In this document: piece after piece, positions 1 through 64,000 of the stretch
Position numbering within the stretch: the stretch's first letter is position 1
Layout of the letters: the number at the start of each line of letters is the position of its first letter
Assembly (NCBI GenBank): GCA_021773835.1
Contig: JAJFJQ010000057.1
Coordinates: forward strand, 248,001 to 312,000
Origin: Gammaproteobacteria bacterium
Lineage (GTDB): Bacteria > Pseudomonadota > Gammaproteobacteria > Ga0077536
Length of the DNA: 64,000 nt
Direction of reading: 5' to 3'
Program-made: the position numbers and the translations under genes
The notes under the pieces: model-generated
Database searches by the model: none
Seen by the model: the letters and a program-made list of their open reading frames with translations, nothing else
What the model was told of the DNA's origin: nothing

Positions 1-1292
1 TGCGCTCGGGTCAATGCATGATCGGCGACCTCTACCAGTTGCTGTTCGGTGTCCGGCGCCGATGGTACGAAGGTAGCAACGCCGAAACTCGCCGTCACAA
101 CGCGTTCAACCGGGGCACCGGCGTGCAATATCGTGAGGTCATGTACCGCTTGGCGAATTGACTCTGCGATATCCAGTGCCGCTTCCTCAGTGGTGTCGGG
201 AAGCAGTACCGAAATCTGTTCACCATTGGTGCGTGCGGTCAACTCACCCGGATGGTCGATGGAATTGCTGATAGTACGCGCGATCTTGATTACGCATTGA
301 TCGCCGGCCAAATTACCATAGTGGTCGTTGTAGGAGCGGAATAGGTCAATATTGCAAATAATCAGTGATAGCGGGATCGCCGAATCCAAGGCGGTCTGCC
401 ATTGTTGCGCCAGTACGCGGTCGAATTCCCGCCGATTCGAGAGACTCGTCAAGGGATCTTGGCGAGAGATAGTCTCAGCCTCGTCGCGCGCGGCGCGTAA
501 CGCAATTTCGGCTTTTTTTCGCCGTTCGATCTCATCGGACAACTCCTCGACCAAGGAATCGCTACGCTTTCGCTGCGCATCAAAATGGTGAGCTAACTGC
601 TCAAACAACACACGGTCGCGCGCCTGATCAACCATTGCTGCGTGTGTGCGGCGGGTTACTGCATAGAAATAAGTAAACAAGATCACGTTACCCAGCGCGA
701 TGATGGTCTGGGTTGAATCACCCGAAAATAACAGCAGACACAGCAACGGTGTCATAGCCGGTATCGCGAAGGCGAGACCGGCAACGATAATTATCCCCTG
801 TGACAACAGTATTGAACCGGCCAATCCAGCAAGCCACAAATTAGTCACCGCAAGCAGCCAGGTTTCACTACCTAATTCAAGCCACAGCGGCGTGATGCCA
901 TACATCGCACCAAGCGCGATGAGCACCATGATGTTGAAACGCATCCAGCGGTTGTCCGACGGACGATTCGCGGCTCGGTATTTGGAGATCAATAGCAAGC
1001 GCAAACTGGCTAAGCTAAGTACCGCGGCGAGCCAGCCGAAGACCCCCGCATGAGGTACGAAATAAGCCAGTAACGCGGCGAACGACAACGTTGCAAGAAA
1101 AAACGGCAGCATGCCTTGCTCGGCATTATGCTGGATGGTCTGCAATCGGTATTCGTCGATGCGGCGGGTTATATCGGGCGGATCCCCATGTGGATAGTCG
1201 CGCGCCAACGCTGGCGAGTACGTCGCGCTGTTATCGTCAGTGCAATGTTCATCATTGCGGCTGCTACAAAAGGATGAAGATACGGCTCTCAT
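1..1292 (-). CDS. Membrane GGDEF protein with degenerate signature (partial, C-terminus off the window)
   Basis: About 430 residues are visible and the C-terminal end lies outside the window. Reading from the ATG at 1292, a polar N-terminus is followed by about six hydrophobic segments (roughly residues 60-230), a short helical linker and a GGDEF fold containing PLTSLSNRREFD and NIDLFRSYNDHYGNLAGD. Where the active-site loop should read GGDEF or GGEEF, the sequence is RTNGEQI (bases about 214-234), and no RxxD inhibitory site precedes it. In this family such changes usually abolish cyclase activity, so I infer a c-di-GMP or GTP-binding or regulatory role rather than synthesis. The alternative is an unusual but active cyclase. 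The family call is secure; the loss of activity is inference. Confidence 0.85.
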   Translation of the reverse strand, partial: MRAVSSSFCSSRNDEHCTDDNSATYSPALARDYPHGDPPDITRRIDEYRLQTIQHNAEQGMLPFFLATLSFAALLAYFVPHAGVFGWLAAVLSLASLRLLLISKYRAANRPSDNRWMRFNIMVLIALGAMYGITPLWLELGSETWLLAVTNLWLAGLAGSILLSQGIIIVAGLAFAIPAMTPLLCLLLFSGDSTQTIIALGNVILFTYFYAVTRRTHAAMVDQARDRVLFEQLAHHFDAQRKRSDSLVEELSDEIERRKKAEIALRAARDEAETISRQDPLTSLSNRREFDRVLAQQWQTALDSAIPLSLIICNIDLFRSYNDHYGNLAGDQCVIKIARTISNSIDHPGELTARTNGEQISVLLPDTTEEAALDIAESIRQAVHDLTILHAGAPVERVVTASFGVATFVPSAPDTEQQLVEVADHALTRA

Positions 1293-1802
1293 TATTGGTA
1301 TCGCGACCGAGCAATGCTGATTACGGTTGCTTAAAGCTAATGGCTGTTCAAATTTAAGCACTTGCCCAAATATTTAGGCCTAGCGCCATGTTGGTGCTAA
1401 TTGTGCGCCGAGCGTATCTCGCGAACTATGCACTAGTTCCGGTTTTTCGATCTAGGTCAAAAATAATTGCGACAAATTGCCTATAGCCGCACCAGCCAAG
1501 CGACAACTACGTTAGATTTCGGGAATCAAACTAGGCGATCGCCTTCCTACCACCAACGATGCACAAAGGTCAGGCGAGCCGAAGTTGGGCTATATGTGCC
1601 GATTGTTTCACTTGCTGGACCGTAGGATAGTTTCGCGGCTAATAATCAACCGATACGCACTATCGTCGCCACCAAGTTATCGGGTTATCATGCGCTCTCG
1701 GCGCTCCAGTAATGAGCGACAGAAGAAGATCGTGCTCGGATCAGGCCTCGCCGTCGAGCACTACTGACGCCGTTCCTCGATAACACGAAAAATAACGGAC
1801 CA
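1293..1802. other. Intergenic region between divergent genes
   Basis: These 510 bases separate the leftward GGDEF gene from the rightward MMPL gene and must hold both promoters. The stretch is AT-richer than its neighbours around 1340-1500. I see no convincing coding region, RNA gene, hairpin terminator or repeat. A 60-codon open frame at 1585-1767 has no family resemblance and no clear ribosome binding site. Confidence 0.5.
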
Positions 1803-4280
1803 ATGAGTAATATCGTCTCCGCAATTTACGACCGCACGGTACTCCGATTTCCGCACATCACGCTCATCGTCCTCGCAGCAATACTCGCGTTTTTCGCGTT
1901 ATCGGCGCCGAGTTTCAAACTAGATGCGTCATCGGACGCGTTGCTACTCGAGAATGACAAGGACCTGCGTAACTTTCGCGACCTAGCCCAGCGTTATGGG
2001 ATCCGAGAGTTTCTTTTCGTCACCTTGACACCGGATAAAGGCTTATTCGATCCGGCGACTATTAACCTCGTCGGGCAGATCCGCGACGACCTCAAACAGC
2101 TCGATTCCGTCCACTCGGTCATCTCGATGCTTGACGTGCCGCTGGTAAAAAATGTCGATGGCACCTTGGCCGACGTGTCGAAGAATTTTCGGCTACTTGG
2201 CGGCGACGACGTTGACTTGGAGCGCGCTCGTATCGAGCTGACGACGAGCCCGGTATATCGAAATTTGGTGGTAAACCCTCAAGGGACGCTAACCGCGATT
2301 CAGATTTTCTTGAAGAACAACGAGGAGTTTCTCCAAGCCCAACGTCGCCGCAATGACCTCATCAGCAAACGCGGCGCGGAGGGTTTGAACTCGACCGAAC
2401 AGTCCGAGCTCGAGCAGATCTTAGTCGGTTATGCGCAATTAAAAGACGTGGCCGATAATGCAAACCATCGCGCCGTGGCGGAGATCCGAGAGGTCATGGC
2501 CAGATATGCCGGCAATGGCACATTGTACCTTGGCGGCGTTCCGATGATCGTCGACGACATGGTCACCTTTATAGGTCATGACCTGCTTACCTTTGGCGGT
2601 GGTGTCGCGATTTTCCTAATTGTAATGTTGTCAATCATCTTTCGCGAAGCTCGCTGGGTCGTATTGCCGCTGGCGAGCTGTATCTATGCCGGCACCATTA
2701 TGGTCGGCCTGCTCGGGCTTGTCGGATGGAATGTAACGATCATTTCCTCAAACTTTATTTCATTGATGCTTATCATCACGATGTCGATGAATATCCATCT
2801 TATCGTGCGCTACCGAGAACTCTTTCGCGATCTACCTATTGAGACCAGCCAATATGACTTAGTGCGCGAAACTGCACATCATATGGTGCGCCCATGCTTG
2901 TATACCGCGCTGACGACAATCATCGCGTTTACTTCATTGGTAGTCAGTGGGATAAAGCCCGTAATCGACTTCGGCTGGATGATGACCATCGGGTTGGCCG
3001 TTGTATTCATGACTTCGTTCACGCTATTCCCTGCATCCCTTCTTCTACTCAAGAAAAAGCCGCTCAAACGTCCGGAAGGCGAACACTATGTCTTTACCGA
3101 GGTGCTGAGCAACTTCACGGAAAAATACGGGACCTTAGTCGTCATCATATCGATTGTCGCAGCACTACTTGGACTCGTAGGTGTTCAAAAACTGGAAGTT
3201 GAAAATAGCTTTATCAACTACTTCCACGAAGATACCGAGATCTATCAAGGTCTTAAGCAGATTGATGAAATGCTCGGCGGCACGACGCCGCTCGATGTCG
3301 TATTGAAATTTAAGGATGAAATAGAAACTCCCCAAAGTGAAGAACAGGATCCCGGCTTCGATGATCTAGCGGAATTATTCGGCGAGATCGAATCTGCTGA
3401 CGACGATATCTGGTTTACCCCGACAAAAATAAACCGGATTAAAAAAGTCCATGATTATCTCGATAACCTGGAGGCAGTTGGGAAGGTCCTCTCACTCGCA
3501 ACGGTCGTGCGCGTAGCGGAAGATTTGAACAAAGGTCAGGAGTTTGATGCTTTTCAGCTAAATGTTATCTACAAACGGATGCCATATGCCTTGCGCGCCG
3601 CAATGATCGATCCCTACGTATCAGTACCCGATAACGAAGCGCGCGTTTCGGTCAGGATCTATGATTCCCTGCCGGATTTACGTCGTAAGGCGCTGCTTGA
3701 GAAAATTGATAAGGAACTGCATGAAAATATTGGCCTCGAGCGCGACGAATACCAACTTGCGGGACTGCTAGTCCTATACAACAACATGCTCCAAAGCCTA
3801 TTCAAATCGCAGATTCAAACCCTTGGCGTCGTGATGTTGGGCATATTTTTGATGCTGTGGATCTTGTTCCGCTCGTTCACGGTTGCGCTGATTGGTGTGA
3901 TCCCGAACTTACTTGCAGCAAGCTCAATCTTAGGCGTAATGGGTTGGCTCGGTATTCCTCTCGATATGATGACGATCACCATTGCGGCGATTACCGTCGG
4001 TATCGCTGTCGACGACTGCATCCACTATCTCTACCGATTCCGAGAGGAATATCCTTTGAGACAAGACTACGTCGCAACGATGCATTATTGTCACGCAAAC
4101 ATCGCCAAAGCGGCGTTTTATACAACAGTAACAATTACCGTCGGCTTTTCGATATTGGTTTTATCAAATTTTATACCGACTATCTTGTTTGGTGCCCTAA
4201 CCGCCGTTGCGATGATTATGGCGCTACTCGCGGCGTTGACCTTGATGGCAAAACTCGTCCTTGCCTGGCGCCCATATTAG
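1803..4280 (+). CDS. MMPL/RND-superfamily exporter (COG1033-like)
   Basis: An 825-residue inner-membrane transporter with the two-fold architecture of the RND superfamily. One N-terminal membrane helix (residues about 15-35) leads into a large periplasmic loop, then a five-helix bundle (about 255-415). A second copy follows: helix about 440-460, loop, five helices from about 670 to the end. The fourth-helix region of the second half carries GIAVDDCIHYLYRFREEY, typical of COG1033 predicted exporters. The second periplasmic loop has an unusually acidic stretch near residues 500-540. Members of this family export lipids or hydrophobic compounds; HpnN, the hopanoid transporter, is one branch. Squalene-hopene cyclase lies 20 kb away, but nothing here proves a hopanoid role. 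The start is ATG with only a weak Shine-Dalgarno sequence. Confidence 0.85.
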   Translation: MSNIVSAIYDRTVLRFPHITLIVLAAILAFFALSAPSFKLDASSDALLLENDKDLRNFRDLAQRYGIREFLFVTLTPDKGLFDPATINLVGQIRDDLKQLDSVHSVISMLDVPLVKNVDGTLADVSKNFRLLGGDDVDLERARIELTTSPVYRNLVVNPQGTLTAIQIFLKNNEEFLQAQRRRNDLISKRGAEGLNSTEQSELEQILVGYAQLKDVADNANHRAVAEIREVMARYAGNGTLYLGGVPMIVDDMVTFIGHDLLTFGGGVAIFLIVMLSIIFREARWVVLPLASCIYAGTIMVGLLGLVGWNVTIISSNFISLMLIITMSMNIHLIVRYRELFRDLPIETSQYDLVRETAHHMVRPCLYTALTTIIAFTSLVVSGIKPVIDFGWMMTIGLAVVFMTSFTLFPASLLLLKKKPLKRPEGEHYVFTEVLSNFTEKYGTLVVIISIVAALLGLVGVQKLEVENSFINYFHEDTEIYQGLKQIDEMLGGTTPLDVVLKFKDEIETPQSEEQDPGFDDLAELFGEIESADDDIWFTPTKINRIKKVHDYLDNLEAVGKVLSLATVVRVAEDLNKGQEFDAFQLNVIYKRMPYALRAAMIDPYVSVPDNEARVSVRIYDSLPDLRRKALLEKIDKELHENIGLERDEYQLAGLLVLYNNMLQSLFKSQIQTLGVVMLGIFLMLWILFRSFTVALIGVIPNLLAASSILGVMGWLGIPLDMMTITIAAITVGIAVDDCIHYLYRFREEYPLRQDYVATMHYCHANIAKAAFYTTVTITVGFSILVLSNFIPTILFGALTAVAMIMALLAALTLMAKLVLAWRPY

Positions 4281-4322
4281 GCCAAAGTTTCAGATCGCCT
4301 CGACCGGTTATGCCATGGGTAA

Positions 4323-4574
4323 CTATCCCCCTTTAAGGGGTGGACAGTAGACGACCTCATCGCCGTCAGATAATTCGCGGAGGTGCCACGACGGCTGCAC
4401 GACATGATCGCCGTTAATCATGACGAAGTATTCCGAGTCTGCTGGTAACCCGACGGTTTCCGCCAATGTAGCTACTGTCGCGCCTGCATCGACCGAAAAA
4501 TCAGTACCGTTAAAGCTAGTGCCGCTCGGGATATCGTCAAGCAAATGGCCGATCAGCTTGACGGATATCTGCAT
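4323..4574 (-). CDS. MoaD/ThiS-family sulfur carrier protein
   Basis: An 83-residue beta-grasp protein ending in the diagnostic Gly-Gly (PPLKGG). In MoaD/ThiS proteins this tail is adenylated and then converted to a thiocarboxylate. The gene starts 13 bases after the end of the aldehyde ferredoxin oxidoreductase gene and is probably co-transcribed with it. MoaD-like proteins often sit beside this oxidoreductase, where they are thought to supply sulfur for the tungstopterin dithiolene. A role in this specific cofactor is inference from position. A G-rich stretch precedes the ATG. The gene ends 42 bases from the convergent MMPL gene. Confidence 0.85.
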   Translation of the reverse strand: MQISVKLIGHLLDDIPSGTSFNGTDFSVDAGATVATLAETVGLPADSEYFVMINGDHVVQPSWHLRELSDGDEVVYCPPLKGG

Positions 4575-4587
4575 CCAGCCCCCCGCA

Positions 4588-6414
4588 TTAAGCGAGCCCT
4601 AATCTGCTCAACGTAGTCGCCTCGGGTACGCCGCTCTCGTTCCATCCACGCAGTTTGTAATATTCCGGGAGCATTACATCGAGCCGACAAACGAGGCCTT
4701 CAGCGGCGCCCGATGGGGCTGGTTCTTCGAGGATCCGCTTAGGCAAAGTATCATCGGCGTGCCCCAGCCCGGCGGCTAAATTGAATTGTTTCTCCATGTT
4801 CCAGATCCGCTCCCCGGTGAGGACGAACCGGTCGACATCCCAGACGCCACCACACGCCGCCTGCACTTGGTCTGCATAATGTTCCAACTCAAGACCCGTA
4901 TTTTTTGCAAACATACACAAACCAGTGGAATCGACCGCAGCGAGAAAGTCTTGCGATTCTTTAACCACCTCTGCTTTCTCATCCGGCTCCGTCGAACCAA
5001 AGTCATGCCCATAAGGCGAGGCGCGTAAATGGCACGCACCGCGGTTACTTGTCGCATAGGCTAAGCCCATACCTTGCATTGCACGACCGTCGTAGGCGGC
5101 GAACTCTTGGCCCTTTACTGCCATCGACAACTCCGGGTGACCATATTTTTCGCACAAACGTTTTGAACCCATACCGATGTCTTTACCAAAACCCTCGCCC
5201 TTCCCGATCATTTCCGTTATCTGACACAGCGCTTCAGCAGATCCGAATTCAAGCTTGACGCCACCGGTCGTTTTCTCGTCAATCGCGCCGATATCATAAA
5301 GTTCCATCGCGGCGGCAACGGACCCACCTAGTGAGATCGGATCCATACCGTAGTCGTTGCAAAGGAATCCGGCATACGTAGCCGCGTCAATATCGTCAAC
5401 GCCAACGGCGGCGCCAAGCGCATAGGCCGTTTCGTACTCTAACCCGCCAGAGGCCGTTTGATACCGTGGTTGATCTTTGACTGAGAAATGTTGCGGGTCG
5501 ATATGACTGACTCGACCACAACCAATTGTACAAGCGAAGCATGCACTGGTTGTGATTAGGTTGGTGTGTCCATTTTCATTTGGGTTTTGCATTGCCGCGG
5601 CACCCATCTTCTCGGCACCGGCAAACTGAACCGCACGGTTGTTATGCGTCGGTAGAGAACCAAACGTATTGGTGATGTCCATCATAGACAGCGTGCCGTG
5701 ACGGCTCAACCCTTTCCGAGGTTTGCTTGCCGCCAAGACGTCTTTGGCGGTTTGTACTGCGGCCATAAAGGCCTTGTCATCGTGAACACGAACACCCTTG
5801 GTGCCGCGCACCGCAATCGCCTTCAGGTTTTTTGATCCCATCACCGCACCGACGCCTGAACGTCCTGCAGCACGATGGAGGTCATTGACGACGCAGGCAT
5901 AACGATTACCATATTCACCAGCCGGTCCAATCGAGGCGATCCGGATCAACGGATCCTTATGCGCGGCCTTGATTGACGCCTCAACATCCCATATTCGCTC
6001 ACCCCATAGATGCGTTGCGGGAATTAAAGTGGCGGTGTCGTTTTCAACGAACAGATAGACCGGCTCTGGTGAGCGCCCCTCGAAAATAATCAGGTCAAGA
6101 CCGCTGTTCTTCAATTCTCCACCGAATTGCCCACCGGAGTTTGAACACGCGATTGCGCCGGTGAGCGGCCCTTTTGTAATCACCGACCAACGCCCGCCGG
6201 TTGAGGCAGCAGTACCGGTCAATGGTCCAGTCGCAATAATGAGTTTATTTTCAGCAGCAAGCGCGTCGACCGACGGGTCCACCTCTTCGACGAAGTACTT
6301 AGTGCCCAGGCCGCGCTGGCCGAGATAGCCCTCTGCCCACTCCATGTTCAGCGGCTCGTGCGTGCAGGTACCTGCGCTAAGGTTTACGCGGAGAATTGTA
6401 CGTTGCCATCCCAT
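4588..6414 (-). CDS. Aldehyde ferredoxin oxidoreductase (tungsten-type)
   Basis: About 608 residues, the normal length for the AOR family, which oxidises aldehydes to carboxylic acids with a bis-pyranopterin tungsten centre and one [4Fe-4S] cluster. The N-terminal domain opens with GWQRTILRVNLSAG. Cluster ligands are visible as CFACTIGC near residues 290-297, with a late cysteine in STGLCMFAKN. I place the start at 6414 because AGGAG lies 8 bases upstream; an in-frame ATG at 6456 would add 14 residues but lacks such a site. It sits third in a tight operon: aminotransferase, hydrolase, AOR, MoaD. The transaminase could supply the aldehyde. Electron acceptor and substrate cannot be read from the sequence. 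Confidence 0.9.
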   Translation of the reverse strand: MGWQRTILRVNLSAGTCTHEPLNMEWAEGYLGQRGLGTKYFVEEVDPSVDALAAENKLIIATGPLTGTAASTGGRWSVITKGPLTGAIACSNSGGQFGGELKNSGLDLIIFEGRSPEPVYLFVENDTATLIPATHLWGERIWDVEASIKAAHKDPLIRIASIGPAGEYGNRYACVVNDLHRAAGRSGVGAVMGSKNLKAIAVRGTKGVRVHDDKAFMAAVQTAKDVLAASKPRKGLSRHGTLSMMDITNTFGSLPTHNNRAVQFAGAEKMGAAAMQNPNENGHTNLITTSACFACTIGCGRVSHIDPQHFSVKDQPRYQTASGGLEYETAYALGAAVGVDDIDAATYAGFLCNDYGMDPISLGGSVAAAMELYDIGAIDEKTTGGVKLEFGSAEALCQITEMIGKGEGFGKDIGMGSKRLCEKYGHPELSMAVKGQEFAAYDGRAMQGMGLAYATSNRGACHLRASPYGHDFGSTEPDEKAEVVKESQDFLAAVDSTGLCMFAKNTGLELEHYADQVQAACGGVWDVDRFVLTGERIWNMEKQFNLAAGLGHADDTLPKRILEEPAPSGAAEGLVCRLDVMLPEYYKLRGWNESGVPEATTLSRLGLA

Positions 6415-6477
6415 CCGATCTGCTCCTGTCGATTGATCTTTGTCTGCTGGCGCCATTGCGTCGGCGCTGGCCCAAGT

Positions 6478-7293
6478 TTAGCGTCTTTCGGTTCCTCGTG
6501 CAGAGGCGTTTTGACGATAGAATTCCGCGATTGCCGCAACCGTCTCATCACTACGTTCGAGATGCGGCGCGTGGCCGCAGGCATCCAGCTCCACCGTTTC
6601 TATGTCAACTCGAACGGCGTGGGCTATTTGTCGAAGCTGGAGCTGCGTTCCATATTCGTCGTTGAGGCCTTGGATCTGAAGCAATGGCACATCAATACCG
6701 GCGAGATCTGCAACAATTGTCCACTGCATAAAGTCTGGATCAAGCCAGGCACCGCTCCATCCGTCAAAGGCGCAATCAACATTACGACCGTGATATTTAT
6801 ACAGGCGCCGCCGTAGATCGCCTCGGCGAAATGTCTTCTCGATTGACTTAATCGCGTCGATGCCGCACGGCTCCGCAAAGACGTGCGGCGCCATGACGAC
6901 CACCGAACGCAGGCCGGGGTCGTTTAGAAGTCCGGCATAGACCAATGCAATTGAGGCGCCATCACTATGGCCTATCAACATATGCTGATTGATGTTGGCG
7001 CGTGCCAACACCTGCGGAAGAACCTCGACGGCCTCGATTGTCATATAGTCCAACGGGCGCGGTAACACTATTGGCTCAGACGAGCCATAGCCTGCTCGCG
7101 AATAGGTGAACACCGTACAGCCGGTCGCGCGCGCGAGCAGATCGGGGAAATTCCGCCACAGGGCCACGCAACCTAGCCCCTCATGCAGCAACACGAGGGC
7201 CGGCTTCGCCGCGTCACCCGGAATTAATCGGTACTCAAGCGCAACGTCGTCTACCACCATCCGCGGGTAGGCATCCCCGGCGGCACTGCCCAT
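6478..7293 (-). CDS. Alpha/beta hydrolase
   Basis: A 271-residue single-domain alpha/beta hydrolase. The oxyanion segment LVLLHEGLG comes near residue 33, the nucleophile elbow GHSDG near residue 108 (Ser nucleophile), a probable acid in GLNDEYG, and the catalytic histidine in ACGHAPHLE close to the C-terminus. There is no signal peptide, so it should be cytoplasmic. The gene begins 20 bases after the aminotransferase and ends 63 bases before the AOR start, which makes it part of that operon. The substrate is unknown; an ester, lactone or thioester made by its operon partners is possible. An internal ATG at codon 12 is an alternative start. Confidence 0.85.
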   Translation of the reverse strand: MGSAAGDAYPRMVVDDVALEYRLIPGDAAKPALVLLHEGLGCVALWRNFPDLLARATGCTVFTYSRAGYGSSEPIVLPRPLDYMTIEAVEVLPQVLARANINQHMLIGHSDGASIALVYAGLLNDPGLRSVVVMAPHVFAEPCGIDAIKSIEKTFRRGDLRRRLYKYHGRNVDCAFDGWSGAWLDPDFMQWTIVADLAGIDVPLLQIQGLNDEYGTQLQLRQIAHAVRVDIETVELDACGHAPHLERSDETVAAIAEFYRQNASARGTERR

Positions 7294-7313
7294 TGGTTAG
7301 AGCTCGATCAGGC

Positions 7314-8705
7314 TCAGGTGTTCAACAAGCCCTCGCGCGTGACCCAGTCCAAGGTCTCGTCTAAGGATCTACCAAAGATATCGAAAATTTCTCCAACTTC
7401 GTCGTCGCTAACAATTAACGGCGGACAAAATGCCATGATGTCCCCTAAGGCACGAATGATTAGACCATTCTCCTGACACCGCTTAAGGCAATACGCACCG
7501 ACTTTCGCGGCTGGATCGAACGCAGCTTTGGTTGATTTGCTCGCGACCAATTCGCACGCGCCGATCATCCCAACACCGCGAACATTCCCAACCAGGGGAT
7601 GCTCGGCAAACGTTTGTAGGCATTGCTGGAAACGAGGGCTCAGTGCCGCAGCTTTCTCAAAAATTTTGTCGCGCTCATAGATCTCTAACGCCTTGACTCC
7701 GACCGCCGCCGCAACGGGATGCCCACTGAAAGTATAGCCGTGGGCAAAGTTCCCGACGTCTTCACTAGCAGCAACGATTGCGGTATATATTTTTTCCGGA
7801 ATCACGACCGCACTGAGCGGTTGATAGGCAGATGTTATGGCCTTGGCGAGACTCATCGTGTCCGGTTTGATATTAAACGTTTGCGACCCGAATGGATTAC
7901 CCGTGCGGCCGAGCCCGGTTATCACCTCGTCGACAATAAACATGACATCGTATTTGCTCAGCACCGCTTGAATCTTTTCGAAGTACCCAGCCGGCGGTAC
8001 CAACACACCACCAGCACCCATCACCGGTTCCGCGATAAACGCCGCAATAGTGTCTGGGTCTTCGGCTAAGATCATTTTTTCCAGATTGTCTGCAAGCCGA
8101 GTCGAAAACTCCTCCTCGGATTCTCCTGGCTCGGCAAATCGATAGTAATAAGGTACGTCGGTGTGGAGGAAGCGATCGTTGAGTGGCGCATCAAAGTGGG
8201 CGTGCATCTGCGGTAGACCGGTGAGGCTTGTCGCGGCGAGGGATATCCCGTGATAGGCCTTGATCCGGCTGATGATCTTCTTCTTACGGGGCCGCCCAAT
8301 AGCGTTATTGTAGTACCACATCAGTTTTATCTGTGTGTCGTTCGCATCCGATCCCGAACAACCGAAAAAGACCTTGGACGCCTCCATCGGCACCATTGCC
8401 TTGATCTTCTCCGCCAGCATAATGCCAGGCTCATGGCTCTTGCCCTGGAACAGATGCGAATATGACAATTTCTTCATCTGCTCAAAGGCAGTTTGTGCCA
8501 ACTCTTCGTTTCCGTAGCCCAGCGAAGTGCACCATAACCCAGCGAGCCCTTCGATAAATTTCTTGCCACGGTCATCCCATACATGAATACCCTCGGCCCG
8601 CTCGATGATGTCGGGGCCTTGGTCATGCACGAGGGTAAGATTGGTGTAGGGGTGGAGAAGGCTATCTACGTCGCGGGCGGCGGCACTACCTGGCATTACA
8701 CTCAT
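7314..8705 (-). CDS. Class-III PLP aminotransferase (omega-amino acid/polyamine:pyruvate type)
   Basis: A 463-residue fold-type I aminotransferase. WDDRGKKFIEGLAGLWC and YSHLFQGKSHEP near the N-terminus, GCSGSDAND, FIVDEVITGLGRTG (PLP-stacking and Asp contact) and SLAKAITSAYQPLSAVVIP (PLP-binding Lys) are all present. The closest recognisable group is the omega-amino acid, putrescine or taurine:pyruvate transaminases. These convert a terminal amine to an aldehyde with pyruvate as acceptor. It is the first gene of the operon with the hydrolase, AOR and MoaD genes, so its aldehyde product is a plausible AOR substrate (inference). The ATG has a strong AGGAG 8 bases upstream. Confidence 0.9.
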   Translation of the reverse strand: MSVMPGSAAARDVDSLLHPYTNLTLVHDQGPDIIERAEGIHVWDDRGKKFIEGLAGLWCTSLGYGNEELAQTAFEQMKKLSYSHLFQGKSHEPGIMLAEKIKAMVPMEASKVFFGCSGSDANDTQIKLMWYYNNAIGRPRKKKIISRIKAYHGISLAATSLTGLPQMHAHFDAPLNDRFLHTDVPYYYRFAEPGESEEEFSTRLADNLEKMILAEDPDTIAAFIAEPVMGAGGVLVPPAGYFEKIQAVLSKYDVMFIVDEVITGLGRTGNPFGSQTFNIKPDTMSLAKAITSAYQPLSAVVIPEKIYTAIVAASEDVGNFAHGYTFSGHPVAAAVGVKALEIYERDKIFEKAAALSPRFQQCLQTFAEHPLVGNVRGVGMIGACELVASKSTKAAFDPAAKVGAYCLKRCQENGLIIRALGDIMAFCPPLIVSDDEVGEIFDIFGRSLDETLDWVTREGLLNT

Positions 8706-8781
8706 GTTGTTGCTCCTAGATTCCTACCGCTACCGGTAGTTACCTCAATTATCGTCGGCATATTCGGCGATGCCGACGACG

Positions 8782-10032
8782 CTAATCTACGTTTGTCTGA
8801 ATACGATGCTGCGAGAGTTTTTGCCGGGCTTCGCGCAGCGCCGCCGGATCAGTTTGCTCCTCGAGCATCCCAAGCCGGTACTCCGCCTTCGGCAACCCAC
8901 CTTCGGCGGCTAAGCTCATCCAGTAGTATGCGCCCGCCGGATCCTTCGGTACACCTTTGCCGCGTGCCAAACAAACGGCCAAGCCATATTGCGCCCGCAA
9001 ATGACCCTGCCGCGCTGCTCTTTCGTACCATTGGATGCCATCCCCAGCCGCGTATTCGGGATCTTCGAACAACACACAACGCCTAGCCAATTCATACTGC
9101 GCCTCAACGTATCCCAGCTCGGCGGCTCGACGCAGCCAAGACATCGCAATCTTCTTATTCGCCGTTACGCGGTCGCCGCTATCGAAGGCCATTGCCATGC
9201 GATAACTCGCCTTGGGATAGCCTTGGTCAGCGGCCTTGCGCAACCACTTCATCGACTCGCCGGGTTCCAACTCTGGTATGAGTTGCCGTTCAAAAAACCG
9301 ACTCAGGGCATATTGCGCTGGGGCGAGTCCCGAGTTTGCCGCCTTTTCCATCCAACGTTTAGCTAAATCCAAATCCTGATAGCTCGGCGGGGAGTTGGCA
9401 TAGATCAATCCTAGATTGTATTGCGCCTTTGCGTATCCAGATTTGGCTGCGCGTTGACACCAATGGATACCCTGTTCAAAGTCACGCATACCGGTGTCAC
9501 CATTGATATAGGCAAGCGCAAGACTCATCTGCGCGCGCGGGTGACCTTGCTGGGCCGCCTCCTCCCAATGGCGAAGTGCTGCATTGAAATCGGCAACGAC
9601 GTCGGTACCGCGCGCGTAGATATCGCCGAGACTATATTTCGCCATGGCGTTTCCGTTTGCGGACGCCGCGTAATACCAAGTTAGTGCGCGGTCCATGTCG
9701 CGCTCGCAACCGGTCCCGGTTTGATAACACCAACCTAAGCGCGCCTGGGCTTCGGCAAGATTTTGCTCTGCGGCCGCGATATACCAGATCAGCGCCACTT
9801 CCTGATCAGCAACGACACCGGCACCAGCCGCATAGCATCTACCGAGGCGATACTGCGCCTCCGGATGGCCATCCGTTGCGGCGCGCTTGTACCAAATAAC
9901 TGCTTGGTCTAGGTCGATATCGAGTGCGGCACGCTTGCGAAAGCGTTCGCCTAGGATGAACTGGGCGTCAGCGTCGCCGCTTTTTGCGTCCGCTAGGAGC
10001 TTATCGACATCGATATCCTGGTGATCGGACAT
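8782..10032 (-). CDS. Sel1-repeat protein
   Basis: A 416-residue protein built almost entirely of Sel1-like (TPR-related) repeats of about 36 residues. I count ten or eleven units with the pattern AQYxLGxxYxxGxGVxxDxxxAxxWYxxAA. There is no signal peptide or membrane segment, so it is probably cytoplasmic. Sel1 proteins act as binding scaffolds; the partner cannot be told from sequence. Middle repeats are the most regular, and the last one (AEYRLGMLEEQ) is shortened. No strong Shine-Dalgarno precedes the ATG. Confidence 0.88.
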   Translation of the reverse strand: MSDHQDIDVDKLLADAKSGDADAQFILGERFRKRAALDIDLDQAVIWYKRAATDGHPEAQYRLGRCYAAGAGVVADQEVALIWYIAAAEQNLAEAQARLGWCYQTGTGCERDMDRALTWYYAASANGNAMAKYSLGDIYARGTDVVADFNAALRHWEEAAQQGHPRAQMSLALAYINGDTGMRDFEQGIHWCQRAAKSGYAKAQYNLGLIYANSPPSYQDLDLAKRWMEKAANSGLAPAQYALSRFFERQLIPELEPGESMKWLRKAADQGYPKASYRMAMAFDSGDRVTANKKIAMSWLRRAAELGYVEAQYELARRCVLFEDPEYAAGDGIQWYERAARQGHLRAQYGLAVCLARGKGVPKDPAGAYYWMSLAAEGGLPKAEYRLGMLEEQTDPAALREARQKLSQHRIQTNVD

Positions 10033-10217
10033 AAGCTTATTTAGCGCCGAGGCGGCAGTTCATTGCAATCACTTCGAACGGTAATATTCACGCTCGAAGG
10101 CAATGTTCTGGCACGGGGGGTCCGCTGCCGACGCACCGGTTGACCCGCGCTGCCGGCATTCTAAGAGGCAAGCGTTCGCAATATTGCTCACGGACAACGC
10201 GCCCCGGTCGGGCAGAA

Positions 10218-10493
10218 CTACTTCAGCACGAGCTGATTCTTTCTGCCTCGCGGTGCGGACGGACTTGCGCCACCGGAGGATCGGCGCGCGTTTAATTCGT
10301 CTGCGAGCTGTCGTGCATACGCCGACACCTGTTTCTGCGTCCCTGGCTTTGCTCCGGTAACGGGCGCATATCCGCCCTCGATCACATATTGAAACCAATT
10401 CCCTTTAGCCCCGTCTGGCGAGGACATTTTTTCAACCTGGGCTACACGATAGTAACCGTCCGATGTATCTACTTTTAGTGCGGATTCAGTCAT
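10218..10493 (-). CDS. Small conserved-looking hypothetical protein
   Basis: A 91-residue protein I do not recognise. The first half reads like a folded domain (DGYYRVAQVEKMSSPDGAKG, then GNWFQYVIEGGYAPVTG), followed by a helix (QVSAYARQLADELNAR) and a basic, disordered tail. It has no membrane segment. The amino acid composition and the domain-then-tail shape favour a real gene over the overlapping frames. It is isolated, with Sel1 185 bases downstream and a 430-base gap upstream. Confidence 0.6.
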   Translation of the reverse strand: MTESALKVDTSDGYYRVAQVEKMSSPDGAKGNWFQYVIEGGYAPVTGAKPGTQKQVSAYARQLADELNARRSSGGASPSAPRGRKNQLVLK

Positions 10494-10925
10494 TTCCTTT
10501 GCTCCATGGGTTGCCGTTACGCGTGCGAATTTTTGTCGTTATGTAGCACCGCACGGCTCTACGATAAGTTTTATTTAGCTGTAATGTGTGGTCGATTGGG
10601 CGACACGTATTATTGTTTTTTTCGATTCAATTTCTGGAACCGATTGGCCTGACTTAAACTTACAGAATCGATCGCCAGTCATGTCTTGGCGGTCGAAATC
10701 GGCTCGATCGACCGTGCGACCAAACTCGTTGAGACCCGCGTGAGAGTAAAGACGACGGGCCATTTCGCCAAGTAAATTAAGTACTTAGCGGAGTTCGTTC
10801 CGGTACCTCAGGGTCGAGCATACTACCATGAATGGCCAGTTGCCGCGACCCTTTTACCACCCGAGCGCAGTTAATCGATGTGAATCTAACCGTTAACCAG
10901 TACTACGGTCCCGGTGGCGAGCGTT
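10494..10925. other. Gap with no supported gene
   Basis: These 432 bases lie between the small hypothetical gene and the cupin gene, both on the minus strand. A 62-codon minus-strand frame (10575-10763) exists but lacks a ribosome binding site and any family resemblance, so I do not call it. The region should hold the promoter of the small gene. I see no clear terminator after the cupin gene. Confidence 0.4.
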
Positions 10926-11387
10926 TCAAGCCGTCCTCGCCTCCTGCGCCGCCGTATGCGCCTGTTGCAGGCGTCGCAGTTCTTCCCAACCGAAATAACC
11001 GGTGAATCCGCGTTCGTTGTAAAACAGTACCGGTCCATCGCAAATGAACAAGTATTCCGTATCCTCAAGCGCTGTCGTGGCGCCATGCAGCATGCCATTG
11101 GGTTCGTATATATAATCCCCGCTTTCCAGCGTGCCATCTCGCACACCGAGTTTGCCCGATAGAATAAAAGTATGGGACGGGGTCAAATGTTTATGCTGCG
11201 GCGCAACGTACCCTTTCAACCAACGAAATAATGCCGCCCAGCGGCCCGATTCGGATCCCGTCCATAGAACTTTGACAAAGCCACGGTCCGGGTCATCTGG
11301 CATCGGTATCCAAGGGTGATCATGGGTTCTGAAAAGTGAGTCCATGAGTTCGGGGTTAATGGGGGCGATATCCTGAGGCAGCGACAT
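10926..11387 (-). CDS. Cupin-domain protein (ChrR/dihydroxyacetophenone-dioxygenase-like)
   Basis: A 153-residue single-cupin protein. The metal site looks complete: QHKHLTPSHTF supplies the histidines of motif 1 and GMLHGATTA that of motif 2. The overall pattern resembles cupins related to 2,4'-dihydroxyacetophenone dioxygenase, acetylacetone-cleaving enzyme and the anti-sigma factor ChrR cupin half. I infer a small metal-dependent dioxygenase or sensor in the cytoplasm; the substrate is unknown. The start is well supported by AAGGAA 8 bases upstream of the ATG. The C-terminal 20 residues are Ala/Gln-rich and helical. Confidence 0.78.
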   Translation of the reverse strand: MSLPQDIAPINPELMDSLFRTHDHPWIPMPDDPDRGFVKVLWTGSESGRWAALFRWLKGYVAPQHKHLTPSHTFILSGKLGVRDGTLESGDYIYEPNGMLHGATTALEDTEYLFICDGPVLFYNERGFTGYFGWEELRRLQQAHTAAQEARTA

Positions 11388-11460
11388 TTTTAATTTCCTT
11401 CTGATGATCCAATACGATTGGGTTCGAAGTTAACGACTACGCCACCCGCGCGCAGTCGCA

Positions 11461-11979
11461 TTAGCACGGCAGCGAAAGCTGCCCGCTAACCTGTTCGTGG
11501 CCAAGTAACCAACGCTTTCGTTCCAGGCCCCCGGCGTAACCGGTCAAGGCGCCGTTGGCGCCGATGACCCGGTGGCAAGGAATGACGATACCGATAGGAT
11601 TCTTTGAATTCGCCAGACCCACAGCGCGGCTTGCGGTGGGTTTACCAAGTCTTGCGGCCAGCTGCCCATAAGAAACGGTCTCACCAACAGGAATGTCACG
11701 TAAGGCGCGCCATACGATCTGCTGAAAATCCGTTCCAAAGGGGTCCACTGCAATCTCTTCAAGCACACCGAACTCGCCGGCAAAATAGTCTTTCAGCTGC
11801 GAGCTGACCCCCCTCGGATCTAACGATGGGCGGAGCCGATATTCTCCATAACGTGCCTTCAAGTGCGCCTCCATGCGTGCTCGAAAATCTTCAAACTCCA
11901 GCGCTATGAGATGCGTCTCATTACAAACGAGGGAGACGGCCCCAACTTCTGTTTCCACTTTGTCGAACATTAAATCCAT
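11461..11979 (-). CDS. ogt: Methylated-DNA--protein-cysteine methyltransferase
   Basis: About 172 residues. The suicide-acceptor motif IVIPCHRVIG (Cys near residue 134) and the helix-turn-helix segment GETVSYGQLAARLGKPTASRAVG identify an O6-alkylguanine-DNA alkyltransferase, which removes alkyl groups from O6-guanine and O4-thymine by transfer to its own cysteine. The N-terminal domain is of the short Ogt kind, with no Ada sensor domain. Two adjacent ATG codons follow GGGAG; I choose the second (11979) for its 7-base spacing. A longer TTG start at 12000 is less likely. Confidence 0.93.
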   Translation of the reverse strand: MDLMFDKVETEVGAVSLVCNETHLIALEFEDFRARMEAHLKARYGEYRLRPSLDPRGVSSQLKDYFAGEFGVLEEIAVDPFGTDFQQIVWRALRDIPVGETVSYGQLAARLGKPTASRAVGLANSKNPIGIVIPCHRVIGANGALTGYAGGLERKRWLLGHEQVSGQLSLPC

Positions 11980-12139
11980 CATCGAACTCCCTGCGTGCAA
12001 CGTCGGTTGGAGTGCAACGGGTCACCATAGTGGCATTGATGCAGCGCCTTCTAAGCGGACAATTCGACCAAGGTATTGAATTGTTCCGGTCCAATTATAA
12101 GCGTGAATAGCGCAAAATTTCGGTAACCCCTAGTTGAAC

Positions 12140-13477
12140 CTAAGCCGGCCTACTAAGCACTGCAAAGAGATCGTACTCGTCAGACCGTTCAATTCTGACC
12201 GAACAAATATCGCCCGGTACAAGATCCGTACCCGACACTCCTGAGATATGCACTAGGCCGTCGATCTCGGGCGCATCGGCGGCGCTGCGCCCGAGCGCAC
12301 CATCGCCATGAACTGAATCGACAATTACAGCAATCTCACGCCCTCGCTTACGCATCAGGCGCCGTTTGGAGATGTGCTGCTGGACCCGCATGAATTCGTC
12401 CCAACGTGCTTGTTTTTCGATCTCTGAGACAGGATCCGCTAAATCGTTCGCAGTAGCGCCGGCGACGGCGGAATACTGAAAGCAGCCGACCCGATCCAAG
12501 CCGGCAGCCTCGATGAAATCAAGCAAGGCGATGAAATCCGTCTCGGTTTCGCCCGGGAATCCAACGATAAAGGTACTGCGCAGGGTGATGTCGGGACATA
12601 TGGCACGCCAGCGCACAATCCGCTCAAGCACATTTTCTGCATGCGCGGGACGCCGCATCAATTTTAGGATCCGAGGAGATCCGTGTTGGAATGGAATATC
12701 GAGATATGGCAGCACGGCATCATCGGCCATCAAATCAATGACCTTATCCACGTGTGGGTACGGATAGACATAGTGCAGCCGCACCCACACGCCCAAAGTG
12801 CCCAGTGCGCGGCACAGACCAAGCATGTCGGCCTTCACTGGCTTGCCTTGCCAAAACCCAGTTCGATATTTGATATCGCTGCCGTAAGCACTGGTGTCTT
12901 GCGAAATGACCAGTAGTTCTCGTACGCCACCTGCGACTAGGCGTTCGGCCTCATCCAGCACCTCGCCGATAGGTCTGCTGATCAGGCGGCCGCGCATCGA
13001 CGGAATGATGCAGAAACTGCACTTATGATTACATCCCTCTGAGATCTTCAAATAAGCATAGTGGCGCGGCGTCAACTTGATCCCTTGGGGCGGTACGATG
13101 TCGAGGTACGGGTCATGCTGACGCGAAACGGGCAGATGCCGATGAACCGCACCAACAACCTCTTCGTAACGTTGCGGACCGGTCACGCTCAGGACACCGG
13201 GATGTATGGACCGGATTTCGTTTTCGTGCACACCCAGGCAGCCCGTCACGATGACCTTCCCGTTTTCGTGCAAGGCTTCACCAATCGTCTCTAAAGATTC
13301 GGCCTTAGCGCTGTCGATGAAACCGCAGGTATTGACGATCACGATGTCTGCGTCTGCGTAACTCGGCACCAGATCGTAACCGTCGATCCGCAGCTGCGTC
13401 AGGATGCGTTCCGAATCAACCAATGCCTTAGGGCACCCAAGGCTGACAAAGCCGACCCGCGGCGCGCTAGCAGTCAT
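12140..13477 (-). CDS. rimO: Ribosomal protein S12 methylthiotransferase RimO
   Basis: A radical-SAM methylthiotransferase that modifies Asp88 of ribosomal protein S12. Visible parts are the N-terminal UPF0004 domain ([18 protein letters not shown]), the radical-SAM cysteine motif CNHKCSFC, and a C-terminal TRAM domain ([20 protein letters not shown]). The length of about 445 residues matches E. coli RimO. The frame is open to 13543, which would overlap the gamma-glutamyltransferase gene by 56 bases. I choose ATG 13477 because homologous proteins begin just before [10 protein letters not shown] and this leaves a 10-base gap. No strong Shine-Dalgarno is seen at any candidate start. Confidence 0.93.
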
Positions 13478-13487
13478 GGCGTCGGCG

Positions 13488-15143
13488 TTAATAACCGGTG
13501 GCGCATCCATCTGTGCGCGGCTCACTGCCGCCGACATAGACATCTAGGCCGGCGTCATAACAAATACCCTGGTAACCGCCGACGAATCCGGTGATCCAAT
13601 TGGTATTAGGTTCTATGCGATGGCCCCGACGTTCCAATTCATCGATCACCGTTTGCTCGATGCCAGGCTCCACCAGTACGACACCGAGGCCATCGAGACG
13701 CGCACCGTTGGGTTGGCTGCCACCGAAATGGCGCATGCGTGGCGCATCGGCCGCCGCCTGTGGATCGAGCCCAAAGTCGATCATATTAACTAAAATCTGT
13801 ACCTGCCCTTGCGGTTGCATATCGGCTCCCATAACCCCGAAACTCAACCACGGCCGCCCCTCTTTTAAGACAAACGCGGGGATAATTGTATGGAATGGGC
13901 GCTTACCTGGCACGTAGACGTTCGGATGGCCTGCTTCGATGGAAAATCCGGAACCGCGGCATTGCAGCGCAAAGCCAAGACCAGGCGGGACGAGCCCTGC
14001 GCCAAAGGGCGAGAAGATGCTTTGTATCAACGACACCATCATGCCATCGCTATCGGCGCAGGTCAGATAGGTCGTGTCGCTACCGGCGATGGCGACGTCG
14101 CCATAGGTGTAGTCGGTTCCCGCCCGCTGATCATTAATTAGCGACCGACGTTCATTGGCATATAGCTTATCAATAAGTTTAGCCGTGGGTACGTTCTCGA
14201 AGGTAGGATCCGCATAGTAGCGCGCGCGATCTTCGAAGCAGAGTTTCTTGGCCTCAATCAAGGCATGCCAATAATCCGGACTCGCAAACCCGAGATCGCT
14301 TAGCGGGTAGCTCTCTAGAATGTTGAGCATTTGCAGCACCGATATTCCCTGCCCGTTTGGTGGCAGCTCGAACACCTCATACCCACGATACGAGGTGCTC
14401 AGCGGCGCAACCCAATCGTAGTGTCGATTTTCGAAGTCGCTTAGCGCGAAAGGCATGCCGAGCGATTGTGTGTAGGCAGTTATCTGGGCCGCAAGTTCGC
14501 CCTGGTAAAATGCGCTACGTCCACCTTCACCAATGACCTTAAAAGTCTCTGCGAGATCCGGGTTGCGATAGGTCTGCCCCGCGATTGGCGCTCGACCATC
14601 GATCGTAAAGGCACCGATAAACGGCGAGGTGAGGTTCGCGAGTACCGGATCATCGAGGACCGCACCGACGGAATGCGCCCAATGCTCGGCCGTGCGCGAC
14701 GCAACCGAAATGCCCTCTCGTGCATGCGCAATCGCGGGCGCTAAGACTTCCTCTAGCGGCAGGCGACCATAGCGTTCGTGTAATGCACACCAGCCATCAA
14801 CGGCGCCGGGAACGGTGATCGACAAGGGTCCGCGGCCGGGGATCAGATCTGCATCGCCAAGCTCACTGGCTAATGCGGCATACGATAGTCCTTGCGGGCT
14901 GCGACCACTCGCGTTTAAGCCGGCTAAGGCACCGGTGTCGGGATCCCAAACGATGGCAAATAGATCCCCTCCAGGCCCGCACATATACGGCTCGGCCAAG
15001 CTTAGCATCGCATTCGCGGCAATCGCCGCATCCACGGCGCTGCCGCCGTGCTTCAGCATCTCTACGCCAATCTGGGAGGCGATTGTCTGACTCGTCGCCA
15101 CCATACCGTGTCGGCCGTAGCTCGGGCTGCGCGAACGGATCAT
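13488..15143 (-). CDS. ggt: Gamma-glutamyltransferase family protein
   Basis: About 551 residues of the Ntn-hydrolase gamma-glutamyltranspeptidase family, made as a precursor that cuts itself before a threonine. The large-subunit part has [20 protein letters not shown] and [12 protein letters not shown]. The cleavage site and nucleophile are at [12 protein letters not shown], where the E. coli enzyme has TTHYS. I see no signal peptide at the chosen start, so it may be cytoplasmic, as in other FPD-like members. ATG 15143 comes directly after the thioesterase stop at 15148; an open frame upstream to 15311 only overlaps that gene. The substrate could be glutathione or another gamma-glutamyl or acyl compound. 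Confidence 0.88.
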
Positions 15144-15147
15144 GGCT

Positions 15148-15633
15148 TCAGCGCCTGATTTCAATTTGTGTTCCAAGATTGTCCGGTCGTGGCAAAGTGT
15201 TGTGCACGCTTGCAATTTCCGCGAGTCTCGCAAGCGTCTGCTTGGACATCTCAACGCTCTTACGGTCAACGAAGGCAACGTGGATGAAGAGCATCTCGGC
15301 ACTTGCAGCAAAATACCCTGCGTCTTGATGGTACAGCGCCTGATAGGTGTGAACGAGTTTTGGTGACCAATCGATCAACCTGGTCGTCACCAATATCGGA
15401 TCGTCTTGCAACAATTCCCGGCGAAAGTCCAAATGACAGTTCGTCATGAAGATGGTGCCATACCCTTCGCGGGTGTAGTCCCAACCAATCCCGCAATCCC
15501 GGAAGAAGACTTCACCCCCTAGGTCGAACGCGCGTGAGTAATTTGCGACATTCATATGCCCGTTTTCATCCAGCCAATCGGGTTTGACCGTAAGGGTATC
15601 GCGATACGGTGCGGGGATGCTCAAATTGGTCAC
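15148..15633 (-). CDS. Hotdog-fold acyl-CoA thioesterase (4HBT/betainyl-CoA thioesterase-like)
   Basis: About 161 residues with the hotdog signature KPDWLDENGHMNVANYSRAFD, where the Asp and the GHMN segment form the thioesterase active region. It resembles the YbgC/FadM and betainyl-CoA thioesterase groups, which release free acids from short or medium acyl-CoA. The frame is open further upstream to a GTG at 15720, but that extension is an arginine-rich run unlike the family. I favour the GTG at 15633, preceded by a GAGAAG-like site. The gene leads directly into the gamma-glutamyltransferase gene. Confidence 0.75.
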   Translation of the reverse strand: MTNLSIPAPYRDTLTVKPDWLDENGHMNVANYSRAFDLGGEVFFRDCGIGWDYTREGYGTIFMTNCHLDFRRELLQDDPILVTTRLIDWSPKLVHTYQALYHQDAGYFAASAEMLFIHVAFVDRKSVEMSKQTLARLAEIASVHNTLPRPDNLGTQIEIRR

Positions 15634-15765
15634 GGCAACTACTTCTCGTATGGAGATCGCATGTAATGATCGCGGGCGACTTGCAGAGTTAAGCTGCGCT
15701 CGGCTTGGTCGCCGAAACACATCGTTGCGATAAAATGTAAAGACAAGTCGAATCAGCCCAGGCGT

Positions 15766-17154
15766 TCACATCGCTCCGGCGAACTCGAAAATCTTTCCCG
15801 GGTTGAGGATCCCTTTAGGGTCCAACGAATGTTTGAGTCGACGCATCAAGGCTATCTCCGTCGGACTACGGGAGACCGTTAGGTAATCTTTCTTTTCAAG
15901 TCCGATGCCATGTTCGGCGGACACAGAGCCGCCATGCGGCGCCAACGGTTCATAAACACAATCCTCGACTGCACGATGGACCTTGTGATCGGCATTTGGC
16001 ACCGTGATGGCAAAATGTATATTGCCGTCGCCGATATGGCCGAAAGTAAAACAATGATGGTCCGGCCACCGCTCAGCCAGGCGTCGCTTCACTTCCTCAA
16101 CGTACTCGCCGATGTGGCGGATGGCGATGCTGACATCAAATATTTGCGGAGGTCCGTAGCGAAAAAACTGTTCGACGTCGTCACGTATTGCCCACATCGC
16201 GGCACGGTCGCCTCCTGATTGCGCGACGGCGGCGTCGGCGATAAGCCCATCCTCCAGTGCTTTGATCATCGTCGCCTCAAACTTCTCGCGATCGGTGACC
16301 GTGCCCAGCGATTCGACCAAGGCGTAATACGGCCTTGTCTTTTCGACCGGTGGTTTATTTGTCGCGGGCGACGTCGTCACCAAATCGTAGTAGTCGTGCC
16401 ATAACACTTCATAGGCGCTGAGCGTTCCACCGAGCGCGCCATCGATGTATTTAAGAAAGCCCGTGACTTGATCAAACGTGTCAAATGCAACGAAAGCCGT
16501 TTCGTCCTCGGTGATTGCTTCCCGTAGACGTAGGACCAACCGGGTAATCACACCAAGCGTCCCTTCAGTACCGATGAACAATTGTTTGAGGTCGTAACCG
16601 GCATTGTTTTTGATCATCGTGTTCATCGAGGTCACGACCGTACCGTCGGCAAGTACCGCCTCGAGCCCGAGAACATTGTCACGCATCATCCCGAATCGTA
16701 TAACCCGGTTACCGCCGGCATTTGTCGAAACGTTACCACCGATCTGGCACGACCCGCGTGCACCGAGGTCAACCGGAAAAAATAGGCCGGCGGCTTCGGC
16801 AGTCTCTTGCAACACTTGAAGCGGCACCCCGGCTTGGACGGTTATGGTACGGCCCACTTCATCGATTTCTTCGATCTGGTTCATGCGTTCGAGCGAGATG
16901 ATCACATCATTCGCAACCGTAATTGACGATTGGACAAGCCCCGTGCGCCCACCATGTGGGACCACCGTTTGATTCGCCTCATTGCATAATTTTAGAATCG
17001 CGGACACTTGGGCCGTTGTCGTTGGACGTAAGATGGCGCGTGCTTCTATAGAGGAATCGTCCCATACATGGACAGCGCGATTGCAAACTTCTTCGCCGCA
17101 TAAAATCCCATTGGCATCGAGGATCGATTCGAATTGTTGGATTAGGTCGCTCAT
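15766..17154 (-). CDS. FAD-binding D-2-hydroxyacid dehydrogenase (GlcD/D-lactate dehydrogenase family)
   Basis: A 462-residue flavoprotein of the FAD_binding_4 / FAD-oxidase_C type. The FAD site is visible in VPHGGRTGLVQSS and QIGGNVSTNAGGNRVIRFG. The C-terminal domain has HIGDGNIHFAI (metal-binding His) and SAEHGIGLEKKDYL. Enzymes with this layout oxidise D-lactate, glycolate or D-2-hydroxyglutarate to the 2-oxo acid. The length fits D-2-hydroxyglutarate or D-lactate dehydrogenases without Fe-S domains. The ATG is preceded by AGGAC at 8 bases. An FMN-dependent 2-hydroxyacid dehydrogenase two genes away suggests handling of both enantiomers of a hydroxy acid (inference). Confidence 0.88.
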   Translation of the reverse strand: MSDLIQQFESILDANGILCGEEVCNRAVHVWDDSSIEARAILRPTTTAQVSAILKLCNEANQTVVPHGGRTGLVQSSITVANDVIISLERMNQIEEIDEVGRTITVQAGVPLQVLQETAEAAGLFFPVDLGARGSCQIGGNVSTNAGGNRVIRFGMMRDNVLGLEAVLADGTVVTSMNTMIKNNAGYDLKQLFIGTEGTLGVITRLVLRLREAITEDETAFVAFDTFDQVTGFLKYIDGALGGTLSAYEVLWHDYYDLVTTSPATNKPPVEKTRPYYALVESLGTVTDREKFEATMIKALEDGLIADAAVAQSGGDRAAMWAIRDDVEQFFRYGPPQIFDVSIAIRHIGEYVEEVKRRLAERWPDHHCFTFGHIGDGNIHFAITVPNADHKVHRAVEDCVYEPLAPHGGSVSAEHGIGLEKKDYLTVSRSPTEIALMRRLKHSLDPKGILNPGKIFEFAGAM

Positions 17155-17168
17155 CGTTTTCGTCCTAT

Positions 17169-18458
17169 TTAAACACTTGCCGCCTGCGCCAAGGCTTGGT
17201 CAAGGTCCCATAAGATGTCGTCTAAGGTTTCAAGTCCGACGGAAATTCTCACCATGTCTTGGGTAACCCCCGCGCTCAGTTGCTGCTCATCCGACATCTG
17301 CCGATGTGTCGTCGAGGCCGGGTGGATTACAAGCGTCTTTGCGTCGCCAACGTTTGCCAGGTGACTTAAGAACTGAACCGACTCAATAAATTTTATCCCC
17401 GCCGCCAAACCGCCTTTAACGCCGAACGACATGATCGCGCTTGCGCCTCGCGGTACATATTTTTGCGCTAATTCATAGTATTGATCTTGCTTAAGGCTCG
17501 GATAGCGAACCCACTCAACGCGGGGATGATCGTGCAGAAACTCAGCCACCGCCAGGGCATTGTCGCAGTGGCGCTCCATCCGCAACGGCAAAGTTTCTAA
17601 TCCCTGCAATAGCAAAAATCCGTTGAACGGGCTCAACGCCGGTCCCAAGGTGCGGAGTGTCTCCACGCGGGCCTTCATGGTGAAACCAAAGTCTCCGAAG
17701 GTCTCATAGAACCGTACGCCGTGGTAGCCGGCGGATGGCTCCATCATCATGGGAAAATTCCCGTTGTCCCAGGGGAATTTCCCGGATTCGACCAGAACGC
17801 CGCCCATTGTCGTCCCGTGACCACCGATAAATTTCGTCGCTGAATGGACGACAATGTCGGCGCCGTACTCGATAGGTCGACACAGGTACGGAGTCGGAAA
17901 CGTGTTGTCCACCACCAGTGGTAAACCCGCGTCTCGAGCAACCGCTGCCACAGCTTCTATATCGAGCACGTTGATCAATGGGTTGCCCAATGTCTCTGCG
18001 TAAAGCGCTTTGGTTTTTGGCGTGATAGCGGCCGCGAATGCATCGATGTCATCTGGATCGACAAACGTGGTCTCGATCCCCATCCGACGGAAGGTTACGT
18101 CGAACTGCGAATAGGTCCCGCCATAAAGTGTCTTGGCCGAAACAAGGTGGTCGCCAGCTTCAAGGAGGGTCAAAAGCGTCACCATCTGCGCCGACATGCC
18201 CGATCCAACGGCGACCGCGGCGCGTCCGCTTTCAAGTGCTGCTAGTCGCTCTTCGAGTACCGCGATAGTGGGGTTACTGAGACGTGAATAAACATTGCCG
18301 AAAGTTTGCAGGTTGAACAAACTCGCGGCGTGGTCCGCATCATCGAAAACATAGGAAGTCGTCTGATAGATCGGCGTGGCACGCGACCCAGTGGCAGCAT
18401 CCGGGATCTGCCCGGCATGTAAGGCCAAGGTCTCAAAGCCGAATTCTCTATCTGCCAT
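17169..18458 (-). CDS. metY: O-acetylhomoserine sulfhydrylase
   Basis: A 429-residue PLP enzyme of the Cys/Met metabolism family. TLALHAGQIPDAATGSRATPIYQTTSY at the N-terminus (here the residues GFETLALHAGQ are clearest), SGMSAQMVTLLTLLEAGDHLV and the PLP lysine in HSATKFIGGHGT all match. The length and the C-terminal SVGLETLDDILWDLDQAL fit MetY, which makes homocysteine from O-acetylhomoserine and sulfide. Cystathionine gamma-synthase is shorter, which favours MetY. The gene ends 14 bases before the FAD-dehydrogenase start, so the two are probably co-transcribed. No riboswitch-like structure is evident upstream. Confidence 0.9.
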   Translation of the reverse strand: MADREFGFETLALHAGQIPDAATGSRATPIYQTTSYVFDDADHAASLFNLQTFGNVYSRLSNPTIAVLEERLAALESGRAAVAVGSGMSAQMVTLLTLLEAGDHLVSAKTLYGGTYSQFDVTFRRMGIETTFVDPDDIDAFAAAITPKTKALYAETLGNPLINVLDIEAVAAVARDAGLPLVVDNTFPTPYLCRPIEYGADIVVHSATKFIGGHGTTMGGVLVESGKFPWDNGNFPMMMEPSAGYHGVRFYETFGDFGFTMKARVETLRTLGPALSPFNGFLLLQGLETLPLRMERHCDNALAVAEFLHDHPRVEWVRYPSLKQDQYYELAQKYVPRGASAIMSFGVKGGLAAGIKFIESVQFLSHLANVGDAKTLVIHPASTTHRQMSDEQQLSAGVTQDMVRISVGLETLDDILWDLDQALAQAASV

Positions 18459-18486
18459 CGCTGCTATCTATGTCAACAAAAAAGCG

Positions 18487-18981
18487 CTAGTTAACGACAA
18501 TCTTCGGCCGCTTGGCCGAGATAACTTTGGTGTTTACACCGACGAAGTTAAGCCCACCGAATAAGCGCGCATGTTCGATCTTCATGCAACGATCCATGAC
18601 CACATCGAGTCCAGCTTCGCGCGCGCGACGTGCCGCAGCATTGTGGACGATGCCGAGTTGAGTCCACAGGACTTTGGCACCAATAGCGATGGCTTGCTCG
18701 CTCAACGCCGGGATCTCTTCGACAGCACGAAAACAATCCACCACATCGACGGGCTCTGGGATGTCTGTGAGACTCGGATAGCATTTTTCGTTCAAGACTT
18801 CGTCATAGCCTGGGTTCACAGGAATAATACGGTAGCCGTGGTCCTGCAAATATTTCGCCGCAAAGTTACTCGGGCGGTACCAATTACGCGACAGGCCGAC
18901 CACGGCAATCACCCGCACCTCGGCTAATATTCGCCGCAGAGTCGCTATATCCGTGGCAAATTCAGGGTCTACGGCGGACAT
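18487..18981 (-). CDS. CoA-binding domain protein (YccU-like)
   Basis: About 164 residues consisting of one Rossmann-type CoA_binding domain: IAVVGLSRNWYRPSNFAAKYLQ, then YRIIPVNPGYDE, LWTQLGIVHNAAARRARE and DRCMKIEHARL. This is the same fold as the N-terminal part of acyl-CoA synthetase (ADP-forming) and of succinyl-CoA ligase alpha. Stand-alone copies are common and of unknown role. The start is uncertain: ATG 18981 and ATG 18999 both overlap the end of the upstream dehydrogenase gene (stop at 18962), and neither has a strong ribosome binding site. The overlap suggests translational coupling. Confidence 0.8.
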   Translation of the reverse strand: MSAVDPEFATDIATLRRILAEVRVIAVVGLSRNWYRPSNFAAKYLQDHGYRIIPVNPGYDEVLNEKCYPSLTDIPEPVDVVDCFRAVEEIPALSEQAIAIGAKVLWTQLGIVHNAAARRAREAGLDVVMDRCMKIEHARLFGGLNFVGVNTKVISAKRPKIVVN

Positions 18982-20161
18982 AATCTGCGCTAATTTCATC
19001 AATCGTGCGGCAACCCAAAATTGCCATGTCGCGAACGATCTCTTCTTTGAGCAAGGCGAGCGCGCGGTCTACCCCGGCCTCGCCACCAGCGCCGAGCCCA
19101 AATAAATAGCTTCGCCCAATCGACACGGCATTCGCACCAAGCGCTAATGCCTTGAGGACGTCGGTGCCACGGCGAATACCGCCGTCGAGGATGACCTCGA
19201 CTTTATCCCCAACCGCCGCGACGATTTCCGGCAACACGTCAACCGGTGCGGGGGTGTGATCAAGTTGACGCCCGCCGTGGGTCGAGACCATGATCGCCGA
19301 GGCACCGATCTCTACTGCCTTCTGGGCGTCGTGTACGGTCATGATGCCCTTCACCACAAACGGGGCACCCCACTCCTCAACCATGTTCTTGGCATCATCC
19401 CATGTCACGCTGCGATCGAATTGACCGGAAATGTAATCCACCAATGTCATCACCGCATCGCCGCTACCACCAGCGACGCGATGTTCAACATTGGCCAAAC
19501 TAAAGGGCGGATTGGCTAGATAGCTTAAAGACCACAAAGGATGAAGCGCAAAATCAAACCATCCGGCTAGGGAAAATTTCGGTGGTATCGTCATACCGGT
19601 GCGCAGATCACGTTCGCGGTTGCCGATTGCCGTTATATCGACAGTAAGGCACATCGCGTGATAGTCGGCGGATTTGCAACGTTCGATAAATTCCGTTACC
19701 AGAGTGCGATCTTTGAACACATAGATCTGAAACCACTTCGGGCCACTACAGGCTTGCGCGACGTCCTCGACCGAATAAGTCCCCATGGTCGACAAGGTAT
19801 AAATTGTGTTCGCCCGGGCCGCCGCTTTCGACACCGCTAATTCACCATCATGATGAAACAGACGCGACATACCGGTTGGTGAACAAAGGACTGGAATGTC
19901 GACCGGCTGTCCGAGGATTGTTGTCGACGGATCGATCTCGCTAACATCTTTTAGGTACCGCGGCAGCAATTCATAGTCATCAAAACTACTGCAGCTCCGT
20001 TTCAGCGTTACCTCGTCTTCCGCCGCACCATCCATGTAATGGAACATCGGGCTCGGCATGCGTATGCGAGCGGCGCGGCGTAGGTCATTGATGTTATGAC
20101 AACGCTTTAGCTGCCATTTCACGAAGGCGGAATCAATCTTTTCGAGCCAGGGCCAAGACAT
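18962..20161 (-). CDS. FMN-dependent alpha-hydroxyacid dehydrogenase (LldD-like)
   Basis: A 399-residue TIM-barrel flavoenzyme of the FMN-dependent 2-hydroxyacid dehydrogenase family. PVLCSPTGMSRLFH, KWFQIYVFKDRTL and the active-site segment STHGGRQLDHTPAP (His general base and Arg) are present, as is the phosphate site VILDGGIRRGTDVLKALALGA. Such enzymes oxidise L-lactate or other L-2-hydroxy acids to 2-oxo acids and pass electrons to the respiratory chain or oxygen. It is close to LldD, but an L-mandelate- or glycolate-type substrate cannot be excluded. Its last 20 bases overlap the CoA-binding gene. Confidence 0.88.
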   Translation of the reverse strand: MSWPWLEKIDSAFVKWQLKRCHNINDLRRAARIRMPSPMFHYMDGAAEDEVTLKRSCSSFDDYELLPRYLKDVSEIDPSTTILGQPVDIPVLCSPTGMSRLFHHDGELAVSKAAARANTIYTLSTMGTYSVEDVAQACSGPKWFQIYVFKDRTLVTEFIERCKSADYHAMCLTVDITAIGNRERDLRTGMTIPPKFSLAGWFDFALHPLWSLSYLANPPFSLANVEHRVAGGSGDAVMTLVDYISGQFDRSVTWDDAKNMVEEWGAPFVVKGIMTVHDAQKAVEIGASAIMVSTHGGRQLDHTPAPVDVLPEIVAAVGDKVEVILDGGIRRGTDVLKALALGANAVSIGRSYLFGLGAGGEAGVDRALALLKEEIVRDMAILGCRTIDEISADYVRRRP

Positions 20162-20248
20162 GGGATCACCGAGTTAGACGTTGCCCCGCGACGATAACAG
20201 ATGGCCGGAAGGCGTTCGAGCGGCAATCATAGTGCAACTCGGGCAAGC

Positions 20249-22039
20249 TTAGAAATTCGACGCATCGAGGTCGAGCACTGACGCCGATCCATCGACTATC
20301 ATTCGCATCAAAGCACTCGTCTGTGGCAATACCTGGCCTGCATAAAAATGCGCAGTGGCGATTTTTGCATCATTGAACACGGAATCACCGTCGCCGGCCG
20401 CCACCATGTCATGACAAATTTGTGCAGCCCGTGCCATCAGCCAACCCCCACAAGTCACACCCCAAAGGTGTAGGTAATGCACCGATGCAGCTTCCGGTAA
20501 CCGCGGGTCCTCGCTTTGCGCCTTGAGCATCCAGTCGAGCACCACACGAAGATCAGCCACCGCTTTGGCGAGGCTATCGGAAATATCAGACAGCCGAGGC
20601 TCATCGGTGCTAAGCGAGGCAGCCACGGCGTCTATCTCCTCAAGCAATTCTGTCGCCGCAGCGCCGCCATCGCGAAACGTCTTACGCCCTACGAGGTCGG
20701 CCGCTTGGATCCCGGTTGTGCCCTCGTAGATCGTTGTAATGCGCGCGTCACGGAGATACTGCGCAGCGCCCGTTTCCTCGATGAAGCCCATCCCACCGTG
20801 CACCTGGATCCCGAAAGATGCCATCTCTATGCCCATTTCCGTGCACCAACCTTTAACGATCGGGGTCAGAAAATCGCCGCGGCGTGACGCGGACTGAACG
20901 GCCTCAGGATCCGGGCTCTTGTCGGCTAAGTCGTAGGCGGTAGCGCATACATAAGCTAGCGCCCGCATTGCCTCGGTATGCGATTTCATTAGCAACAGCA
21001 TTCGGCGCACATCCGCGTGCTCGATAATTGGCACACCGTCGCCGCCATTCGGGCCTATCGGTTTGCCTTGCACACGTTCACGCGCGAATTCCAATGCGAG
21101 CTGATAGGCGCGCTCAGTTATCGCCACGCCTTCGAGCCCGACAGCATGACGCGCCACGTTCATCATAGTAAACATGTACATCAAACCGAGGTTTTCTTCT
21201 CCAACCAGATAGCCAATCGCGCCATCGCCATCACCGTATGAGATCACTGCTGTTGGGCTCGCGTGGATGCCAAGTTTGTGTTCAATCGAGACACAGCGGA
21301 GATCGTTGCGCTCGCCCAAGCTACCATCGTCGTTGACCAGGAATTTAGGCACGATGAACAGTGAGATACCGCGAGTGCCTAGCGGCGCATCTGGTGTTCG
21401 GGCCAAGACCATGTGGATAATGTTCTCAGTGAGATCGTGTTCGCCGTAGGTAATAAATATTTTCTGCCCAGTGATTCGGTAATGATCTCCCTCGGGCACG
21501 GCTTTCGTTCTCACGGTGCTGAGATCCGAACCGGCTTGCGGCTCGGTCAGGTTCATGGTGCCAGACCATTGGCCAGCTACCATCTTAGGAAGATAGATGT
21601 CCTTAAATCGTTGTTCGGCATGATGCTCGATAGCGTCAGTAGCACCCTGTGTCAGCATTGGACATAAGGCGAAGGACAGATTTGCAGAATTCCACATCTC
21701 GCTTACGGCGGCGGCTATCAGCTTGGGTAAGCCCTGCCCTCCATACTCGGGATCGCCACCGAGGCTCGCCCAGCCTGCTTCGATAAATGTTTTGTAGGCT
21801 TCACGCCATCCATCGGGGGTAGAGACATCTTGACCATCGAGACGTGAACCCTGAACGTCGCCGGTTTGATTGAGCGGTGAAAGTACCTCTGACGCCAGCT
21901 TTCCCGCCTCTTCAAGTACCGCATCAAGGAGTTCCGGGGTCGCCTCCGCAAAATCGCTGATCGAATTCAACTTCGACAAGCCGGCGAGGTTTTCAATCAC
22001 GAATTTCATATCAGCGATAGGCGCCTGATACTCAGCCAT
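20249..22039 (-). CDS. Acyl-CoA dehydrogenase (DmdC-like, long form)
   Basis: A 596-residue acyl-CoA dehydrogenase with an extra C-terminal domain beyond the usual 380 residues. The FAD region shows NLTEPQAGSDLSTVRTKA and GQKIFITYGEH. The catalytic glutamate lies in TTIYEGTTGIQAADLVGRK, and a GGMGF stretch precedes it. This long form matches the family of 3-methylmercaptopropionyl-CoA dehydrogenase (DmdC) and related beta-oxidation enzymes. It oxidises an acyl-CoA to the 2-enoyl-CoA with electron-transfer flavoprotein as acceptor; the chain and substituent are not deducible. GGAG stands 8 bases upstream of the ATG. Confidence 0.88.
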   Translation of the reverse strand: MAEYQAPIADMKFVIENLAGLSKLNSISDFAEATPELLDAVLEEAGKLASEVLSPLNQTGDVQGSRLDGQDVSTPDGWREAYKTFIEAGWASLGGDPEYGGQGLPKLIAAAVSEMWNSANLSFALCPMLTQGATDAIEHHAEQRFKDIYLPKMVAGQWSGTMNLTEPQAGSDLSTVRTKAVPEGDHYRITGQKIFITYGEHDLTENIIHMVLARTPDAPLGTRGISLFIVPKFLVNDDGSLGERNDLRCVSIEHKLGIHASPTAVISYGDGDGAIGYLVGEENLGLMYMFTMMNVARHAVGLEGVAITERAYQLALEFARERVQGKPIGPNGGDGVPIIEHADVRRMLLLMKSHTEAMRALAYVCATAYDLADKSPDPEAVQSASRRGDFLTPIVKGWCTEMGIEMASFGIQVHGGMGFIEETGAAQYLRDARITTIYEGTTGIQAADLVGRKTFRDGGAAATELLEEIDAVAASLSTDEPRLSDISDSLAKAVADLRVVLDWMLKAQSEDPRLPEAASVHYLHLWGVTCGGWLMARAAQICHDMVAAGDGDSVFNDAKIATAHFYAGQVLPQTSALMRMIVDGSASVLDLDASNF

Positions 22040-22242
22040 TTTCGGTCTCCAATAGACGGTTCAATCCAGCGCTGCGGCGGCAGTACGCACACCTACATAC
22101 AATACCAATAAATTCGGTGTGAACTGAGCCAATTGAGCGCGATAGTAATCCTGGGTCACAGCGACCGGAGAGCAGCGCTGTGATACGCCGCGTCGGTAGC
22201 TACTACAAAAGACCTCGCCAACAATTGCGAGGCGCAGCTCCG

Positions 22243-24306
22243 TCAGGCAGTGGCCAAAAAAGGCAACGGGCCAAGATCTATCGGCCCTTGGTTCATTATT
22301 TCGAATTGGCGCGTCGGCAGTCCGCGGCGCAGGCGCGCGTAGGAAGCCAAGGCCCATAGCGGAAAATAGCGGCTATAGCCGTGATAACGAAGGTAAAAAA
22401 CACGTGGAAATCCGGTACCGGTGTAGGCCTCTTCATCCCATTCACCAGCATCGTTTTGCGTGCGCACGAGATAATCGACACCACGCTCGACTTGCACACA
22501 ATCGACCTCGCCGACGGCCATTAGCCCTAGGATCGCCCATGCCGTCTGCGATGCAGTACTTTCACCTTTACCGCGCAATATCGGATCGTCGTAGCTGTTG
22601 CAACTCTCGCCCCAACCGCCATCCGGATTTTGTATTTCTTTTAACCATTCAACCGATTTGCGGATATACGGCTTCGCCACATCTTCTCCTAAGATCCCCA
22701 CAGCACTGAGAACGCTCCAAGTACCGTAGATGTAGTTCACGCCCCACCTTCCATACCATGCGCCAAATTCTTCCTGATCGTTTTCGAGAAATTCCAATGC
22801 TTTGTGCAACGGCGGAAAATTTTGGTCGTAACCCAACATCGCTAGCAGTTCTACGCATCGGGCCGTGAGATCTGCGGTTCCCGGATCAACGAGCGCACCG
22901 TGATCCGCGAATGGAATATTGTTTAGATATTCGTGGTCGTTGCCGATATCGAACGCACCCCAGCTGCCGTCTGGGTTTTGCATGCCGAGAACCCAATTTA
23001 CAGCCTGATTAATCCGTTTTATTTTCAGTTCTTTGTCGTGTACGCCGGCGCGTATGAGGGACATCAAGACCATGCCCGTATCATCAACGTCGGGATATTT
23101 ATCGTTTTCGAATTGAAACGCCCAGCCGCCCGGCGGGAGATCACGAGCCTGGTCCGACCAATCACCCTTGACAAAAATTTGTTGGTCCAGCAGCCAATCT
23201 ACTGCCTGCTGCACTGCCGGGTGGTCAGGCTGCGCGCCGGCTTCGGTCATCGCCGTTAAAGATAGACAGGTGTCCCAGATTGGTGAAACGCACGGCTGGC
23301 AGTAGGTTTCTTCTTCTTTCTCTAAGACGAGATCCTCGATCGCCTGCATTGTGCGGATAAAATCCGGGTCATCTTCTGGTGCACCGAGCGAGCGTAGCGC
23401 CACTGCCGCGTTGGCCATCGCCGGGTAGATGGCGCCAATACCGCCCTTCCCTTTGGCATGGTCCCGCATCCAATCCTCTGCCCGACGCAGCGCCGGTTTT
23501 CGGACCCAATCTGGCGTTAATCGGTCTACTATTTTCAGCAGCCGGTCGAACAACAAGAAGGCATTTCGTAGCGGTTTGCCGGGTTTGAAATGATCCACGT
23601 GACGCAGTGTCGCCGGATCACTCAGAAACAATTCGCTGACGCCCTGCTCTGGGGTCAGGTCCACTACCGGCCGTTTCGCAAATATAATCAGCAGCGGAAC
23701 AATCACGCAACGTGACCAATAGGAAACCTTACTCAGATTAAAGAACCACCACTTCGGCAGATACATAATCTCGACCGGCATCGCCGGTACGGTTCTCCAA
23801 GGTATCTGACCGAAAATCGCCAAGGTAATGCGGGTAAACACGTTGACCGCTTCCGCCCCTCCATTAGCACGTACCCAGTTTCGCGTCCGGACCATGTGGG
23901 GTTCGCTCGGCAGATCGCCGGCGAGCTTCAGGGCAAAGTAAGCCTTAACGGTCGCACTAATATCCCCGGGGCCACCCTCATACAAGCCCCAACTACCGTT
24001 GTCGTGCTGGCGACGACGTAGGTATTTTCCAATCTGAAGTTCACGATCGCGATCGACCGTACGCATAAAGTACTGCAGAAAAATATACTCGGAAGGTATC
24101 GTGACGTCGGCTTCTAGTTCGAACAACCAATGGCCATCGTTTGCTTGGCGCTGGGCCAAGGTGTTCGCGGCGCGGTTCATAGCGACCTGTATGGGATCGC
24201 TTGCAGGTTCTAATTGATGGACTGCGTGCTCCACCAATACTTCGACTATTTCTTCCGTGTCCTGATCGAGGACAAGCTCGGCAATCGTTTCGTCGGGTGT
24301 ACTCAT
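22243..24306 (-). CDS. shc: Squalene-hopene cyclase
   Basis: A 687-residue terpene cyclase that folds squalene into hopene and diplopterol at the inner membrane. The protonating DXDD motif is intact (DVDD, about residues 406-409, in KYPDVDDTG). Multiple QW-type repeats are visible, for example NPDGSWGAFDIGN, NPDGGWGESCNSYDD and NDAGEWDEEAYTGTGFP. The length is normal for the family. No hpn genes for hopanoid side chains are adjacent; the upstream neighbour is a c-di-GMP protein and the downstream one an acyl-CoA dehydrogenase. Hopene synthesis is well supported; extended hopanoids would need genes elsewhere. Confidence 0.95.
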   Translation of the reverse strand: MSTPDETIAELVLDQDTEEIVEVLVEHAVHQLEPASDPIQVAMNRAANTLAQRQANDGHWLFELEADVTIPSEYIFLQYFMRTVDRDRELQIGKYLRRRQHDNGSWGLYEGGPGDISATVKAYFALKLAGDLPSEPHMVRTRNWVRANGGAEAVNVFTRITLAIFGQIPWRTVPAMPVEIMYLPKWWFFNLSKVSYWSRCVIVPLLIIFAKRPVVDLTPEQGVSELFLSDPATLRHVDHFKPGKPLRNAFLLFDRLLKIVDRLTPDWVRKPALRRAEDWMRDHAKGKGGIGAIYPAMANAAVALRSLGAPEDDPDFIRTMQAIEDLVLEKEEETYCQPCVSPIWDTCLSLTAMTEAGAQPDHPAVQQAVDWLLDQQIFVKGDWSDQARDLPPGGWAFQFENDKYPDVDDTGMVLMSLIRAGVHDKELKIKRINQAVNWVLGMQNPDGSWGAFDIGNDHEYLNNIPFADHGALVDPGTADLTARCVELLAMLGYDQNFPPLHKALEFLENDQEEFGAWYGRWGVNYIYGTWSVLSAVGILGEDVAKPYIRKSVEWLKEIQNPDGGWGESCNSYDDPILRGKGESTASQTAWAILGLMAVGEVDCVQVERGVDYLVRTQNDAGEWDEEAYTGTGFPRVFYLRYHGYSRYFPLWALASYARLRRGLPTRQFEIMNQGPIDLGPLPFLATA

Positions 24307-24856
24307 TCAGTTGTTCTCTTTTGCCTTCCGCCAACTTAAGCTCGGTCTAGGAAGCAAAGAGCTCGCAGACCGCCGGTGCATACGATTTGATCAAATAAAT
24401 ATCGTGGTTCCGGGCGTTGTTATTTTAGTTTCAACCTTTAGGTCTAACGCGAATGTTTCGGACACCGCCGCAGTCTTGTTACTCATTCAATTATCTCAAC
24501 GCCGACTTCCCCGAGGTCAGCGCGCTCCTGTATCACACGATGTGCTACGGATCTGTGATTGGAACAAACCGAATGTCCGTCTCCAGTACAACCATCTGGC
24601 CACGCCGGAGGAATTGGGGATTGCGCATTTATGGGACAAATTTGTTGTCTATCCGCCTCGCGCCGATCCTCCAAAACGTTGCATTAAGCGCTACCGTATT
24701 CTATTGATATTACATCTAATTGCAAGGAGTTAGCTTGCTATATTTGGAGATCAAGTGACGTCTTGTTGCGCTTTAGCAACGTCGAATTAGCGGCTACTCG
24801 CGGATCCTGACGGACGCTAATGCTACCTGCAGACGAAGTGTGTAGTCGTGCGCGGT
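24307..24856. other. Gap upstream of squalene-hopene cyclase
   Basis: These 550 bases separate shc from the REC-GGDEF-EAL gene, both on the minus strand, and should contain the shc promoter. Open frames on the plus strand here have no family resemblance, no ribosome binding site and unlikely composition. No RNA gene or repeat is apparent. Confidence 0.45.
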
Positions 24857-26662
24857 CTAGCTGGGAGCTAGGTGTGATTCGAGTACAGTACGATTTCGGG
24901 TCCGCACCCAGTCAACGAATTGCTCATAGGGTAGCGGTTTACTAAACAGGAAACCCTGCACCTCATCACAACCTTCGCGCAATAAGAAGTCCAATTGTGC
25001 TTGGGTTTCGACGCCCTCGGCGACAACTTTCAAGCGCAGCGCAGCGCTCAATGCGACGATAGCGCGCGTGATCGCTTCATCGTCGCTGTCGCCAGGGATA
25101 TCACGGATAAATGAACGGTCGATCTTCAATCCGTCGATTGGAAACTTCTTGAGATAGGCTAGCGAAGAGTAACCCGTTCCAAAGTCGTCCAGATAGATGG
25201 CCAAACCGAGTGCCTTTAGATCGTACAGGGCGACCTGACTAGCCTCGGTGTCGTCCATTAGCAAACTTTCGGTAATTTCCAGCTCCAATCGATTGGGATC
25301 AAATTGCAACTCATAGAGCAGCCCTTCGACCGTCTGCTGGAGATCACCTTGCCGAAATTGGCGCGCGGAAAGGTTAACCGCAACATTAACGTCTTCGATC
25401 CCACTTTGGGCCCAGCGTATCGCGTCTTCGCACGCTCGTCGAAGTACCCATTCTCCTATGGGAACGATCAGGCCGGTTTCTTCGGCAACTGGAATGAAGT
25501 CGACCGGGGAGACGAGCCCGCGTAGTGAGTGTTGCCAGCGTAATAACGCCTCGACCCCAAGCACCTTCCCCGTTTGAAGGTCAACCTTCGGCTGATAGCA
25601 GAGAAACAACTCCTCCCGTTCAATCGCGTGCCGTAGTGCTGATTCGATACTCAGTCGTTCCACAGCTCGCGCATTGAGATCGGCGGTGAATAACTGATAT
25701 TTGTTGCGACCCTCATCTTTGGCACGGTACATCGCCGCATCCGCATTGCGGATGAGACCCGTGATTTCGGTTGCATCTGACGGAAAGAAGGTCACGCCGA
25801 TACTCGTTGTCGCGTAAATTTCCTGCCCGTGTATTTCTATCGGTTGCTCCAATGATTTAATTATTTTGCGACACACGAGCTCTGCGTCGAACGCAGAACT
25901 AATTTCTTCAAGTACGATTGTGAATTCGTCACCGCCGAGACGAGCGATTGTGTCAACTTTGCGTACACACGTTTTTAAGCGATCGGACACAGCAACGAGC
26001 AATTCGTCCCCAACTAGATGTCCGAGGGTATCGTTAATCGATTTAAACCGGTCCAGGTCAAGGAATAACAGTGCAACGAGATGACCGCTACGTTCCGCGC
26101 GGGAGACGGCCTGGGCCAACCGATCTTGGAACAGTTCTCTATTTGCCAGGCCAGTCAACTTATCGTAGTGCGACAAATACGTTAAATGTTGATCAGCTAA
26201 TTTTCTCTCGATGGCGTAGCGGACTGTTTTTAGAATCAGCGCGCCGTCGCTTTGCCCTTTAACCAGGTAGTCTTGTGCACCGAATTTAACCATCTCAACC
26301 GCGGCGGGATCGTCATCACAGTGCGTCATAACGATGACCGGCAGATTGTCGCTGGCGAGCACTAGCCGCCGGAGCGTATCAATACCGTTCGAATCTGGAA
26401 GGTCGAGATCGGCGATTATCGCGTGGAAGTTCTCTTCGCCGATTTTCTTGATACCTGCTCCGAGCGTCTCGACGTGCTGCAGATCGAGCTGACTAGATGT
26501 GGTTTCGTCCAATAAGGATCGAATCAGAACCGCATCGCCGGGATTTTCCTCGATCAGTAATAACTTTAACGTTTCGTCCAAGTTACCGGGGCGGTGCTCA
26601 CCGGTTCCCCGGTTGATTTCGTACGCGACGACCGGTGCGTAGTCTTCGATCGGCAGCGACAT
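24857..26662 (-). CDS. Response regulator with GGDEF and EAL domains
   Basis: About 601 residues in three domains. The receiver (about 30-150) has ADLDLPDSNG with the phosphoacceptor Asp, VIVMTHCDDD and the conserved Lys in YLVKG. The GGDEF domain (about 170-335) is intact (ARLGGDEF) and has an RKVD inhibitory site upstream. The EAL domain (about 345-590) is also intact: EALLRW, NLSARQ, EITES, DDFGTGYSS and KIDRSF. Both synthesis and breakdown of c-di-GMP are therefore possible, switched by phosphorylation. No histidine kinase lies nearby. The start is the ATG at 26662, preceded by AGGAA at 7 bases; a TTG two codons earlier is the longer option. Confidence 0.93.
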   Translation of the reverse strand: MSLPIEDYAPVVAYEINRGTGEHRPGNLDETLKLLLIEENPGDAVLIRSLLDETTSSQLDLQHVETLGAGIKKIGEENFHAIIADLDLPDSNGIDTLRRLVLASDNLPVIVMTHCDDDPAAVEMVKFGAQDYLVKGQSDGALILKTVRYAIERKLADQHLTYLSHYDKLTGLANRELFQDRLAQAVSRAERSGHLVALLFLDLDRFKSINDTLGHLVGDELLVAVSDRLKTCVRKVDTIARLGGDEFTIVLEEISSAFDAELVCRKIIKSLEQPIEIHGQEIYATTSIGVTFFPSDATEITGLIRNADAAMYRAKDEGRNKYQLFTADLNARAVERLSIESALRHAIEREELFLCYQPKVDLQTGKVLGVEALLRWQHSLRGLVSPVDFIPVAEETGLIVPIGEWVLRRACEDAIRWAQSGIEDVNVAVNLSARQFRQGDLQQTVEGLLYELQFDPNRLELEITESLLMDDTEASQVALYDLKALGLAIYLDDFGTGYSSLAYLKKFPIDGLKIDRSFIRDIPGDSDDEAITRAIVALSAALRLKVVAEGVETQAQLDFLLREGCDEVQGFLFSKPLPYEQFVDWVRTRNRTVLESHLAPS

Positions 26663-27206
26663 CGGCAAATTCCTAGTCGTTAGCGTCGGGCGAGTTTGGC
26701 CCGAGTGGGTGCGTCGACCACTTGCTCGGTTTCACGGCGAGTAAATCGCCGACAGTAGGAGATTTTTGTTAGCAACACCGAACAAATAGCGGCGCGGCGC
26801 GTTGGAACTTTAGCTCTACGGCTCTGCATGTTGGCCAAAGATATTGAGAGAATTCGATGCTCAAATAAAGGCTTATGACAGAATCTTAATATGCAGGTCG
26901 AGCTTTTAAATTTAGCCTAACTGAATTTTCCTCGTAAAATGTCGCCACTGGGCGCCGGAGCGCGACCAACTATGCATATTGGTGCCATAATATTCAGTGC
27001 GTGTGTTGGCAGGCAGGGCCGCGCTCGCTGTATCCAAGCTTGTGATCGGATCGACTAAAAACGGCATTAAGTTGAGCGTCAGCGCACAACTTTACACTGG
27101 ATGTCAATCTATTCTTAACCGTCCGAGGCAAGCATATTCGTGCAAAATTTGGCGCGTGAGTTTTCGCGACAATGCACGGGAGTCATCAGCAAAAAGGGAA
27201 CTATCA
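26663..27206. other. Intergenic region between divergent genes
   Basis: These 544 bases hold the promoters of the leftward REC-GGDEF-EAL gene and the rightward secreted-protein gene. The plus-strand frame of the latter is open back to 26997, but that extension lacks a signal peptide and a ribosome binding site, so I treat it as untranslated. The segment around 26850-26950 is AT-rich. I see no RNA gene. Confidence 0.45.
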
Positions 27207-28313
27207 ATGAATTTCGTGAAGTTACTTCCACTACTACTTGTTCAAACTTTATTCGTGCAGTATTGCCTCGCAGCCGAGGGCGGGAGATTCAGGGAGGCTG
27301 GTGACGCCCACCAATCTCCTACTGTTCAAAGCGCTAACAAAAATGCGTCCGGGACAACTAAGAGCAACGGATCCGGCCAAGCCCAAGTTAATCGATTTAC
27401 GTCGCCGGGGAATAACGCTACCCCACAATCGAAACAAAGTGGTGGCCTGGGCAGCAACAATGTTTCGAACCAACCGCAACCGCAAGAAACATTGCTACGA
27501 GACCAGCAACCGAGACCGCAGGAAGTCCCACGAGAAACATTGCTACGCAACCAGCAGTCGAAACCTCAGCCGAAACCTCAGCCGAAACCTCAGCCGACAT
27601 CACAGCCGACATCACAGCCGTCAGCGCCGGTGCCTGCTGTTGCAGGGATCCTGATCGCGCGAGCGCTCGCTAGCGATGCGGAAATCGACACTATGCATTT
27701 TGTCTCCTCTATGGTGTACCCAGCTACCGATCCGCGGGCGGCTTTCTATGACCCATCAATTGGTGGCGCAAGCATTCCCCTCATTCCCGGCGAGCCTATT
27801 TCAAGCATCCGCAAAGACAGTGCAACCGTTAAGGCTCCTGTTACCGGTCGTGTATACGTCGAGTGGGATTTTTACGTACCACAGTCGTTCTACGACCTGC
27901 CATGGGGATCGATGCGCTGGAATTCGATTAAGACCTTTCGCGCGTATAACCATCACAAGCGGGAAGTTCGACAGAATACGTCAGCCACACTGACGTTCTT
28001 GCCGCCGTCTGGGACAATGTGGGTACGTGAGGCCGGGCAGTACGTGGGGCCGGCCAGACTCGATGTCAAATACATGCCACCGGCTGACACGTGGGTTACC
28101 CACCGAATCACCAAGGATTATGACGATATGACCTTAGAGTTTTCCGCCAGCATCAACGGCGAGATAATCGCATCGGCTCAATGCGATATGACCTACCTGA
28201 CTCCAATCGACAACATCGCCGCACTCGTGCATAGCTCAGGCCGAGAAGATGGCGATGATCAACGTAGGCCGACCTTCTTTGGGTATCGCAATTTGATATT
28301 AGGTGTTGAGTGA
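27207..28313 (+). CDS. Secreted protein of unknown function with Pro/Gln repeat linker
   Basis: A 368-residue exported protein. The start at 27207 is supported by GGGAA upstream and by a clear signal peptide (MNFVKLLPLLLVQTLFVQYC, cut near CLAAEG). Residues about 25-145 are a Ser/Asn/Gln/Pro-rich, presumably unfolded linker. In it ETLLR-DQQ-PRPQ and ETLLR-NQQ-SKPQ form a duplicated unit, followed by a PKPQ/PTSQ tandem repeat. The C-terminal 200 residues (from about 150) look like a folded beta-rich domain with many Trp, Tyr and Phe (YVEWDFYVPQSFYDLPWGSM), which might be a jelly-roll lectin or lyase-like fold. I do not recognise the family. The frame ends just before a strong hairpin. Confidence 0.8.
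   Translation: MNFVKLLPLLLVQTLFVQYCLAAEGGRFREAGDAHQSPTVQSANKNASGTTKSNGSGQAQVNRFTSPGNNATPQSKQSGGLGSNNVSNQPQPQETLLRDQQPRPQEVPRETLLRNQQSKPQPKPQPKPQPTSQPTSQPSAPVPAVAGILIARALASDAEIDTMHFVSSMVYPATDPRAAFYDPSIGGASIPLIPGEPISSIRKDSATVKAPVTGRVYVEWDFYVPQSFYDLPWGSMRWNSIKTFRAYNHHKREVRQNTSATLTFLPPSGTMWVREAGQYVGPARLDVKYMPPADTWVTHRITKDYDDMTLEFSASINGEIIASAQCDMTYLTPIDNIAALVHSSGREDGDDQRRPTFFGYRNLILGVE
27558..27617 (+). repeat. Five 12-bp tandem repeats inside a gene
   Basis: Three copies of a unit near CCGAAACCTCAG (27558-27593, the first starting TCG) and two of CCGACATCACAG (27594-27617) run head to tail in frame, coding SKPQ, PKPQ, PKPQ, PTSQ, PTSQ. Copy number could change by slippage without shifting the frame. 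Confidence 0.95.
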
Positions 28314-28318
28314 TTGAA

Positions 28319-28354
28319 CAACAAAGCGCGGGACTGAATACCCGCGCTTTGTTG
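28319..28354 (+). terminator. Hairpin after the secreted-protein gene
   Basis: A perfect 14-bp inverted repeat (28319-28332 with 28341-28354) with an 8-base loop follows the stop codon by 5 bases. It lacks a long T-run, so it may act as a transcript-stabilising or weak terminator. Its position between a rightward gene and leftward tRNA genes suits a bidirectional terminator. Confidence 0.65.
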
Positions 28355-28505
28355 AACCTACGCCAAGATAGTCGCAGTCGTAACAATATTTTAGCCGCAA
28401 GATTGACGACCTCAGACGGGAAGCGAGATTGTCGATCACCGCAATGTTGTTACGAACGCTTTGAGAATCGTCCCACGTACATCGTCTGTGCTGCTGGTTT
28501 TAATT

Positions 28506-28592
28506 TGGTGCCCGGAGCCGGACTCGAACCGGCACGGCCGTAAAGCCGAGGGATTTTAAGTCCCTTGTGTCTACCAATTCCACCACCCGGGC
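28506..28592 (-). tRNA. leuZ: tRNA-Leu (anticodon TAA)
   Basis: Cloverleaf with a long variable arm. The acceptor 5' strand GCCCGGG pairs with TCCGGGC, the T-loop is GGTTCGAGTCC, and the anticodon loop is ACTTAAAAT with TAA. The CCA end is encoded. It is the last gene of the Gly-Cys-Leu tRNA set behind pgsA, as in E. coli. Confidence 0.97.
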
Positions 28593-28665
28593 GCGGTCAC
28601 TCGATTGCGTTGGCATGCGCAACGTCAACGCCGCCATTATGACGTCCTCGGCGGCGTCCAATAAA

Positions 28666-28739
28666 TGGAGGCTGAAGCCGGAATCGAACCGGCGTACACG
28701 GCTTTGCAGGCCGCTGCATAACCACTCTGCCATCCAGCC
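28666..28739 (-). tRNA. cysT: tRNA-Cys (anticodon GCA)
   Basis: A 74-base tRNA with encoded CCA. The anticodon loop is CCTGCAAAG (GCA) and the discriminator base is U, as expected for tRNA-Cys. The T-loop is GGTTCGATTCC. It lies between the Gly and Leu tRNA genes. Confidence 0.97.
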
Positions 28740-28815
28740 GTCGTGTTGTTGCCGCGGGCCAGCGACATCGTTTCCGTCAGTCGCGTCCGGCATGACGAAT
28801 GCATAGGCCCAAACG

Positions 28816-28839
28816 AAAAACCCCGATCGCTTCGGGGTT
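28816..28839 (-). terminator. Rho-independent terminator after tRNA-Gly
   Basis: On the minus strand, AACCCCGA, a 5-base loop and TCGGGGTT form an 8-bp stem (28819-28839) running into five T residues. It stands between tRNA-Gly and tRNA-Cys, so it would end or attenuate the uvrC-pgsA-glyW transcript before cysT and leuZ. Confidence 0.8.
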
Positions 28840-28850
28840 CATTCGAGATC

Positions 28851-28926
<76 letters not shown>

Positions 28927-29075
28927 AAATTACTATGGGCATCTAACCGAAAAAAACGCCCGCAACGTTCCCGAACCATGCGGCCACAACCGATTCGGTG
29001 GGCCATTTTAACCCTCGAAGGTGGGCTGTCAAGAATGGGCCGACCGATTGCAGAAATCTCCGGGCAACCACGATC

Positions 29076-29627
29076 TTAATTGCGCGATAGTTCCGGCCAC
29101 GCTGCTAGCAAATACTGCACCATTGACAACAAGGTCAACGCGGTCGCGATGTAGAGAAACAGGAATCCAGCCTCGTATACGGGTACATCGCTTACGGACC
29201 CAGGTAAGATCAATAACACGATTGCAATCATTTGCGCAGCAGTTTTGACCTTACCGAGATAAGACACCGCAACTTTCGTGCGCGCGCCAAGCTCGGCCAT
29301 CCATTCCCGAAGCGCCGATACCGTTATTTCACGTCCGATAATTACCGCCACCGGCATCGCTAACCAAATGCTGGGATCAGATTGCAATAAAACTATCAAC
29401 ACTACAGCGACCATTAACTTGTCTGCTACGGGATCGAGAAACGCACCAAGTTTAGAAGTTTGACCGAGTCGGCGCGCAAGGTAGCCGTCAAGCCAGTCCG
29501 TCAATGCAGCTAACGCAAATAGCGCAGCCGCAACTATTCGCGCCCCCCCGATTGGCGAATAGAAAACGATAACAAAGCACGGAATTAGCGCGATTCGAAG
29601 TAGGCTTAAGGAATTGGGAATGTTCAT
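29076..29627 (-). CDS. pgsA: CDP-diacylglycerol--glycerol-3-phosphate 3-phosphatidyltransferase
   Basis: A 183-residue integral membrane enzyme that makes phosphatidylglycerophosphate. The CDP-alcohol phosphotransferase motif DG-x2-AR-x8-G-x3-D-x3-D is complete in DWLDGYLARRLGQTSKLGAF followed by LDPVADKLM. Several hydrophobic helices flank it. Its ATG overlaps the uvrC stop in an ATGA arrangement, so the two are translationally coupled. The length matches E. coli PgsA. Confidence 0.96.
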   Translation of the reverse strand: MNIPNSLSLLRIALIPCFVIVFYSPIGGARIVAAALFALAALTDWLDGYLARRLGQTSKLGAFLDPVADKLMVAVVLIVLLQSDPSIWLAMPVAVIIGREITVSALREWMAELGARTKVAVSYLGKVKTAAQMIAIVLLILPGSVSDVPVYEAGFLFLYIATALTLLSMVQYLLAAWPELSRN

Positions 29628-31468
29628 CGTTCGCTGTTAATTTCGTCGTAAATCTTCTGTGCCAATGTACGGCTGATCCCGCGCACGCGGCACAAGTCGT
29701 CTACCCCCGCCGCACTCACGCCCTGCCACCCGCCAAAATGCCTAATCAACTGTTGCCGTCGTTTTGCGCCGACGCCTGCGATCGCATCCAGCGGTGAACG
29801 CGAGCGATTTTTTGTGCGCGCTTGCCGATGCGCCGTGATGGCAAATCGATGGGCCTCGTCGCGGATTTGCTGAATAAGTAGCAAGGCACCCGAGTCTTTC
29901 GGAAGCGTTCGCTCTTCGTTCCCATCGTGCACGAGCAGTGTTTCGAGTCCGGCCTTGCGAGTCGTACCCTTTGCAACCCCTACGATTGGCACGTCTCCAA
30001 GTTGCAAATTTTGCATGACTAATACGGCTCGTGCGACCTGACCCTTACCGCCGTCGATCAGTAATAGATCCGGCAGATGCCCATCGTCGCGCTTGATCCG
30101 AGTGTAGCGGCGCTCCAGAGCTTGCTCCATTGCCGCATAATCATCGCCGGCTACAACATCGCGGATATTAAACCGGCGATAGTCGGATTTGCGCGCACCA
30201 TCTTCGTCAAAGACCACACACGACGCAACCGTTGCTTCACCACTGGTGTGGCTCACATCGAAACATTCAATTCGCTGTGGCATCTCTTCCAAGTCAAGGA
30301 AGTCGCGGAGCGCGACCATTCTCCGAACCTGATCGGTGTTCGACGCAATGCGTTGTTCGAGTGCGATATCGGCATTGGTCTTGGCCATCTCGACCCACTT
30401 TGCACGTTCACCACGCACCTCGTGGCGGAGGCGAACCGCAGCGCCACGGCTGTCGGAAAGTGTATCGCGCAACCACTCGGCATCGTCGATTTCTTCCGAA
30501 ACGATAATATCCGGCGGGATGTCGCGATCGGTGTTACCGGCGAGATAAAACTGCGGTAGAAATGCGCCCAAAATATCAGCGCTCGTACTACCGTGAGTGT
30601 GCGCAGGGAAAAATACCTTGTTGCCTAAATGACGACCATTGCGGACGAAAAACACCTGAACACAACCCACGTTGCCACGCACCCGGCAAACAATGATGTC
30701 AAACTCGCCGTTACCCGAGGCAACGTACTGCTCCGATTGTAGGCCTTGCAATTTCTGGATCTGATCGCGTAGACGTGCCGCACGCTCGAACTCAAGGTTC
30801 GCCGCCGCCGCATCCATCTGCGTGGCCAAAGAGCCAATAACCTCCTCTGAGCGGCCATCGAGAAACAGAATCGCACGCTGCACGTCGTCGTGATATTCGT
30901 CGGCGTCTATGAAACCGACACAGGGCGCGGTGCACCGCTTGATTTGATGTTGCAGACAAGGTCTAGAGCGATTTCGAAAATAACTATCCTCACACTGGCG
31001 TAACATGAATAACTTCTGCAGTAGATTCAGTGTGGTGCGCACGGCGCCAGCATTGGCGAAGGGTCCGAAATATCGTCCTCGGCCATTACGTGCACCTCGA
31101 TGAAAGCTTAGTCTCGGGAACTTCTCAGCGCCATCCACGTAGATGTACGGGTAGCTTTTGTCGTCGCGCAAGACAATGTTGTAGCGCGGCCGCAAATCTT
31201 TGATCAAGTTGCTTTCAAGTAAAAACGCTTCGTTCTCTGTACGCGTAACCGTTACCGCGATGCTTTGGATGCCGCTGACCATTGAGCGTACTTTCGGCGT
31301 CGCATTTGCCTGGCGATTGAAATAGCTCGAAACACGTTTTTTAAGGTGCTTTGCCTTTCCAACATAGATGACGTCCCCTGAGGCATCCGAGAATCGATAG
31401 ATCCCCGGTTTCATCGGGAGATCTCGACATTGGGAACGTAGGTCGTCGAACGATACGGGGTCAGTCAC
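29624..31468 (-). CDS. uvrC: Excinuclease ABC subunit C
   Basis: A 614-residue nucleotide-excision-repair endonuclease. The N-terminal GIY-YIG nuclease reads GIYRFSDASGDVIYVGKAKH. The UVR domain that meets UvrB is near residue 205 (LEFERAARLRDQIQKLQ), then an RNase H-like nuclease with ECFDVSHTSGE and LLLIDGGKGQ. Tandem helix-hairpin-helix motifs end the protein (IAGVGAKRRQQLIRHFGG, VRGISRTLAQKIYDE). The start is a GTG overlapping the upstream glycosylase stop by 4 bases. Confidence 0.97.
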   Translation of the reverse strand: MTDPVSFDDLRSQCRDLPMKPGIYRFSDASGDVIYVGKAKHLKKRVSSYFNRQANATPKVRSMVSGIQSIAVTVTRTENEAFLLESNLIKDLRPRYNIVLRDDKSYPYIYVDGAEKFPRLSFHRGARNGRGRYFGPFANAGAVRTTLNLLQKLFMLRQCEDSYFRNRSRPCLQHQIKRCTAPCVGFIDADEYHDDVQRAILFLDGRSEEVIGSLATQMDAAAANLEFERAARLRDQIQKLQGLQSEQYVASGNGEFDIIVCRVRGNVGCVQVFFVRNGRHLGNKVFFPAHTHGSTSADILGAFLPQFYLAGNTDRDIPPDIIVSEEIDDAEWLRDTLSDSRGAAVRLRHEVRGERAKWVEMAKTNADIALEQRIASNTDQVRRMVALRDFLDLEEMPQRIECFDVSHTSGEATVASCVVFDEDGARKSDYRRFNIRDVVAGDDYAAMEQALERRYTRIKRDDGHLPDLLLIDGGKGQVARAVLVMQNLQLGDVPIVGVAKGTTRKAGLETLLVHDGNEERTLPKDSGALLLIQQIRDEAHRFAITAHRQARTKNRSRSPLDAIAGVGAKRRQQLIRHFGGWQGVSAAGVDDLCRVRGISRTLAQKIYDEINSER

Positions 31469-32118
31469 ACCTGCCCCACTAGGCGTTTTGCTGCTGCAAA
31501 TACGGCACCGAACATCGGCGCAGTCAATCGTTTGGTTTGGGTGTTATAGCGACTGCAATGGTAGGAGTCGATGAGATTTAACTGGTCGCCTAACGCGTGG
31601 CACGCCGCATGTGCGAACGGAAATTCTCGTTGGCGATAACTAAGCGCCTTCAAAACAGCGTTATGCGCAATCCGACCGAGCGCAACAACGACTCCAGGAC
31701 GCGATACCAGGGCGAGGTCTGCGGCCAAGTATTGGTTACACGTGTCGATCTCCGACGTAGACGGTTTATTAGCGGGCGGCAGACATTTGACTGCGTTTGT
31801 TATTCGACAATTGATCAAGCACAAGTCATCGTCGGCGCGATCACCACGAGGTTGGTTACAAAATCCATGCTCGAACAAAGTCTGATAAAGCAAAATGCCT
31901 GCATGGTCGCCGGTAAACGGTCTCCCAGTGGCATTCGCTCCATGCATACCAGGCGCAAGACCAACGATCAGCAAGGGCACGCCTCGCTTACCAAATGGTG
32001 CGACCGGTGCAGCGTGGTAACTCGGGTGCGCTTTACGTACCTCGCGCAAGAATTTGGTGAGGCGGTCGCAACGAGTACAGGAGAGATCGAAGGTTGGGTC
32101 ATCGGCTGCTGCACTCAT
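31465..32118 (-). CDS. Type-V uracil-DNA glycosylase (UdgB-like)
   Basis: About 217 residues. GLAPGMHGANATGRPFTGD and the late motif DSYHCSRYNTQTKRLT match family-5 uracil-DNA glycosylases, which cut uracil and some other deaminated bases from DNA. The motif-1 loop GLAPGxxGANxTGR lacks a polar catalytic Asp or Asn at the family-1 position, as usual for type V. Cysteines at CTRC near the N-terminus and two further ones (CLPP, CNQY) probably hold a [4Fe-4S] cluster. It sits between uvrY and uvrC, overlapping uvrC by 4 bases, so two repair pathways share a transcript. The ATG at 32118 or a GTG at 32130 could be the start. Confidence 0.88.
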   Translation of the reverse strand: MSAAADDPTFDLSCTRCDRLTKFLREVRKAHPSYHAAPVAPFGKRGVPLLIVGLAPGMHGANATGRPFTGDHAGILLYQTLFEHGFCNQPRGDRADDDLCLINCRITNAVKCLPPANKPSTSEIDTCNQYLAADLALVSRPGVVVALGRIAHNAVLKALSYRQREFPFAHAACHALGDQLNLIDSYHCSRYNTQTKRLTAPMFGAVFAAAKRLVGQV

Positions 32119-32223
32119 CGTCTTAGACACGCACCATAACTACGAGTAGTGAGTAAATTAATCTATCCAAGCTAATTATGTCGTGCCAGATCTAGGGGCG
32201 CGTCTATCAAGCTTCACGTGGAT

Positions 32224-32898
32224 TCAGACACGCCTCGGTCTTGATTCAGCAGCGCTTAGATCGCCCAACTCCGAAAGACCTTGTGCATTCGCAATCATCG
32301 CAAGCTGCACGTCGTTTCGCGCGCCCAATTTTTCGCACAACGCACGCCTGTGATGGGCGATCGTTTTGCGACTTAAGCTCATAACGACTGCAATCTCATC
32401 CATGTCCATACCTTCACTGATCTTTTGTAGAACCTGTATTTCACGTGTAGATAGATCGTTGAGACCACCGAGCGACCCTTTTATCGAATCGTTGGCCGCT
32501 ATCCGCTGTGCAACGTCATGACTGATATACGGCTCACCTGCGGCGACGATATGGATAGCGTGGACCAATTCGTCAGTGTCAGCGGCCTTGCTCACATAAC
32601 CAGCACCACCCAATTCCATAAAGCGCCGTGGATATGGTCCTTCCACATACATCGACAAGCCGATGACCTTACAGCTCGGATCGCTGCTGACAACACGTCG
32701 GGTCGCTTCGAGGCCGCCGATGCCTGGCATATTTAAGTCCATCAATACGATGTCGATATTGCCCCCGCGAACTATCTCTCGGGCCTGCTCGCCACTATCC
32801 GCTTCCGCAGCCACTTTGAAATCGTCAACCGCACTGAGCTTAGCCGCGATGCATCGGCGCACCAAGCGTTGGTCATCCACGACTAGAATGTTAATCAT
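32224..32898 (-). CDS. uvrY: Response regulator of the UvrY/GacA family
   Basis: A 224-residue NarL/LuxR-type regulator. The receiver has VVDDQ, the phosphoacceptor in VLMDLNMPGIGGLEATRR and the Lys in GYVSKAADTDE. The C-terminal LuxR helix-turn-helix is LSTREIQVLQKISEGMDMDE with MSLSRKTIAHHRRALCEKLG. MPGIGGLEATR and the position before uvrC match E. coli UvrY, the BarA partner that turns on Csr small RNAs. A GacA/UvrY role is therefore likely; no BarA-like kinase is in the window. Its first 8 bases overlap the Nudix gene stop. Confidence 0.9.
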   Translation of the reverse strand: MINILVVDDQRLVRRCIAAKLSAVDDFKVAAEADSGEQAREIVRGGNIDIVLMDLNMPGIGGLEATRRVVSSDPSCKVIGLSMYVEGPYPRRFMELGGAGYVSKAADTDELVHAIHIVAAGEPYISHDVAQRIAANDSIKGSLGGLNDLSTREIQVLQKISEGMDMDEIAVVMSLSRKTIAHHRRALCEKLGARNDVQLAMIANAQGLSELGDLSAAESRPRRV

Positions 32899-33427
32899 TC
32901 GCGAAGGCCGTGCACGCCTGGCCGGCCGTGTTAAAGAGCCGTGACCATATCAAATGAAATGTCGTTGTGAAATCGGAGGGTCGAGCTCGCAACCATTCGT
33001 CTAAACGTTCGATTTCACACCAGCGACCGTCGAGAATTTCGACCGGATCTGGAATCACCGCTGTTGCTGCAACACAACGATAAACCCAGGTAAATTCGTG
33101 ACCCGTCGCGGCACAGGCATCCAACTTAAACAACGGAATGAGTTTGGTGCTTTGGCCTATTCCCAACTCTTCGTTTAATTCACGCTGTGCGGCTAGGTCA
33201 TAATTTTCGGATGTCTCCACATGTCCCGCGGCCGAGGTATCCCATAAACCCGGCGCGCTGTCCTTATCGAGGCTACGCCTTTGCATGTACAGTTCACCTG
33301 TCGCATTAAACACCAATATGTGCACCGCGCGATGTCGTAAGCCGTGTGCGTGTACCGACGCACGGGTCGCGGTCCCGATTACTTCGTCATCGCGGTTGAC
33401 GACATCGAAGATCTCTGACGCTGCCAA
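32891..33427 (-). CDS. Nudix hydrolase (YfcD/IPP isomerase-like)
   Basis: A 178-residue protein with a perfect Nudix box, G-x5-E-x7-RE-x2-EE-x-GI: GHVETSENYDLAAQRELNEE followed by LGIG. The surrounding sequence (IFDVVNRDDEVIGTATRASV, HRAVHILVFNATGELYMQRR) is that of the YfcD and isopentenyl-diphosphate isomerase-like branch, whose hydrolysis substrates are mostly undefined. The start is a TTG at 33427; an in-frame stop lies 9 bases further up, so no longer start is possible. The gene overlaps uvrY by 8 bases. Confidence 0.87.
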   Translation of the reverse strand: MAASEIFDVVNRDDEVIGTATRASVHAHGLRHRAVHILVFNATGELYMQRRSLDKDSAPGLWDTSAAGHVETSENYDLAAQRELNEELGIGQSTKLIPLFKLDACAATGHEFTWVYRCVAATAVIPDPVEILDGRWCEIERLDEWLRARPSDFTTTFHLIWSRLFNTAGQACTAFAND

Positions 33428-33451
33428 TCTGCTTCACGCGATGGAGTCGGT

Positions 33452-35920
33452 TTAAGCGGCATCCGCCGCCGGCCGCGTCTCCGCTATTCGATGCCACAAT
33501 TCGTCTGAGCTGAAATCGTCGACATCGATCGCGCGTCGCAATGCCGCGCGGGTCGTTCGCAGTTGCTCGGCCTCAATCTCGCTGATCACACCAGCGCGCA
33601 GAGCGTCACCAAGGTCATCGACGCTATAGGGTTCGATCTCGCCGTTGCGAACAGCCGTCCGGATCTTGCCCTCGGCTTCGTCGCTAGCCTCCACCAGCCG
33701 AACGGCATACTCCAGGCAGCCAATGATGTCGTCAGCCGAATCATCGAAATACATCCCAGCACACAAACGCTCGCGAAAACTTGCGGACGTAACTAGTAGG
33801 TTAGACACCTCGGTACCGAGTTGATCCGACGCGCGTTTCCAACGCCGCCCCCAAGGAAACACCAAGCGCCGTAGTAACCATGCGCTTGAGCGCGACGGAA
33901 GATTGACGATGATCTCATCCAAACGATCGTAAATTCTGTGTAAGGAATTTTGAAATGCGAAGTCGAGTACTGGGAGATCGGCATCGGGCCGACCGTCATC
34001 CTCAAAACGCTTCAATGCACAGCTAATCAAATACATCTCACCTAAAACGTCGGCGAACCTACCCGACAGTTTCTCTTTACGTTTTAGGCCGCCGCCGAGT
34101 TGTATGAGCGCGAAGTCAGCAACGGTGGCGAAAGATGCGCTCGCACGTTCCAATTGTGCATACCAGTAATTGACCTCCCCGACGGACGGATCAGAACCTA
34201 TCATTCCGCCCGTTGCATTGCGCACAAAAGCGCGTGCTGCGTTGCTGATGACGCTCCCGATATGCCCGAACAAGGCCTTGTCAAACGCAGCAACTGCGCG
34301 CGCCTCATTGGTCTCGTTGGCCGCGGCAATCTCCGGCAGTAGCCACGGGTGGCAGCGCATCGCGCCCTGCCCAAAAGTGATCAATGACCGGGTTAAGATA
34401 TTCGCGCCTTCGACCGTGATCGCTACCGGCGCTGCGGTATAGGAATTCATTAGATAATTCGCCGGCCCGTCGCAAATTGCGCGACCACCATGGACATCCA
34501 TGGCGTCATTTATCGATTGGCGCAGGCGCTCAGTAGATTCGTACTTCAGTAGGGCGGACAGAACCGCCGGCTCTTCACCGGCATCCAATGCGCCCGCGGT
34601 TACGTAGCGCGCCGAGTCGATTAAATAGGTGTTTTCGACGATCCGGGAGATCGCTTCTTGAACGCCTTCAAATTTGCCAATAGGAAGGTTGAACTGCTTC
34701 CGCACCCGTGCATAAGCGCCGGTGGTGCGAGCGCAGACCTTAAGCCCGGCTGTACTCGAACCAGGCAATGAAATCGAGCGACCGGCCGCCAGACAATTCA
34801 TCAGCATGCGCCAACCATCGCCGCATCGCTCCTGGCCACCGATCACCCAATCCAACGGGATGAACACGTCCGTACCCGACGTCGGACCATTGAGGAAGGC
34901 TTGGCGTGCTGGAAAGTGGCGGCGACCGGTTTCAACGCCGGGATGATCGGTCGGCAGCAAGGCCAATGTAATACCGACATCGACGCTATCCCCAATTAGA
35001 TTTTCTGGATCGTAAAGGTGGAAGGCCAGGCCGAGTACGGTCGCGACTGGGCTTAGTGTGATGTAACGTTTTTCCCAAGTGAGCCGGATGCCGAGAACCT
35101 CTTCACCGTTGAACTCGGCGCGGCAAACGATTCCGTTATCGGGAATTGCAGCCGCATCGGAACCAGCGAACGGATTGGTCAAGGCAAAACACGGCACTTC
35201 TTCACCGCGTGCAAGTCGCGGCAGGTAATAATCTTTTTGTGACGTATTTCCGTATTTTAAGAGTAACTCCGCCGGCCCCAGTGAATTCGGAACCATGACG
35301 CTAATCGCTGCCGTGCTGCAACGCGATGCGATCTTACAGACAACGCGCGAATGCGCGCGCGCGGAAAAGCCCTTACCGCCATACTCTGTCGGGATAATCA
35401 TCCCAAGGAATCCTTGGTCTTTAATGAACTGCCACACAGGCGCCGGCAGATCGCCGTGTTCGTGCGAGATCTCCCATTCATTCGCCATCCCGCAAAGCTC
35501 CTCGACTGGGCCATCGAGGAACGCCGCCTCTGCCGCGGTGAGGTTTTCTTTGGGAAGATCTAGTAGCCGGCTCCAATTCGGATCACCCGAAAACAACTCG
35601 GCGTCCCACCAAACGGTTCCAGCGTCGAGTGCATCTTGCTCTGTCTTAGAAATCTTCGGCAGGAGCTTGCGGAACAAGGTAAGCGCGGGGCTAGAGACAA
35701 CACGGTAGCGGATTTCTTTGAGATTCAAACAGGCGACGCAAAACCATACCAGCCATGCTAGTCCCATCAACATATTGGCCGGGAATCCCGACGCAATGTT
35801 ACCGAGAACAAGCAAGCCAATGCCCGTCGCAACTGTTGTCACGGCTAGACTCGCCCGCAGGTAGGCGAGGATGCCAATGCCGACGAGAACAGAAAGCATG
35901 ATTAGTATCGTGGTCATCAT
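33452..35920 (-). CDS. fadE: Acyl-CoA dehydrogenase FadE
   Basis: An 822-residue enzyme, close to the 814 residues of E. coli FadE, catalysing the first step of fatty acid beta-oxidation. Two N-terminal membrane helices (about 1-65) anchor it. The dehydrogenase core includes IIPTEYGGKGFSARAHS, CFALTNPFAGSDAAAIP, HFPARQAFLNGPTSGTDVF and DVHGGRAICDGPANYL. A C-terminal domain of about 250 residues typical of FadE follows. AAGGAG lies 7 bases before the ATG. The Nudix gene starts 24 bases after its end. Confidence 0.95.
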   Translation of the reverse strand: MMTTILIMLSVLVGIGILAYLRASLAVTTVATGIGLLVLGNIASGFPANMLMGLAWLVWFCVACLNLKEIRYRVVSSPALTLFRKLLPKISKTEQDALDAGTVWWDAELFSGDPNWSRLLDLPKENLTAAEAAFLDGPVEELCGMANEWEISHEHGDLPAPVWQFIKDQGFLGMIIPTEYGGKGFSARAHSRVVCKIASRCSTAAISVMVPNSLGPAELLLKYGNTSQKDYYLPRLARGEEVPCFALTNPFAGSDAAAIPDNGIVCRAEFNGEEVLGIRLTWEKRYITLSPVATVLGLAFHLYDPENLIGDSVDVGITLALLPTDHPGVETGRRHFPARQAFLNGPTSGTDVFIPLDWVIGGQERCGDGWRMLMNCLAAGRSISLPGSSTAGLKVCARTTGAYARVRKQFNLPIGKFEGVQEAISRIVENTYLIDSARYVTAGALDAGEEPAVLSALLKYESTERLRQSINDAMDVHGGRAICDGPANYLMNSYTAAPVAITVEGANILTRSLITFGQGAMRCHPWLLPEIAAANETNEARAVAAFDKALFGHIGSVISNAARAFVRNATGGMIGSDPSVGEVNYWYAQLERASASFATVADFALIQLGGGLKRKEKLSGRFADVLGEMYLISCALKRFEDDGRPDADLPVLDFAFQNSLHRIYDRLDEIIVNLPSRSSAWLLRRLVFPWGRRWKRASDQLGTEVSNLLVTSASFRERLCAGMYFDDSADDIIGCLEYAVRLVEASDEAEGKIRTAVRNGEIEPYSVDDLGDALRAGVISEIEAEQLRTTRAALRRAIDVDDFSSDELWHRIAETRPAADAA

Positions 35921-36037
35921 CGATCAACTCCTTGAGTATGTACCAGCCTGCGCCATGGCAGCGTCCACATAACGGTAACGGCCTAGTATTAATGATAGAA
36001 GTTCTCCGGCGAGAACGATAGCCGGCGAACGCGCGAC

Positions 36038-37381
36038 CTAGGCGGCAGATTCTACCCGGTTGCGGCCAGCATTCTTCGCTTGATACAACGCCCGGTCGGC
36101 CGCTTCGACGAGTTGTCGGGCGGTATGCTCCGCGCCAGGCGTTAAGCTCGCAACGCCGAAACTTGCGGTCACGACGGCCGCTACCTCAGAGGCTGGATGG
36201 GGAATCGCGCGTTCAATGATCGACATGCGCACACTCTCCGCGATGCCCAATGCCGCTGCCAGGTCGGACTCGGGCAGCAACAAGACGAATTCCTCCCCAC
36301 CGTAGCGTGCAGCCAAGTCACCGCTACGGCGCGCGTAGCCGGCAAGAATCTTGCCGATCTCGGCGAGGCAATCATCTCCAGCGCCGTGTCCCAGGGTGTC
36401 GTTGTATTGCTTAAAACAATCGACGTCCATCAACACCAATCCAACGGGTTTTTGTGCACGGAAGGTGCGTGCGAGTTCGGACTCCAACTGCTCATCGAAA
36501 TAGCGCCGGTTCGCAATCCCGGTTAGGCCATCGAGCGAGGATAAGCGTTCGGCGCGATGGCGCGCGGCCCGCAATTCCCGCTCCATATGCAATCGTCGCT
36601 CGATTTCCGCGGACGCTAAGCGAGCTTGACTTTGATACTCGGCCATCAAATTTGCGTTTTCGTCTTTCAGTTGCAGCTCGATCGCTCGGGCACGTCGGGC
36701 GCGCACGACACCAATCGCCAGATGCGCGTAGATAAGGCCGAGGGCGGCGACGACGACGTATGATGTTCGATCTTGGTTTGCAAGCAGTATGACGATCGAT
36801 GGTAGCGTGGCCGGCAACGCGAGGACCGCCGTTGCTATGGGATCATCTTGGAATGCACCAGCACCACCAAGTACAACGATGGAGACCCATGATACCGCCA
36901 GAATAAAAGACATCTCCGAATGCGACGGCACACACGCTAGCGGCGCGAAACCCCACGCCAGAGCCGTCGCTCCGATGCACGCATATATCGCTTTCGAACA
37001 CATCGGTTCATTGACCGGCTGGGCGACCTCCATCCAACGCAATACGCCCGCGCGAACGGCAACAAGGACGGCAAAACCGGACCACCACGTCCACAACATC
37101 GTCGATCCAGAATGTTGCGCGAAAAAAATCACGAAAATGCCGCTGACAAGGACGTTTTGCACGCTGTTGTAGCGCAGTTCGCCCAATAGGTGACGGTTGT
37201 TTTCATCACGAACGGACGGCGTCGGCCCCTCACTGGGCGGTTCTAATGTGGAGTCGTCTTGTGTCATTGATGACGTTTCATTTTTTCGATTTTTGGTGGG
37301 CGCGGATTTTCTAGCCGCAATTCTGTTCGGTTGAACCGTTACCGCACCATCCATGTGCGTACAACGACAATAGACCAACAT
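36038..37381 (-). CDS. Membrane-bound diguanylate cyclase
   Basis: A 447-residue protein with about six membrane helices (residues about 70-235), a helical linker and a GGDEF domain. The active loop is ARYGGEEF, and the RSGD just before it is an RxxD product-inhibition site, so this should be an active, feedback-controlled c-di-GMP synthase. The first 38 residues are polar and not obviously conserved; an ATG at 37267 would give a shorter protein, but neither start has a clear Shine-Dalgarno. This is the last backbone gene before the tRNA-linked insertion zone. It shares its layout with the degenerate GGDEF protein at the left edge. Confidence 0.9.
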   Translation of the reverse strand: MLVYCRCTHMDGAVTVQPNRIAARKSAPTKNRKNETSSMTQDDSTLEPPSEGPTPSVRDENNRHLLGELRYNSVQNVLVSGIFVIFFAQHSGSTMLWTWWSGFAVLVAVRAGVLRWMEVAQPVNEPMCSKAIYACIGATALAWGFAPLACVPSHSEMSFILAVSWVSIVVLGGAGAFQDDPIATAVLALPATLPSIVILLANQDRTSYVVVAALGLIYAHLAIGVVRARRARAIELQLKDENANLMAEYQSQARLASAEIERRLHMERELRAARHRAERLSSLDGLTGIANRRYFDEQLESELARTFRAQKPVGLVLMDVDCFKQYNDTLGHGAGDDCLAEIGKILAGYARRSGDLAARYGGEEFVLLLPESDLAAALGIAESVRMSIIERAIPHPASEVAAVVTASFGVASLTPGAEHTARQLVEAADRALYQAKNAGRNRVESAA

Positions 37382-37509
37382 ACCCCATATAGGGTATACG
37401 AAACGTTAAATTTGAATCATTTCTGGCCAGGACGTGAATTGGCACCCAAATTGCGTGTCGCAGCGGTTTATGGCGCGCAGCGAGAATCGGCCAGCAGGCG
37501 TCTTGAATC

Positions 37510-37533
37510 TGGCGGAGAGGGGGGGATTCGAAC
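37510..37533 (-). other. tRNA-Ser 3' end as element attachment site
   Basis: These 24 bases read, on the minus strand, as the T-loop, 3' acceptor strand and CCA of a tRNA-Ser (GTTCGAATCCCCCC, then CTCTCCGCCA). The match stops there: the T-stem 5' strand is wrong and no tRNA body follows. This is the displaced 3' end expected where an element has integrated into a tRNA-Ser gene. The integrase gene begins its downstream end 57 bases away. No second copy of the core or full tRNA-Ser is in the window. Confidence 0.75.
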
Positions 37534-37589
37534 ATCCCACGATTCTTTTAAATTCAGATACTTAGTGGTTAATCGCCACCATATAGCCA

Positions 37590-38750
37590 CTATTCAATGC
37601 TGCTTCTCTGCCATTTCGCAACCGCCAACATTCCAGATTCCGGCGCATCAAGGTCAATCCACCGACTATAGGTGCGTGCGGTAAACGCCCAGTCGGTATG
37701 TCCCAACTGCTTGCTTACCCACATGATGTTCTCTCCTGCCATTAGAAGCATAGATGCGTAAGTGTGGCGGCACTGATACGGATATCTGTATCGGACCCCC
37801 GCCCGTTTGATCGCATGTGTCCAAATCGTCATCCGGTAGGAAGCGTCTCCTTTCCACGGTTCGTCCGTCTTTGGGTTCACGAATATGTGACCTGAGGGGT
37901 GTAGGAAGGTGAATTGCTTCTGGCGCCTTAGCGCAGCAATAGCTGGATCAAGCAACTTCACGTAACGAAGCCCTGCACTGGTTTTCGGAGCCTCTGGCTC
38001 ATCCGCTTCCTGGGTCGTGGCTTTAGTGATACTGACCCGTCTTTTCACCCAATCAACATCTGTCCAAAGTAGCGCGATTTGTTCCGATAACCGGAGACCT
38101 GTCCACCACGCCAATTCCGCAAATTCTCGCATCTCCGGCTTTATCGCCGCGTAGATGGCTTGACGTTCATCGGAATCGAACGGATCAATGGGATCAACTT
38201 TGATACTCTGGCGTTTCGTTTTTGGTAGCTTGTATCCGTCCAGCGGGTTCTGCGAGATATGTTCCAATTGGACGGCCTCATCGTAGGCCGTTCTTAGCGG
38301 ACTGAGTATGTTGCTTAGGCGTTTGCGGGAAAGTTTCGAGTGCTCATCCACGAACCGCTTCACATCTTTTCGCGAAAGCCCGGATAGCAGAAAATTTCCG
38401 AATTCTGGAATCAAGACGTTTCGCACTATTTTTCGGTACCCGTTATAAGTAGACGCTTTTAGTTGCTCCTTCCATCTTTCCAAACACAACTCTAGCCATT
38501 TTTCGACGGACATAGAACAGTACGCCAAAAATCTTTTCAAGTTTGGACTATCTGGGAACGTAGCCGCGTAGTCGAACGTGTCATTACTTATCGCATCCAT
38601 TACTGACATGCGATGAAGATAGGCGCGTTTCAAATTCGTTGCGGTGGGCTTAAGTTTGATGGTCTCGAAGCACCGAATCGCCTTGTAGTAGAAGGAGATC
38701 TCAATCGACGATGCGCTTTTCGCCCTAACGCCTTCGTACTTCCTACTCAT
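37590..38750 (-). CDS. Tyrosine-type site-specific integrase with DUF3596 arm domain
   Basis: A 386-residue phage-type integrase. The N-terminal Arm-binding domain (MSRKYEGVRAKSASSIEISF onward) is of the Min27-like DUF3596 kind. A core-binding SAM-like domain follows, then the catalytic domain with Arg in WTGLRLSEQIALLW, the box-II segment YQCRHTYAS, LGHTD and the Tyr nucleophile in TARTYSRW. I choose ATG 38750 because AGGA lies 8 bases upstream and the family begins there; an open frame runs back to 38798. It sits beside the tRNA-Ser 3' end, the normal place for the integrase of an integrated element. It appears intact. Confidence 0.92.
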   Translation of the reverse strand: MSRKYEGVRAKSASSIEISFYYKAIRCFETIKLKPTATNLKRAYLHRMSVMDAISNDTFDYAATFPDSPNLKRFLAYCSMSVEKWLELCLERWKEQLKASTYNGYRKIVRNVLIPEFGNFLLSGLSRKDVKRFVDEHSKLSRKRLSNILSPLRTAYDEAVQLEHISQNPLDGYKLPKTKRQSIKVDPIDPFDSDERQAIYAAIKPEMREFAELAWWTGLRLSEQIALLWTDVDWVKRRVSITKATTQEADEPEAPKTSAGLRYVKLLDPAIAALRRQKQFTFLHPSGHIFVNPKTDEPWKGDASYRMTIWTHAIKRAGVRYRYPYQCRHTYASMLLMAGENIMWVSKQLGHTDWAFTARTYSRWIDLDAPESGMLAVAKWQRSSIE

Positions 38751-38784
38751 ACATCCTAACCCTACAAAGCCAATCAATATCCGC

Positions 38785-39099
38785 TCACTCTGGGGCACTC
38801 ATCCTGCGTGCCGTTCTGATCAAGCGTCGATGTAAATTGTGGACCGAATTCCCTACTTCGTACAGTCTTCGAGACGCCTTGAGCACTAAAGTTCGCTGAG
38901 TGCCTAATCGTCCACCTACACGAGAAATATTGTGTTGTCGGCTTGCGAGCAGGCCTGCATTCTCACTGGCCCGATCACCCGTTCGGCTGCGCAAGTCATG
39001 CCCCAATCGGCGATTTATGCCCCGCTGGGTATTCAAAGCAATATCTATCTTGTTGATTAATCGCGCAAAGACGACGACCTGGGTTTGGGAGCAACGCAT
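38785..39099 (-). CDS. Possible small basic protein upstream of the integrase
   Basis: An open frame of 104 codons, strongly basic and helical in character (GINRRLGHDLRSRTGDRASE and similar), ending 34 bases before the integrase start. I do not recognise it. Its place would suit an excisionase or regulator, but there is no convincing ribosome binding site and no motif, so it may be a chance frame. Confidence 0.22.
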   Translation of the reverse strand: MRCSQTQVVVFARLINKIDIALNTQRGINRRLGHDLRSRTGDRASENAGLLASRQHNISRVGGRLGTQRTLVLKASRRLYEVGNSVHNLHRRLIRTARRMSAPE

Positions 39100-39282
39100 T
39101 ACGAATGCGGTTTTCTAACTCTAAATTCCCATTAAGATTCAACGCGTTATGTCGGCCCCGTGGGGCATAGAAATCGCTGATAGACCGTCGTAACGTATTG
39201 ATTTGCGCCGTTCCGTACGTGCTTGTGCCCCAACTTTCTGACCGGTTTTTGTCTCGTTTGAGTCTTTATGAAGGTCGGATTA

Positions 39283-39441
39283 TTACAAAATTGCTCGTAA
39301 GCGCTCGACGAACCGCACCTTTTCGAGCGGTGGCAGGTTCTCGACCTCATGCGAGCGTAGGGTGATTTTCCCCTCGCGCTGCTGCAACATGACGTCGACG
39401 CCCTCATCGGTTCGCCAAACCACTTGCGGCTCTTTTTTCAT
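39283..39441 (-). CDS. Candidate small protein, 52 residues
   Basis: A short frame from ATG 39441 reads MKKEPQVVWRTDEGVDVMLQ, then QREGKITLRSHEVENLPPLE and KVRFVERLRAIL. It looks like a small beta-hairpin plus amphipathic helix with normal composition. I do not recognise a family. It could be a real accessory gene or the end of a broken one. Only a weak GAAAG precedes the start. Confidence 0.35.
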   Translation of the reverse strand: MKKEPQVVWRTDEGVDVMLQQREGKITLRSHEVENLPPLEKVRFVERLRAIL

Positions 39442-39791
39442 GACTTTCGAAAAATACCATGCTCAGAAATTGTTGCTAATCTTCACACGCGCCACTTCAG
39501 GAACCTGCACCAGAAAGCACCATCAGCAACAGATCATGATCAGCAGCCCGCGGGCCCTGCTCATCCCGGCATAGTGGTAGGAGCGCAAAGTTTCGCTACA
39601 TCCGGGCTTCGGCATTGTTGATTTGCAGTTCAATTTGATCCACCAATTGCGCTGAATTCTGATCCATCAATCGGGTTCAAAACTGGAACAGTACGCAAGA
39701 AACGGCGGCTAGCTGGTAGAGAGGCAGTTCGCCCGGACCTCTCCCCGTTTAGAACCCATCGTGCCCAACTAAGGCAATGGGCTCAAGATAA
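39442..39791. other. Insertion-sequence debris without a gene
   Basis: Between the small frame and the IS66-like remnant I see no gene. Short repeated phrases such as TTGATCCACCAATTG and CTGATCCATCAATCG (39637-39672) resemble the spacer sequences left by mobile elements, but I cannot assign them. Confidence 0.35.
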
Positions 39792-40425
39792 GTAAGCCTC
39801 CGGCCAAAGACACCCTATCGTCGACCGGGCAAGCCTGCCAAGGTGCGCTGCGGATTTTTATCGCAGCCGCACCGGAGCAGCTTATGGAAACGTCGAGCGA
39901 GTTATCAACGAGTGCATCGCCCGAGCAACAGCGTCGCGCTCACTGGCAGGCGGCGTTCGAACGCTGGCAAGCCAGTGGCTTGTCGAAAGCCGCGTTCTGT
40001 CGCCGCGAAGAGCTTAATGTCACGCAGTTTTACTATTGGTGTGGCGTGTTCGACGGCCGTGAGAGTCGGCCGGTAACAGCCCGCACCGACACCAAGGCGA
40101 ACGGCGCTGCGTTTATTCCCGTGACACTGGCCCATGAACCGGCGGCGACGCTGACGATCCAACTCGCCGATGTGACCTTGAGCTGCGGCGCACCCGTCTC
40201 AGCGGAGCAACTGCAAAGCTGGCTGGTGGCCATCCGTCAGTCGGCGTGATTGACTTAGCCGAAGTCACCCACGTTTACCTCGCGCGCGAGCCGGTGGATT
40301 TTCGTCGGCAAATCGATGGCTTGTCGTTGCATGTGCAAGAGGTGCTCGCCCTCGATCCGTTCGCGCCGCAGGTGTTCGTCTTTCGTAATCGCCGCGGCGA
40401 TAAGCTGAAAGCCTTAACCTGGCAC
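39792..40425 (+). mobile_element. IS66-family remnant (left end, tnpA, truncated tnpB)
   Basis: The left end GTAAGCCTCCGG (39792-39803) resembles the conserved GTAAGC terminus of IS66 elements. It is followed by a tnpA gene and the first 60 codons of tnpB in the usual overlapping order. The rest of tnpB, the large transposase tnpC and the right end are missing. This is a fragment, not an active element. Confidence 0.75.
39884..40249 (+). CDS. tnpA: IS66-family accessory protein TnpA
   Basis: A 121-residue protein with RAHWQAAFERWQASGLSKAA, then FCRREELNVTQFYYW, the helix-turn-helix signature of the IS66 Orf1/TnpA accessory protein. This protein is needed for transposition together with TnpB and TnpC. 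It looks complete and overlaps the tnpB start in a GTGA arrangement. Without the transposase it is not expected to move the element. Confidence 0.85.
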   Translation: METSSELSTSASPEQQRRAHWQAAFERWQASGLSKAAFCRREELNVTQFYYWCGVFDGRESRPVTARTDTKANGAAFIPVTLAHEPAATLTIQLADVTLSCGAPVSAEQLQSWLVAIRQSA

Positions 40426-40623
40426 GTCGTCCGCGAGGAATTCGTTACGATGATCTGGTGGTGCGTGATCTCACTATTCTTTTCAGACACCTTGCCGTCA
40501 CAATCGCGCGCTTGTCTGGATCGGGTGGCGCACTTTCCGTTATCACTGAATCGCTGCTGGCAAGCTGCAGTTAACGGACAAACCGTTATCTGTTGGACGC
40601 TCACATGCCTGAGATATTCATAA
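40246..40623 (+). pseudogene. tnpB: Truncated IS66 tnpB
   Basis: The first 58 or so codons match IS66 TnpB (VYLAREPVDFRRQIDGLSLH, then VFVFRNRRGDKLKAL). After about base 40424 the family resemblance stops and the frame continues through unrelated sequence to a chance stop at 40623. The YKRLE-type C-terminal part of TnpB is gone. Confidence 0.75.
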
Positions 40624-40650
40624 GTCTCTTACGCTGCGGCACAAATAGAC

Positions 40651-40917
40651 ATTCGAAACTTCGAGCGCCTGGTTCGAAGTGATCCGGTCGGAGTTACCTA
40701 TCCAACTGTATTTACAATATTTACGCGATCTATTCGGTCCAATAAAATGGGTCCAATTGGACTTAAATGCCACTATTTAGGGTTGTTCGCTGCATTCTAT
40801 TGGACAGGAATGTTTTGATGTACGTCTCCGTCCGAATCTTTAGGGACTATTCATGGCGGTAGCACTGGAACGGCTTTTTCAGATACGAATTGCCGCACGA
40901 ATTAGTAATTCGCCACC
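40651..40917 (-). repeat. Island end, copy 1: decayed tRNA-Arg half plus terminal repeat
   Basis: Bases 40651-40679 keep a T-loop-like ATTCGAA and the anticodon-loop core CCTGGTTCGAAG of the tRNA-Arg half seen at 49980, but the acceptor end is lost. From the core onward, about 250 bases match 50013-50264 at roughly 85% by hand alignment. The match includes GTGATCCGGTCGGAGTT, TGTATTTACAATATTTA and CTATTGGACA. The stretch 40624-41043 contains no gene. I read it as the left end of an older island. Confidence 0.75.
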
Positions 40918-41043
40918 CACAGGTCGCGCCGCGGGTTTGCCCAGATTTTCGATTGCGAGGGATACCTTGCCGATTTACTACCCACCACTATTAGACGCTA
41001 CGTTCGACAATGGTTGTTAGGTTAGGATTTGATATTCGCCAGT

Positions 41044-41823
41044 CTACTTCGCCGTCCATCCACCATCGATCGAAAGCGTACTGCCCGTGATCTGAGCAGC
41101 GTCATCCGAACACAAGTAATTCGCCATGCTTGCAACTTGTTCGATGGTGACAAATTTTCGCGTCGGCTGGGCAGCGAGAATAACGTCCCTAACCACGGCC
41201 TCCTCTGAGATCCCTCTCGCTTCCGCGGTATCTGGAATCTGCCGTTCTACAAGTGGAGTTAGTACGTATCCTGGGCATATCGCATTACAGGTAGTGCCTG
41301 TCTCTGCGAGTTCCAGGGCGATTGTTTTCGTGAGCCCTGCAATGCCATGTTTTGCGGCAACATAGGCAGCTTTAAAGGGAGACGCGGCTAAAGCATGTGC
41401 CGAGCCCATCATGATGATACGCCCCCAACCCTGCGATTTCATCACCGGGATTGCGCGAGCCGAAGCGTGGAACGCTGCGGACAAGTTAATTGCGATAATG
41501 TCGTTCCATTTATCGATGGGAAATTCTTCGACCGGTGCGACGTGTTGGATACCCGCATTGTTCACCAGGATGTCAAGCCTGCCATATTGCTCGACGACGT
41601 TGTCCACCATCGTCCGCGTCGCTTCTGCATCGCGCACGTCAGCCGATTCGTATCCCACACTGCCGTGACCCAAAGTACCCAACCGTTTTCTCAACGGTCC
41701 CAACTCTGAATCTTCAATGAAGCCGTTGAGAATAACTGTCAGGTTCTCTGAAACCAGCTTTTCAGCGATGCCAAGTCCGATACCGCTGGTTGAACCCGTA
41801 ATTAAGGCGACTCTCTCGTTCAA
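41044..41823 (-). CDS. Short-chain dehydrogenase, 3-hydroxybutyrate dehydrogenase-like
   Basis: A 259-residue NAD(P)-dependent SDR. The cofactor loop TGSTSGIGLGIA, NNAG, a catalytic Ser in MMGSAHALAASPFK and YVAAK (Tyr, Lys) are all intact. NAICPGYVLTPLVERQIPD and the QPTRKFVTIEQVA segment match D-3-hydroxybutyrate dehydrogenases. It may oxidise a hydroxy acid or alcohol formed downstream of the monooxygenases. The start is a TTG with GGAG 8 bases upstream. It is the last gene of the four-gene operon, 53 bases after the PanB-like gene. Confidence 0.87.
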   Translation of the reverse strand: MNERVALITGSTSGIGLGIAEKLVSENLTVILNGFIEDSELGPLRKRLGTLGHGSVGYESADVRDAEATRTMVDNVVEQYGRLDILVNNAGIQHVAPVEEFPIDKWNDIIAINLSAAFHASARAIPVMKSQGWGRIIMMGSAHALAASPFKAAYVAAKHGIAGLTKTIALELAETGTTCNAICPGYVLTPLVERQIPDTAEARGISEEAVVRDVILAAQPTRKFVTIEQVASMANYLCSDDAAQITGSTLSIDGGWTAK

Positions 41824-41876
41824 GTCATTGTCTCCGAATTAATCCTACGCCGCCCAAACTCCATGACGAAAATATG

Positions 41877-42785
41877 TCAGCCCCGCGATGCCTTCTCAAT
41901 TTTATCGAGAAAGTCGGCGACAAGGTTATCAGGTGCTTTCACGACGTGATCCCGTGTCGGGAAATTTTCGTTTTTAACGTCGTCAATAAATTCCATAAAT
42001 CCCGTAATTCGTTCACGCTGCATGTCTTCTTTCATCTTGTAGAGGTTCCGATACTGCTTGGAGTGACGGGGATACGGTGGCGGGTTGTTACCCAAGATGT
42101 CATCGGCGAATAGAAACTGAATATCGCCCCCGCTACCGCCGCCAATCGACGAAGTCAGTAAACTCGTACGCTTTGTGATCTCTGTTAGCAAGGCCTCTGG
42201 CACGACTTCCACTTCAACCGCATACGCACCAGCTCGCTCCATTGATTTAATTTGATCGTAAATCCACAAAGCCTCATCTATCGTTTTACCTACGGCCCTC
42301 AAGCCACCTGTCCAGGTACTTCTTCTTGGCACCAGGCCTGCGTGTCCTTGCACGGGAATGCCAGCTTCAGCGGCGGCCTCAATAAAACGCGGGCTCCACT
42401 GGCACATGATGGCGTCGGCGCCGTATTTCATCGCTTCGTAACCAAGCCTTACGGCTTCGTCGGGGCTGGCGGCTGCGATTAATGGTAAGGAATAGGCCAT
42501 AAACGTATTTGGCGCTGCTTTTCGGATCGCTTCGACTGAACCAGGTTGTGCTGGATCGAAGCGTACTTTCAGCGTATCGATGCCGGCTTCTTCCGCCGCC
42601 GCGGCTTCCTCGGCCGAGAACGGCAACGTCTCGACGAGAACCCGCTTCCCTTTCTGGTCGCGCAGCCCTTTGACCGTGTAGTTACGCGTGCCATATACGC
42701 CACTCAACGACATCACGCGCGTCAGGCCCCGCGCAGTCGCATCCCTGGGCGGTAATCCGCCGTCACCTTTCGTGTGCCCTGCCAT
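41877..42785 (-). CDS. PanB-like (ketopantoate hydroxymethyltransferase family) protein
   Basis: About 302 residues of the PEP mutase/isocitrate lyase-type TIM barrel closest to ketopantoate hydroxymethyltransferase. GHAGLVPRRSTWTGGLRAVG and AGAYAVEVEVVPEALLTEIT occupy the places of the conserved PanB segments. True PanB joins formaldehyde from methylene-THF to 2-oxoisovalerate for pantothenate. Here the gene stands in a catabolic operon with no panC or panD, and the sequence is divergent. I infer a carbon-carbon lyase or aldolase acting on the monooxygenase products. ATG 42785 is chosen for AGGA 9 bases upstream; a frame to 42860 is open. Confidence 0.75.
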   Translation of the reverse strand: MAGHTKGDGGLPPRDATARGLTRVMSLSGVYGTRNYTVKGLRDQKGKRVLVETLPFSAEEAAAAEEAGIDTLKVRFDPAQPGSVEAIRKAAPNTFMAYSLPLIAAASPDEAVRLGYEAMKYGADAIMCQWSPRFIEAAAEAGIPVQGHAGLVPRRSTWTGGLRAVGKTIDEALWIYDQIKSMERAGAYAVEVEVVPEALLTEITKRTSLLTSSIGGGSGGDIQFLFADDILGNNPPPYPRHSKQYRNLYKMKEDMQRERITGFMEFIDDVKNENFPTRDHVVKAPDNLVADFLDKIEKASRG

Positions 42786-42915
42786 GCTTATCGTCCTGTT
42801 TGAAATTGAATGGAGACCGATCCATACCACCTGAGGTGTCGTTACTTCAACCTCGGGCACCCGGTGGCTATTTCAATAGAACTTCTTCTCCAATCGTTTT
42901 CCCTACTATGGCTAA

Positions 42916-43938
42916 CTACCGATCGCGAAACGCGGGCATGACTTCTTTAGCGAAACGTTCAATTGCACGATTGCACGTTGGCACGTCCATACCCGGTAGC
43001 TGCATATCCATAACGAAATCTGTACAGATGAATTCATTGCAAAATGCATCGAGCTTCTCCGAAACCTGTTGGGGCGTCCCAACCAGAAACACATCTTTGA
43101 GCACTGATTCGCGAATATCACGCGGCTCTTTCACAGGTAGCGGCTGATCATCGCCCTCCGCGTCATTCGCCCCTTCAAGAATGTCCTGATAGAACTCTAG
43201 TAAGTGAAACAGGTGGTCTTGACATTCATCCCAGGCTTGATCTTCACTGTCGGCGATATGACCCATGCGCAGTTGGGCAATTTTAAAGTCGTCCGGATTG
43301 TGTCCTTCTTCTTTTAAAGTTTCGATGTAAAGCGGTGCCGGATCGGGACCGAACGTCGCCATAAAATTATAGCCATGCTGTGCTGCACGACGGATACCCT
43401 TCGGGCCGCGTGCACCTACCCAGATCGGCGGATGCGGTTGCTGTACCGGTTTCGGTGACAGAAACGCCTCGTTGATTTGAGTGAATTCACCATCGTAGGT
43501 GACGCGCTCTTCTTTGTGCAGCCGTTCGTAGATGTCCATGGCCTCGTACAGGCGGCGCGCACGGGTCTTGCGTTCGAGACAAAAAGTCTTGAACTCGTGG
43601 TAGGAGTAGCCCTGGCCGACCCCGAAATCGAACCGTCCATTAGAAATGATATCGACATTGGCGACATCCTCTGCGATCCGCACCGGATGGTTGTAAGGCA
43701 TTAGCAAGATGAACGATGCGATGCGCAGACGCGTCGTCTGCGCCGCAATCGCGGCGGCGGTTGGCAATATCGATGGGTTGTAACCATCCTCGGTAAAGTG
43801 GTGCTCGGTTAGCCACACATGGTCATAACCCAAGGCCTCGGACATTTTGATTTGCGCAAGGATGTCCCGGTATAAATCCGGAAACGGCCGGCGCCACTGC
43901 AGTGGATTGCGAAAGTCTTCCATTAGTCCAAAACGCAT
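42916..43938 (-). CDS. Luciferase-like (LLM) flavin-dependent monooxygenase
   Basis: A 340-residue TIM-barrel enzyme of the bacterial luciferase family. Recognisable segments are GYDHVWLTEHHFTEDGYNPS, RLRIASFILLMPYNHPVRIA, NGRFDFGVGQGY and PPIWVGARGPKGIRRAAQ. Such enzymes use reduced FMN from a separate reductase and oxygen to oxidise ketones, alkanes, sulfonates or related compounds. No flavin reductase is nearby. An excellent AGGAGG precedes the ATG at 9 bases. It is the second gene of the operon, 105 bases after the Baeyer-Villiger-type enzyme. Confidence 0.9.
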   Translation of the reverse strand: MRFGLMEDFRNPLQWRRPFPDLYRDILAQIKMSEALGYDHVWLTEHHFTEDGYNPSILPTAAAIAAQTTRLRIASFILLMPYNHPVRIAEDVANVDIISNGRFDFGVGQGYSYHEFKTFCLERKTRARRLYEAMDIYERLHKEERVTYDGEFTQINEAFLSPKPVQQPHPPIWVGARGPKGIRRAAQHGYNFMATFGPDPAPLYIETLKEEGHNPDDFKIAQLRMGHIADSEDQAWDECQDHLFHLLEFYQDILEGANDAEGDDQPLPVKEPRDIRESVLKDVFLVGTPQQVSEKLDAFCNEFICTDFVMDMQLPGMDVPTCNRAIERFAKEVMPAFRDR

Positions 43939-44043
43939 CGAATTTATCCTCCTAGTTCAAAAGTTGTATTTCAGGTGGCACGACAATGATAGGTTCGCTA
44001 CCGTTGATGGCCATCCCATCGCGAAAGCTTACGTATGAAACGC

Positions 44044-45873
44044 TTAGCCGATGATTAGCCCGTCGAGATCTCCCTTTTCGCGCCAGGCCTCGAGCATCTT
44101 GAAGAATGGCACTGGTCCCTCAGGATACTGGTTGTCGATAAAACTTTGTCCGGTGTTTTTCCCTTCAACATTGTAATACCCAGGCGTGCAACTCTCCTGG
44201 TACTTACGCATGGGGCCGGGACTGGTTACCAAATCCACCCACCTGGCTTCGGCCGCCGCCGTGGGTTCGATCGTATTCGCGCCGCGCTTGATCACCTGGT
44301 TGACGAGATAGGCAAGGTGTTCCGTCTGTCCTCGCGCAGTATAGGTGTAGTTGAACGCCAGTCCCGTTTGCGTGAGCCCCATGTGGAAGCAGTTTGGAAA
44401 ACCGTGATTAACAATGCCGTGGAACGTTCTCATGCCCTTTGCCCAAGCCTCGCTCAGCGATTGGCCGTCGCGTCCATAAAGCTCACACTCGGAGCGTCGG
44501 GTATAAGAAGTACCCACTTCAAAACCGGTTGCGAAGATCAGGCAGTCGATCGGGTACTCGACACCATCGACCATCACGCCGTTCTCCGTAATGCGTTCGA
44601 TACCCTTACCGTCAGTATCAACCAGCTCCACATTCGGCAGGTTGTATGACTGGAGATATTCGTCGTGGAAGTTAGGCCGCTTGCACCACTGGCCGTACCA
44701 AGGCTTGAGTCGTTCGGCGGTTTCCTTATCTTTAACTACCCGGGTAACGCGCTCGCGGATCTCGTTACCTTTCTGGTAGTCGGCAACTTCGCGGATCAGT
44801 GCCTGTCGTTCATCCGACATGTCCGACTCACCACCGGTATCGAGGATTTTGTACGTGAGTTTGAAAAAGTCAGTCCATTTGTCGTTGACCAGATCCTTCT
44901 CAACCGGAAGACCTGCCATGATAGAGCAGAAGTTTTCATCGCGTTCGGCTTGCCAGCCGGGATGGAGTGACTTCGCCCATCCCTGGTCGGTCGGGGCATT
45001 GTTGCGCTCATCGACTGACGCAGGTGTGCGCTGAAATAGGTAGGCGTGTTGGGCGGAGGCGCCGAGATGCGGCAACACCTGGATCCCGGTTGCCCCAGTA
45101 CCGACAAGACCAACGCGCTTGTCCGCGAGGCTGGTCAGTCCGCCTGTATTGTCGCCGCCCGTGTACGCGTAGTCCCACCGGCTAGTGTGAAACATATGTC
45201 CTTTGAATTTTGTGATCCCCGATATAGACGGGAGCTTGGGCCGGTGCAGCGGGCCGCTCGAGATGACGAGAAAACGTGTCTTGAAGACGTCGCCGCGATC
45301 GGTTTTTACCGTCCAGCGCGCCTCCTCCTCGGACCAACGCGCCTGTTCTACCTGCGTTTGGAAACAAGCCCGGTCATAGAGATTGTAATGCTTGCCGATG
45401 CGCTGCAGGTGCTCAAATATCTCGGGCTGGTAGGCATATTTCTCTTTGGGCATGTAACCCGTTTCTTCCAGCAGCGGCATATAAATATAGGACTGCGTAT
45501 CGCACTGAGCACCCGGGTAGCGATTCCAATACCAAGCCCCACCGAAATCTCCGGCCTTTTCAATGATGCGAACATCGGTGGCCCCAACCTTTTGCAGCTC
45601 AACCGCGGATAGGAGACCACTAAGTCCACCACCGAGGATCACGACCTCAAGCTCCTCCAATATCGCGTCTCGGGTAAACCCTGGTTCGACGTGAGGGTCC
45701 TCTTCAAATCCGGCAAAGTCGCCAGCCACCTCGACAAATTGATCGTTGGCGTCGTCGCGCATTCGCTTCGCTCGTTCTGCCGCGTATTTCCGGCGCACCT
45801 CTGTCGGATCGAATCCCAATACTTCCGGATCCAAGATGTCGGGTTTGTGGTCCCTGGGATTAGCTTCGCTCAT
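44044..45873 (-). CDS. Baeyer-Villiger-type flavin monooxygenase
   Basis: About 609 residues. The FAD loop ILGGGLSGL, the NADPH loop GLVGTGATGIQ and between them the Baeyer-Villiger fingerprint FxGxxxHxxxWD are intact (FKGHMFHTSRWD, about residues 223-234). The roughly 60-residue N-terminal extension and overall length resemble phenylacetone, cyclopentadecanone or steroid-type monooxygenases, which insert oxygen beside a ketone to give an ester or lactone. ATG 45873 is supported by GGAGG at 8 bases; the frame is open to 45960. It heads an operon read from a sigma-54 promoter at 46153-46168. The substrate is unknown. Confidence 0.92.
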   Translation of the reverse strand: MSEANPRDHKPDILDPEVLGFDPTEVRRKYAAERAKRMRDDANDQFVEVAGDFAGFEEDPHVEPGFTRDAILEELEVVILGGGLSGLLSAVELQKVGATDVRIIEKAGDFGGAWYWNRYPGAQCDTQSYIYMPLLEETGYMPKEKYAYQPEIFEHLQRIGKHYNLYDRACFQTQVEQARWSEEEARWTVKTDRGDVFKTRFLVISSGPLHRPKLPSISGITKFKGHMFHTSRWDYAYTGGDNTGGLTSLADKRVGLVGTGATGIQVLPHLGASAQHAYLFQRTPASVDERNNAPTDQGWAKSLHPGWQAERDENFCSIMAGLPVEKDLVNDKWTDFFKLTYKILDTGGESDMSDERQALIREVADYQKGNEIRERVTRVVKDKETAERLKPWYGQWCKRPNFHDEYLQSYNLPNVELVDTDGKGIERITENGVMVDGVEYPIDCLIFATGFEVGTSYTRRSECELYGRDGQSLSEAWAKGMRTFHGIVNHGFPNCFHMGLTQTGLAFNYTYTARGQTEHLAYLVNQVIKRGANTIEPTAAAEARWVDLVTSPGPMRKYQESCTPGYYNVEGKNTGQSFIDNQYPEGPVPFFKMLEAWREKGDLDGLIIG

Positions 45874-46081
45874 CGAATCGTCCTCCAATATTGTGGGCGC
45901 GTAATAACCGGACCCGAATTGGCACCCAGTGCGTGTGACTTGAAAACGACCACCGCACAATTTCTACAGGAGTGGCCCTAAAACTTGGCGGGTGTTGGAT
46001 CTCGGGCCTTTCGCGATCGATGCCAGTTTCGATCGCCTCGATTGGGCCTGACAACGGTAGGTGATCGGCACCGATTTCCAC
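45860..46081 (-). CDS. Possible leader ORF ahead of the monooxygenase
   Basis: A 73-codon frame starts at GTG 46081, 9 bases after GGGGAG, and ends 14 bases inside the monooxygenase gene. It lies wholly in the long 5' leader between the sigma-54 promoter and that gene. The start region reads VEIGADHLPLSGPIEAIETG, plausible as protein; the end is Arg/His-rich. It may be a coupled leader peptide or a chance frame. Confidence 0.28.
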   Translation of the reverse strand: MEIGADHLPLSGPIEAIETGIDRERPEIQHPPSFRATPVEIVRWSFSSHTHWVPIRVRLLRAHNIGGRFDERS

Positions 46082-46152
46082 GATTAGATCTCTCCCCAAG
46101 TTGCGCGTTTAATATCCAAAAACAGGCAGTGGGCATTAGTTTTCTGATCTAG

Positions 46153-46168
46153 AGCAATCGTCGTGCCA
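46153..46168 (-). promoter_or_regulatory. Sigma-54 promoter of the monooxygenase operon
   Basis: On the minus strand the bases read TGGCAC, five bases, TTGCT, which matches the -24/-12 consensus TGGCAC-N5-TTGCW exactly. Transcription would start near 46142 and run into the monooxygenase gene with a leader of about 270 bases. The adjacent activator gene is of the matching class. Confidence 0.88.
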
Positions 46169-46263
46169 ACAGGATGATTGGAGCTCATGTCATTGAATTA
46201 CGGAAATAAATCCGGAAGGTATTGGTGCGTGGTTACAATCCAGCATATCTATTCGTTCCAAAA

Positions 46264-46292
46264 TGAAACAAAATATGTACACCGTTGTTTCA
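46264..46292. promoter_or_regulatory. Inverted repeat, likely activator binding site
   Basis: TGAAACAA (46264-46271) and TTGTTTCA (46285-46292) form a perfect 8-bp inverted repeat with a 13-base spacer. It lies 110-140 bases upstream of the sigma-54 promoter, the usual place for an enhancer-binding activator, and 19 bases before the activator start, so it may also control the activator itself. Confidence 0.6.
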
Positions 46293-46310
46293 AATTAACA
46301 CGCCTGCAAC

Positions 46311-48284
46311 ATGAAGAACGATAGCCTGTTACTGCCGGATGATGCGCTGCTCGCCAAATTTGACCGAAAGTCTGTAACAGACGCATGGACAAAGTTTGTC
46401 GCTGGGGACAACTCGGCAATGCATCAAGTACGTGACGAGATCGTGGAATCCTGGCGGCGGAGCGCTGCATTCGGATTATCAGCACGCGAACATCACGCAC
46501 CCCACATTGGTGACGCGAGCGCACTCGAAAATTTGCTCAAGAATAATGAAGCGCTCATCGGCGCTACGAAGAATACCTGGGAGCTGCTTGCCGAGAATTT
46601 ACTGGAGAGCGAGAGTTTAGTGATCGTGACGGATGCAACCGGCAAGATGTTGGACATCCTCGGCAATATTGAGCTGGTCCGTGCCGCTGCCAACAAAAAC
46701 GTTGCCGTTGGTTTTGATTGGAGTGAGGGCGCCGCGGGCACTAATGCTATAGGTACTACGCTTGCTCTAGAGCGCCCGACCATCACACGCACCGCTGAGC
46801 ATTATTGCGAAAGCGCAAAGATCTGGGATTGTGCTGCTGCCCCGATACGCGATCTCACGGATGGCGAAATTCTTGGTGTCCTTGATATCGCGAGCGTCGG
46901 CGAGTTGAGTACGTCGCACGCATTGGGTTTTGCGATAACAGCGGCTAAGCAAATTGAACATGCAGTACATTCGATTACCTTAGGGCAGACCATCGCATTG
47001 CTCAGTTGGTATCGCGGTATTGAATCACGTTTTCAAAGGTTTCCGACATTACTCTTGGATAAAAAGGGTCGTGTAATCATCGCCAACAAGCAGATTTACG
47101 AGGCGCTAGGGAGTGCGCCGGAAAAACTCCCGGTGGACGCGAACGAGCCGGTTACCCCGGAGGGTTACAATTGCGAGATCGAAGACGTGATCCGATATGA
47201 ATGGACGTCAGAAGGAAGCAATGCGCACGATAGTTCGAGCTGGGGTGGCGGGATCGTCATACTATCGCTTTCGGCTCAGGATGTACGAATGGTCGGGAAT
47301 CATTCAGGTGCCACCACAAGGTTAACACCGCCTGCGTTCGCCCATATTGCTACCGCCGATCCGATATTTATGGAGTGCGTGGACGTCGCTGCCCGCATGG
47401 CGCAATCGCATGCGCCGGTCCTACTTACCGGCGAAACCGGCAGTGGTAAAGAGCTTTTCGCCGCGGCGATACATGCGAGCTCTCGAGTATCTAGCGGACC
47501 ATACGTCGCCGTTAATTGTGGCACGCTGTCTAAAGAGCTTGCCGTCAGTGAATTACTTGGTTACGAACCCGGCGCATTTACGGGTGCATCACCTAAAGGC
47601 CATTCCGGCAAATTCGAACAAGCCGACGGCGGTACGATTTTTCTCGATGAGATCGGTGAGCTACCAAGCGACGTTCAAGTACATTTACTTCGCGTTTTAC
47701 AAGATAACGTCGTTGTACGCGTCGGCGGAAATAACGAGCGCCAAACCAACGTTCGGGTGATTGCTGCAACCAATCGGAATCTGGAATCGGAAGCCGAGGC
47801 CGGAAGATTCCGCATGGATTTATACTACCGATTGAAAGTACTAAATCTTGGTTTGCCGCCACTACGTGAGCGAGTGGGCGATGTGGAACTACTGGCGAGC
47901 CGCTTCATCCGCCGCATGCATGAAAATTACGGTCTTGGAATAAAGACGATTTCACAACAGCTATTACACGCAATGCAAAATTATCATTGGCCCGGTAATG
48001 TCAGGGAACTGCATGGCGTGCTTGAACGTATGTATATTCTGAGTGGAAATCCCACGCTGACGTTGCAGGATTTGCCGGATGATATAGGCCAACTCGTCAC
48101 CAATATGCAGGATTCATCACCAGTCGATAACGCCCGTCCGAATCTCGACCAGATCGAAGCCGATGCTATCCGTACCGCGCTGTCACAATCGAGTTTCAGC
48201 CTGTCGCAAATCGCGACCCAATTAGGGATCTCGAGAACCACGTTATATCGCCGGATGAAATCTTACGGGATTGAACGACCCTAA
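46311..48284 (+). CDS. Sigma-54-dependent activator, AcoR/MimR type
   Basis: A 657-residue enhancer-binding protein. The N-terminal sensor part (RDEIVESWRRSAAFGLS, then a GAF-like domain to about 240) is typical of AcoR-type activators of acetoin, ketone and alcohol pathways. The AAA+ domain has Walker A LTGETGSGKELFAA (about residue 370), the sigma-54 contact loop GAFTGA (about 422), Walker B GGTIFLDEIGEL and VRVIAATNRNL. The C-terminal Fis-type helix-turn-helix is ISRTTLYRRMKSYG. It is divergent from the monooxygenase operon and very likely its activator. Confidence 0.94.
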   Translation: MKNDSLLLPDDALLAKFDRKSVTDAWTKFVAGDNSAMHQVRDEIVESWRRSAAFGLSAREHHAPHIGDASALENLLKNNEALIGATKNTWELLAENLLESESLVIVTDATGKMLDILGNIELVRAAANKNVAVGFDWSEGAAGTNAIGTTLALERPTITRTAEHYCESAKIWDCAAAPIRDLTDGEILGVLDIASVGELSTSHALGFAITAAKQIEHAVHSITLGQTIALLSWYRGIESRFQRFPTLLLDKKGRVIIANKQIYEALGSAPEKLPVDANEPVTPEGYNCEIEDVIRYEWTSEGSNAHDSSSWGGGIVILSLSAQDVRMVGNHSGATTRLTPPAFAHIATADPIFMECVDVAARMAQSHAPVLLTGETGSGKELFAAAIHASSRVSSGPYVAVNCGTLSKELAVSELLGYEPGAFTGASPKGHSGKFEQADGGTIFLDEIGELPSDVQVHLLRVLQDNVVVRVGGNNERQTNVRVIAATNRNLESEAEAGRFRMDLYYRLKVLNLGLPPLRERVGDVELLASRFIRRMHENYGLGIKTISQQLLHAMQNYHWPGNVRELHGVLERMYILSGNPTLTLQDLPDDIGQLVTNMQDSSPVDNARPNLDQIEADAIRTALSQSSFSLSQIATQLGISRTTLYRRMKSYGIERP

Positions 48285-48375
48285 AATGTATTAATTCAGC
48301 TCGCGACAGATTAATACTTGTCTAAGCACCCATTGATGTAACCCTCAACGATCAAAGCGGTGAGCTTGCGAAAAC

Positions 48376-49497
48376 TGTCCGTCCTAAAAACATGATCACT
48401 ATCACGCAGCGAGTCGCATGTATCGGTGATGAAGTCCGCCAAGAAAAGGTAAAGCAACAACATTACCCCTATCGCGGCATTCGACTTCGCGCGTTGCCGG
48501 CGTATCTTTCTCTAACCCCAAGTGGGTGCGGTGCTCATGGTAGTAGTTCAGGTACTCTTTCAACATTCGGCGCAAATGACGTTCGTTCAGAACAATTACT
48601 TGGTCAAGACACTCCCGACGCAATGATCCGATCACACGTTCGGCATATGAGTTCTCCCGAGGCGACGCTGGCGTCGTTACGATATCTTTGATGCCCAGTG
48701 CGTTTATTCGTCGTTGCACACCGAAACCAAATTTCGCGTCGCCGTCTCTAATCAGGTACTTCGGTGCCGAATCAAATGGAAATGCTTCGGTGAGTTGCTG
48801 TGCTATCCATTTCGAAGTCGGGTGTGCTGTTACATTGAAATGAACTACCCGTCGACGTGCGTGTTCAATGACGACGAAAACATATAGCACGTCGAATGTT
48901 ATTGTCGGCGCAGTGAAGAAATCGATAGCCGCTATCGCTTCCCGATGGTTCGTAAGATATGTGCGCCAGCTCTGCGATGGTGGCTTTCGCCGTCGCCGCA
49001 TGTAGTTTGAAACTGTAGCTTCGCAAACGTCGTAGCCTAGTTTCAGAAGTTCTCCATGGATCCGGGGCGCACCCCACGTCAAGTTCTCACGCTGCATTCT
49101 ACGGATCAGCGATTTTAGTTCGGTGTCGATGGTGGGCCGGCCACCTCGGCGACTTTTCCAAGCCCAGTATCGACGAAATCCCTCCCGATGCCATCGAACG
49201 ACGGTGTCTGGATGTATTGCAATTACGCTATCGCGCCAATTGGTGACTAACCGGGAGAACGCGATCCAAAACAAACGATCGGTCATGTTCGGTCGGGCGC
49301 GTTTCACGGTGCACTTCAACATAACGACTTGCTGTCGAAGGGCGAGATTTTCTTGGGCCAGTTCGCGCTGCGACTTCAGCGATGAAAACAGCGTCGCAAC
49401 GATTGCCCGAATTAGCGCGAATATCATGTCGGCAATGGTTAAACCCGCCGGCAAAAATGTCAATTACATCAATGCGATCGAGTTTTTAGGAGGGACA
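48376..49497 (-). mobile_element. Complete insertion sequence with 22-bp inverted repeats
   Basis: The left end TGTCCGTCCTAAAAACATGA (48376 onward) and the right end, read inward as TGTCCCTCCTAAAAACTCGA (from 49497), match at 19 of 22 bases and enclose a single transposase gene. The total length is 1122 bp. I find no clear target-site duplication directly next to the ends. The element is placed near the right end of island A. Confidence 0.85.
48402..49463 (-). CDS. Transposase with rve integrase-core domain
   Basis: A 353-residue DDE enzyme of the widespread 'integrase core domain' type. The N-terminal part has LALRQQVVMLK and HPDTVVRWHREGFRRYW (helix-turn-helix). The catalytic acids are visible in IDFFTAPT (first Asp), RDGDAKFG (second Asp) and SPRENSYAERVIGSLRRECL (Glu). 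The C-terminal GLHHRYMRLAA is typical of the group. It is intact. An internal ATG at 49427 is closer to the usual start. Confidence 0.9.
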   Translation of the reverse strand: MTFLPAGLTIADMIFALIRAIVATLFSSLKSQRELAQENLALRQQVVMLKCTVKRARPNMTDRLFWIAFSRLVTNWRDSVIAIHPDTVVRWHREGFRRYWAWKSRRGGRPTIDTELKSLIRRMQRENLTWGAPRIHGELLKLGYDVCEATVSNYMRRRRKPPSQSWRTYLTNHREAIAAIDFFTAPTITFDVLYVFVVIEHARRRVVHFNVTAHPTSKWIAQQLTEAFPFDSAPKYLIRDGDAKFGFGVQRRINALGIKDIVTTPASPRENSYAERVIGSLRRECLDQVIVLNERHLRRMLKEYLNYYHEHRTHLGLEKDTPATREVECRDRGNVVALPFLGGLHHRYMRLAA

Positions 49498-49979
49498 ACC
49501 CGCGAAAATGCTTTGGGTTCTAGAGATAAACTTATTCGAGAGGAAAACTCTTCAAAAACCGAATTCAAATCAGTTAGTGCGGGGTAACGCAATATTGCCG
49601 CAAGCTCTACCCAAACATTCCTGCTACCGCTCTCGACCAGAAGTAACCGTACCGAGGTTCGCTAAGCTTTACTATTGATAACATATTTGTCGCGAGTATC
49701 CGTTATCGGCCGACTCGCAGAATCTCCGTTGTTTGTATCGACTACCGTTACGATTTCAATTTCACGCTCGACGAGGTAGTACTCCAGCCAGGCGCTCTAA
49801 CTATCGTGACTAACACGTAACGACGTAAAACTTAGATCTTATTGAACACTGACAAGAACTTGGAATCGGTTTAGGGACGTCGTAGACCCACGCGGAAGGA
49901 ACCGGTTGTCCAATAGAAAGGCAGAAATGGATGCTATTGGACAACCGACACTCTTCAGGGGCCGTAAGTCATTGAAAAA
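49498..49979. other. Gap between insertion sequence and tRNA-Arg half
   Basis: I see no gene in these 482 bases. Near the right side, CGGTTGTCCAATA (49903-49915) and its exact inverse (49935-49947) form a 13-bp inverted repeat with a 19-base loop. The inner motif TGTCCAATA recurs at 50081 and, inverted, at 50143. Confidence 0.6.
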
Positions 49980-50024
49980 TGGCGCGCCCAGAAGGATTCG
50001 AACCTCCGACCACCTGGTTCGAAG
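49980..50024 (-). other. Displaced 3' half of tRNA-Arg (TCG)
   Basis: On the minus strand these 45 bases give anticodon loop CTTCGAA, stem strand CCAGG, variable loop TGGTC, a complete T-arm (GGAGGTTCGAATCCTTC), acceptor strand TGGGCGC, discriminator G and CCA. The 5' half is absent: the bases before the loop cannot pair with CCAGG. Recombination at the anticodon loop of a tRNA-Arg gene would leave exactly this half behind. Confidence 0.85.
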
Positions 50025-50264
50025 TGATCCGGTCGGAGTTGCGTATCCTACTGTATTTACAATATTTATCCGATTTATTTTGTCCAATAAAATTGGTCTA
50101 TTTGGACTTAATTGGCGCTATTTGGGGTTGTTTGCAGCGTTCTATTGGACAGCTATTTCTTGATGTATCTCTCCGTCCGAACCTTTAGTGACTATTCGTG
50201 GTGATAGCACTGGAACTGACTTTTTCAGATACCAATTGCCGCGTGAATTCGTAATTCGCGACCT
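50013..50264 (-). repeat. Island end, copy 2: terminal repeat
   Basis: This copy starts at the anticodon-loop core and matches copy 1 (40668-40917) over about 250 bases with some 36 differences counted by eye. It contains GTGATCCGGTCGGAGTT, TGTATTTACAATATTTA and TGTCCAATAAAAT. No coding capacity is evident, so it is probably the attachment-site arm of the element. Confidence 0.8.
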
Positions 50265-50278
50265 ACACGATAAACGAA

Positions 50279-50689
50279 CTACGAAACACAACCATCGTGG
50301 ATTGCGTTGTGGTGATGCCACACACGTACAACGCTTCCTGCTTCCGGCAAATTCCCGATCCGAACGAAGTACGGTCTACTGACTCTACGCGGTAGGTTTC
50401 GGTGCCGCGCTGTAATGCACGTCGTGCTCGAACCGCTTGGCGGAGTTATCGAGACATCAATGTGTCCGTAGAGCGGCATTTTGTTCATCGCCATCGGGAT
50501 GACTTTACCGCGCAGATAAATACCGCTTCGGTCTTCCCACAAGCTCGCAGACACAATGCGAGCCTTCCTAGTCTGGATACGTTCGATACTGACGCCCGGC
50601 GCAACGACATAAGTGTCAATCAATGCACACGACGAAATTACGAAAGCCGTGCCAACAACCAAAAGACGCAAACTGTTTGCGTAATCCAT
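50279..50689 (-). CDS. Lipoprotein of unknown function at the end of the czc operon
   Basis: About 136 residues. A signal peptide (SLRLLVVGTAFVISSCA) ends in the lipobox ISSC, so the mature protein should be lipid-anchored. The rest (IYLRGKVIPMAMNKMPLYGH, VSITPPSG) looks like a small periplasmic beta-domain, with a His-rich segment VWHHHNAIHDGC at the C-terminus that could bind metal. I do not recognise the family. It starts 11 bases after the PII-like gene and is probably in the same operon. A GTG two codons earlier is another start. Confidence 0.7.
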   Translation of the reverse strand: MDYANSLRLLVVGTAFVISSCALIDTYVVAPGVSIERIQTRKARIVSASLWEDRSGIYLRGKVIPMAMNKMPLYGHIDVSITPPSGSSTTCITARHRNLPRRVSRPYFVRIGNLPEAGSVVRVWHHHNAIHDGCVS

Positions 50690-50700
50690 GGCCACGCCCG

Positions 50701-51024
50701 TCAGTCAGTGATTTCAATGGCCGATTGGATCTCCGCGATATAGATCCATCCGGCTGATGGTTGGCCAGTTTTAGCACGCTCACGAATGATCGCGACCGCC
50801 TCCGCGGTCTGACTTTCGTTTTCGCAGACCAACTCAAATTTGACTTCGGTCACGACCTTTTGCCCTACTTCCATTGAATAGCCTTGCTCTCGGGTATCCA
50901 ACGCCTTGAGCATTCCCTGAACGTCGATGATCGTGAGATTTTCAAATCCCGCGTCGTAGAGCCCGTTAACCACATCTGTGATGCGGTTGCGATGGATGTA
51001 CGCTTTAATTTCGTGACCATTCAT
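50701..51024 (-). CDS. PII-like signalling protein linked to metal efflux
   Basis: A 107-residue protein of the PII (GlnB) superfamily: IKAYIHRNRITDVVNGLYDAG and FENLTIIDVQGM match the first strand and helix, with a T-loop-like region (LDTREQGYSMEVGQKV) and VKFELVCENESQTAEAVAII. It lacks the usual Tyr51 uridylylation context, so it is not GlnB or GlnK. PII-like proteins of this kind are known beside CzcA/CusA pumps. A role in sensing a nucleotide or metal and tuning the pump is inference. GGAG lies 7 bases before the ATG, and the czcA gene ends 65 bases upstream. Confidence 0.82.
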   Translation of the reverse strand: MNGHEIKAYIHRNRITDVVNGLYDAGFENLTIIDVQGMLKALDTREQGYSMEVGQKVVTEVKFELVCENESQTAEAVAIIRERAKTGQPSAGWIYIAEIQSAIEITD

Positions 51025-51089
51025 ACTGCTTCTCCATTGAGCTCAAGGTGTGATAAGACGGACACTGCGGATCGTCTAACATTTAAGAT

Positions 51090-54000
51090 CTATAACTCCT
51101 CCTCGGTTTTCCGCTCTGCTCGGGTTTCCATCCACTCATAAATCACGGGCAACAGCACCAGGGTCAAGAGCGTTGAGGTGATAAGACCACCAACCACGAC
51201 AGAGGCCAGTGGACGTTGAGTTTCTGCGCCAACACCAGACGACAACAACATCGGCAACAGGCCGAGGATCGCAACACTCGCCGTCATCAAAACAGGGCGA
51301 AGCCTAAGCTCTGCTCCTTGCCGCACGGCTTCCGACACACTGAGACCTTTCTCACGCAGCTGATTGATGAAGCTTACGAGCACGATGCCATTGAGCATCG
51401 CCACACCAAACACGGCAATGAACCCGATCGCAGAAGGAACGGAAACGTATTGCCCACTGATATACAACGCGATCAATCCACCGATCGTCGCGAACGGCAC
51501 ATTAGCAATGATGAGCGTCGCGTATTTGATCGAGTTAAACGCGGTGTAGAGCAACACGAAGATAAAAAATATCGTCAACGGTACGATCACTGATAAACGT
51601 GCCAAGGCGCGTTGTTGGTTTTCGAATGCACCGCCCCATTCGATCCAATAACCTGGTGGAAGATCGATTTGAGATTCAATCGCTGCGTTCGCATCTTTAA
51701 CAAATCCATCGACATCCCTCCCACGCACATCCATTTGAATAACGGCGTAGCGCTGTAACTGCTCACGTCGTACAAAGGAATAGCCTTCCGCAACGCTCAC
51801 CGTAGCGACTGTGGAAAGCGGAACGATTGCGCCGCTGCTGGTTTTTAGCGGAATACGTTCAATCGCCTGTACTGAAGCCTTTGAGGCGTCATTCAAGCGC
51901 GCGGTGATGTCGAAGCGGCGCACCCCGTCGATCATCGTCGACACCGGTTCGTTGCCGATGCCGGTGCGTACAACTGATAAGACATCGTCGGCATTCAGTC
52001 CGAAACGTGCCAGTTGGTCTCGTTTGACCTGAATTCGGATCTGGGGTTTACCGACATTAGCCTCAAGCGATAGATCGGCTACCCCATCGACAGCAGCGAT
52101 AACGTTTTTTACTTCTTCACTCAGGCGATCGAGCTCTGCCAATTCCTCACCGTAGATCTTCGCAGCGAGCGTCGCACGAACGCCAGAGATCAGCTCCTCT
52201 ACTCGCATCTGGATCGGCTGGGTGAAGGCGACAACAGCCGTCGGCACCACGACTTCCAGTTCTTCACGCATCGCTTCTGCGAGTTGCTCGATATCACGCT
52301 CTTCCGTCCATTCACTCTCTGGTTTGAGCTCGGTATAGATCTCCATATAGTTCACGTCAGCCGTCTCACCTTTTTCCGCCCGGCCAATCATTGCGACTGT
52401 TGTTACGACTTCGGGAAATTTGGACAATGCATTCTCGATGTCCTTCGAGATCGTGATTGATTGCTCTAGAGAGGCCGATGGGATCGACGTCACCCGCCAC
52501 ATGATCGAACCTTCCTGCAGCTGCGGCATAAACTCTTTACCGAGGAGCGGAAATAACGCGAGACTCGCGACGAGCAGGGCCAAGGCTAAGCCAACGACCG
52601 TCTTTTTGTGACCGACCGACCATGCAAGCAAGGGTAGATAGAAAAATTTTATCCCCCGTACCAACCAAGTATCACGCTCTTTTTTGGGCTTCAAGATCAG
52701 CGCGGCGAGTACTGGGATCAAGGTCAGCGTCAACCCTAGCGATCCCGCCATGGCGAAACTGATATTGAACGCCATGGGCTTAAATAGTTTGCCCTCGAGG
52801 CCTTCCAGCGCGAAGAGCGGTAGGAACACAACGATGATGATGAGGATCGCAAAAGCGATTGGATTCGCGACTTCTTTTGCAGCGACAAGCACCGCGTTCG
52901 TACGATCCACCGGATTACCGGACTCTAGACGTTCGGCCATGATGCGAAAGGCGTTTTCAACCATGACAACGGCGCCGTCGACCATCATTCCGATGCCGAC
53001 AGCCAAACCCGCCAATGACATGAGATTCGCCGACAGTCCTGCTTCAAGCATAAAAATGAACGCAATCAGCATCGCTAATGGCAACGCAGTGATAACGACA
53101 ATCGCAGAGCGTAGCTCGCCGAGAAACAAGAACAACACAATGGCAACCAGGATCGAACCTTCCACTAACGCACGTACCGCCGTGCCGACTGCTTTGTCGA
53201 CCAGATCGGTTCGGTCATATACCGGTCGCAGCGTAACCCCGTCCGGTAATGACTGATCGAGAATGACGATCTTCTCTTTTACCGCATTGACGACGGCGGC
53301 GGCGTTTTCACCCAAGCGTGAGAGCGCCATGCCGAGCACAACTTCTTTGCCGTCACGCGTTACCGCGCCGAATCGCAGAGCACCCGCTTGGACGACATCA
53401 GCAATGTCGCGTAGATACACCGGTGTACCATCCTCGACTTTGATGACCATGGCACCAATATCTTGTTCGTTCTCGACCAAGCCCAGACCCCGCACGAGGT
53501 ATTGTTCAGCACCGAGATCAATGTACTGTCCGCCGACCTGACGATTATTGGCTTCAATTACCTGCATAACATCAGTAAAGGTTAGGTCGTACTTGATCAA
53601 ATTTAAGGGATCAATCACCACCTGGAATTGCCGTTTCTGGCCGCCCCATGATGTGACATCATCTACTCCTTGAGCTGTGCGTAGAATTAGCCGAACGCTC
53701 CAGTCATGCAGGGTGCGCAAATCCATGTCGGTTATTGCTGCGTTCAGTTCTTCATCCGCGCGCTCTAGCGTGTACCAGAACACCTGACCGAGTCCCGAAG
53801 TATTGGGGCCCATCTCCGGCGTGCCGTAGCCTTCTGGGATCCGATCACCTACTTCCTGCAACCGTTCCATCACAAGCTGCCGCGCAAAATAGATGTCCAT
53901 GTCATCTTCAAAATAAACGGCGACGTATGACAATCCGAACAAACTGACTGAGCGGATTTCTTGAACTTTTGGAAGCCCTGCCATACTTGATTCAACCGGA

Positions 54001-54200
54001 AACGTCAGAAGCTGTTCGACGTCCTCGGCGGCGAGTCCGGGTGACTCGGTGTAAATATTCACTTGCGCCGGCGTCACATCTGGAAACGCATCAATCGGCA
54101 CGGTAACCACAGCACGCCAGCCTAAAGCGGCGATAACGCCGAAAATAATCAGCACCAGGAATTTGTAACGCAGTGATGCTTCAACAAGTTTTTCTAACAT
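51090..54200 (-). CDS. czcA: Heavy-metal efflux RND pump, CzcA type
   Basis: A 1036-residue inner-membrane proton antiporter with 12 membrane helices and two large periplasmic domains. The fourth-helix signature is GIGMMVDGAVVMVEN, with the proton-relay Asp and Glu. At the three positions that form the copper methionine triad in CusA it has Arg (IMWRVTS), Met and Glu (MRVEEL), so a divalent cation such as Zn, Co, Cd or Ni is more likely than Cu or Ag. ATG 54200 is preceded by AAGGAAC; the frame is open to 54290. It follows the adaptor gene by 10 bases. Confidence 0.92.
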   Translation of the reverse strand: MLEKLVEASLRYKFLVLIIFGVIAALGWRAVVTVPIDAFPDVTPAQVNIYTESPGLAAEDVEQLLTFPVESSMAGLPKVQEIRSVSLFGLSYVAVYFEDDMDIYFARQLVMERLQEVGDRIPEGYGTPEMGPNTSGLGQVFWYTLERADEELNAAITDMDLRTLHDWSVRLILRTAQGVDDVTSWGGQKRQFQVVIDPLNLIKYDLTFTDVMQVIEANNRQVGGQYIDLGAEQYLVRGLGLVENEQDIGAMVIKVEDGTPVYLRDIADVVQAGALRFGAVTRDGKEVVLGMALSRLGENAAAVVNAVKEKIVILDQSLPDGVTLRPVYDRTDLVDKAVGTAVRALVEGSILVAIVLFLFLGELRSAIVVITALPLAMLIAFIFMLEAGLSANLMSLAGLAVGIGMMVDGAVVMVENAFRIMAERLESGNPVDRTNAVLVAAKEVANPIAFAILIIIVVFLPLFALEGLEGKLFKPMAFNISFAMAGSLGLTLTLIPVLAALILKPKKERDTWLVRGIKFFYLPLLAWSVGHKKTVVGLALALLVASLALFPLLGKEFMPQLQEGSIMWRVTSIPSASLEQSITISKDIENALSKFPEVVTTVAMIGRAEKGETADVNYMEIYTELKPESEWTEERDIEQLAEAMREELEVVVPTAVVAFTQPIQMRVEELISGVRATLAAKIYGEELAELDRLSEEVKNVIAAVDGVADLSLEANVGKPQIRIQVKRDQLARFGLNADDVLSVVRTGIGNEPVSTMIDGVRRFDITARLNDASKASVQAIERIPLKTSSGAIVPLSTVATVSVAEGYSFVRREQLQRYAVIQMDVRGRDVDGFVKDANAAIESQIDLPPGYWIEWGGAFENQQRALARLSVIVPLTIFFIFVLLYTAFNSIKYATLIIANVPFATIGGLIALYISGQYVSVPSAIGFIAVFGVAMLNGIVLVSFINQLREKGLSVSEAVRQGAELRLRPVLMTASVAILGLLPMLLSSGVGAETQRPLASVVVGGLITSTLLTLVLLPVIYEWMETRAERKTEEEL

Positions 54201-54210
54201 GTGAGTTCCT

Positions 54211-55383
54211 TTAGTGCGCGTGGCCTTCGCCAAGCGAAGATTTGAGCAGCAGTGATTTGAGATGAAAGACGCCGGCAACTGCGATCTCATCGCCTTCGGT
54301 CAGGCCCGCACGCACCACCACCCAATCGCCGACCGTCGCGCCGGACTCTATTGTTACCGGGTGAAACTCATGCCCGTCTTCGCGCTTGAACACGGTCGCT
54401 TGTCCCTCAATCATGGTGACCGCCGCGCTCGGTACTGCCAGCACCGGGTCGCTGGTGCCACTCACTATTTCCACTTCAACAAACTGCCCCGGATGCAACC
54501 GATCGTCTGCGTTGCTCACTTCAATTCGCAAACCTTGTGTTCTTGTCGTTTCGTCTAATCGATGATGGCGTTGAATGACCGTACCTTCTAACCACGTGAT
54601 GCCATCGAGACTGACTGTTGCGGTGGTACCATCATCGATCGGCGGTAAGCCGTTCGGGATAGTTTGTGCCTCTACCCACATGATCGATTCATCGCTGATG
54701 TCGATGAGCACCCTACCCGGTTCGATCAATTCGCCCATGATGAAGTCGTCCTGCAAGACGGTACCCGCTTGCGGCGCGGTCAAGTCGAACGCACCGGTTG
54801 CTTTGCTCGCATCACCCGTTTTTATCAGCGCCTTTGCTTGAACTTGAGTCATGCCGTACGCGAGGACTTTGGCAAGAGCCTGTTGCTGCGCGACTTGCGC
54901 CTCCGTGTAGCGGCGTTCAGAGACGGTTGCTCGACCGAGCGACTTAACTCGTTGCCATTCTTGGTTCGCTACGACCAACGCACCTTGTGCTTCCGCCATC
55001 GCCACACTCGAAAGTGTTACCAGTCGTTGACCAACTGTGACGGTGTCCCCGAGACGAACATGGCGCTCTGCCACTTGCGCCGTGATCCGCGGTGTGACAC
55101 GAGTCGATCGGTACGCATTGATCACCACCTCTCCTGGAACGCGCATGGTTTCGTTCAGACCCCGTGGCGCGATGGCGGTAACGACAATGCCCGCCGCACG
55201 CTGTTGGTCAATGGTCAACTCAATTGCGCGCCCCTCTTCTTCGTGATCATCGTGTCCTTCCTCCTCGGCACCAACTGGCGTGAAAATCGCCAAACTCAAA
55301 CACACGACCAAAATCTTTAGCGTGTTCATCAGCGTAGTCATCCGGTCTATCTCCATTCGTGTTCTGTACAGTTCGAATTTCAT
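54211..55383 (-). CDS. czcB: RND periplasmic adaptor, CzcB type
   Basis: About 390 residues. A signal sequence (TLKILVVCLSLAIFTPVGA) is followed by an acidic, His-containing segment EEEGHDDHEEEGR that could bind metal. The adaptor core then follows: lipoyl-like GEVVINAYRSTRVTPRITAQ, an alpha-hairpin and beta-barrel domain. The C-terminus HLKSLLLKSSLGEGHAH is again His-containing. ATG 55383 overlaps the czcC stop (ATGA) and has TAGGAG at 8 bases; ATG 55341, with GGAG at 9 bases, is an alternative with a more usual signal peptide. A longer open frame to 55608 is not supported. Confidence 0.9.
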   Translation of the reverse strand: MKFELYRTRMEIDRMTTLMNTLKILVVCLSLAIFTPVGAEEEGHDDHEEEGRAIELTIDQQRAAGIVVTAIAPRGLNETMRVPGEVVINAYRSTRVTPRITAQVAERHVRLGDTVTVGQRLVTLSSVAMAEAQGALVVANQEWQRVKSLGRATVSERRYTEAQVAQQQALAKVLAYGMTQVQAKALIKTGDASKATGAFDLTAPQAGTVLQDDFIMGELIEPGRVLIDISDESIMWVEAQTIPNGLPPIDDGTTATVSLDGITWLEGTVIQRHHRLDETTRTQGLRIEVSNADDRLHPGQFVEVEIVSGTSDPVLAVPSAAVTMIEGQATVFKREDGHEFHPVTIESGATVGDWVVVRAGLTEGDEIAVAGVFHLKSLLLKSSLGEGHAH

Positions 55384-56642
55384 CGGGTCGCTCCTAGGCC
55401 GAGCCAGGCGTCTACCTGACCCGATGCCCAGAGCCATTCGAACCATGCGCGCCATAGCACCTGTTGTAGATCGAGCGCGCTTTCCTGAACATCGAGTGTT
55501 TGGCGTAATTGCACGAGGTATTCCGTCGTACTGAGCTCGCCCGCTTGCCATAGTTTGCGGAGCTGATCGCTTTGCCCCTCGAGGCTCTTCTGACCGGTTA
55601 GCTCCCAATCGCCCCAGGCACCGCGCGCTAATTCATATCGTTCTGCCGCGCTTACAAGTCGCGCATGCGCTCGCTGTAAAACGTTATCGGAGGCGTTTTC
55701 AAGTTGACTGCGCTCCGCGATCGCAGCGTTTACTTCGTTGTTGAATCGATTCCGGACAAATAGCGGGATCGTGACGTTTAACCCAATCAGCAAGTCACCA
55801 CCCTCTTTACCGCCCTCCATATTTACCGTTGGATCGGGCCGCTGTTCGCGCCGACGAAGGTTGACGGTGGCGTCGGCGACGTCGACTTGGCGTCTCGCCG
55901 CGAGTACTTCCGGCAATGCCAATGCCAACGACTGTGGCCTTGCTGCGCTGTCTGGAAGCGTAGGCATTTGCGTCGGAAGTAACGGCCACTCACTGGGAGT
56001 TGAGTGAGGCGATAGACTTCGAATCGCTTGCCGCGCTTCCGCGAGCGCCGCCGCCGCTGTCGCTTTTTGGATGCGAGCATCTGTATATGCTAACGATGCT
56101 AAGTAGACTTCGACTTGATTCAAATCACCGGCATCGAAGCGTCGTTTCGCGACGGTCGCGAACTCATTCATGAGTCGTTGACGCGCTTCGGCCAACTCGT
56201 CACGTGCTAATCCGGTCTGGTGTTGTGAGAGCCCTTCCAGTAACTCTACGGCGACAGCCCAACGGGCAGCGAGGTACTTCGCTTCAACGACCAGACGATT
56301 CGATTCGGCAATCGCTGTGCGAGCCGAACGTTTATCATTCCAGTCCAAGCTTTGACTGATCCCCAAGGTGTACGTATTGACCTCGGCGTTTTCCGCGCCA
56401 GCCGAAACATTAGGGTTATAGAGAGGTCGCGAAGCAGCGTTCCGCCGTGCATCACTCGCTTCAAGTCCGGCACTCGCCGCCCGTACGCGCGGGTTGGCAT
56501 CAACCACCGTTTGAACAAAGCGAACTAACGCATCATCGGCGCGGGCTGCCCCTAACGGACTGTCGGCAACAGCCAACGTCGGCCACGATACGAAAACGAA
56601 ACCGCCCAAAAATAGAACGAACCGATACATTGGTATTTTCAT
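55380..56642 (-). CDS. czcC: Outer-membrane efflux protein, CzcC type (TolC family)
   Basis: A 420-residue TolC-family protein with signal peptide (MYRFVLFLGGFVFVSWPTLA, cut after AVA). Long helical segments in two repeats (VQTVVDANPRVRAASAGLEA and, later, NEVNAAIAERSQLENASDN) form the periplasmic tunnel; the beta strands, for example NVSAGAENAEVNTYTLGISQ and LLIGLNVTIPLFVRN, give the outer-membrane barrel. With CzcA and CzcB it would export cations across both membranes. The stop overlaps the czcB start. Confidence 0.92.
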   Translation of the reverse strand: MKIPMYRFVLFLGGFVFVSWPTLAVADSPLGAARADDALVRFVQTVVDANPRVRAASAGLEASDARRNAASRPLYNPNVSAGAENAEVNTYTLGISQSLDWNDKRSARTAIAESNRLVVEAKYLAARWAVAVELLEGLSQHQTGLARDELAEARQRLMNEFATVAKRRFDAGDLNQVEVYLASLAYTDARIQKATAAAALAEARQAIRSLSPHSTPSEWPLLPTQMPTLPDSAARPQSLALALPEVLAARRQVDVADATVNLRRREQRPDPTVNMEGGKEGGDLLIGLNVTIPLFVRNRFNNEVNAAIAERSQLENASDNVLQRAHARLVSAAERYELARGAWGDWELTGQKSLEGQSDQLRKLWQAGELSTTEYLVQLRQTLDVQESALDLQQVLWRAWFEWLWASGQVDAWLGLGATR

Positions 56643-56721
56643 AAATCATTTTCCGGATGCAAAACATCGGCGCGCACACCGAACGCTGCTCGGTAGGCAC
56701 GAACTCAAAGAGGAAAATGAT

Positions 56722-57051
56722 TTACGTAGTGGGAGGTGGTGTCGGAGGGGCTTGCGCTAAATTACGGATACCACGAACACGACCATTTATAGGATCACGA
56801 GCGTTTGTCGGCGGTATTGTGGGCGCAAATTGATCGATGATATTGGCGCAATGACCATGGCAACAATGCTCGCAATGATCAGTATTAAGGTCGGTATTGG
56901 CGGGCGCATCCACCGATGAGGTTTTTAACTTGTCGATCTGATGTGTCGGGTCGTCGCTATGTGGATGTCCCTCAATCACAGTGTCAGCGGCGGCGTCCAG
57001 GCTCATAAAGAGCACAGAAAGCATCACAAAATAGTATAAGAATTGCCGCAT
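56722..57051 (-). CDS. CzcI-like periplasmic His/Cys-rich protein
   Basis: A 109-residue exported protein with signal peptide (FLYYFVMLSVLFMSLDAAA). The mature part carries EGHPHSDDPTHQ and the dense metal-binding stretch HCEHCCHGHC, then a Pro/Thr-rich tail ending PPTPPPTT. It sits directly upstream of czcC, where CzcI-type proteins are found in czc operons and thought to modulate induction. The sequence is short, so the family call rests on position and composition. Its ATG is 8 bases from the CDF stop. Confidence 0.72.
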   Translation of the reverse strand: MRQFLYYFVMLSVLFMSLDAAADTVIEGHPHSDDPTHQIDKLKTSSVDAPANTDLNTDHCEHCCHGHCANIIDQFAPTIPPTNARDPINGRVRGIRNLAQAPPTPPPTT

Positions 57052-57058
57052 TGCTTTA

Positions 57059-57724
57059 TTAGGATAGCCGAATTTCTGTTGAAGTGGGGTTATTAAATTG
57101 ACGTTCGGCGCGTAATTCTGCTTTTGCTAATCGAATGACGACTATAGCGGCAGCTAAGTTAAGCGCCGCGATGATTGTGGCAACCAGCAAGTCTGGCCAG
57201 CGAGACGCACTAACAAAAACGCCGGCGGCTGCCACCATAACTGCCACGTTGCCAATCGCATCGTTACGACTACACAGCCAGATTGATCGCATGTTGCTGT
57301 CACCGCCTCGATACCGATATAGCAGTACTGCAACCGCTACGTTAACAATCAAGGCAAGCAGTGCGATGGTGCCCATCGTTGTGGCATCAGGCGCGCTACC
57401 CGAAACTGCGCGATATGCTGCACTACCGATGACCCACAATCCGAAGATCGCCATCGTCGCGCCCTTAACAACGGAAGCGCGAGCTCGAGCCGTTAACACC
57501 ATGCCAACGACCGCGAGACTGATACCGTAGTTCGCGGCGTCTCCAAAAAAATCTAAAGCATCGGCCTGTAGCGAGATGGAATCACTAACTTGGCTAGCGA
57601 CAACTTCGATTAAAAACATCGAAAAATTCGCGATTAAGGCTATCCACAAGACCCTACGGAACACCGGGTCAACAGACTCGTCACCGGTAACGTCCGATGG
57701 GCACTCAGTACAACCCGGCATCAA
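57059..57724 (-). CDS. Cation diffusion facilitator family transporter
   Basis: A 221-residue protein with six membrane helices. The helix-2 site is DxxxD (ADALDFFGDAAN), and the helix-5 site reads CSRNDAIGN, so Cys stands where zinc CDF proteins have His (CxxxD instead of HxxxD). The usual C-terminal cytoplasmic domain is missing, giving a short form. Cys-bearing N-terminal residues (PGCTECPSD) may bind metal. Export of Zn or a related cation from the cytoplasm is likely. The start overlaps the ArsR stop (ATGA), with GAGGAA upstream. Confidence 0.82.
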   Translation of the reverse strand: MMPGCTECPSDVTGDESVDPVFRRVLWIALIANFSMFLIEVVASQVSDSISLQADALDFFGDAANYGISLAVVGMVLTARARASVVKGATMAIFGLWVIGSAAYRAVSGSAPDATTMGTIALLALIVNVAVAVLLYRYRGGDSNMRSIWLCSRNDAIGNVAVMVAAAGVFVSASRWPDLLVATIIAALNLAAAIVVIRLAKAELRAERQFNNPTSTEIRLS

Positions 57725-58059
57725 TCCATTTCCTCGATGTCGAGCGGTTCGCCCACGTGCGCAACCATATCGTCAATCACACACCGAATGTGCTCGTCCA
57801 ATGCCGAGTAAAATATTTGCTTACCACGGCGCTCGGCGCGCAACACGCGCGCACCTCGCAACAATCGTAAGTGATGGCTGACAAGTGACGGAGAGAGTTC
57901 GAGTCGGATAGCGATGTCGCCCACGCTGATCGGATCATTTAAGCACGCTAGGATAATTCTCAAGCGCGAGGGATCGCCCATCAGACGAAATAGGTCGGCC
58001 AACTGCACGACCGCGTCCTCTGTTCCTATGGTGACCACCGCTTGGCGCTTGACCTTCAT
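57721..58059 (-). CDS. ArsR/SmtB-family metal-sensing repressor
   Basis: A 112-residue winged-helix repressor. DNA-recognition helix: LELSPSLVSHHLRLLRGARV. The last helix has D88, H90, H101 and E104 (DxH-x10-H-x2-E), the exact spacing of the alpha-5 zinc site in SmtB. There is no CxC arsenic or cadmium site, so Zn or Co sensing is predicted. It heads the operon of CDF, czcI-like, czcCBA, PII and lipoprotein genes. ATG 58059 is chosen because an operator-like palindrome lies just upstream; a frame to 58110 would run through it. Confidence 0.9.
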   Translation of the reverse strand: MKVKRQAVVTIGTEDAVVQLADLFRLMGDPSRLRIILACLNDPISVGDIAIRLELSPSLVSHHLRLLRGARVLRAERRGKQIFYSALDEHIRCVIDDMVAHVGEPLDIEEMD

Positions 58060-58069
58060 TACTCTTATA

Positions 58070-58087
58070 TATGAATATGTGTTCATA
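58070..58087. promoter_or_regulatory. Probable ArsR/SmtB operator
   Basis: TATGAA, six bases, TTCATA is a perfect inverted repeat in an AT-rich stretch 11-28 bases upstream of the repressor start. This fits the imperfect 12-2-12 type operators of SmtB-family repressors and their usual overlap with the promoter, implying autoregulation. Confidence 0.65.
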
Positions 58088-58145
58088 CATTTACATATTA
58101 ATTCGGACACGTCAATCTTGCGATCGAATCGATAAAGGTCTGTCT

Positions 58146-61100
58146 CTACTGAGATTTAGTATGGAAGGATGCCGGTACTCGCGCTGACAACTCCCGACCA
58201 CGCCAGAAAGAAAAAATCGCGGGGAAAACAATCAAGACCAACAAGAGAGCTGAACCAACGCCACCGAGCATCGGTGCTGCGATGCGCTTCATAACATCGG
58301 CACCGCTGCCGTTGCTATACATGATCGGGAGCAAACCCATAAACAATGCCAGACCGGTCATTAACATCGGGCGAATGCGCTGACTTGCTCCCTCGGTGAT
58401 CGCTTCGATCAAATCGTTTCGCACTTGAAGTGACCCGTCGAGGGCGTGTTTGCGCCAAGCCAGATCCAGATACAGCATCATCAAAAGCCCCAATTCGACA
58501 GCGAGACCCGCCACTGCGATCATACCGACCGCCACCGCGACACTGAGGTTGTACTTGAGCGCCGCCAATAACCAAATGCTCCCGATCAGCGAAAACGGTA
58601 ATGCCGTCATTACGATCAGCGTTTCAATTATCGATTTGCGATGCAGGTAAAGCATGAAGAAGATCACAAAAACCGTCAGCGGCACCAGGATCATCAGCCG
58701 CGCTTTCGCCCGTTCAAAATAGGTGAACTGTCCTGCCCAATCGATTCGATAACCGGGTGATATAGTCGCTTTTTCTGCGACAACGTCGCGTGCGAGATCA
58801 ACATAGTCGGCAATTCCGATGTCATCGTTGACATCAACAAAGACGAAGCTGACCAGTTGTCCGTCTTCGTTTCTGAGTGCCGGCGGCCCGGTACGAAACT
58901 GAATATCCGCAACCTGCGAGATGGGGATCTGAGCACCGGTTGAGGTGGTGACAAACACGCGCTTCAACGCTTCAATATTGTCGCGATATTCGCGCGCATA
59001 ACGCACCAGGATGCCATAGCGTTCCCGTCCTTCGACTGTTTCGCCGACCTTTACCCCACCCATCGCCGCTTCAATGACCCTTTGCACGTCGTTGACGTTC
59101 AGACCAAAGCGCGCGGCGGCTTTGCGGTCGATGTCGAAATCGAGAAAATAGCCCCCGGTCGCACGTTCAGCAAACGCGCTGCGCGTGTACGGTGCGGTGC
59201 GTTCGTCGTCGAGTAAAGCGCGTTCGATAGCAACACCAGTGCGTTCGATCGTCGCAAGCTCCGGACCAAACACTTTGATGCCGAGCGTCGATCGAATGCC
59301 CGTTGCGAGCATTTCCGTGCGCGTCTGGATCGGCATCCACCAAATGTTCGGCATACCGGGAAAACGCATCGCGCTGTCCATCTCTCCAATCAACTTGTCC
59401 CAGGTCATGCCCTCGCGCCATTCGTTTTCAGGTTTGAGCATAATGTTGGTCTCGATCATCGACAGCGGCGCCGGATCGGTCGGGCTGGTGCTGCGTCCGA
59501 CCTTGCCAAACACACGCTCAACCTCGGGAAACTTCTTGAGTTCCCGATCCATCGTCTGCATCACCCGCGTCGCTTCTTCGATGGAAATTCCGGGCAAGGT
59601 AGTTGGCATGAAAAGGATGCTACCTTCGTTTAACGGCGGCATGAACTCGTTGCCGAGGCTTCGATACACAGGCACCGTGGCGACCAACGCGAAGATCGCG
59701 CTAATCACCACCAGCCAACGCCATCGGACCGCGAACCTTACCACCGGAGCGTAGCCAGCCCGCAGCGCCTTATTCAGGAGGCTGTCGTCACCGCGGATGC
59801 GTCCTTTGATTAACAGCACCGCCAACGCCGGTATCAATGTCACTGAGAGCAGCGCCGCGAAGAACATGGAAAAGGTCTTCGTGAATGCCAACGGCTTGAA
59901 CAAACGGCCTTCCGTGCCTTCAAGGGCAAACACCGGCACAAATGACACGGTGATAATCAACAGCGAGAAGAAGATACTCGGGCCGACCTCCTGCATGGCG
60001 TCGATGATGGCACGTGTCCTCGACTCGCCTTCTAACGACTCGCCGTGCAAGCGATTATGGACGTTGTCGATGATGACGATGGCGGCGTCGACCATCGCGC
60101 CGATCGCGACCGCAATGCCGCCGAGCGACATAATGTTGGCCGTCAGACCCATATAGGACATCGGAATAAACGACAGCAGGATCGCAATGGGTAATGTCAG
60201 GATGGCGACGAATGCCGAGCGCGCATGCAGCAGAAACAAACCGATAACCAGCGAGACGATCAGCATTTCTTCAATGAGTGTGTTTTGCAGGGTTTTAATG
60301 GCGCGCTCGATCAGGCTCGAGCGATCGTAGACCGGCACGATCTCAACACCGTCGGGTAGACTCGTCCTTAAAACCTCGAGCCGCTTTTTGATCCGATCGA
60401 TCACCTCTAGTGCATTCTCGCCGTAGCGCATGACCACGATGCCGCCGACCGCGATCCCTTCACCATCGAGATCCGCCTGGCCGCGTTGCAACGCGGGGCC
60501 AAGACTGACAGTGGCGACATCGGCCACTCGTATAGGGATACCCCCTTCCGCGACACCAATAACAACCTCAGTGAGATCGTCGACGGATCTGACATAACCG
60601 CGCCCACGGATGAACTGTTCGTGCCCGGCGATTTCCAGCACCCGCCCCCCCACATCTTTGTTCGAGGCGCGCACGGCCGTCGTCAATTTGTCCAAGGGAA
60701 TGCCATAGGAAGCGAGCTTATTCGGATCGACGTTGATCTGGTATTCCTTGACGAAGCCGCCTACCGAGGCAACTTCCGCAACGCCTTCAACGGCCTCCAG
60801 TGCGTAACGTAGATTAAAGTCCTGCAGAGCACGTAAGTCAGCCAAGCTCTGACTGCCCGTCTTATCCGTCAACGCGTACTGGTACACCCAACCCACGCCC
60901 GTTGCATCCGGACCTAATGTGGGGCGCACGTCATCCGGCAACTTCGGCGTCGCGGAGTTGAGATATTCGAGCACGCGCGAGCGTGCCCAGTACATGTCGG
61001 TGCCGTCTTCAAAAATGACATACACGAACGACAAGCCCATAAAACTTTGGCCGCGAACGAAACGCACCGCCGGCGCTGCCAGCAGGGTGGTCGTCAGCGG

Positions 61101-61337
61101 ATAGGTGATCTGATCCTCGACCAGATCGGGACTGCGACCCGGCCAGTTGGTGAATACGATCACCTGCACATCCGACAGATCGGGGATCGCATCGAGTGGC
61201 GCTGACTTTAGCGAGCGATAGCCCCAAACTGCGGCAGCGCTCACGAGCATCAAAGTGAGTAACCAGTTACGCGCCGAGAAATCGATCAGTTTTTCAAGCG
61301 GCCCGTTGTTGGGCACGTTGCCGTTCGCACTTACCAT
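58146..61337 (-). CDS. cusA: Copper/silver efflux RND pump, CusA type
   Basis: A 1063-residue heavy-metal RND pump. The helix-4 signature AIGAMVDAAIVIIDN is that of the monovalent Cu/Ag group. The three methionines that bind Cu(I) or Ag(I) in E. coli CusA (573, 623, 672) are all present at M577 (ILFMPTTLPG), M627 (PLSMIETN) and M676 (RTEMLATG), with identical 50- and 49-residue spacing. It should pump Cu(I)/Ag(I) out through CusB and CusC. The ATG overlaps the cusB stop by 7 bases. It is separated from the ArsR gene by the operator region. Confidence 0.95.
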   Translation of the reverse strand: MVSANGNVPNNGPLEKLIDFSARNWLLTLMLVSAAAVWGYRSLKSAPLDAIPDLSDVQVIVFTNWPGRSPDLVEDQITYPLTTTLLAAPAVRFVRGQSFMGLSFVYVIFEDGTDMYWARSRVLEYLNSATPKLPDDVRPTLGPDATGVGWVYQYALTDKTGSQSLADLRALQDFNLRYALEAVEGVAEVASVGGFVKEYQINVDPNKLASYGIPLDKLTTAVRASNKDVGGRVLEIAGHEQFIRGRGYVRSVDDLTEVVIGVAEGGIPIRVADVATVSLGPALQRGQADLDGEGIAVGGIVVMRYGENALEVIDRIKKRLEVLRTSLPDGVEIVPVYDRSSLIERAIKTLQNTLIEEMLIVSLVIGLFLLHARSAFVAILTLPIAILLSFIPMSYMGLTANIMSLGGIAVAIGAMVDAAIVIIDNVHNRLHGESLEGESRTRAIIDAMQEVGPSIFFSLLIITVSFVPVFALEGTEGRLFKPLAFTKTFSMFFAALLSVTLIPALAVLLIKGRIRGDDSLLNKALRAGYAPVVRFAVRWRWLVVISAIFALVATVPVYRSLGNEFMPPLNEGSILFMPTTLPGISIEEATRVMQTMDRELKKFPEVERVFGKVGRSTSPTDPAPLSMIETNIMLKPENEWREGMTWDKLIGEMDSAMRFPGMPNIWWMPIQTRTEMLATGIRSTLGIKVFGPELATIERTGVAIERALLDDERTAPYTRSAFAERATGGYFLDFDIDRKAAARFGLNVNDVQRVIEAAMGGVKVGETVEGRERYGILVRYAREYRDNIEALKRVFVTTSTGAQIPISQVADIQFRTGPPALRNEDGQLVSFVFVDVNDDIGIADYVDLARDVVAEKATISPGYRIDWAGQFTYFERAKARLMILVPLTVFVIFFMLYLHRKSIIETLIVMTALPFSLIGSIWLLAALKYNLSVAVAVGMIAVAGLAVELGLLMMLYLDLAWRKHALDGSLQVRNDLIEAITEGASQRIRPMLMTGLALFMGLLPIMYSNGSGADVMKRIAAPMLGGVGSALLLVLIVFPAIFSFWRGRELSARVPASFHTKSQ

Positions 61338-62896
61338 TGCTCGATCCCCGTCTTAAGACGCGTTTCCGCAGCAATGAGGAAGTTGCCGGACGTCACCACG
61401 GTATCGCCCAGAGCGAGACCCTCGAGCACCTCCACAAACCCCTGTGCATGGCGACCCGCTTTGATTCTGACGGGCTTCAGACGACCTTCACCGAGGTCGA
61501 CGAACACCACGCGGCTGTCGCCGGCGACGATGATCGCCTCCTCGGGCACACTGAGCCGATGACCCAGGTCCGCCTCGAGTGCGACCTCCGCGTACATATC
61601 GGGCTTGAGTTCACCAGCGGCATTGTCGAGCGACAATCGAATGCGCCCGGTCCGGCTCTCGCCGTCGAGGTATGGGTACACATACTCGACCGCCGCCGGA
61701 TACGTGCGTCCCGGCAGGTACGGTAAGGTTATCGTCGCCGGCATGCCGACGTGCACTGATTCGAGATCGGCCTCGAAGACTTCCGCTTCGATCCACACAC
61801 GTGACAGATCGGCGATGACGAGCAGCGCGTCGCCCATTCGGGCTGCGCTTCCGTCTGTGATGTTGCGCTCAATCAGCGTACCGCTGCGTGGGGCATACAT
61901 GGCAACGTAGTCTTGCGGCGCGCCGCGCTGTTCCAAGGCCTTGATTTCGCCAGCGGACATGTCCCACAACGCAAGACGTTGGCGGGCCGCCCGCAGCAGG
62001 GTATTCTTCTCGCCCGGTTTAGGACGACGCTTGCGTGTTTCGAGATACTCTTGTTGGGCCGCGACTAACTCGGGGCTATAGACGGTAAACAGCACTTGGT
62101 TTTTCGCGATCGCGGCTCCCACATAGTTGGCCTTCAGGTCGCCGATGTAACCATCAAACTTCAGTGTCACGTTCGATAACAGCCGCTCATCGAACGTCAC
62201 TTCACCAACGGCGCGGATCCGCTGCACGAGATCACGGTGTGTGGCCGTATCCGTCTTCACACCAATCATTTGTCGGCGACGGTTATCGATCGTGATGGCG
62301 TTGGCTTCATCCCCCGGCATCGCCGCCCCCCCGACCAGTGTCGCGCCCGCAGCGATGGCGAGCCCTTCCCGATCGGTCGCAAGATCAAACTGCAGTCGCT
62401 TTTCACCGCCTTGCCCACCCTTTATTTCCACCGTCAGCGGCCACTCGCCGCGCATCGAAAGGTTTACCGTCCCTTCGTAGCGGCCGGGATCCATCTCTTT
62501 GAGATCCGCCGGAGCGCGCATTGCGGCCATTGCACCCATGGCGGGCATTTGGGCGTAGGCATCGACCTCAATGCCGGGGACCGGATTGCCGGCCTGGTCG
62601 CGAACCTCGACCATGATTTTGTTATCGCCAACCCGCGCAGTGGCCGGATCGAGATCGATCCCAACGATCAGATCACCCGTGCGGTAACGCGGGATCCCGC
62701 TGTCGCCCATTGCTGTACCAGGCTCAGTGGTTACAACGACCTCAAGACCACCGGCCGCGTACTGCGCCATCCAGCTTTGGGCGACCTTTCCGAGGGTCTT
62801 CGAGGCTGAATTAGACAGATAAAAATAGGCACCTCCGCCGAGCACTACCAACGCTACGATTGCAGCGAACCACAAAAACGTCTTTAACTGTTTCAT
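61331..62896 (-). CDS. cusB: RND periplasmic adaptor CusB with N-terminal Met-rich YtkA-like domain
   Basis: About 521 residues. After one N-terminal membrane anchor (KTFLWFAAIVALVVLGGGAY), residues about 65-165 form a domain like YtkA/FixH: VEVRDQAGNPVPGIEVDAYA, the Met-rich AQMPAMGAMAAM and GRYEGTVNLSMRGEWPLTVE. The CusB adaptor core follows (RAVGEVTFDERLLSNVTLKF, alpha-hairpin, LPYLPGRTYPAAVEYVYPYL). The methionines could pick up Cu(I) for CusA. ATG 62896 has AGGAG at 7 bases and overlaps the cusC stop (ATGA); a frame to 62950 is open. Confidence 0.92.
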   Translation of the reverse strand: MKQLKTFLWFAAIVALVVLGGGAYFYLSNSASKTLGKVAQSWMAQYAAGGLEVVVTTEPGTAMGDSGIPRYRTGDLIVGIDLDPATARVGDNKIMVEVRDQAGNPVPGIEVDAYAQMPAMGAMAAMRAPADLKEMDPGRYEGTVNLSMRGEWPLTVEIKGGQGGEKRLQFDLATDREGLAIAAGATLVGGAAMPGDEANAITIDNRRRQMIGVKTDTATHRDLVQRIRAVGEVTFDERLLSNVTLKFDGYIGDLKANYVGAAIAKNQVLFTVYSPELVAAQQEYLETRKRRPKPGEKNTLLRAARQRLALWDMSAGEIKALEQRGAPQDYVAMYAPRSGTLIERNITDGSAARMGDALLVIADLSRVWIEAEVFEADLESVHVGMPATITLPYLPGRTYPAAVEYVYPYLDGESRTGRIRLSLDNAAGELKPDMYAEVALEADLGHRLSVPEEAIIVAGDSRVVFVDLGEGRLKPVRIKAGRHAQGFVEVLEGLALGDTVVTSGNFLIAAETRLKTGIEQW

Positions 62897-64000
62897 TGTC
62901 GTACTCCTGCCGGAGCCATTCGCACGGCTCCGATAGAACCGCCGACCCAACGCTCGAGCTCGGCCAAGCGACGGGCGTGATCAGCCCGCGCACGGGCCAG
63001 CGCAAGGTCTGTTCGGAGCTTGCGCTGCTCGGCGTTGATAACATTGAGAAACGCACCGTTACCACTTTGATAGTCGGCGAGCGCCGCTTCGAGATACTCA
63101 TCGGCAAGCGGGACGAGCCGGTCCTGGTAGAGTGCGATAGAGGTTTTGGTTTCGAGCACCTGCGCGCGCGCTTGCGCGAGCTCCGCAAGTAAATCGGCGC
63201 GCCGCTCAAGCAGCGACCATTCACCGCGACGCGCCTCGGCTTGGGCTCGACTTAATTCTGATCGCCGCTTGCTGCGATCGAACGGCACGTTGATCGAGAT
63301 CCCAAAGATGGGCCGCTTGTCGGGGTTGTCCCACAGGCTGTTGTAGCCCACCCCCACCTGAAAATCAGGATAGAACGCTTTCTCAGCCAGCGTAATACGA
63401 CTTTTGCTCGCAGAGACCTGCGCATCCAGGCGGGCGAGTTCCGGATGTTGCTCCAGCGCCAGCGTTTGCAGCAGGTCGAGTGCAGGCAGTGACAATGGCA
63501 GGGATACTGGCCCCGCTACAGGCAAGGATGCCTCGGGTGCACGGTTCAGGAGCGCATTAATGCGCGCTTGCACGACGGCTCGTTGGCGGAGCAAACGAAA
63601 CAACTCGTTATCCAGATCGGTTCGCTCCACCTCCGCCTGCAGTACGTCTTGCTTGAGCCCACGCCCTACGGCGTAGCGCGTTTGGGCAGTGGCGATCAAT
63701 TCATCGAGCAGCGCTCGGGTCGCGTGATGTACCGCCAGCCCGTCATCAATAAAACGCCATTCGGCATGCGCGGACTTCGCTTGGGCAATAATTAGCAGCT
63801 GCAACGCGTCGACGTCGCGATCTGCGGCAACGGCGTCGTGCCGGGCGCTCGCTTCGCGCGCCGCCAGGGTCCCCGGCCAGGGGATCCTCTGGCTGAAATC
63901 GACCTTCTGATTCAACCCTTGGTTGCTACCGCCGGTCATTGGCGCAACCCCATAGCTCAGCATTGGGTCGTCGAGCGAACCGGCGGGGTCGATACGATAA
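62893..64000 (-). CDS. cusC: Outer-membrane efflux protein, CusC-like (TolC family; N-terminus off the window)
   Basis: The frame is open to the right edge (RIDPAGSLDDPMLSYGVAPM), so the signal peptide and first strands are missing. The visible 368 residues show the TolC-type layout: helices around ASARHDAVAADRDVDALQLL and ARLDAQVSASKSRITLAEKA, strand segments DFQVGVGYNSLWDN and PIFGISINVPFDRSKRR, and a final helix ending in ELERWVGGSI. It comes first in the cusCBA order and its stop overlaps cusB. Together the three would span the envelope and expel Cu(I)/Ag(I). Confidence 0.9.
   Translation of the reverse strand, partial: YRIDPAGSLDDPMLSYGVAPMTGGSNQGLNQKVDFSQRIPWPGTLAAREASARHDAVAADRDVDALQLLIIAQAKSAHAEWRFIDDGLAVHHATRALLDELIATAQTRYAVGRGLKQDVLQAEVERTDLDNELFRLLRQRAVVQARINALLNRAPEASLPVAGPVSLPLSLPALDLLQTLALEQHPELARLDAQVSASKSRITLAEKAFYPDFQVGVGYNSLWDNPDKRPIFGISINVPFDRSKRRSELSRAQAEARRGEWSLLERRADLLAELAQARAQVLETKTSIALYQDRLVPLADEYLEAALADYQSGNGAFLNVINAEQRKLRTDLALARARADHARRLAELERWVGGSIGAVRMAPAGVRQ

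Follow-up and report, generated by a model that had tools for sequence, protein, structure and literature searches.

The AorABC enzyme of Aromatoleum aromaticum (AORAa; PDB 8c0z), a 'bacterial' or Class III tungsten AOR whose operon includes a MoaD-like gene, has been studied both as an enzyme filament that conducts electrons and as a biocatalyst for acid reduction. All bacterial-type AORs have been described as three-subunit enzymes, judged from their operons (Arndt et al. 2019; PMC6365974). Class I WORs (PfAOR, BmWOR, CsWOR87), by contrast, consist of the large subunit alone, sometimes accompanied by a ThiS-like WorX, and in FOR of Pyrococcus furiosus, for which glutaric semialdehyde is the proposed substrate (PMC12096430), the aromatic clamp is reported not to be conserved (PMC10413684).

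The window analysed here, a 64,000-nucleotide stretch of a gammaproteobacterial genome and an internal part of a 337 kb contig, holds one of that genome's four AOR-family genes, in a cluster with a transaminase, a hydrolase and a ThiS/MoaD-like gene, listed here with two neighbours:

8782..10032, minus strand: Sel1-repeat protein, 76 nt upstream of the transaminase (Pfam Sel1, 219.5 bits)
7314..8705, minus strand: class III (omega-) transaminase, 463 aa (Aminotran_3, 281.8 bits)
6478..7293, minus strand: alpha/beta hydrolase, 271 aa (Pfam Abhydrolase_6, 58.2 bits)
4588..6456, minus strand: tungsten AOR of a short-loop, partnerless clade, 622 aa as called (AFOR_N, 252.6 bits; AFOR_C, 420.9 bits)
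4323..4574, minus strand: ThiS/MoaD-like sulfur carrier ('WorX'), 83 aa, ending PPLKGG with a C-terminal Gly-Gly (ThiS, 28.4 bits against a cut-off of 22.5)
1803..4280, plus strand: MMPL/RND transporter, facing the cluster (MMPL, 95.3 bits)

The four open reading frames, in the order transaminase, hydrolase, AOR and ThiS/MoaD-like carrier, fill positions 4323-8705 exactly on the minus strand, with gaps of 20, 21 and 13 nt, and their domain matches bear out the enzyme classes given in the original prediction. Met15 (MGWQ..., about 6414) is the likelier start of the AOR, because a purine-rich GGAG lies upstream (identified by eye) and the 8c0z chain begins there; the protein would then have 608 aa, and the hydrolase–AOR gap would be 63 nt. 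Judging by tight spacing only, the four genes are probably co-transcribed as one message, and the Sel1-repeat gene possibly shares the transaminase's transcript; a scan of positions 4000-9000 found four promoter-like sites against 3.6 expected, none above chance. The GC content of the cluster is similar to that of its surroundings, and a chance arrangement or artefact is ruled out by the sound domains, the spacing and the position within the contig.

Over the catalytic subunit, the window AOR matches AORAa with 797 bits and 60.5% identity. It has both AFOR domains, the four FeS cysteines and the tungstopterin ligands, keeping the W-cofactor contacts Arg75, Asn92, Gly94, Arg181, Ala182, Asp361 and Asp504 together with Glu331 and His464, while two further cofactor contacts differ, Ile508 having become Leu and Val510 Met. 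Unlike AORAa, it has no adjacent aorA or aorC: the 20 kb around it (L006) contained no match to AorA and none to AorC. A true, complete AorABCD set lies 114 kb away in the same genome, and a second AorA that might serve the solo AOR was not found, the set's own being the one strong match genome-wide and the other two weak (60.8 and 36.8 bits).

In a tree of 72 AORs—fragments below 550 residues and copies found after tree building, including those of the phylum search, being left out—13 solo rows group together (96/87), and solo and AorA-only rows group at 100/100 among AorABC-type rows. The window AOR's clade is well supported and nested among the AorB catalytic subunits of Aromatoleum-type AorABC, a placement that separates it from the Class I WORs even though it shares with them a lone large-subunit gene, a ThiS-like neighbour and the absence of small and flavin subunit genes. 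Three 'ABC' rows in the tree have no partner in view, two at contig ends (L242, L082) and one as a true exception (L246). Among the AOR loci classified in 76 genomes, the long-loop loci have AorA and AorC adjacent in 72 cases, with two cut by contig ends and one (L246) having neither; AorC adjoins none of the 21 short-loop loci, a classification in which a few places count twice (G001, G022, G023, G025). The solo subclade that includes the window AOR has neither AorA nor AorC. Since the class and phylum searches scored no more than three candidates per genome, extra AOR copies may be missing. Loop and partner losses fall within one clade and therefore count as one event, not as repeated support.

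A relative of the ThiS/MoaD-like gene adjoins 14 solo short-loop AORs, the window's included; none was seen beside the second copy in G393 (L269) or the AOR of G488 (L285), and in G022 and G031 the contig ends. In keeping with the dedicated sulfur carrier that had been proposed, the window's MoaD type is closer to that of other solo AORs than to the AorABC type. A recent plasmid origin is not seen: AORs turn up in 31 plasmid records at E 1e-60, none of them reaching 60% identity. The accessible portions of the AOR literature, including PMC13328260, PMC12096430, PMC10413684 and PMC6365974, yielded no earlier account of AorB-type enzymes that are solo or short-loop; the 92-clade tree of Schut (2021) may contain the clade unnamed.

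Of the aromatic clamp formed in AORAa by Tyr468, Phe511 and Phe514, the window AOR keeps Phe511 only, with Tyr468 replaced by Ser480 and Phe514 by Asn519. In addition, Trp334 has become Tyr345 and Pro441 Ala453, and seven residues are gone after position 474. All 50 long-loop rows retain Tyr468 and Phe514, two of the three benzoate-clamp residues, and all 18 short-loop rows have lost both; equivalents of the two are also present in the Class I structures 1aor and 9g7j. The seven loop residues are likewise missing in all 18 aligned short-loop members, whose cofactor and FeS residues are retained. Because clamp and loop residues are lost while these sites stay, we predict that the aldehydes taken by short-loop AORs are polar and non-aromatic, for instance omega-oxo acids, a class that fits an omega-transaminase neighbour. 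Tyr482 of the window AOR, two residues from the lost Tyr468 position, might partly replace that residue. The window AOR has no counterpart of His484, named as a possible catalytic residue (PMC10413684), whose position lies in the loop that was deleted or altered; the AorABC-type AorB of the same genome likewise lacks this His and has Leu instead. The window AOR's Foldseek match to 8c0z has a TM of 0.90, with the pocket region of the AlphaFold model at low confidence. The pocket recalls that of FOR, although FOR is a distant relative only (1b25, 248.8 bits) and the likeness is one of analogy, not membership.

Near the FeS cluster, all 13 solo rows have Gly301, beside an FeS cysteine, and Gly515, two positions at which Ala is almost universal in long-loop rows; the single-subunit enzymes 1aor and 9g7j likewise have Gly at both. 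Gly301 is not a clean sign of solo AORs, because two of the five AorA-bearing short-loop rows have it too.

We propose that the window AOR derives from an AorABC-type catalytic subunit whose partner genes for the AorA polyferredoxin and AorC flavin subunit were lost, along with most of the aromatic clamp, while the tungstopterin site, the one [4Fe-4S] cluster and a MoaD-like carrier of its own were kept. It would most likely work as a single subunit, as Class I enzymes do, oxidising small polar aldehydes, for example omega-oxo acids, to acids, with a soluble ferredoxin receiving the electrons from its one cluster. Alternatively, the solo AOR could be an exchangeable head that docks on AorA from the operon 114 kb away and sends electrons through the shared AorC to NAD, widening the substrate range. 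In favour of this stand the complete AorABCD set with its single strong AorA and the AorA-only operons, which present an intermediate state. AorABC-type copies also accompany short-loop AORs in 7 of 7 genomes outside the family (in G298, AorC is seen and the contig starts at AorB) and in G488, even though any such AOR reached the cut-off in only 48 of the 369 genomes of the class search; within the family they do so in 12 of 14 genomes, the exceptions, G025 and G035, being less than 90% complete. Yet such co-occurrence may reflect merely common tungsten cofactor needs, and the solo-specific changes R281N, A301G and A515G surround the FeS ligands, with free-standing AORs matching at 301 and 515; we regard docking as rather unlikely. 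The near-constant presence of AorABC in genomes with short-loop AORs nevertheless weighs against the single-subunit reading, since it fits borrowed AorA and AorC as well as stand-alone work.

TupB-C-A-like tungstate uptake genes lie at C47 of the window genome (L227:5467-7771), ruling out a lack of uptake, and their TupA-like protein scores 239.8 bits against 3lr1 (named a tungstate-binding protein) and 249.4 bits against 5my5. The aerobic setting that the original prediction described is supported as far as COX1 genes show.

By family the transaminase is assigned to the class III omega-transaminases (NCBIfam PRK06105, 662.7 bits against a cut-off of 517). Its best PDB match and closest solved structure is 6g4b (523.8 bits over about 450 residues), which we take to be PjAT, the omega-transaminase of Pseudomonas jessenii. 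PjAT is described as acting on 6-aminohexanoate in caprolactam degradation (PMC6061476); in contrast to that context, the scanned neighbours in the window include no lactamase or semialdehyde dehydrogenase.

The possibility that all four genes form one dedicated catabolic operon, in which an omega-amine or amino acid would lose its amino group, the AOR would oxidise the resulting aldehyde and the hydrolase would open a lactone or ester at an earlier or later step, accords with the short gaps between the same-strand genes (20, 21 or 63, and 13 nt), the kinship to 6g4b and the polar AOR pocket. In six family genomes both units lie on one contig, with the AOR downstream of the hydrolase and on the same strand in 6 of 6. 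Comparison across relatives, however, separates the genes into two units. The transaminase–hydrolase pair is present in 24 of 27 hydrolase-bearing genomes, and an AOR stands directly behind it in one of the 24, the window genome, being absent there in 20, with the contig too short in three; a conserved four-gene cassette is thereby ruled out. Five relatives have the AOR–MoaD unit 4-27 kb from the pair, and G009, G026 and G032 have a solo AOR–MoaD and no hydrolase match. Hydrolase and solo AOR do not co-occur above expectation (11/15/3/7 genomes, p = 0.71), in a genome of the same genus (G001) MMPL comes straight after the pair and an AOR is absent, and the DNA retrieved for the 80 hydrolase loci contains, of the AOR family, only distant genes (L162, L167). 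We consider a single dedicated catabolic operon distinctly unlikely.

This distribution indicates that the transaminase–hydrolase pair is the older association and AOR–MoaD an independent unit, with the AOR as the variable element. We accordingly lean, by a little, towards two ancestral pairs that now touch, the AOR being an AorABC-derived single-subunit oxidase of polar aldehydes. The transaminase would make such aldehydes from an omega-amino acid or amine, its product could feed the AOR in this genome, and the hydrolase would be a box-type lactonase- or esterase-like partner of the transaminase. Contact of all four genes, seen once, speaks against this reading. The predicted route from amine through aldehyde to acid thus fits the 6g4b kinship and the clamp loss, and the enzyme classes, tungsten uptake, aerobic setting and MoaD type stand, but the single dedicated pathway is not supported.

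More tentatively, and with considerable doubt, we suggest a proteobacterial AOR subtype that lost first the flavin subunit and then the polyferredoxin as its aromatic pocket turned polar, yielding a tungsten oxidase that acts alone on omega-oxo acids in bacteria carrying genes for oxygen respiration, here wired to an omega-transaminase. A natural series from AorABC through AorAB to solo AorB, with a coupled pocket change, would allow tests of what filament and flavin subunit are for and of which residues set aromatic versus polar substrate choice.

The hydrolase, for which no obvious place had been seen, is instead the transaminase's conserved partner. Its GHSDG nucleophile elbow (Ser110), Asp212 and His241 are invariant in 21 aligned sequences and presumably form the catalytic triad. 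The AlphaFold2 model (pLDDT 94.1) best matches 9l75 (Foldseek TM 0.89), a PE hydrolase for which the literature search found no paper; together with valacyclovir hydrolase and enol-lactonase, these matches do not fix the substrate. For its tree, six loci from genomes that were already represented were removed and three fragments (L061, L062, L063) left out.

The same family is frequent in benzoyl-CoA (box) clusters, where an alpha/beta hydrolase described as a 3-hydroxyadipyl-CoA lactone lactonase shares HEGLG and GHSDGASIA with the window protein (44-57% identity in retrieved loci). The hydrolase might therefore serve the aerobic box pathway in trans, on that lactone or another ester side product, leaving its adjacency to the transaminase uninformative about transaminase and AOR. 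A BoxC homologue occurs in 39 of the 80 retrieved loci, a COG2267/COG596 lactonase is listed in the BoxR regulon (PMC6449761), and in G015 the hydrolase adjoins boxC. The window genome has boxC at C63, with boxB and a boxR-like gene (by eye), yet the boxC region contains no hydrolase match; the window hydrolase, the genome's sole detected family member, lies outside the box cluster and is paired with a transaminase, unlike the box-cluster lactonase. Hydrolase and BoxC co-occur over 36 family genomes (24/2/5/5, p = 0.01), an association not significant in genomes at least 90% complete (18/1/3/1, p = 0.32). Given the conserved pairing with the transaminase and structure matches that leave the substrate unfixed, we hold service to the box pathway to be a real possibility, if not quite the one we would choose.

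A Sel1-repeat gene lies near the pair in 10 of 27 relatives' loci. SBP56 / SCO-MauG genes face the solo AOR in some relatives, but their convergent orientation and their absence there beside other solo AORs do not favour a link to it. MMPL occurs near the pair or the AOR–MoaD unit in G001, four g3 genomes, G028 and G035 (g4, partial matches) and G026 (g9), and we read the MMPL/RND transporter as marking the far end of an old neighbourhood.

Open reading frames and Pfam searches confirmed the four predicted genes on the minus strand, each with a clear Pfam match:

8705..7314, minus strand, transaminase
7293..6478, minus strand, alpha/beta hydrolase
6456..4588, minus strand, AOR
4574..4323, minus strand, ThiS/MoaD-like protein

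The intergenic gaps are 20, 21 and 13 nt, the middle one widening to 63 nt should the AOR begin at Met15, the point at which the chain of the Aromatoleum AorB structure 8c0z begins. The window lies at 248001-312000 on a contig of 337 kb; the genome measures 6.14 Mb and is 98% complete. Its TRANSAMINASE gene encodes a class III transaminase whose closest PDB match is 6g4b, which we take to be the 6-aminohexanoate transaminase PjAT. PjAT itself is described in PMC6061476.

Comparison with related genomes divides the cluster into two units, transaminase-hydrolase and AOR-MoaD. The hydrolase occurs in 27 of 58 genomes (E 1e-20; window genome counted) and is directly adjoined by a transaminase in 24 of these 27, the exceptions being G015, G049 (hydrolase beside boxC) and G018 (contig ends). 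An AOR lies directly behind this pair only in the window genome; it is absent there in 20 others, and three contigs that end less than 1 kb past the pair (G014, G022, G003) are uninformative. G001, a member of the window genome's genus, has an MMPL gene immediately after the pair. Window-type AORs (69-77% identity) were found in 14 of 36 family genomes, none with AorA (polyferredoxin) or AorC (flavin subunit) genes beside them, and the window-type MoaD-like gene adjoins the AOR in all 12 of these 14 genomes whose downstream sequence is available. That gene also stands beside the AOR of G298 and one copy in G393, but no counterpart turned up next to the other G393 copy or the G488 AOR. Hydrolase presence is independent of that of the solo AOR, as we call these partnerless copies (11/15/3/7, p = 0.71). 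The same four-gene order was not found elsewhere, and the two units are separate among relatives. The genes of the original prediction are thereby confirmed and its interpretation is supported in part; a single dedicated four-gene unit is the part without support.

Six genomes (G000, the window genome, then G011, G029, G023, G035 and G028) do carry both units on one contig and the same strand with the AOR downstream, at distances of 21 bp and about 3.8, 8, 8, 12 and 27 kb, respectively; in five more the units lie on different contigs, which is uninformative on linkage. Several genera have an MMPL gene close to one of the two units. Together with the same-strand order, this suggests an old shared neighbourhood, made tight in the window genome, with the AOR lost in others. 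In several relatives, genes for SBP56 (selenium-binding/methanethiol oxidase family) and SCO1-MauG lie between MMPL and AOR-MoaD, facing the latter (L097 5160-8404, by Pfam; L098, L040 16021-18987 and L056 4524-7723, by eye); they are not at the corresponding spot in the window. Two loci from delta-type bacteria, L162 (5645-8771 and beyond) and L167 (5443-8765), have a hydrolase-family gene directly after an AOR-family gene that is long (774 and 807 aa) and only distantly related, an independent AOR-hydrolase contact; in L162 a gene for a binding protein of the tungstate type comes after them, along with genes that by eye look like ABC and moeA genes.

The hydrolase family is large, covering at least 582 of 594 candidate stretches, and a BoxC homologue is present in 39 of the 80 loci analysed, the best 80 of at least 582. 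Transaminase-linked hydrolases group within the window genome's family in the hydrolase tree, and from gene position we infer that the window hydrolase belongs to the same family as the box-cluster enzyme of the literature. Its structure model, of high confidence (pLDDT 94.1), is closest to 9l75 (titled PE hydrolase), then to valacyclovir hydrolase and an enol-lactonase. Association with BoxC across the 36 family genomes is suggestive (p = 0.01), but loses significance once only genomes of 90% completeness or more are counted (p = 0.32). On contig C63 the window genome has boxC, accompanied by what by eye are boxB and a boxR-like gene, and this box region gave no hydrolase match.

The nearest structure to the window AOR is the catalytic subunit 8c0z (797 bits; 60.5% identity; Foldseek TM 0.90). 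In a tree of 72 AORs, with three structure-known AORs as distant rows, the 13 solo AORs form one clade (96/87) and join five AORs with AorA but no AorC (100/100); this joint clade is nested among AorABC-type subunits, although the deepest fork is weak (89/61). Among AorB-like copies in 76 genomes, AOR-family genes of about 30% identity being left out, loci were sorted by loop length and by neighbouring partner genes. Long-loop loci comprise 72 accompanied by both AorA and AorC (a tally in which one place in G001 appears twice), two cut at contig ends and one without partners; short-loop loci comprise 16 that lack partners (with one place in G025 likewise entered twice) and five with AorA only. 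Six further loci are fragments that could not be assigned to either type. The sole long-loop exception, L246 (G377:C5, about 8281-10143), has a MoaD-like gene and no AorA or AorC in the 18 kb examined. The AorA-only loci (L231, L237, L239, L243 and L211, from five genomes of four families) possibly represent an intermediate AorAB enzyme. A phylum-wide sample gave matches at E 1e-200 in 8 of 398 genomes and contributed a single further short-loop copy, partnerless and from another class (G488), whose genome also carries a long-loop copy with partners. The window AOR clade is a derivative of the AorABC enzyme, partnerless and altered in its pocket, with the full enzyme retained alongside in nearly all carriers.

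In the alignment (AorB numbering), all 50 long-loop rows have Tyr at position 468, which is Asp, Asn or Ser in all 18 short-loop rows; at 514 the same 50 have Phe and the 18 have Gly, His or Asn. All 18 also differ at Trp334 and Pro441, and seven loop residues are lost after position 474. Phe511 is retained, as are the FeS cysteines. The window AOR keeps Glu331, His464 and the cofactor contacts Arg75, Asn92, Gly94, Arg181, Ala182, Asp361 and Asp504, and has, in its own numbering, Ser480 in place of Tyr468 and Asn519 in place of Phe514; a Tyr at 482 may partly compensate for the loss. A counterpoint is His484, which PMC10413684 places near the tungsten: its position belongs to the changed loop, so that the window AOR lacks it, and the genome's own AorABC-type AorB has Leu there. 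These substitutions would make the short-loop pocket polar, as sequence changes that imply no geometry, AlphaFold-model confidence being low in the window AOR's pocket loop. By analogy, the window AOR might resemble the Pyrococcus furiosus enzyme FOR in taking an omega-oxo acid; glutaric semialdehyde, itself such an acid, is the FOR substrate proposed in PMC12096430.

Positions 301 and 515, near the FeS ligands, are Gly in 13/13 solo rows, a residue shared by 1aor and 9g7j, both single-subunit AORs, whereas of the 50 long-loop rows 49 have Ala at 301 and 48 at 515, and 9mqx, an entry titled as an electron-bifurcating enzyme, has Ala at both. On these residues we favour a free-standing, ferredoxin-type enzyme; Gly301 also occurs in 2/5 AorA-bearing short-loop rows. 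A serious rival is that the solo AOR shares AorA in trans, since an AorABC-type copy co-occurs in 7/7 short-loop genomes outside the family (that of G298 cut before AorA), G488 likewise having both types, and in 12/14 solo-AOR genomes inside it, although a common need for cofactor machinery would also explain such co-occurrence.

The window genome has four AOR-family genes. A complete aorA-aorB-aorC-moaD set (L005, G000:C53, 6874-11163) lies on the same contig, 114 kb from the window AOR; upstream lie genes for a TonB-dependent receptor, a periplasmic binding protein and, judged by eye, a beta-propeller protein of the YVTN type. The third (L007, G000:C21, 7384-14595) comes with a MoaD-like gene and one for an Fe-S small subunit, and adjoins genes resembling, by eye, paaABCE (phenylacetyl-CoA epoxidase). 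The fourth (573 aa; L008, G000:C41, 8709-12240) adjoins a TPP-dependent decarboxylase-type enzyme, an arrangement that would suit a route from a 2-oxo acid via an aldehyde to an acid. Tungstate uptake, whose complete lack would have spoken against the original prediction, is represented by TupB-C-A-like transporter genes (L227), the binding protein scoring 249.4 bits to 5my5 and 239.8 bits to 3lr1, and the aerobic setting also holds as far as genes show, with three COX1 matches, one partial. At 51090-63963 the window carries what by eye is a metal-efflux region, with two CzcA/CusA-type RND systems complete with genes for adaptor and outer-membrane components, and a gene resembling those of cation diffusion facilitators.
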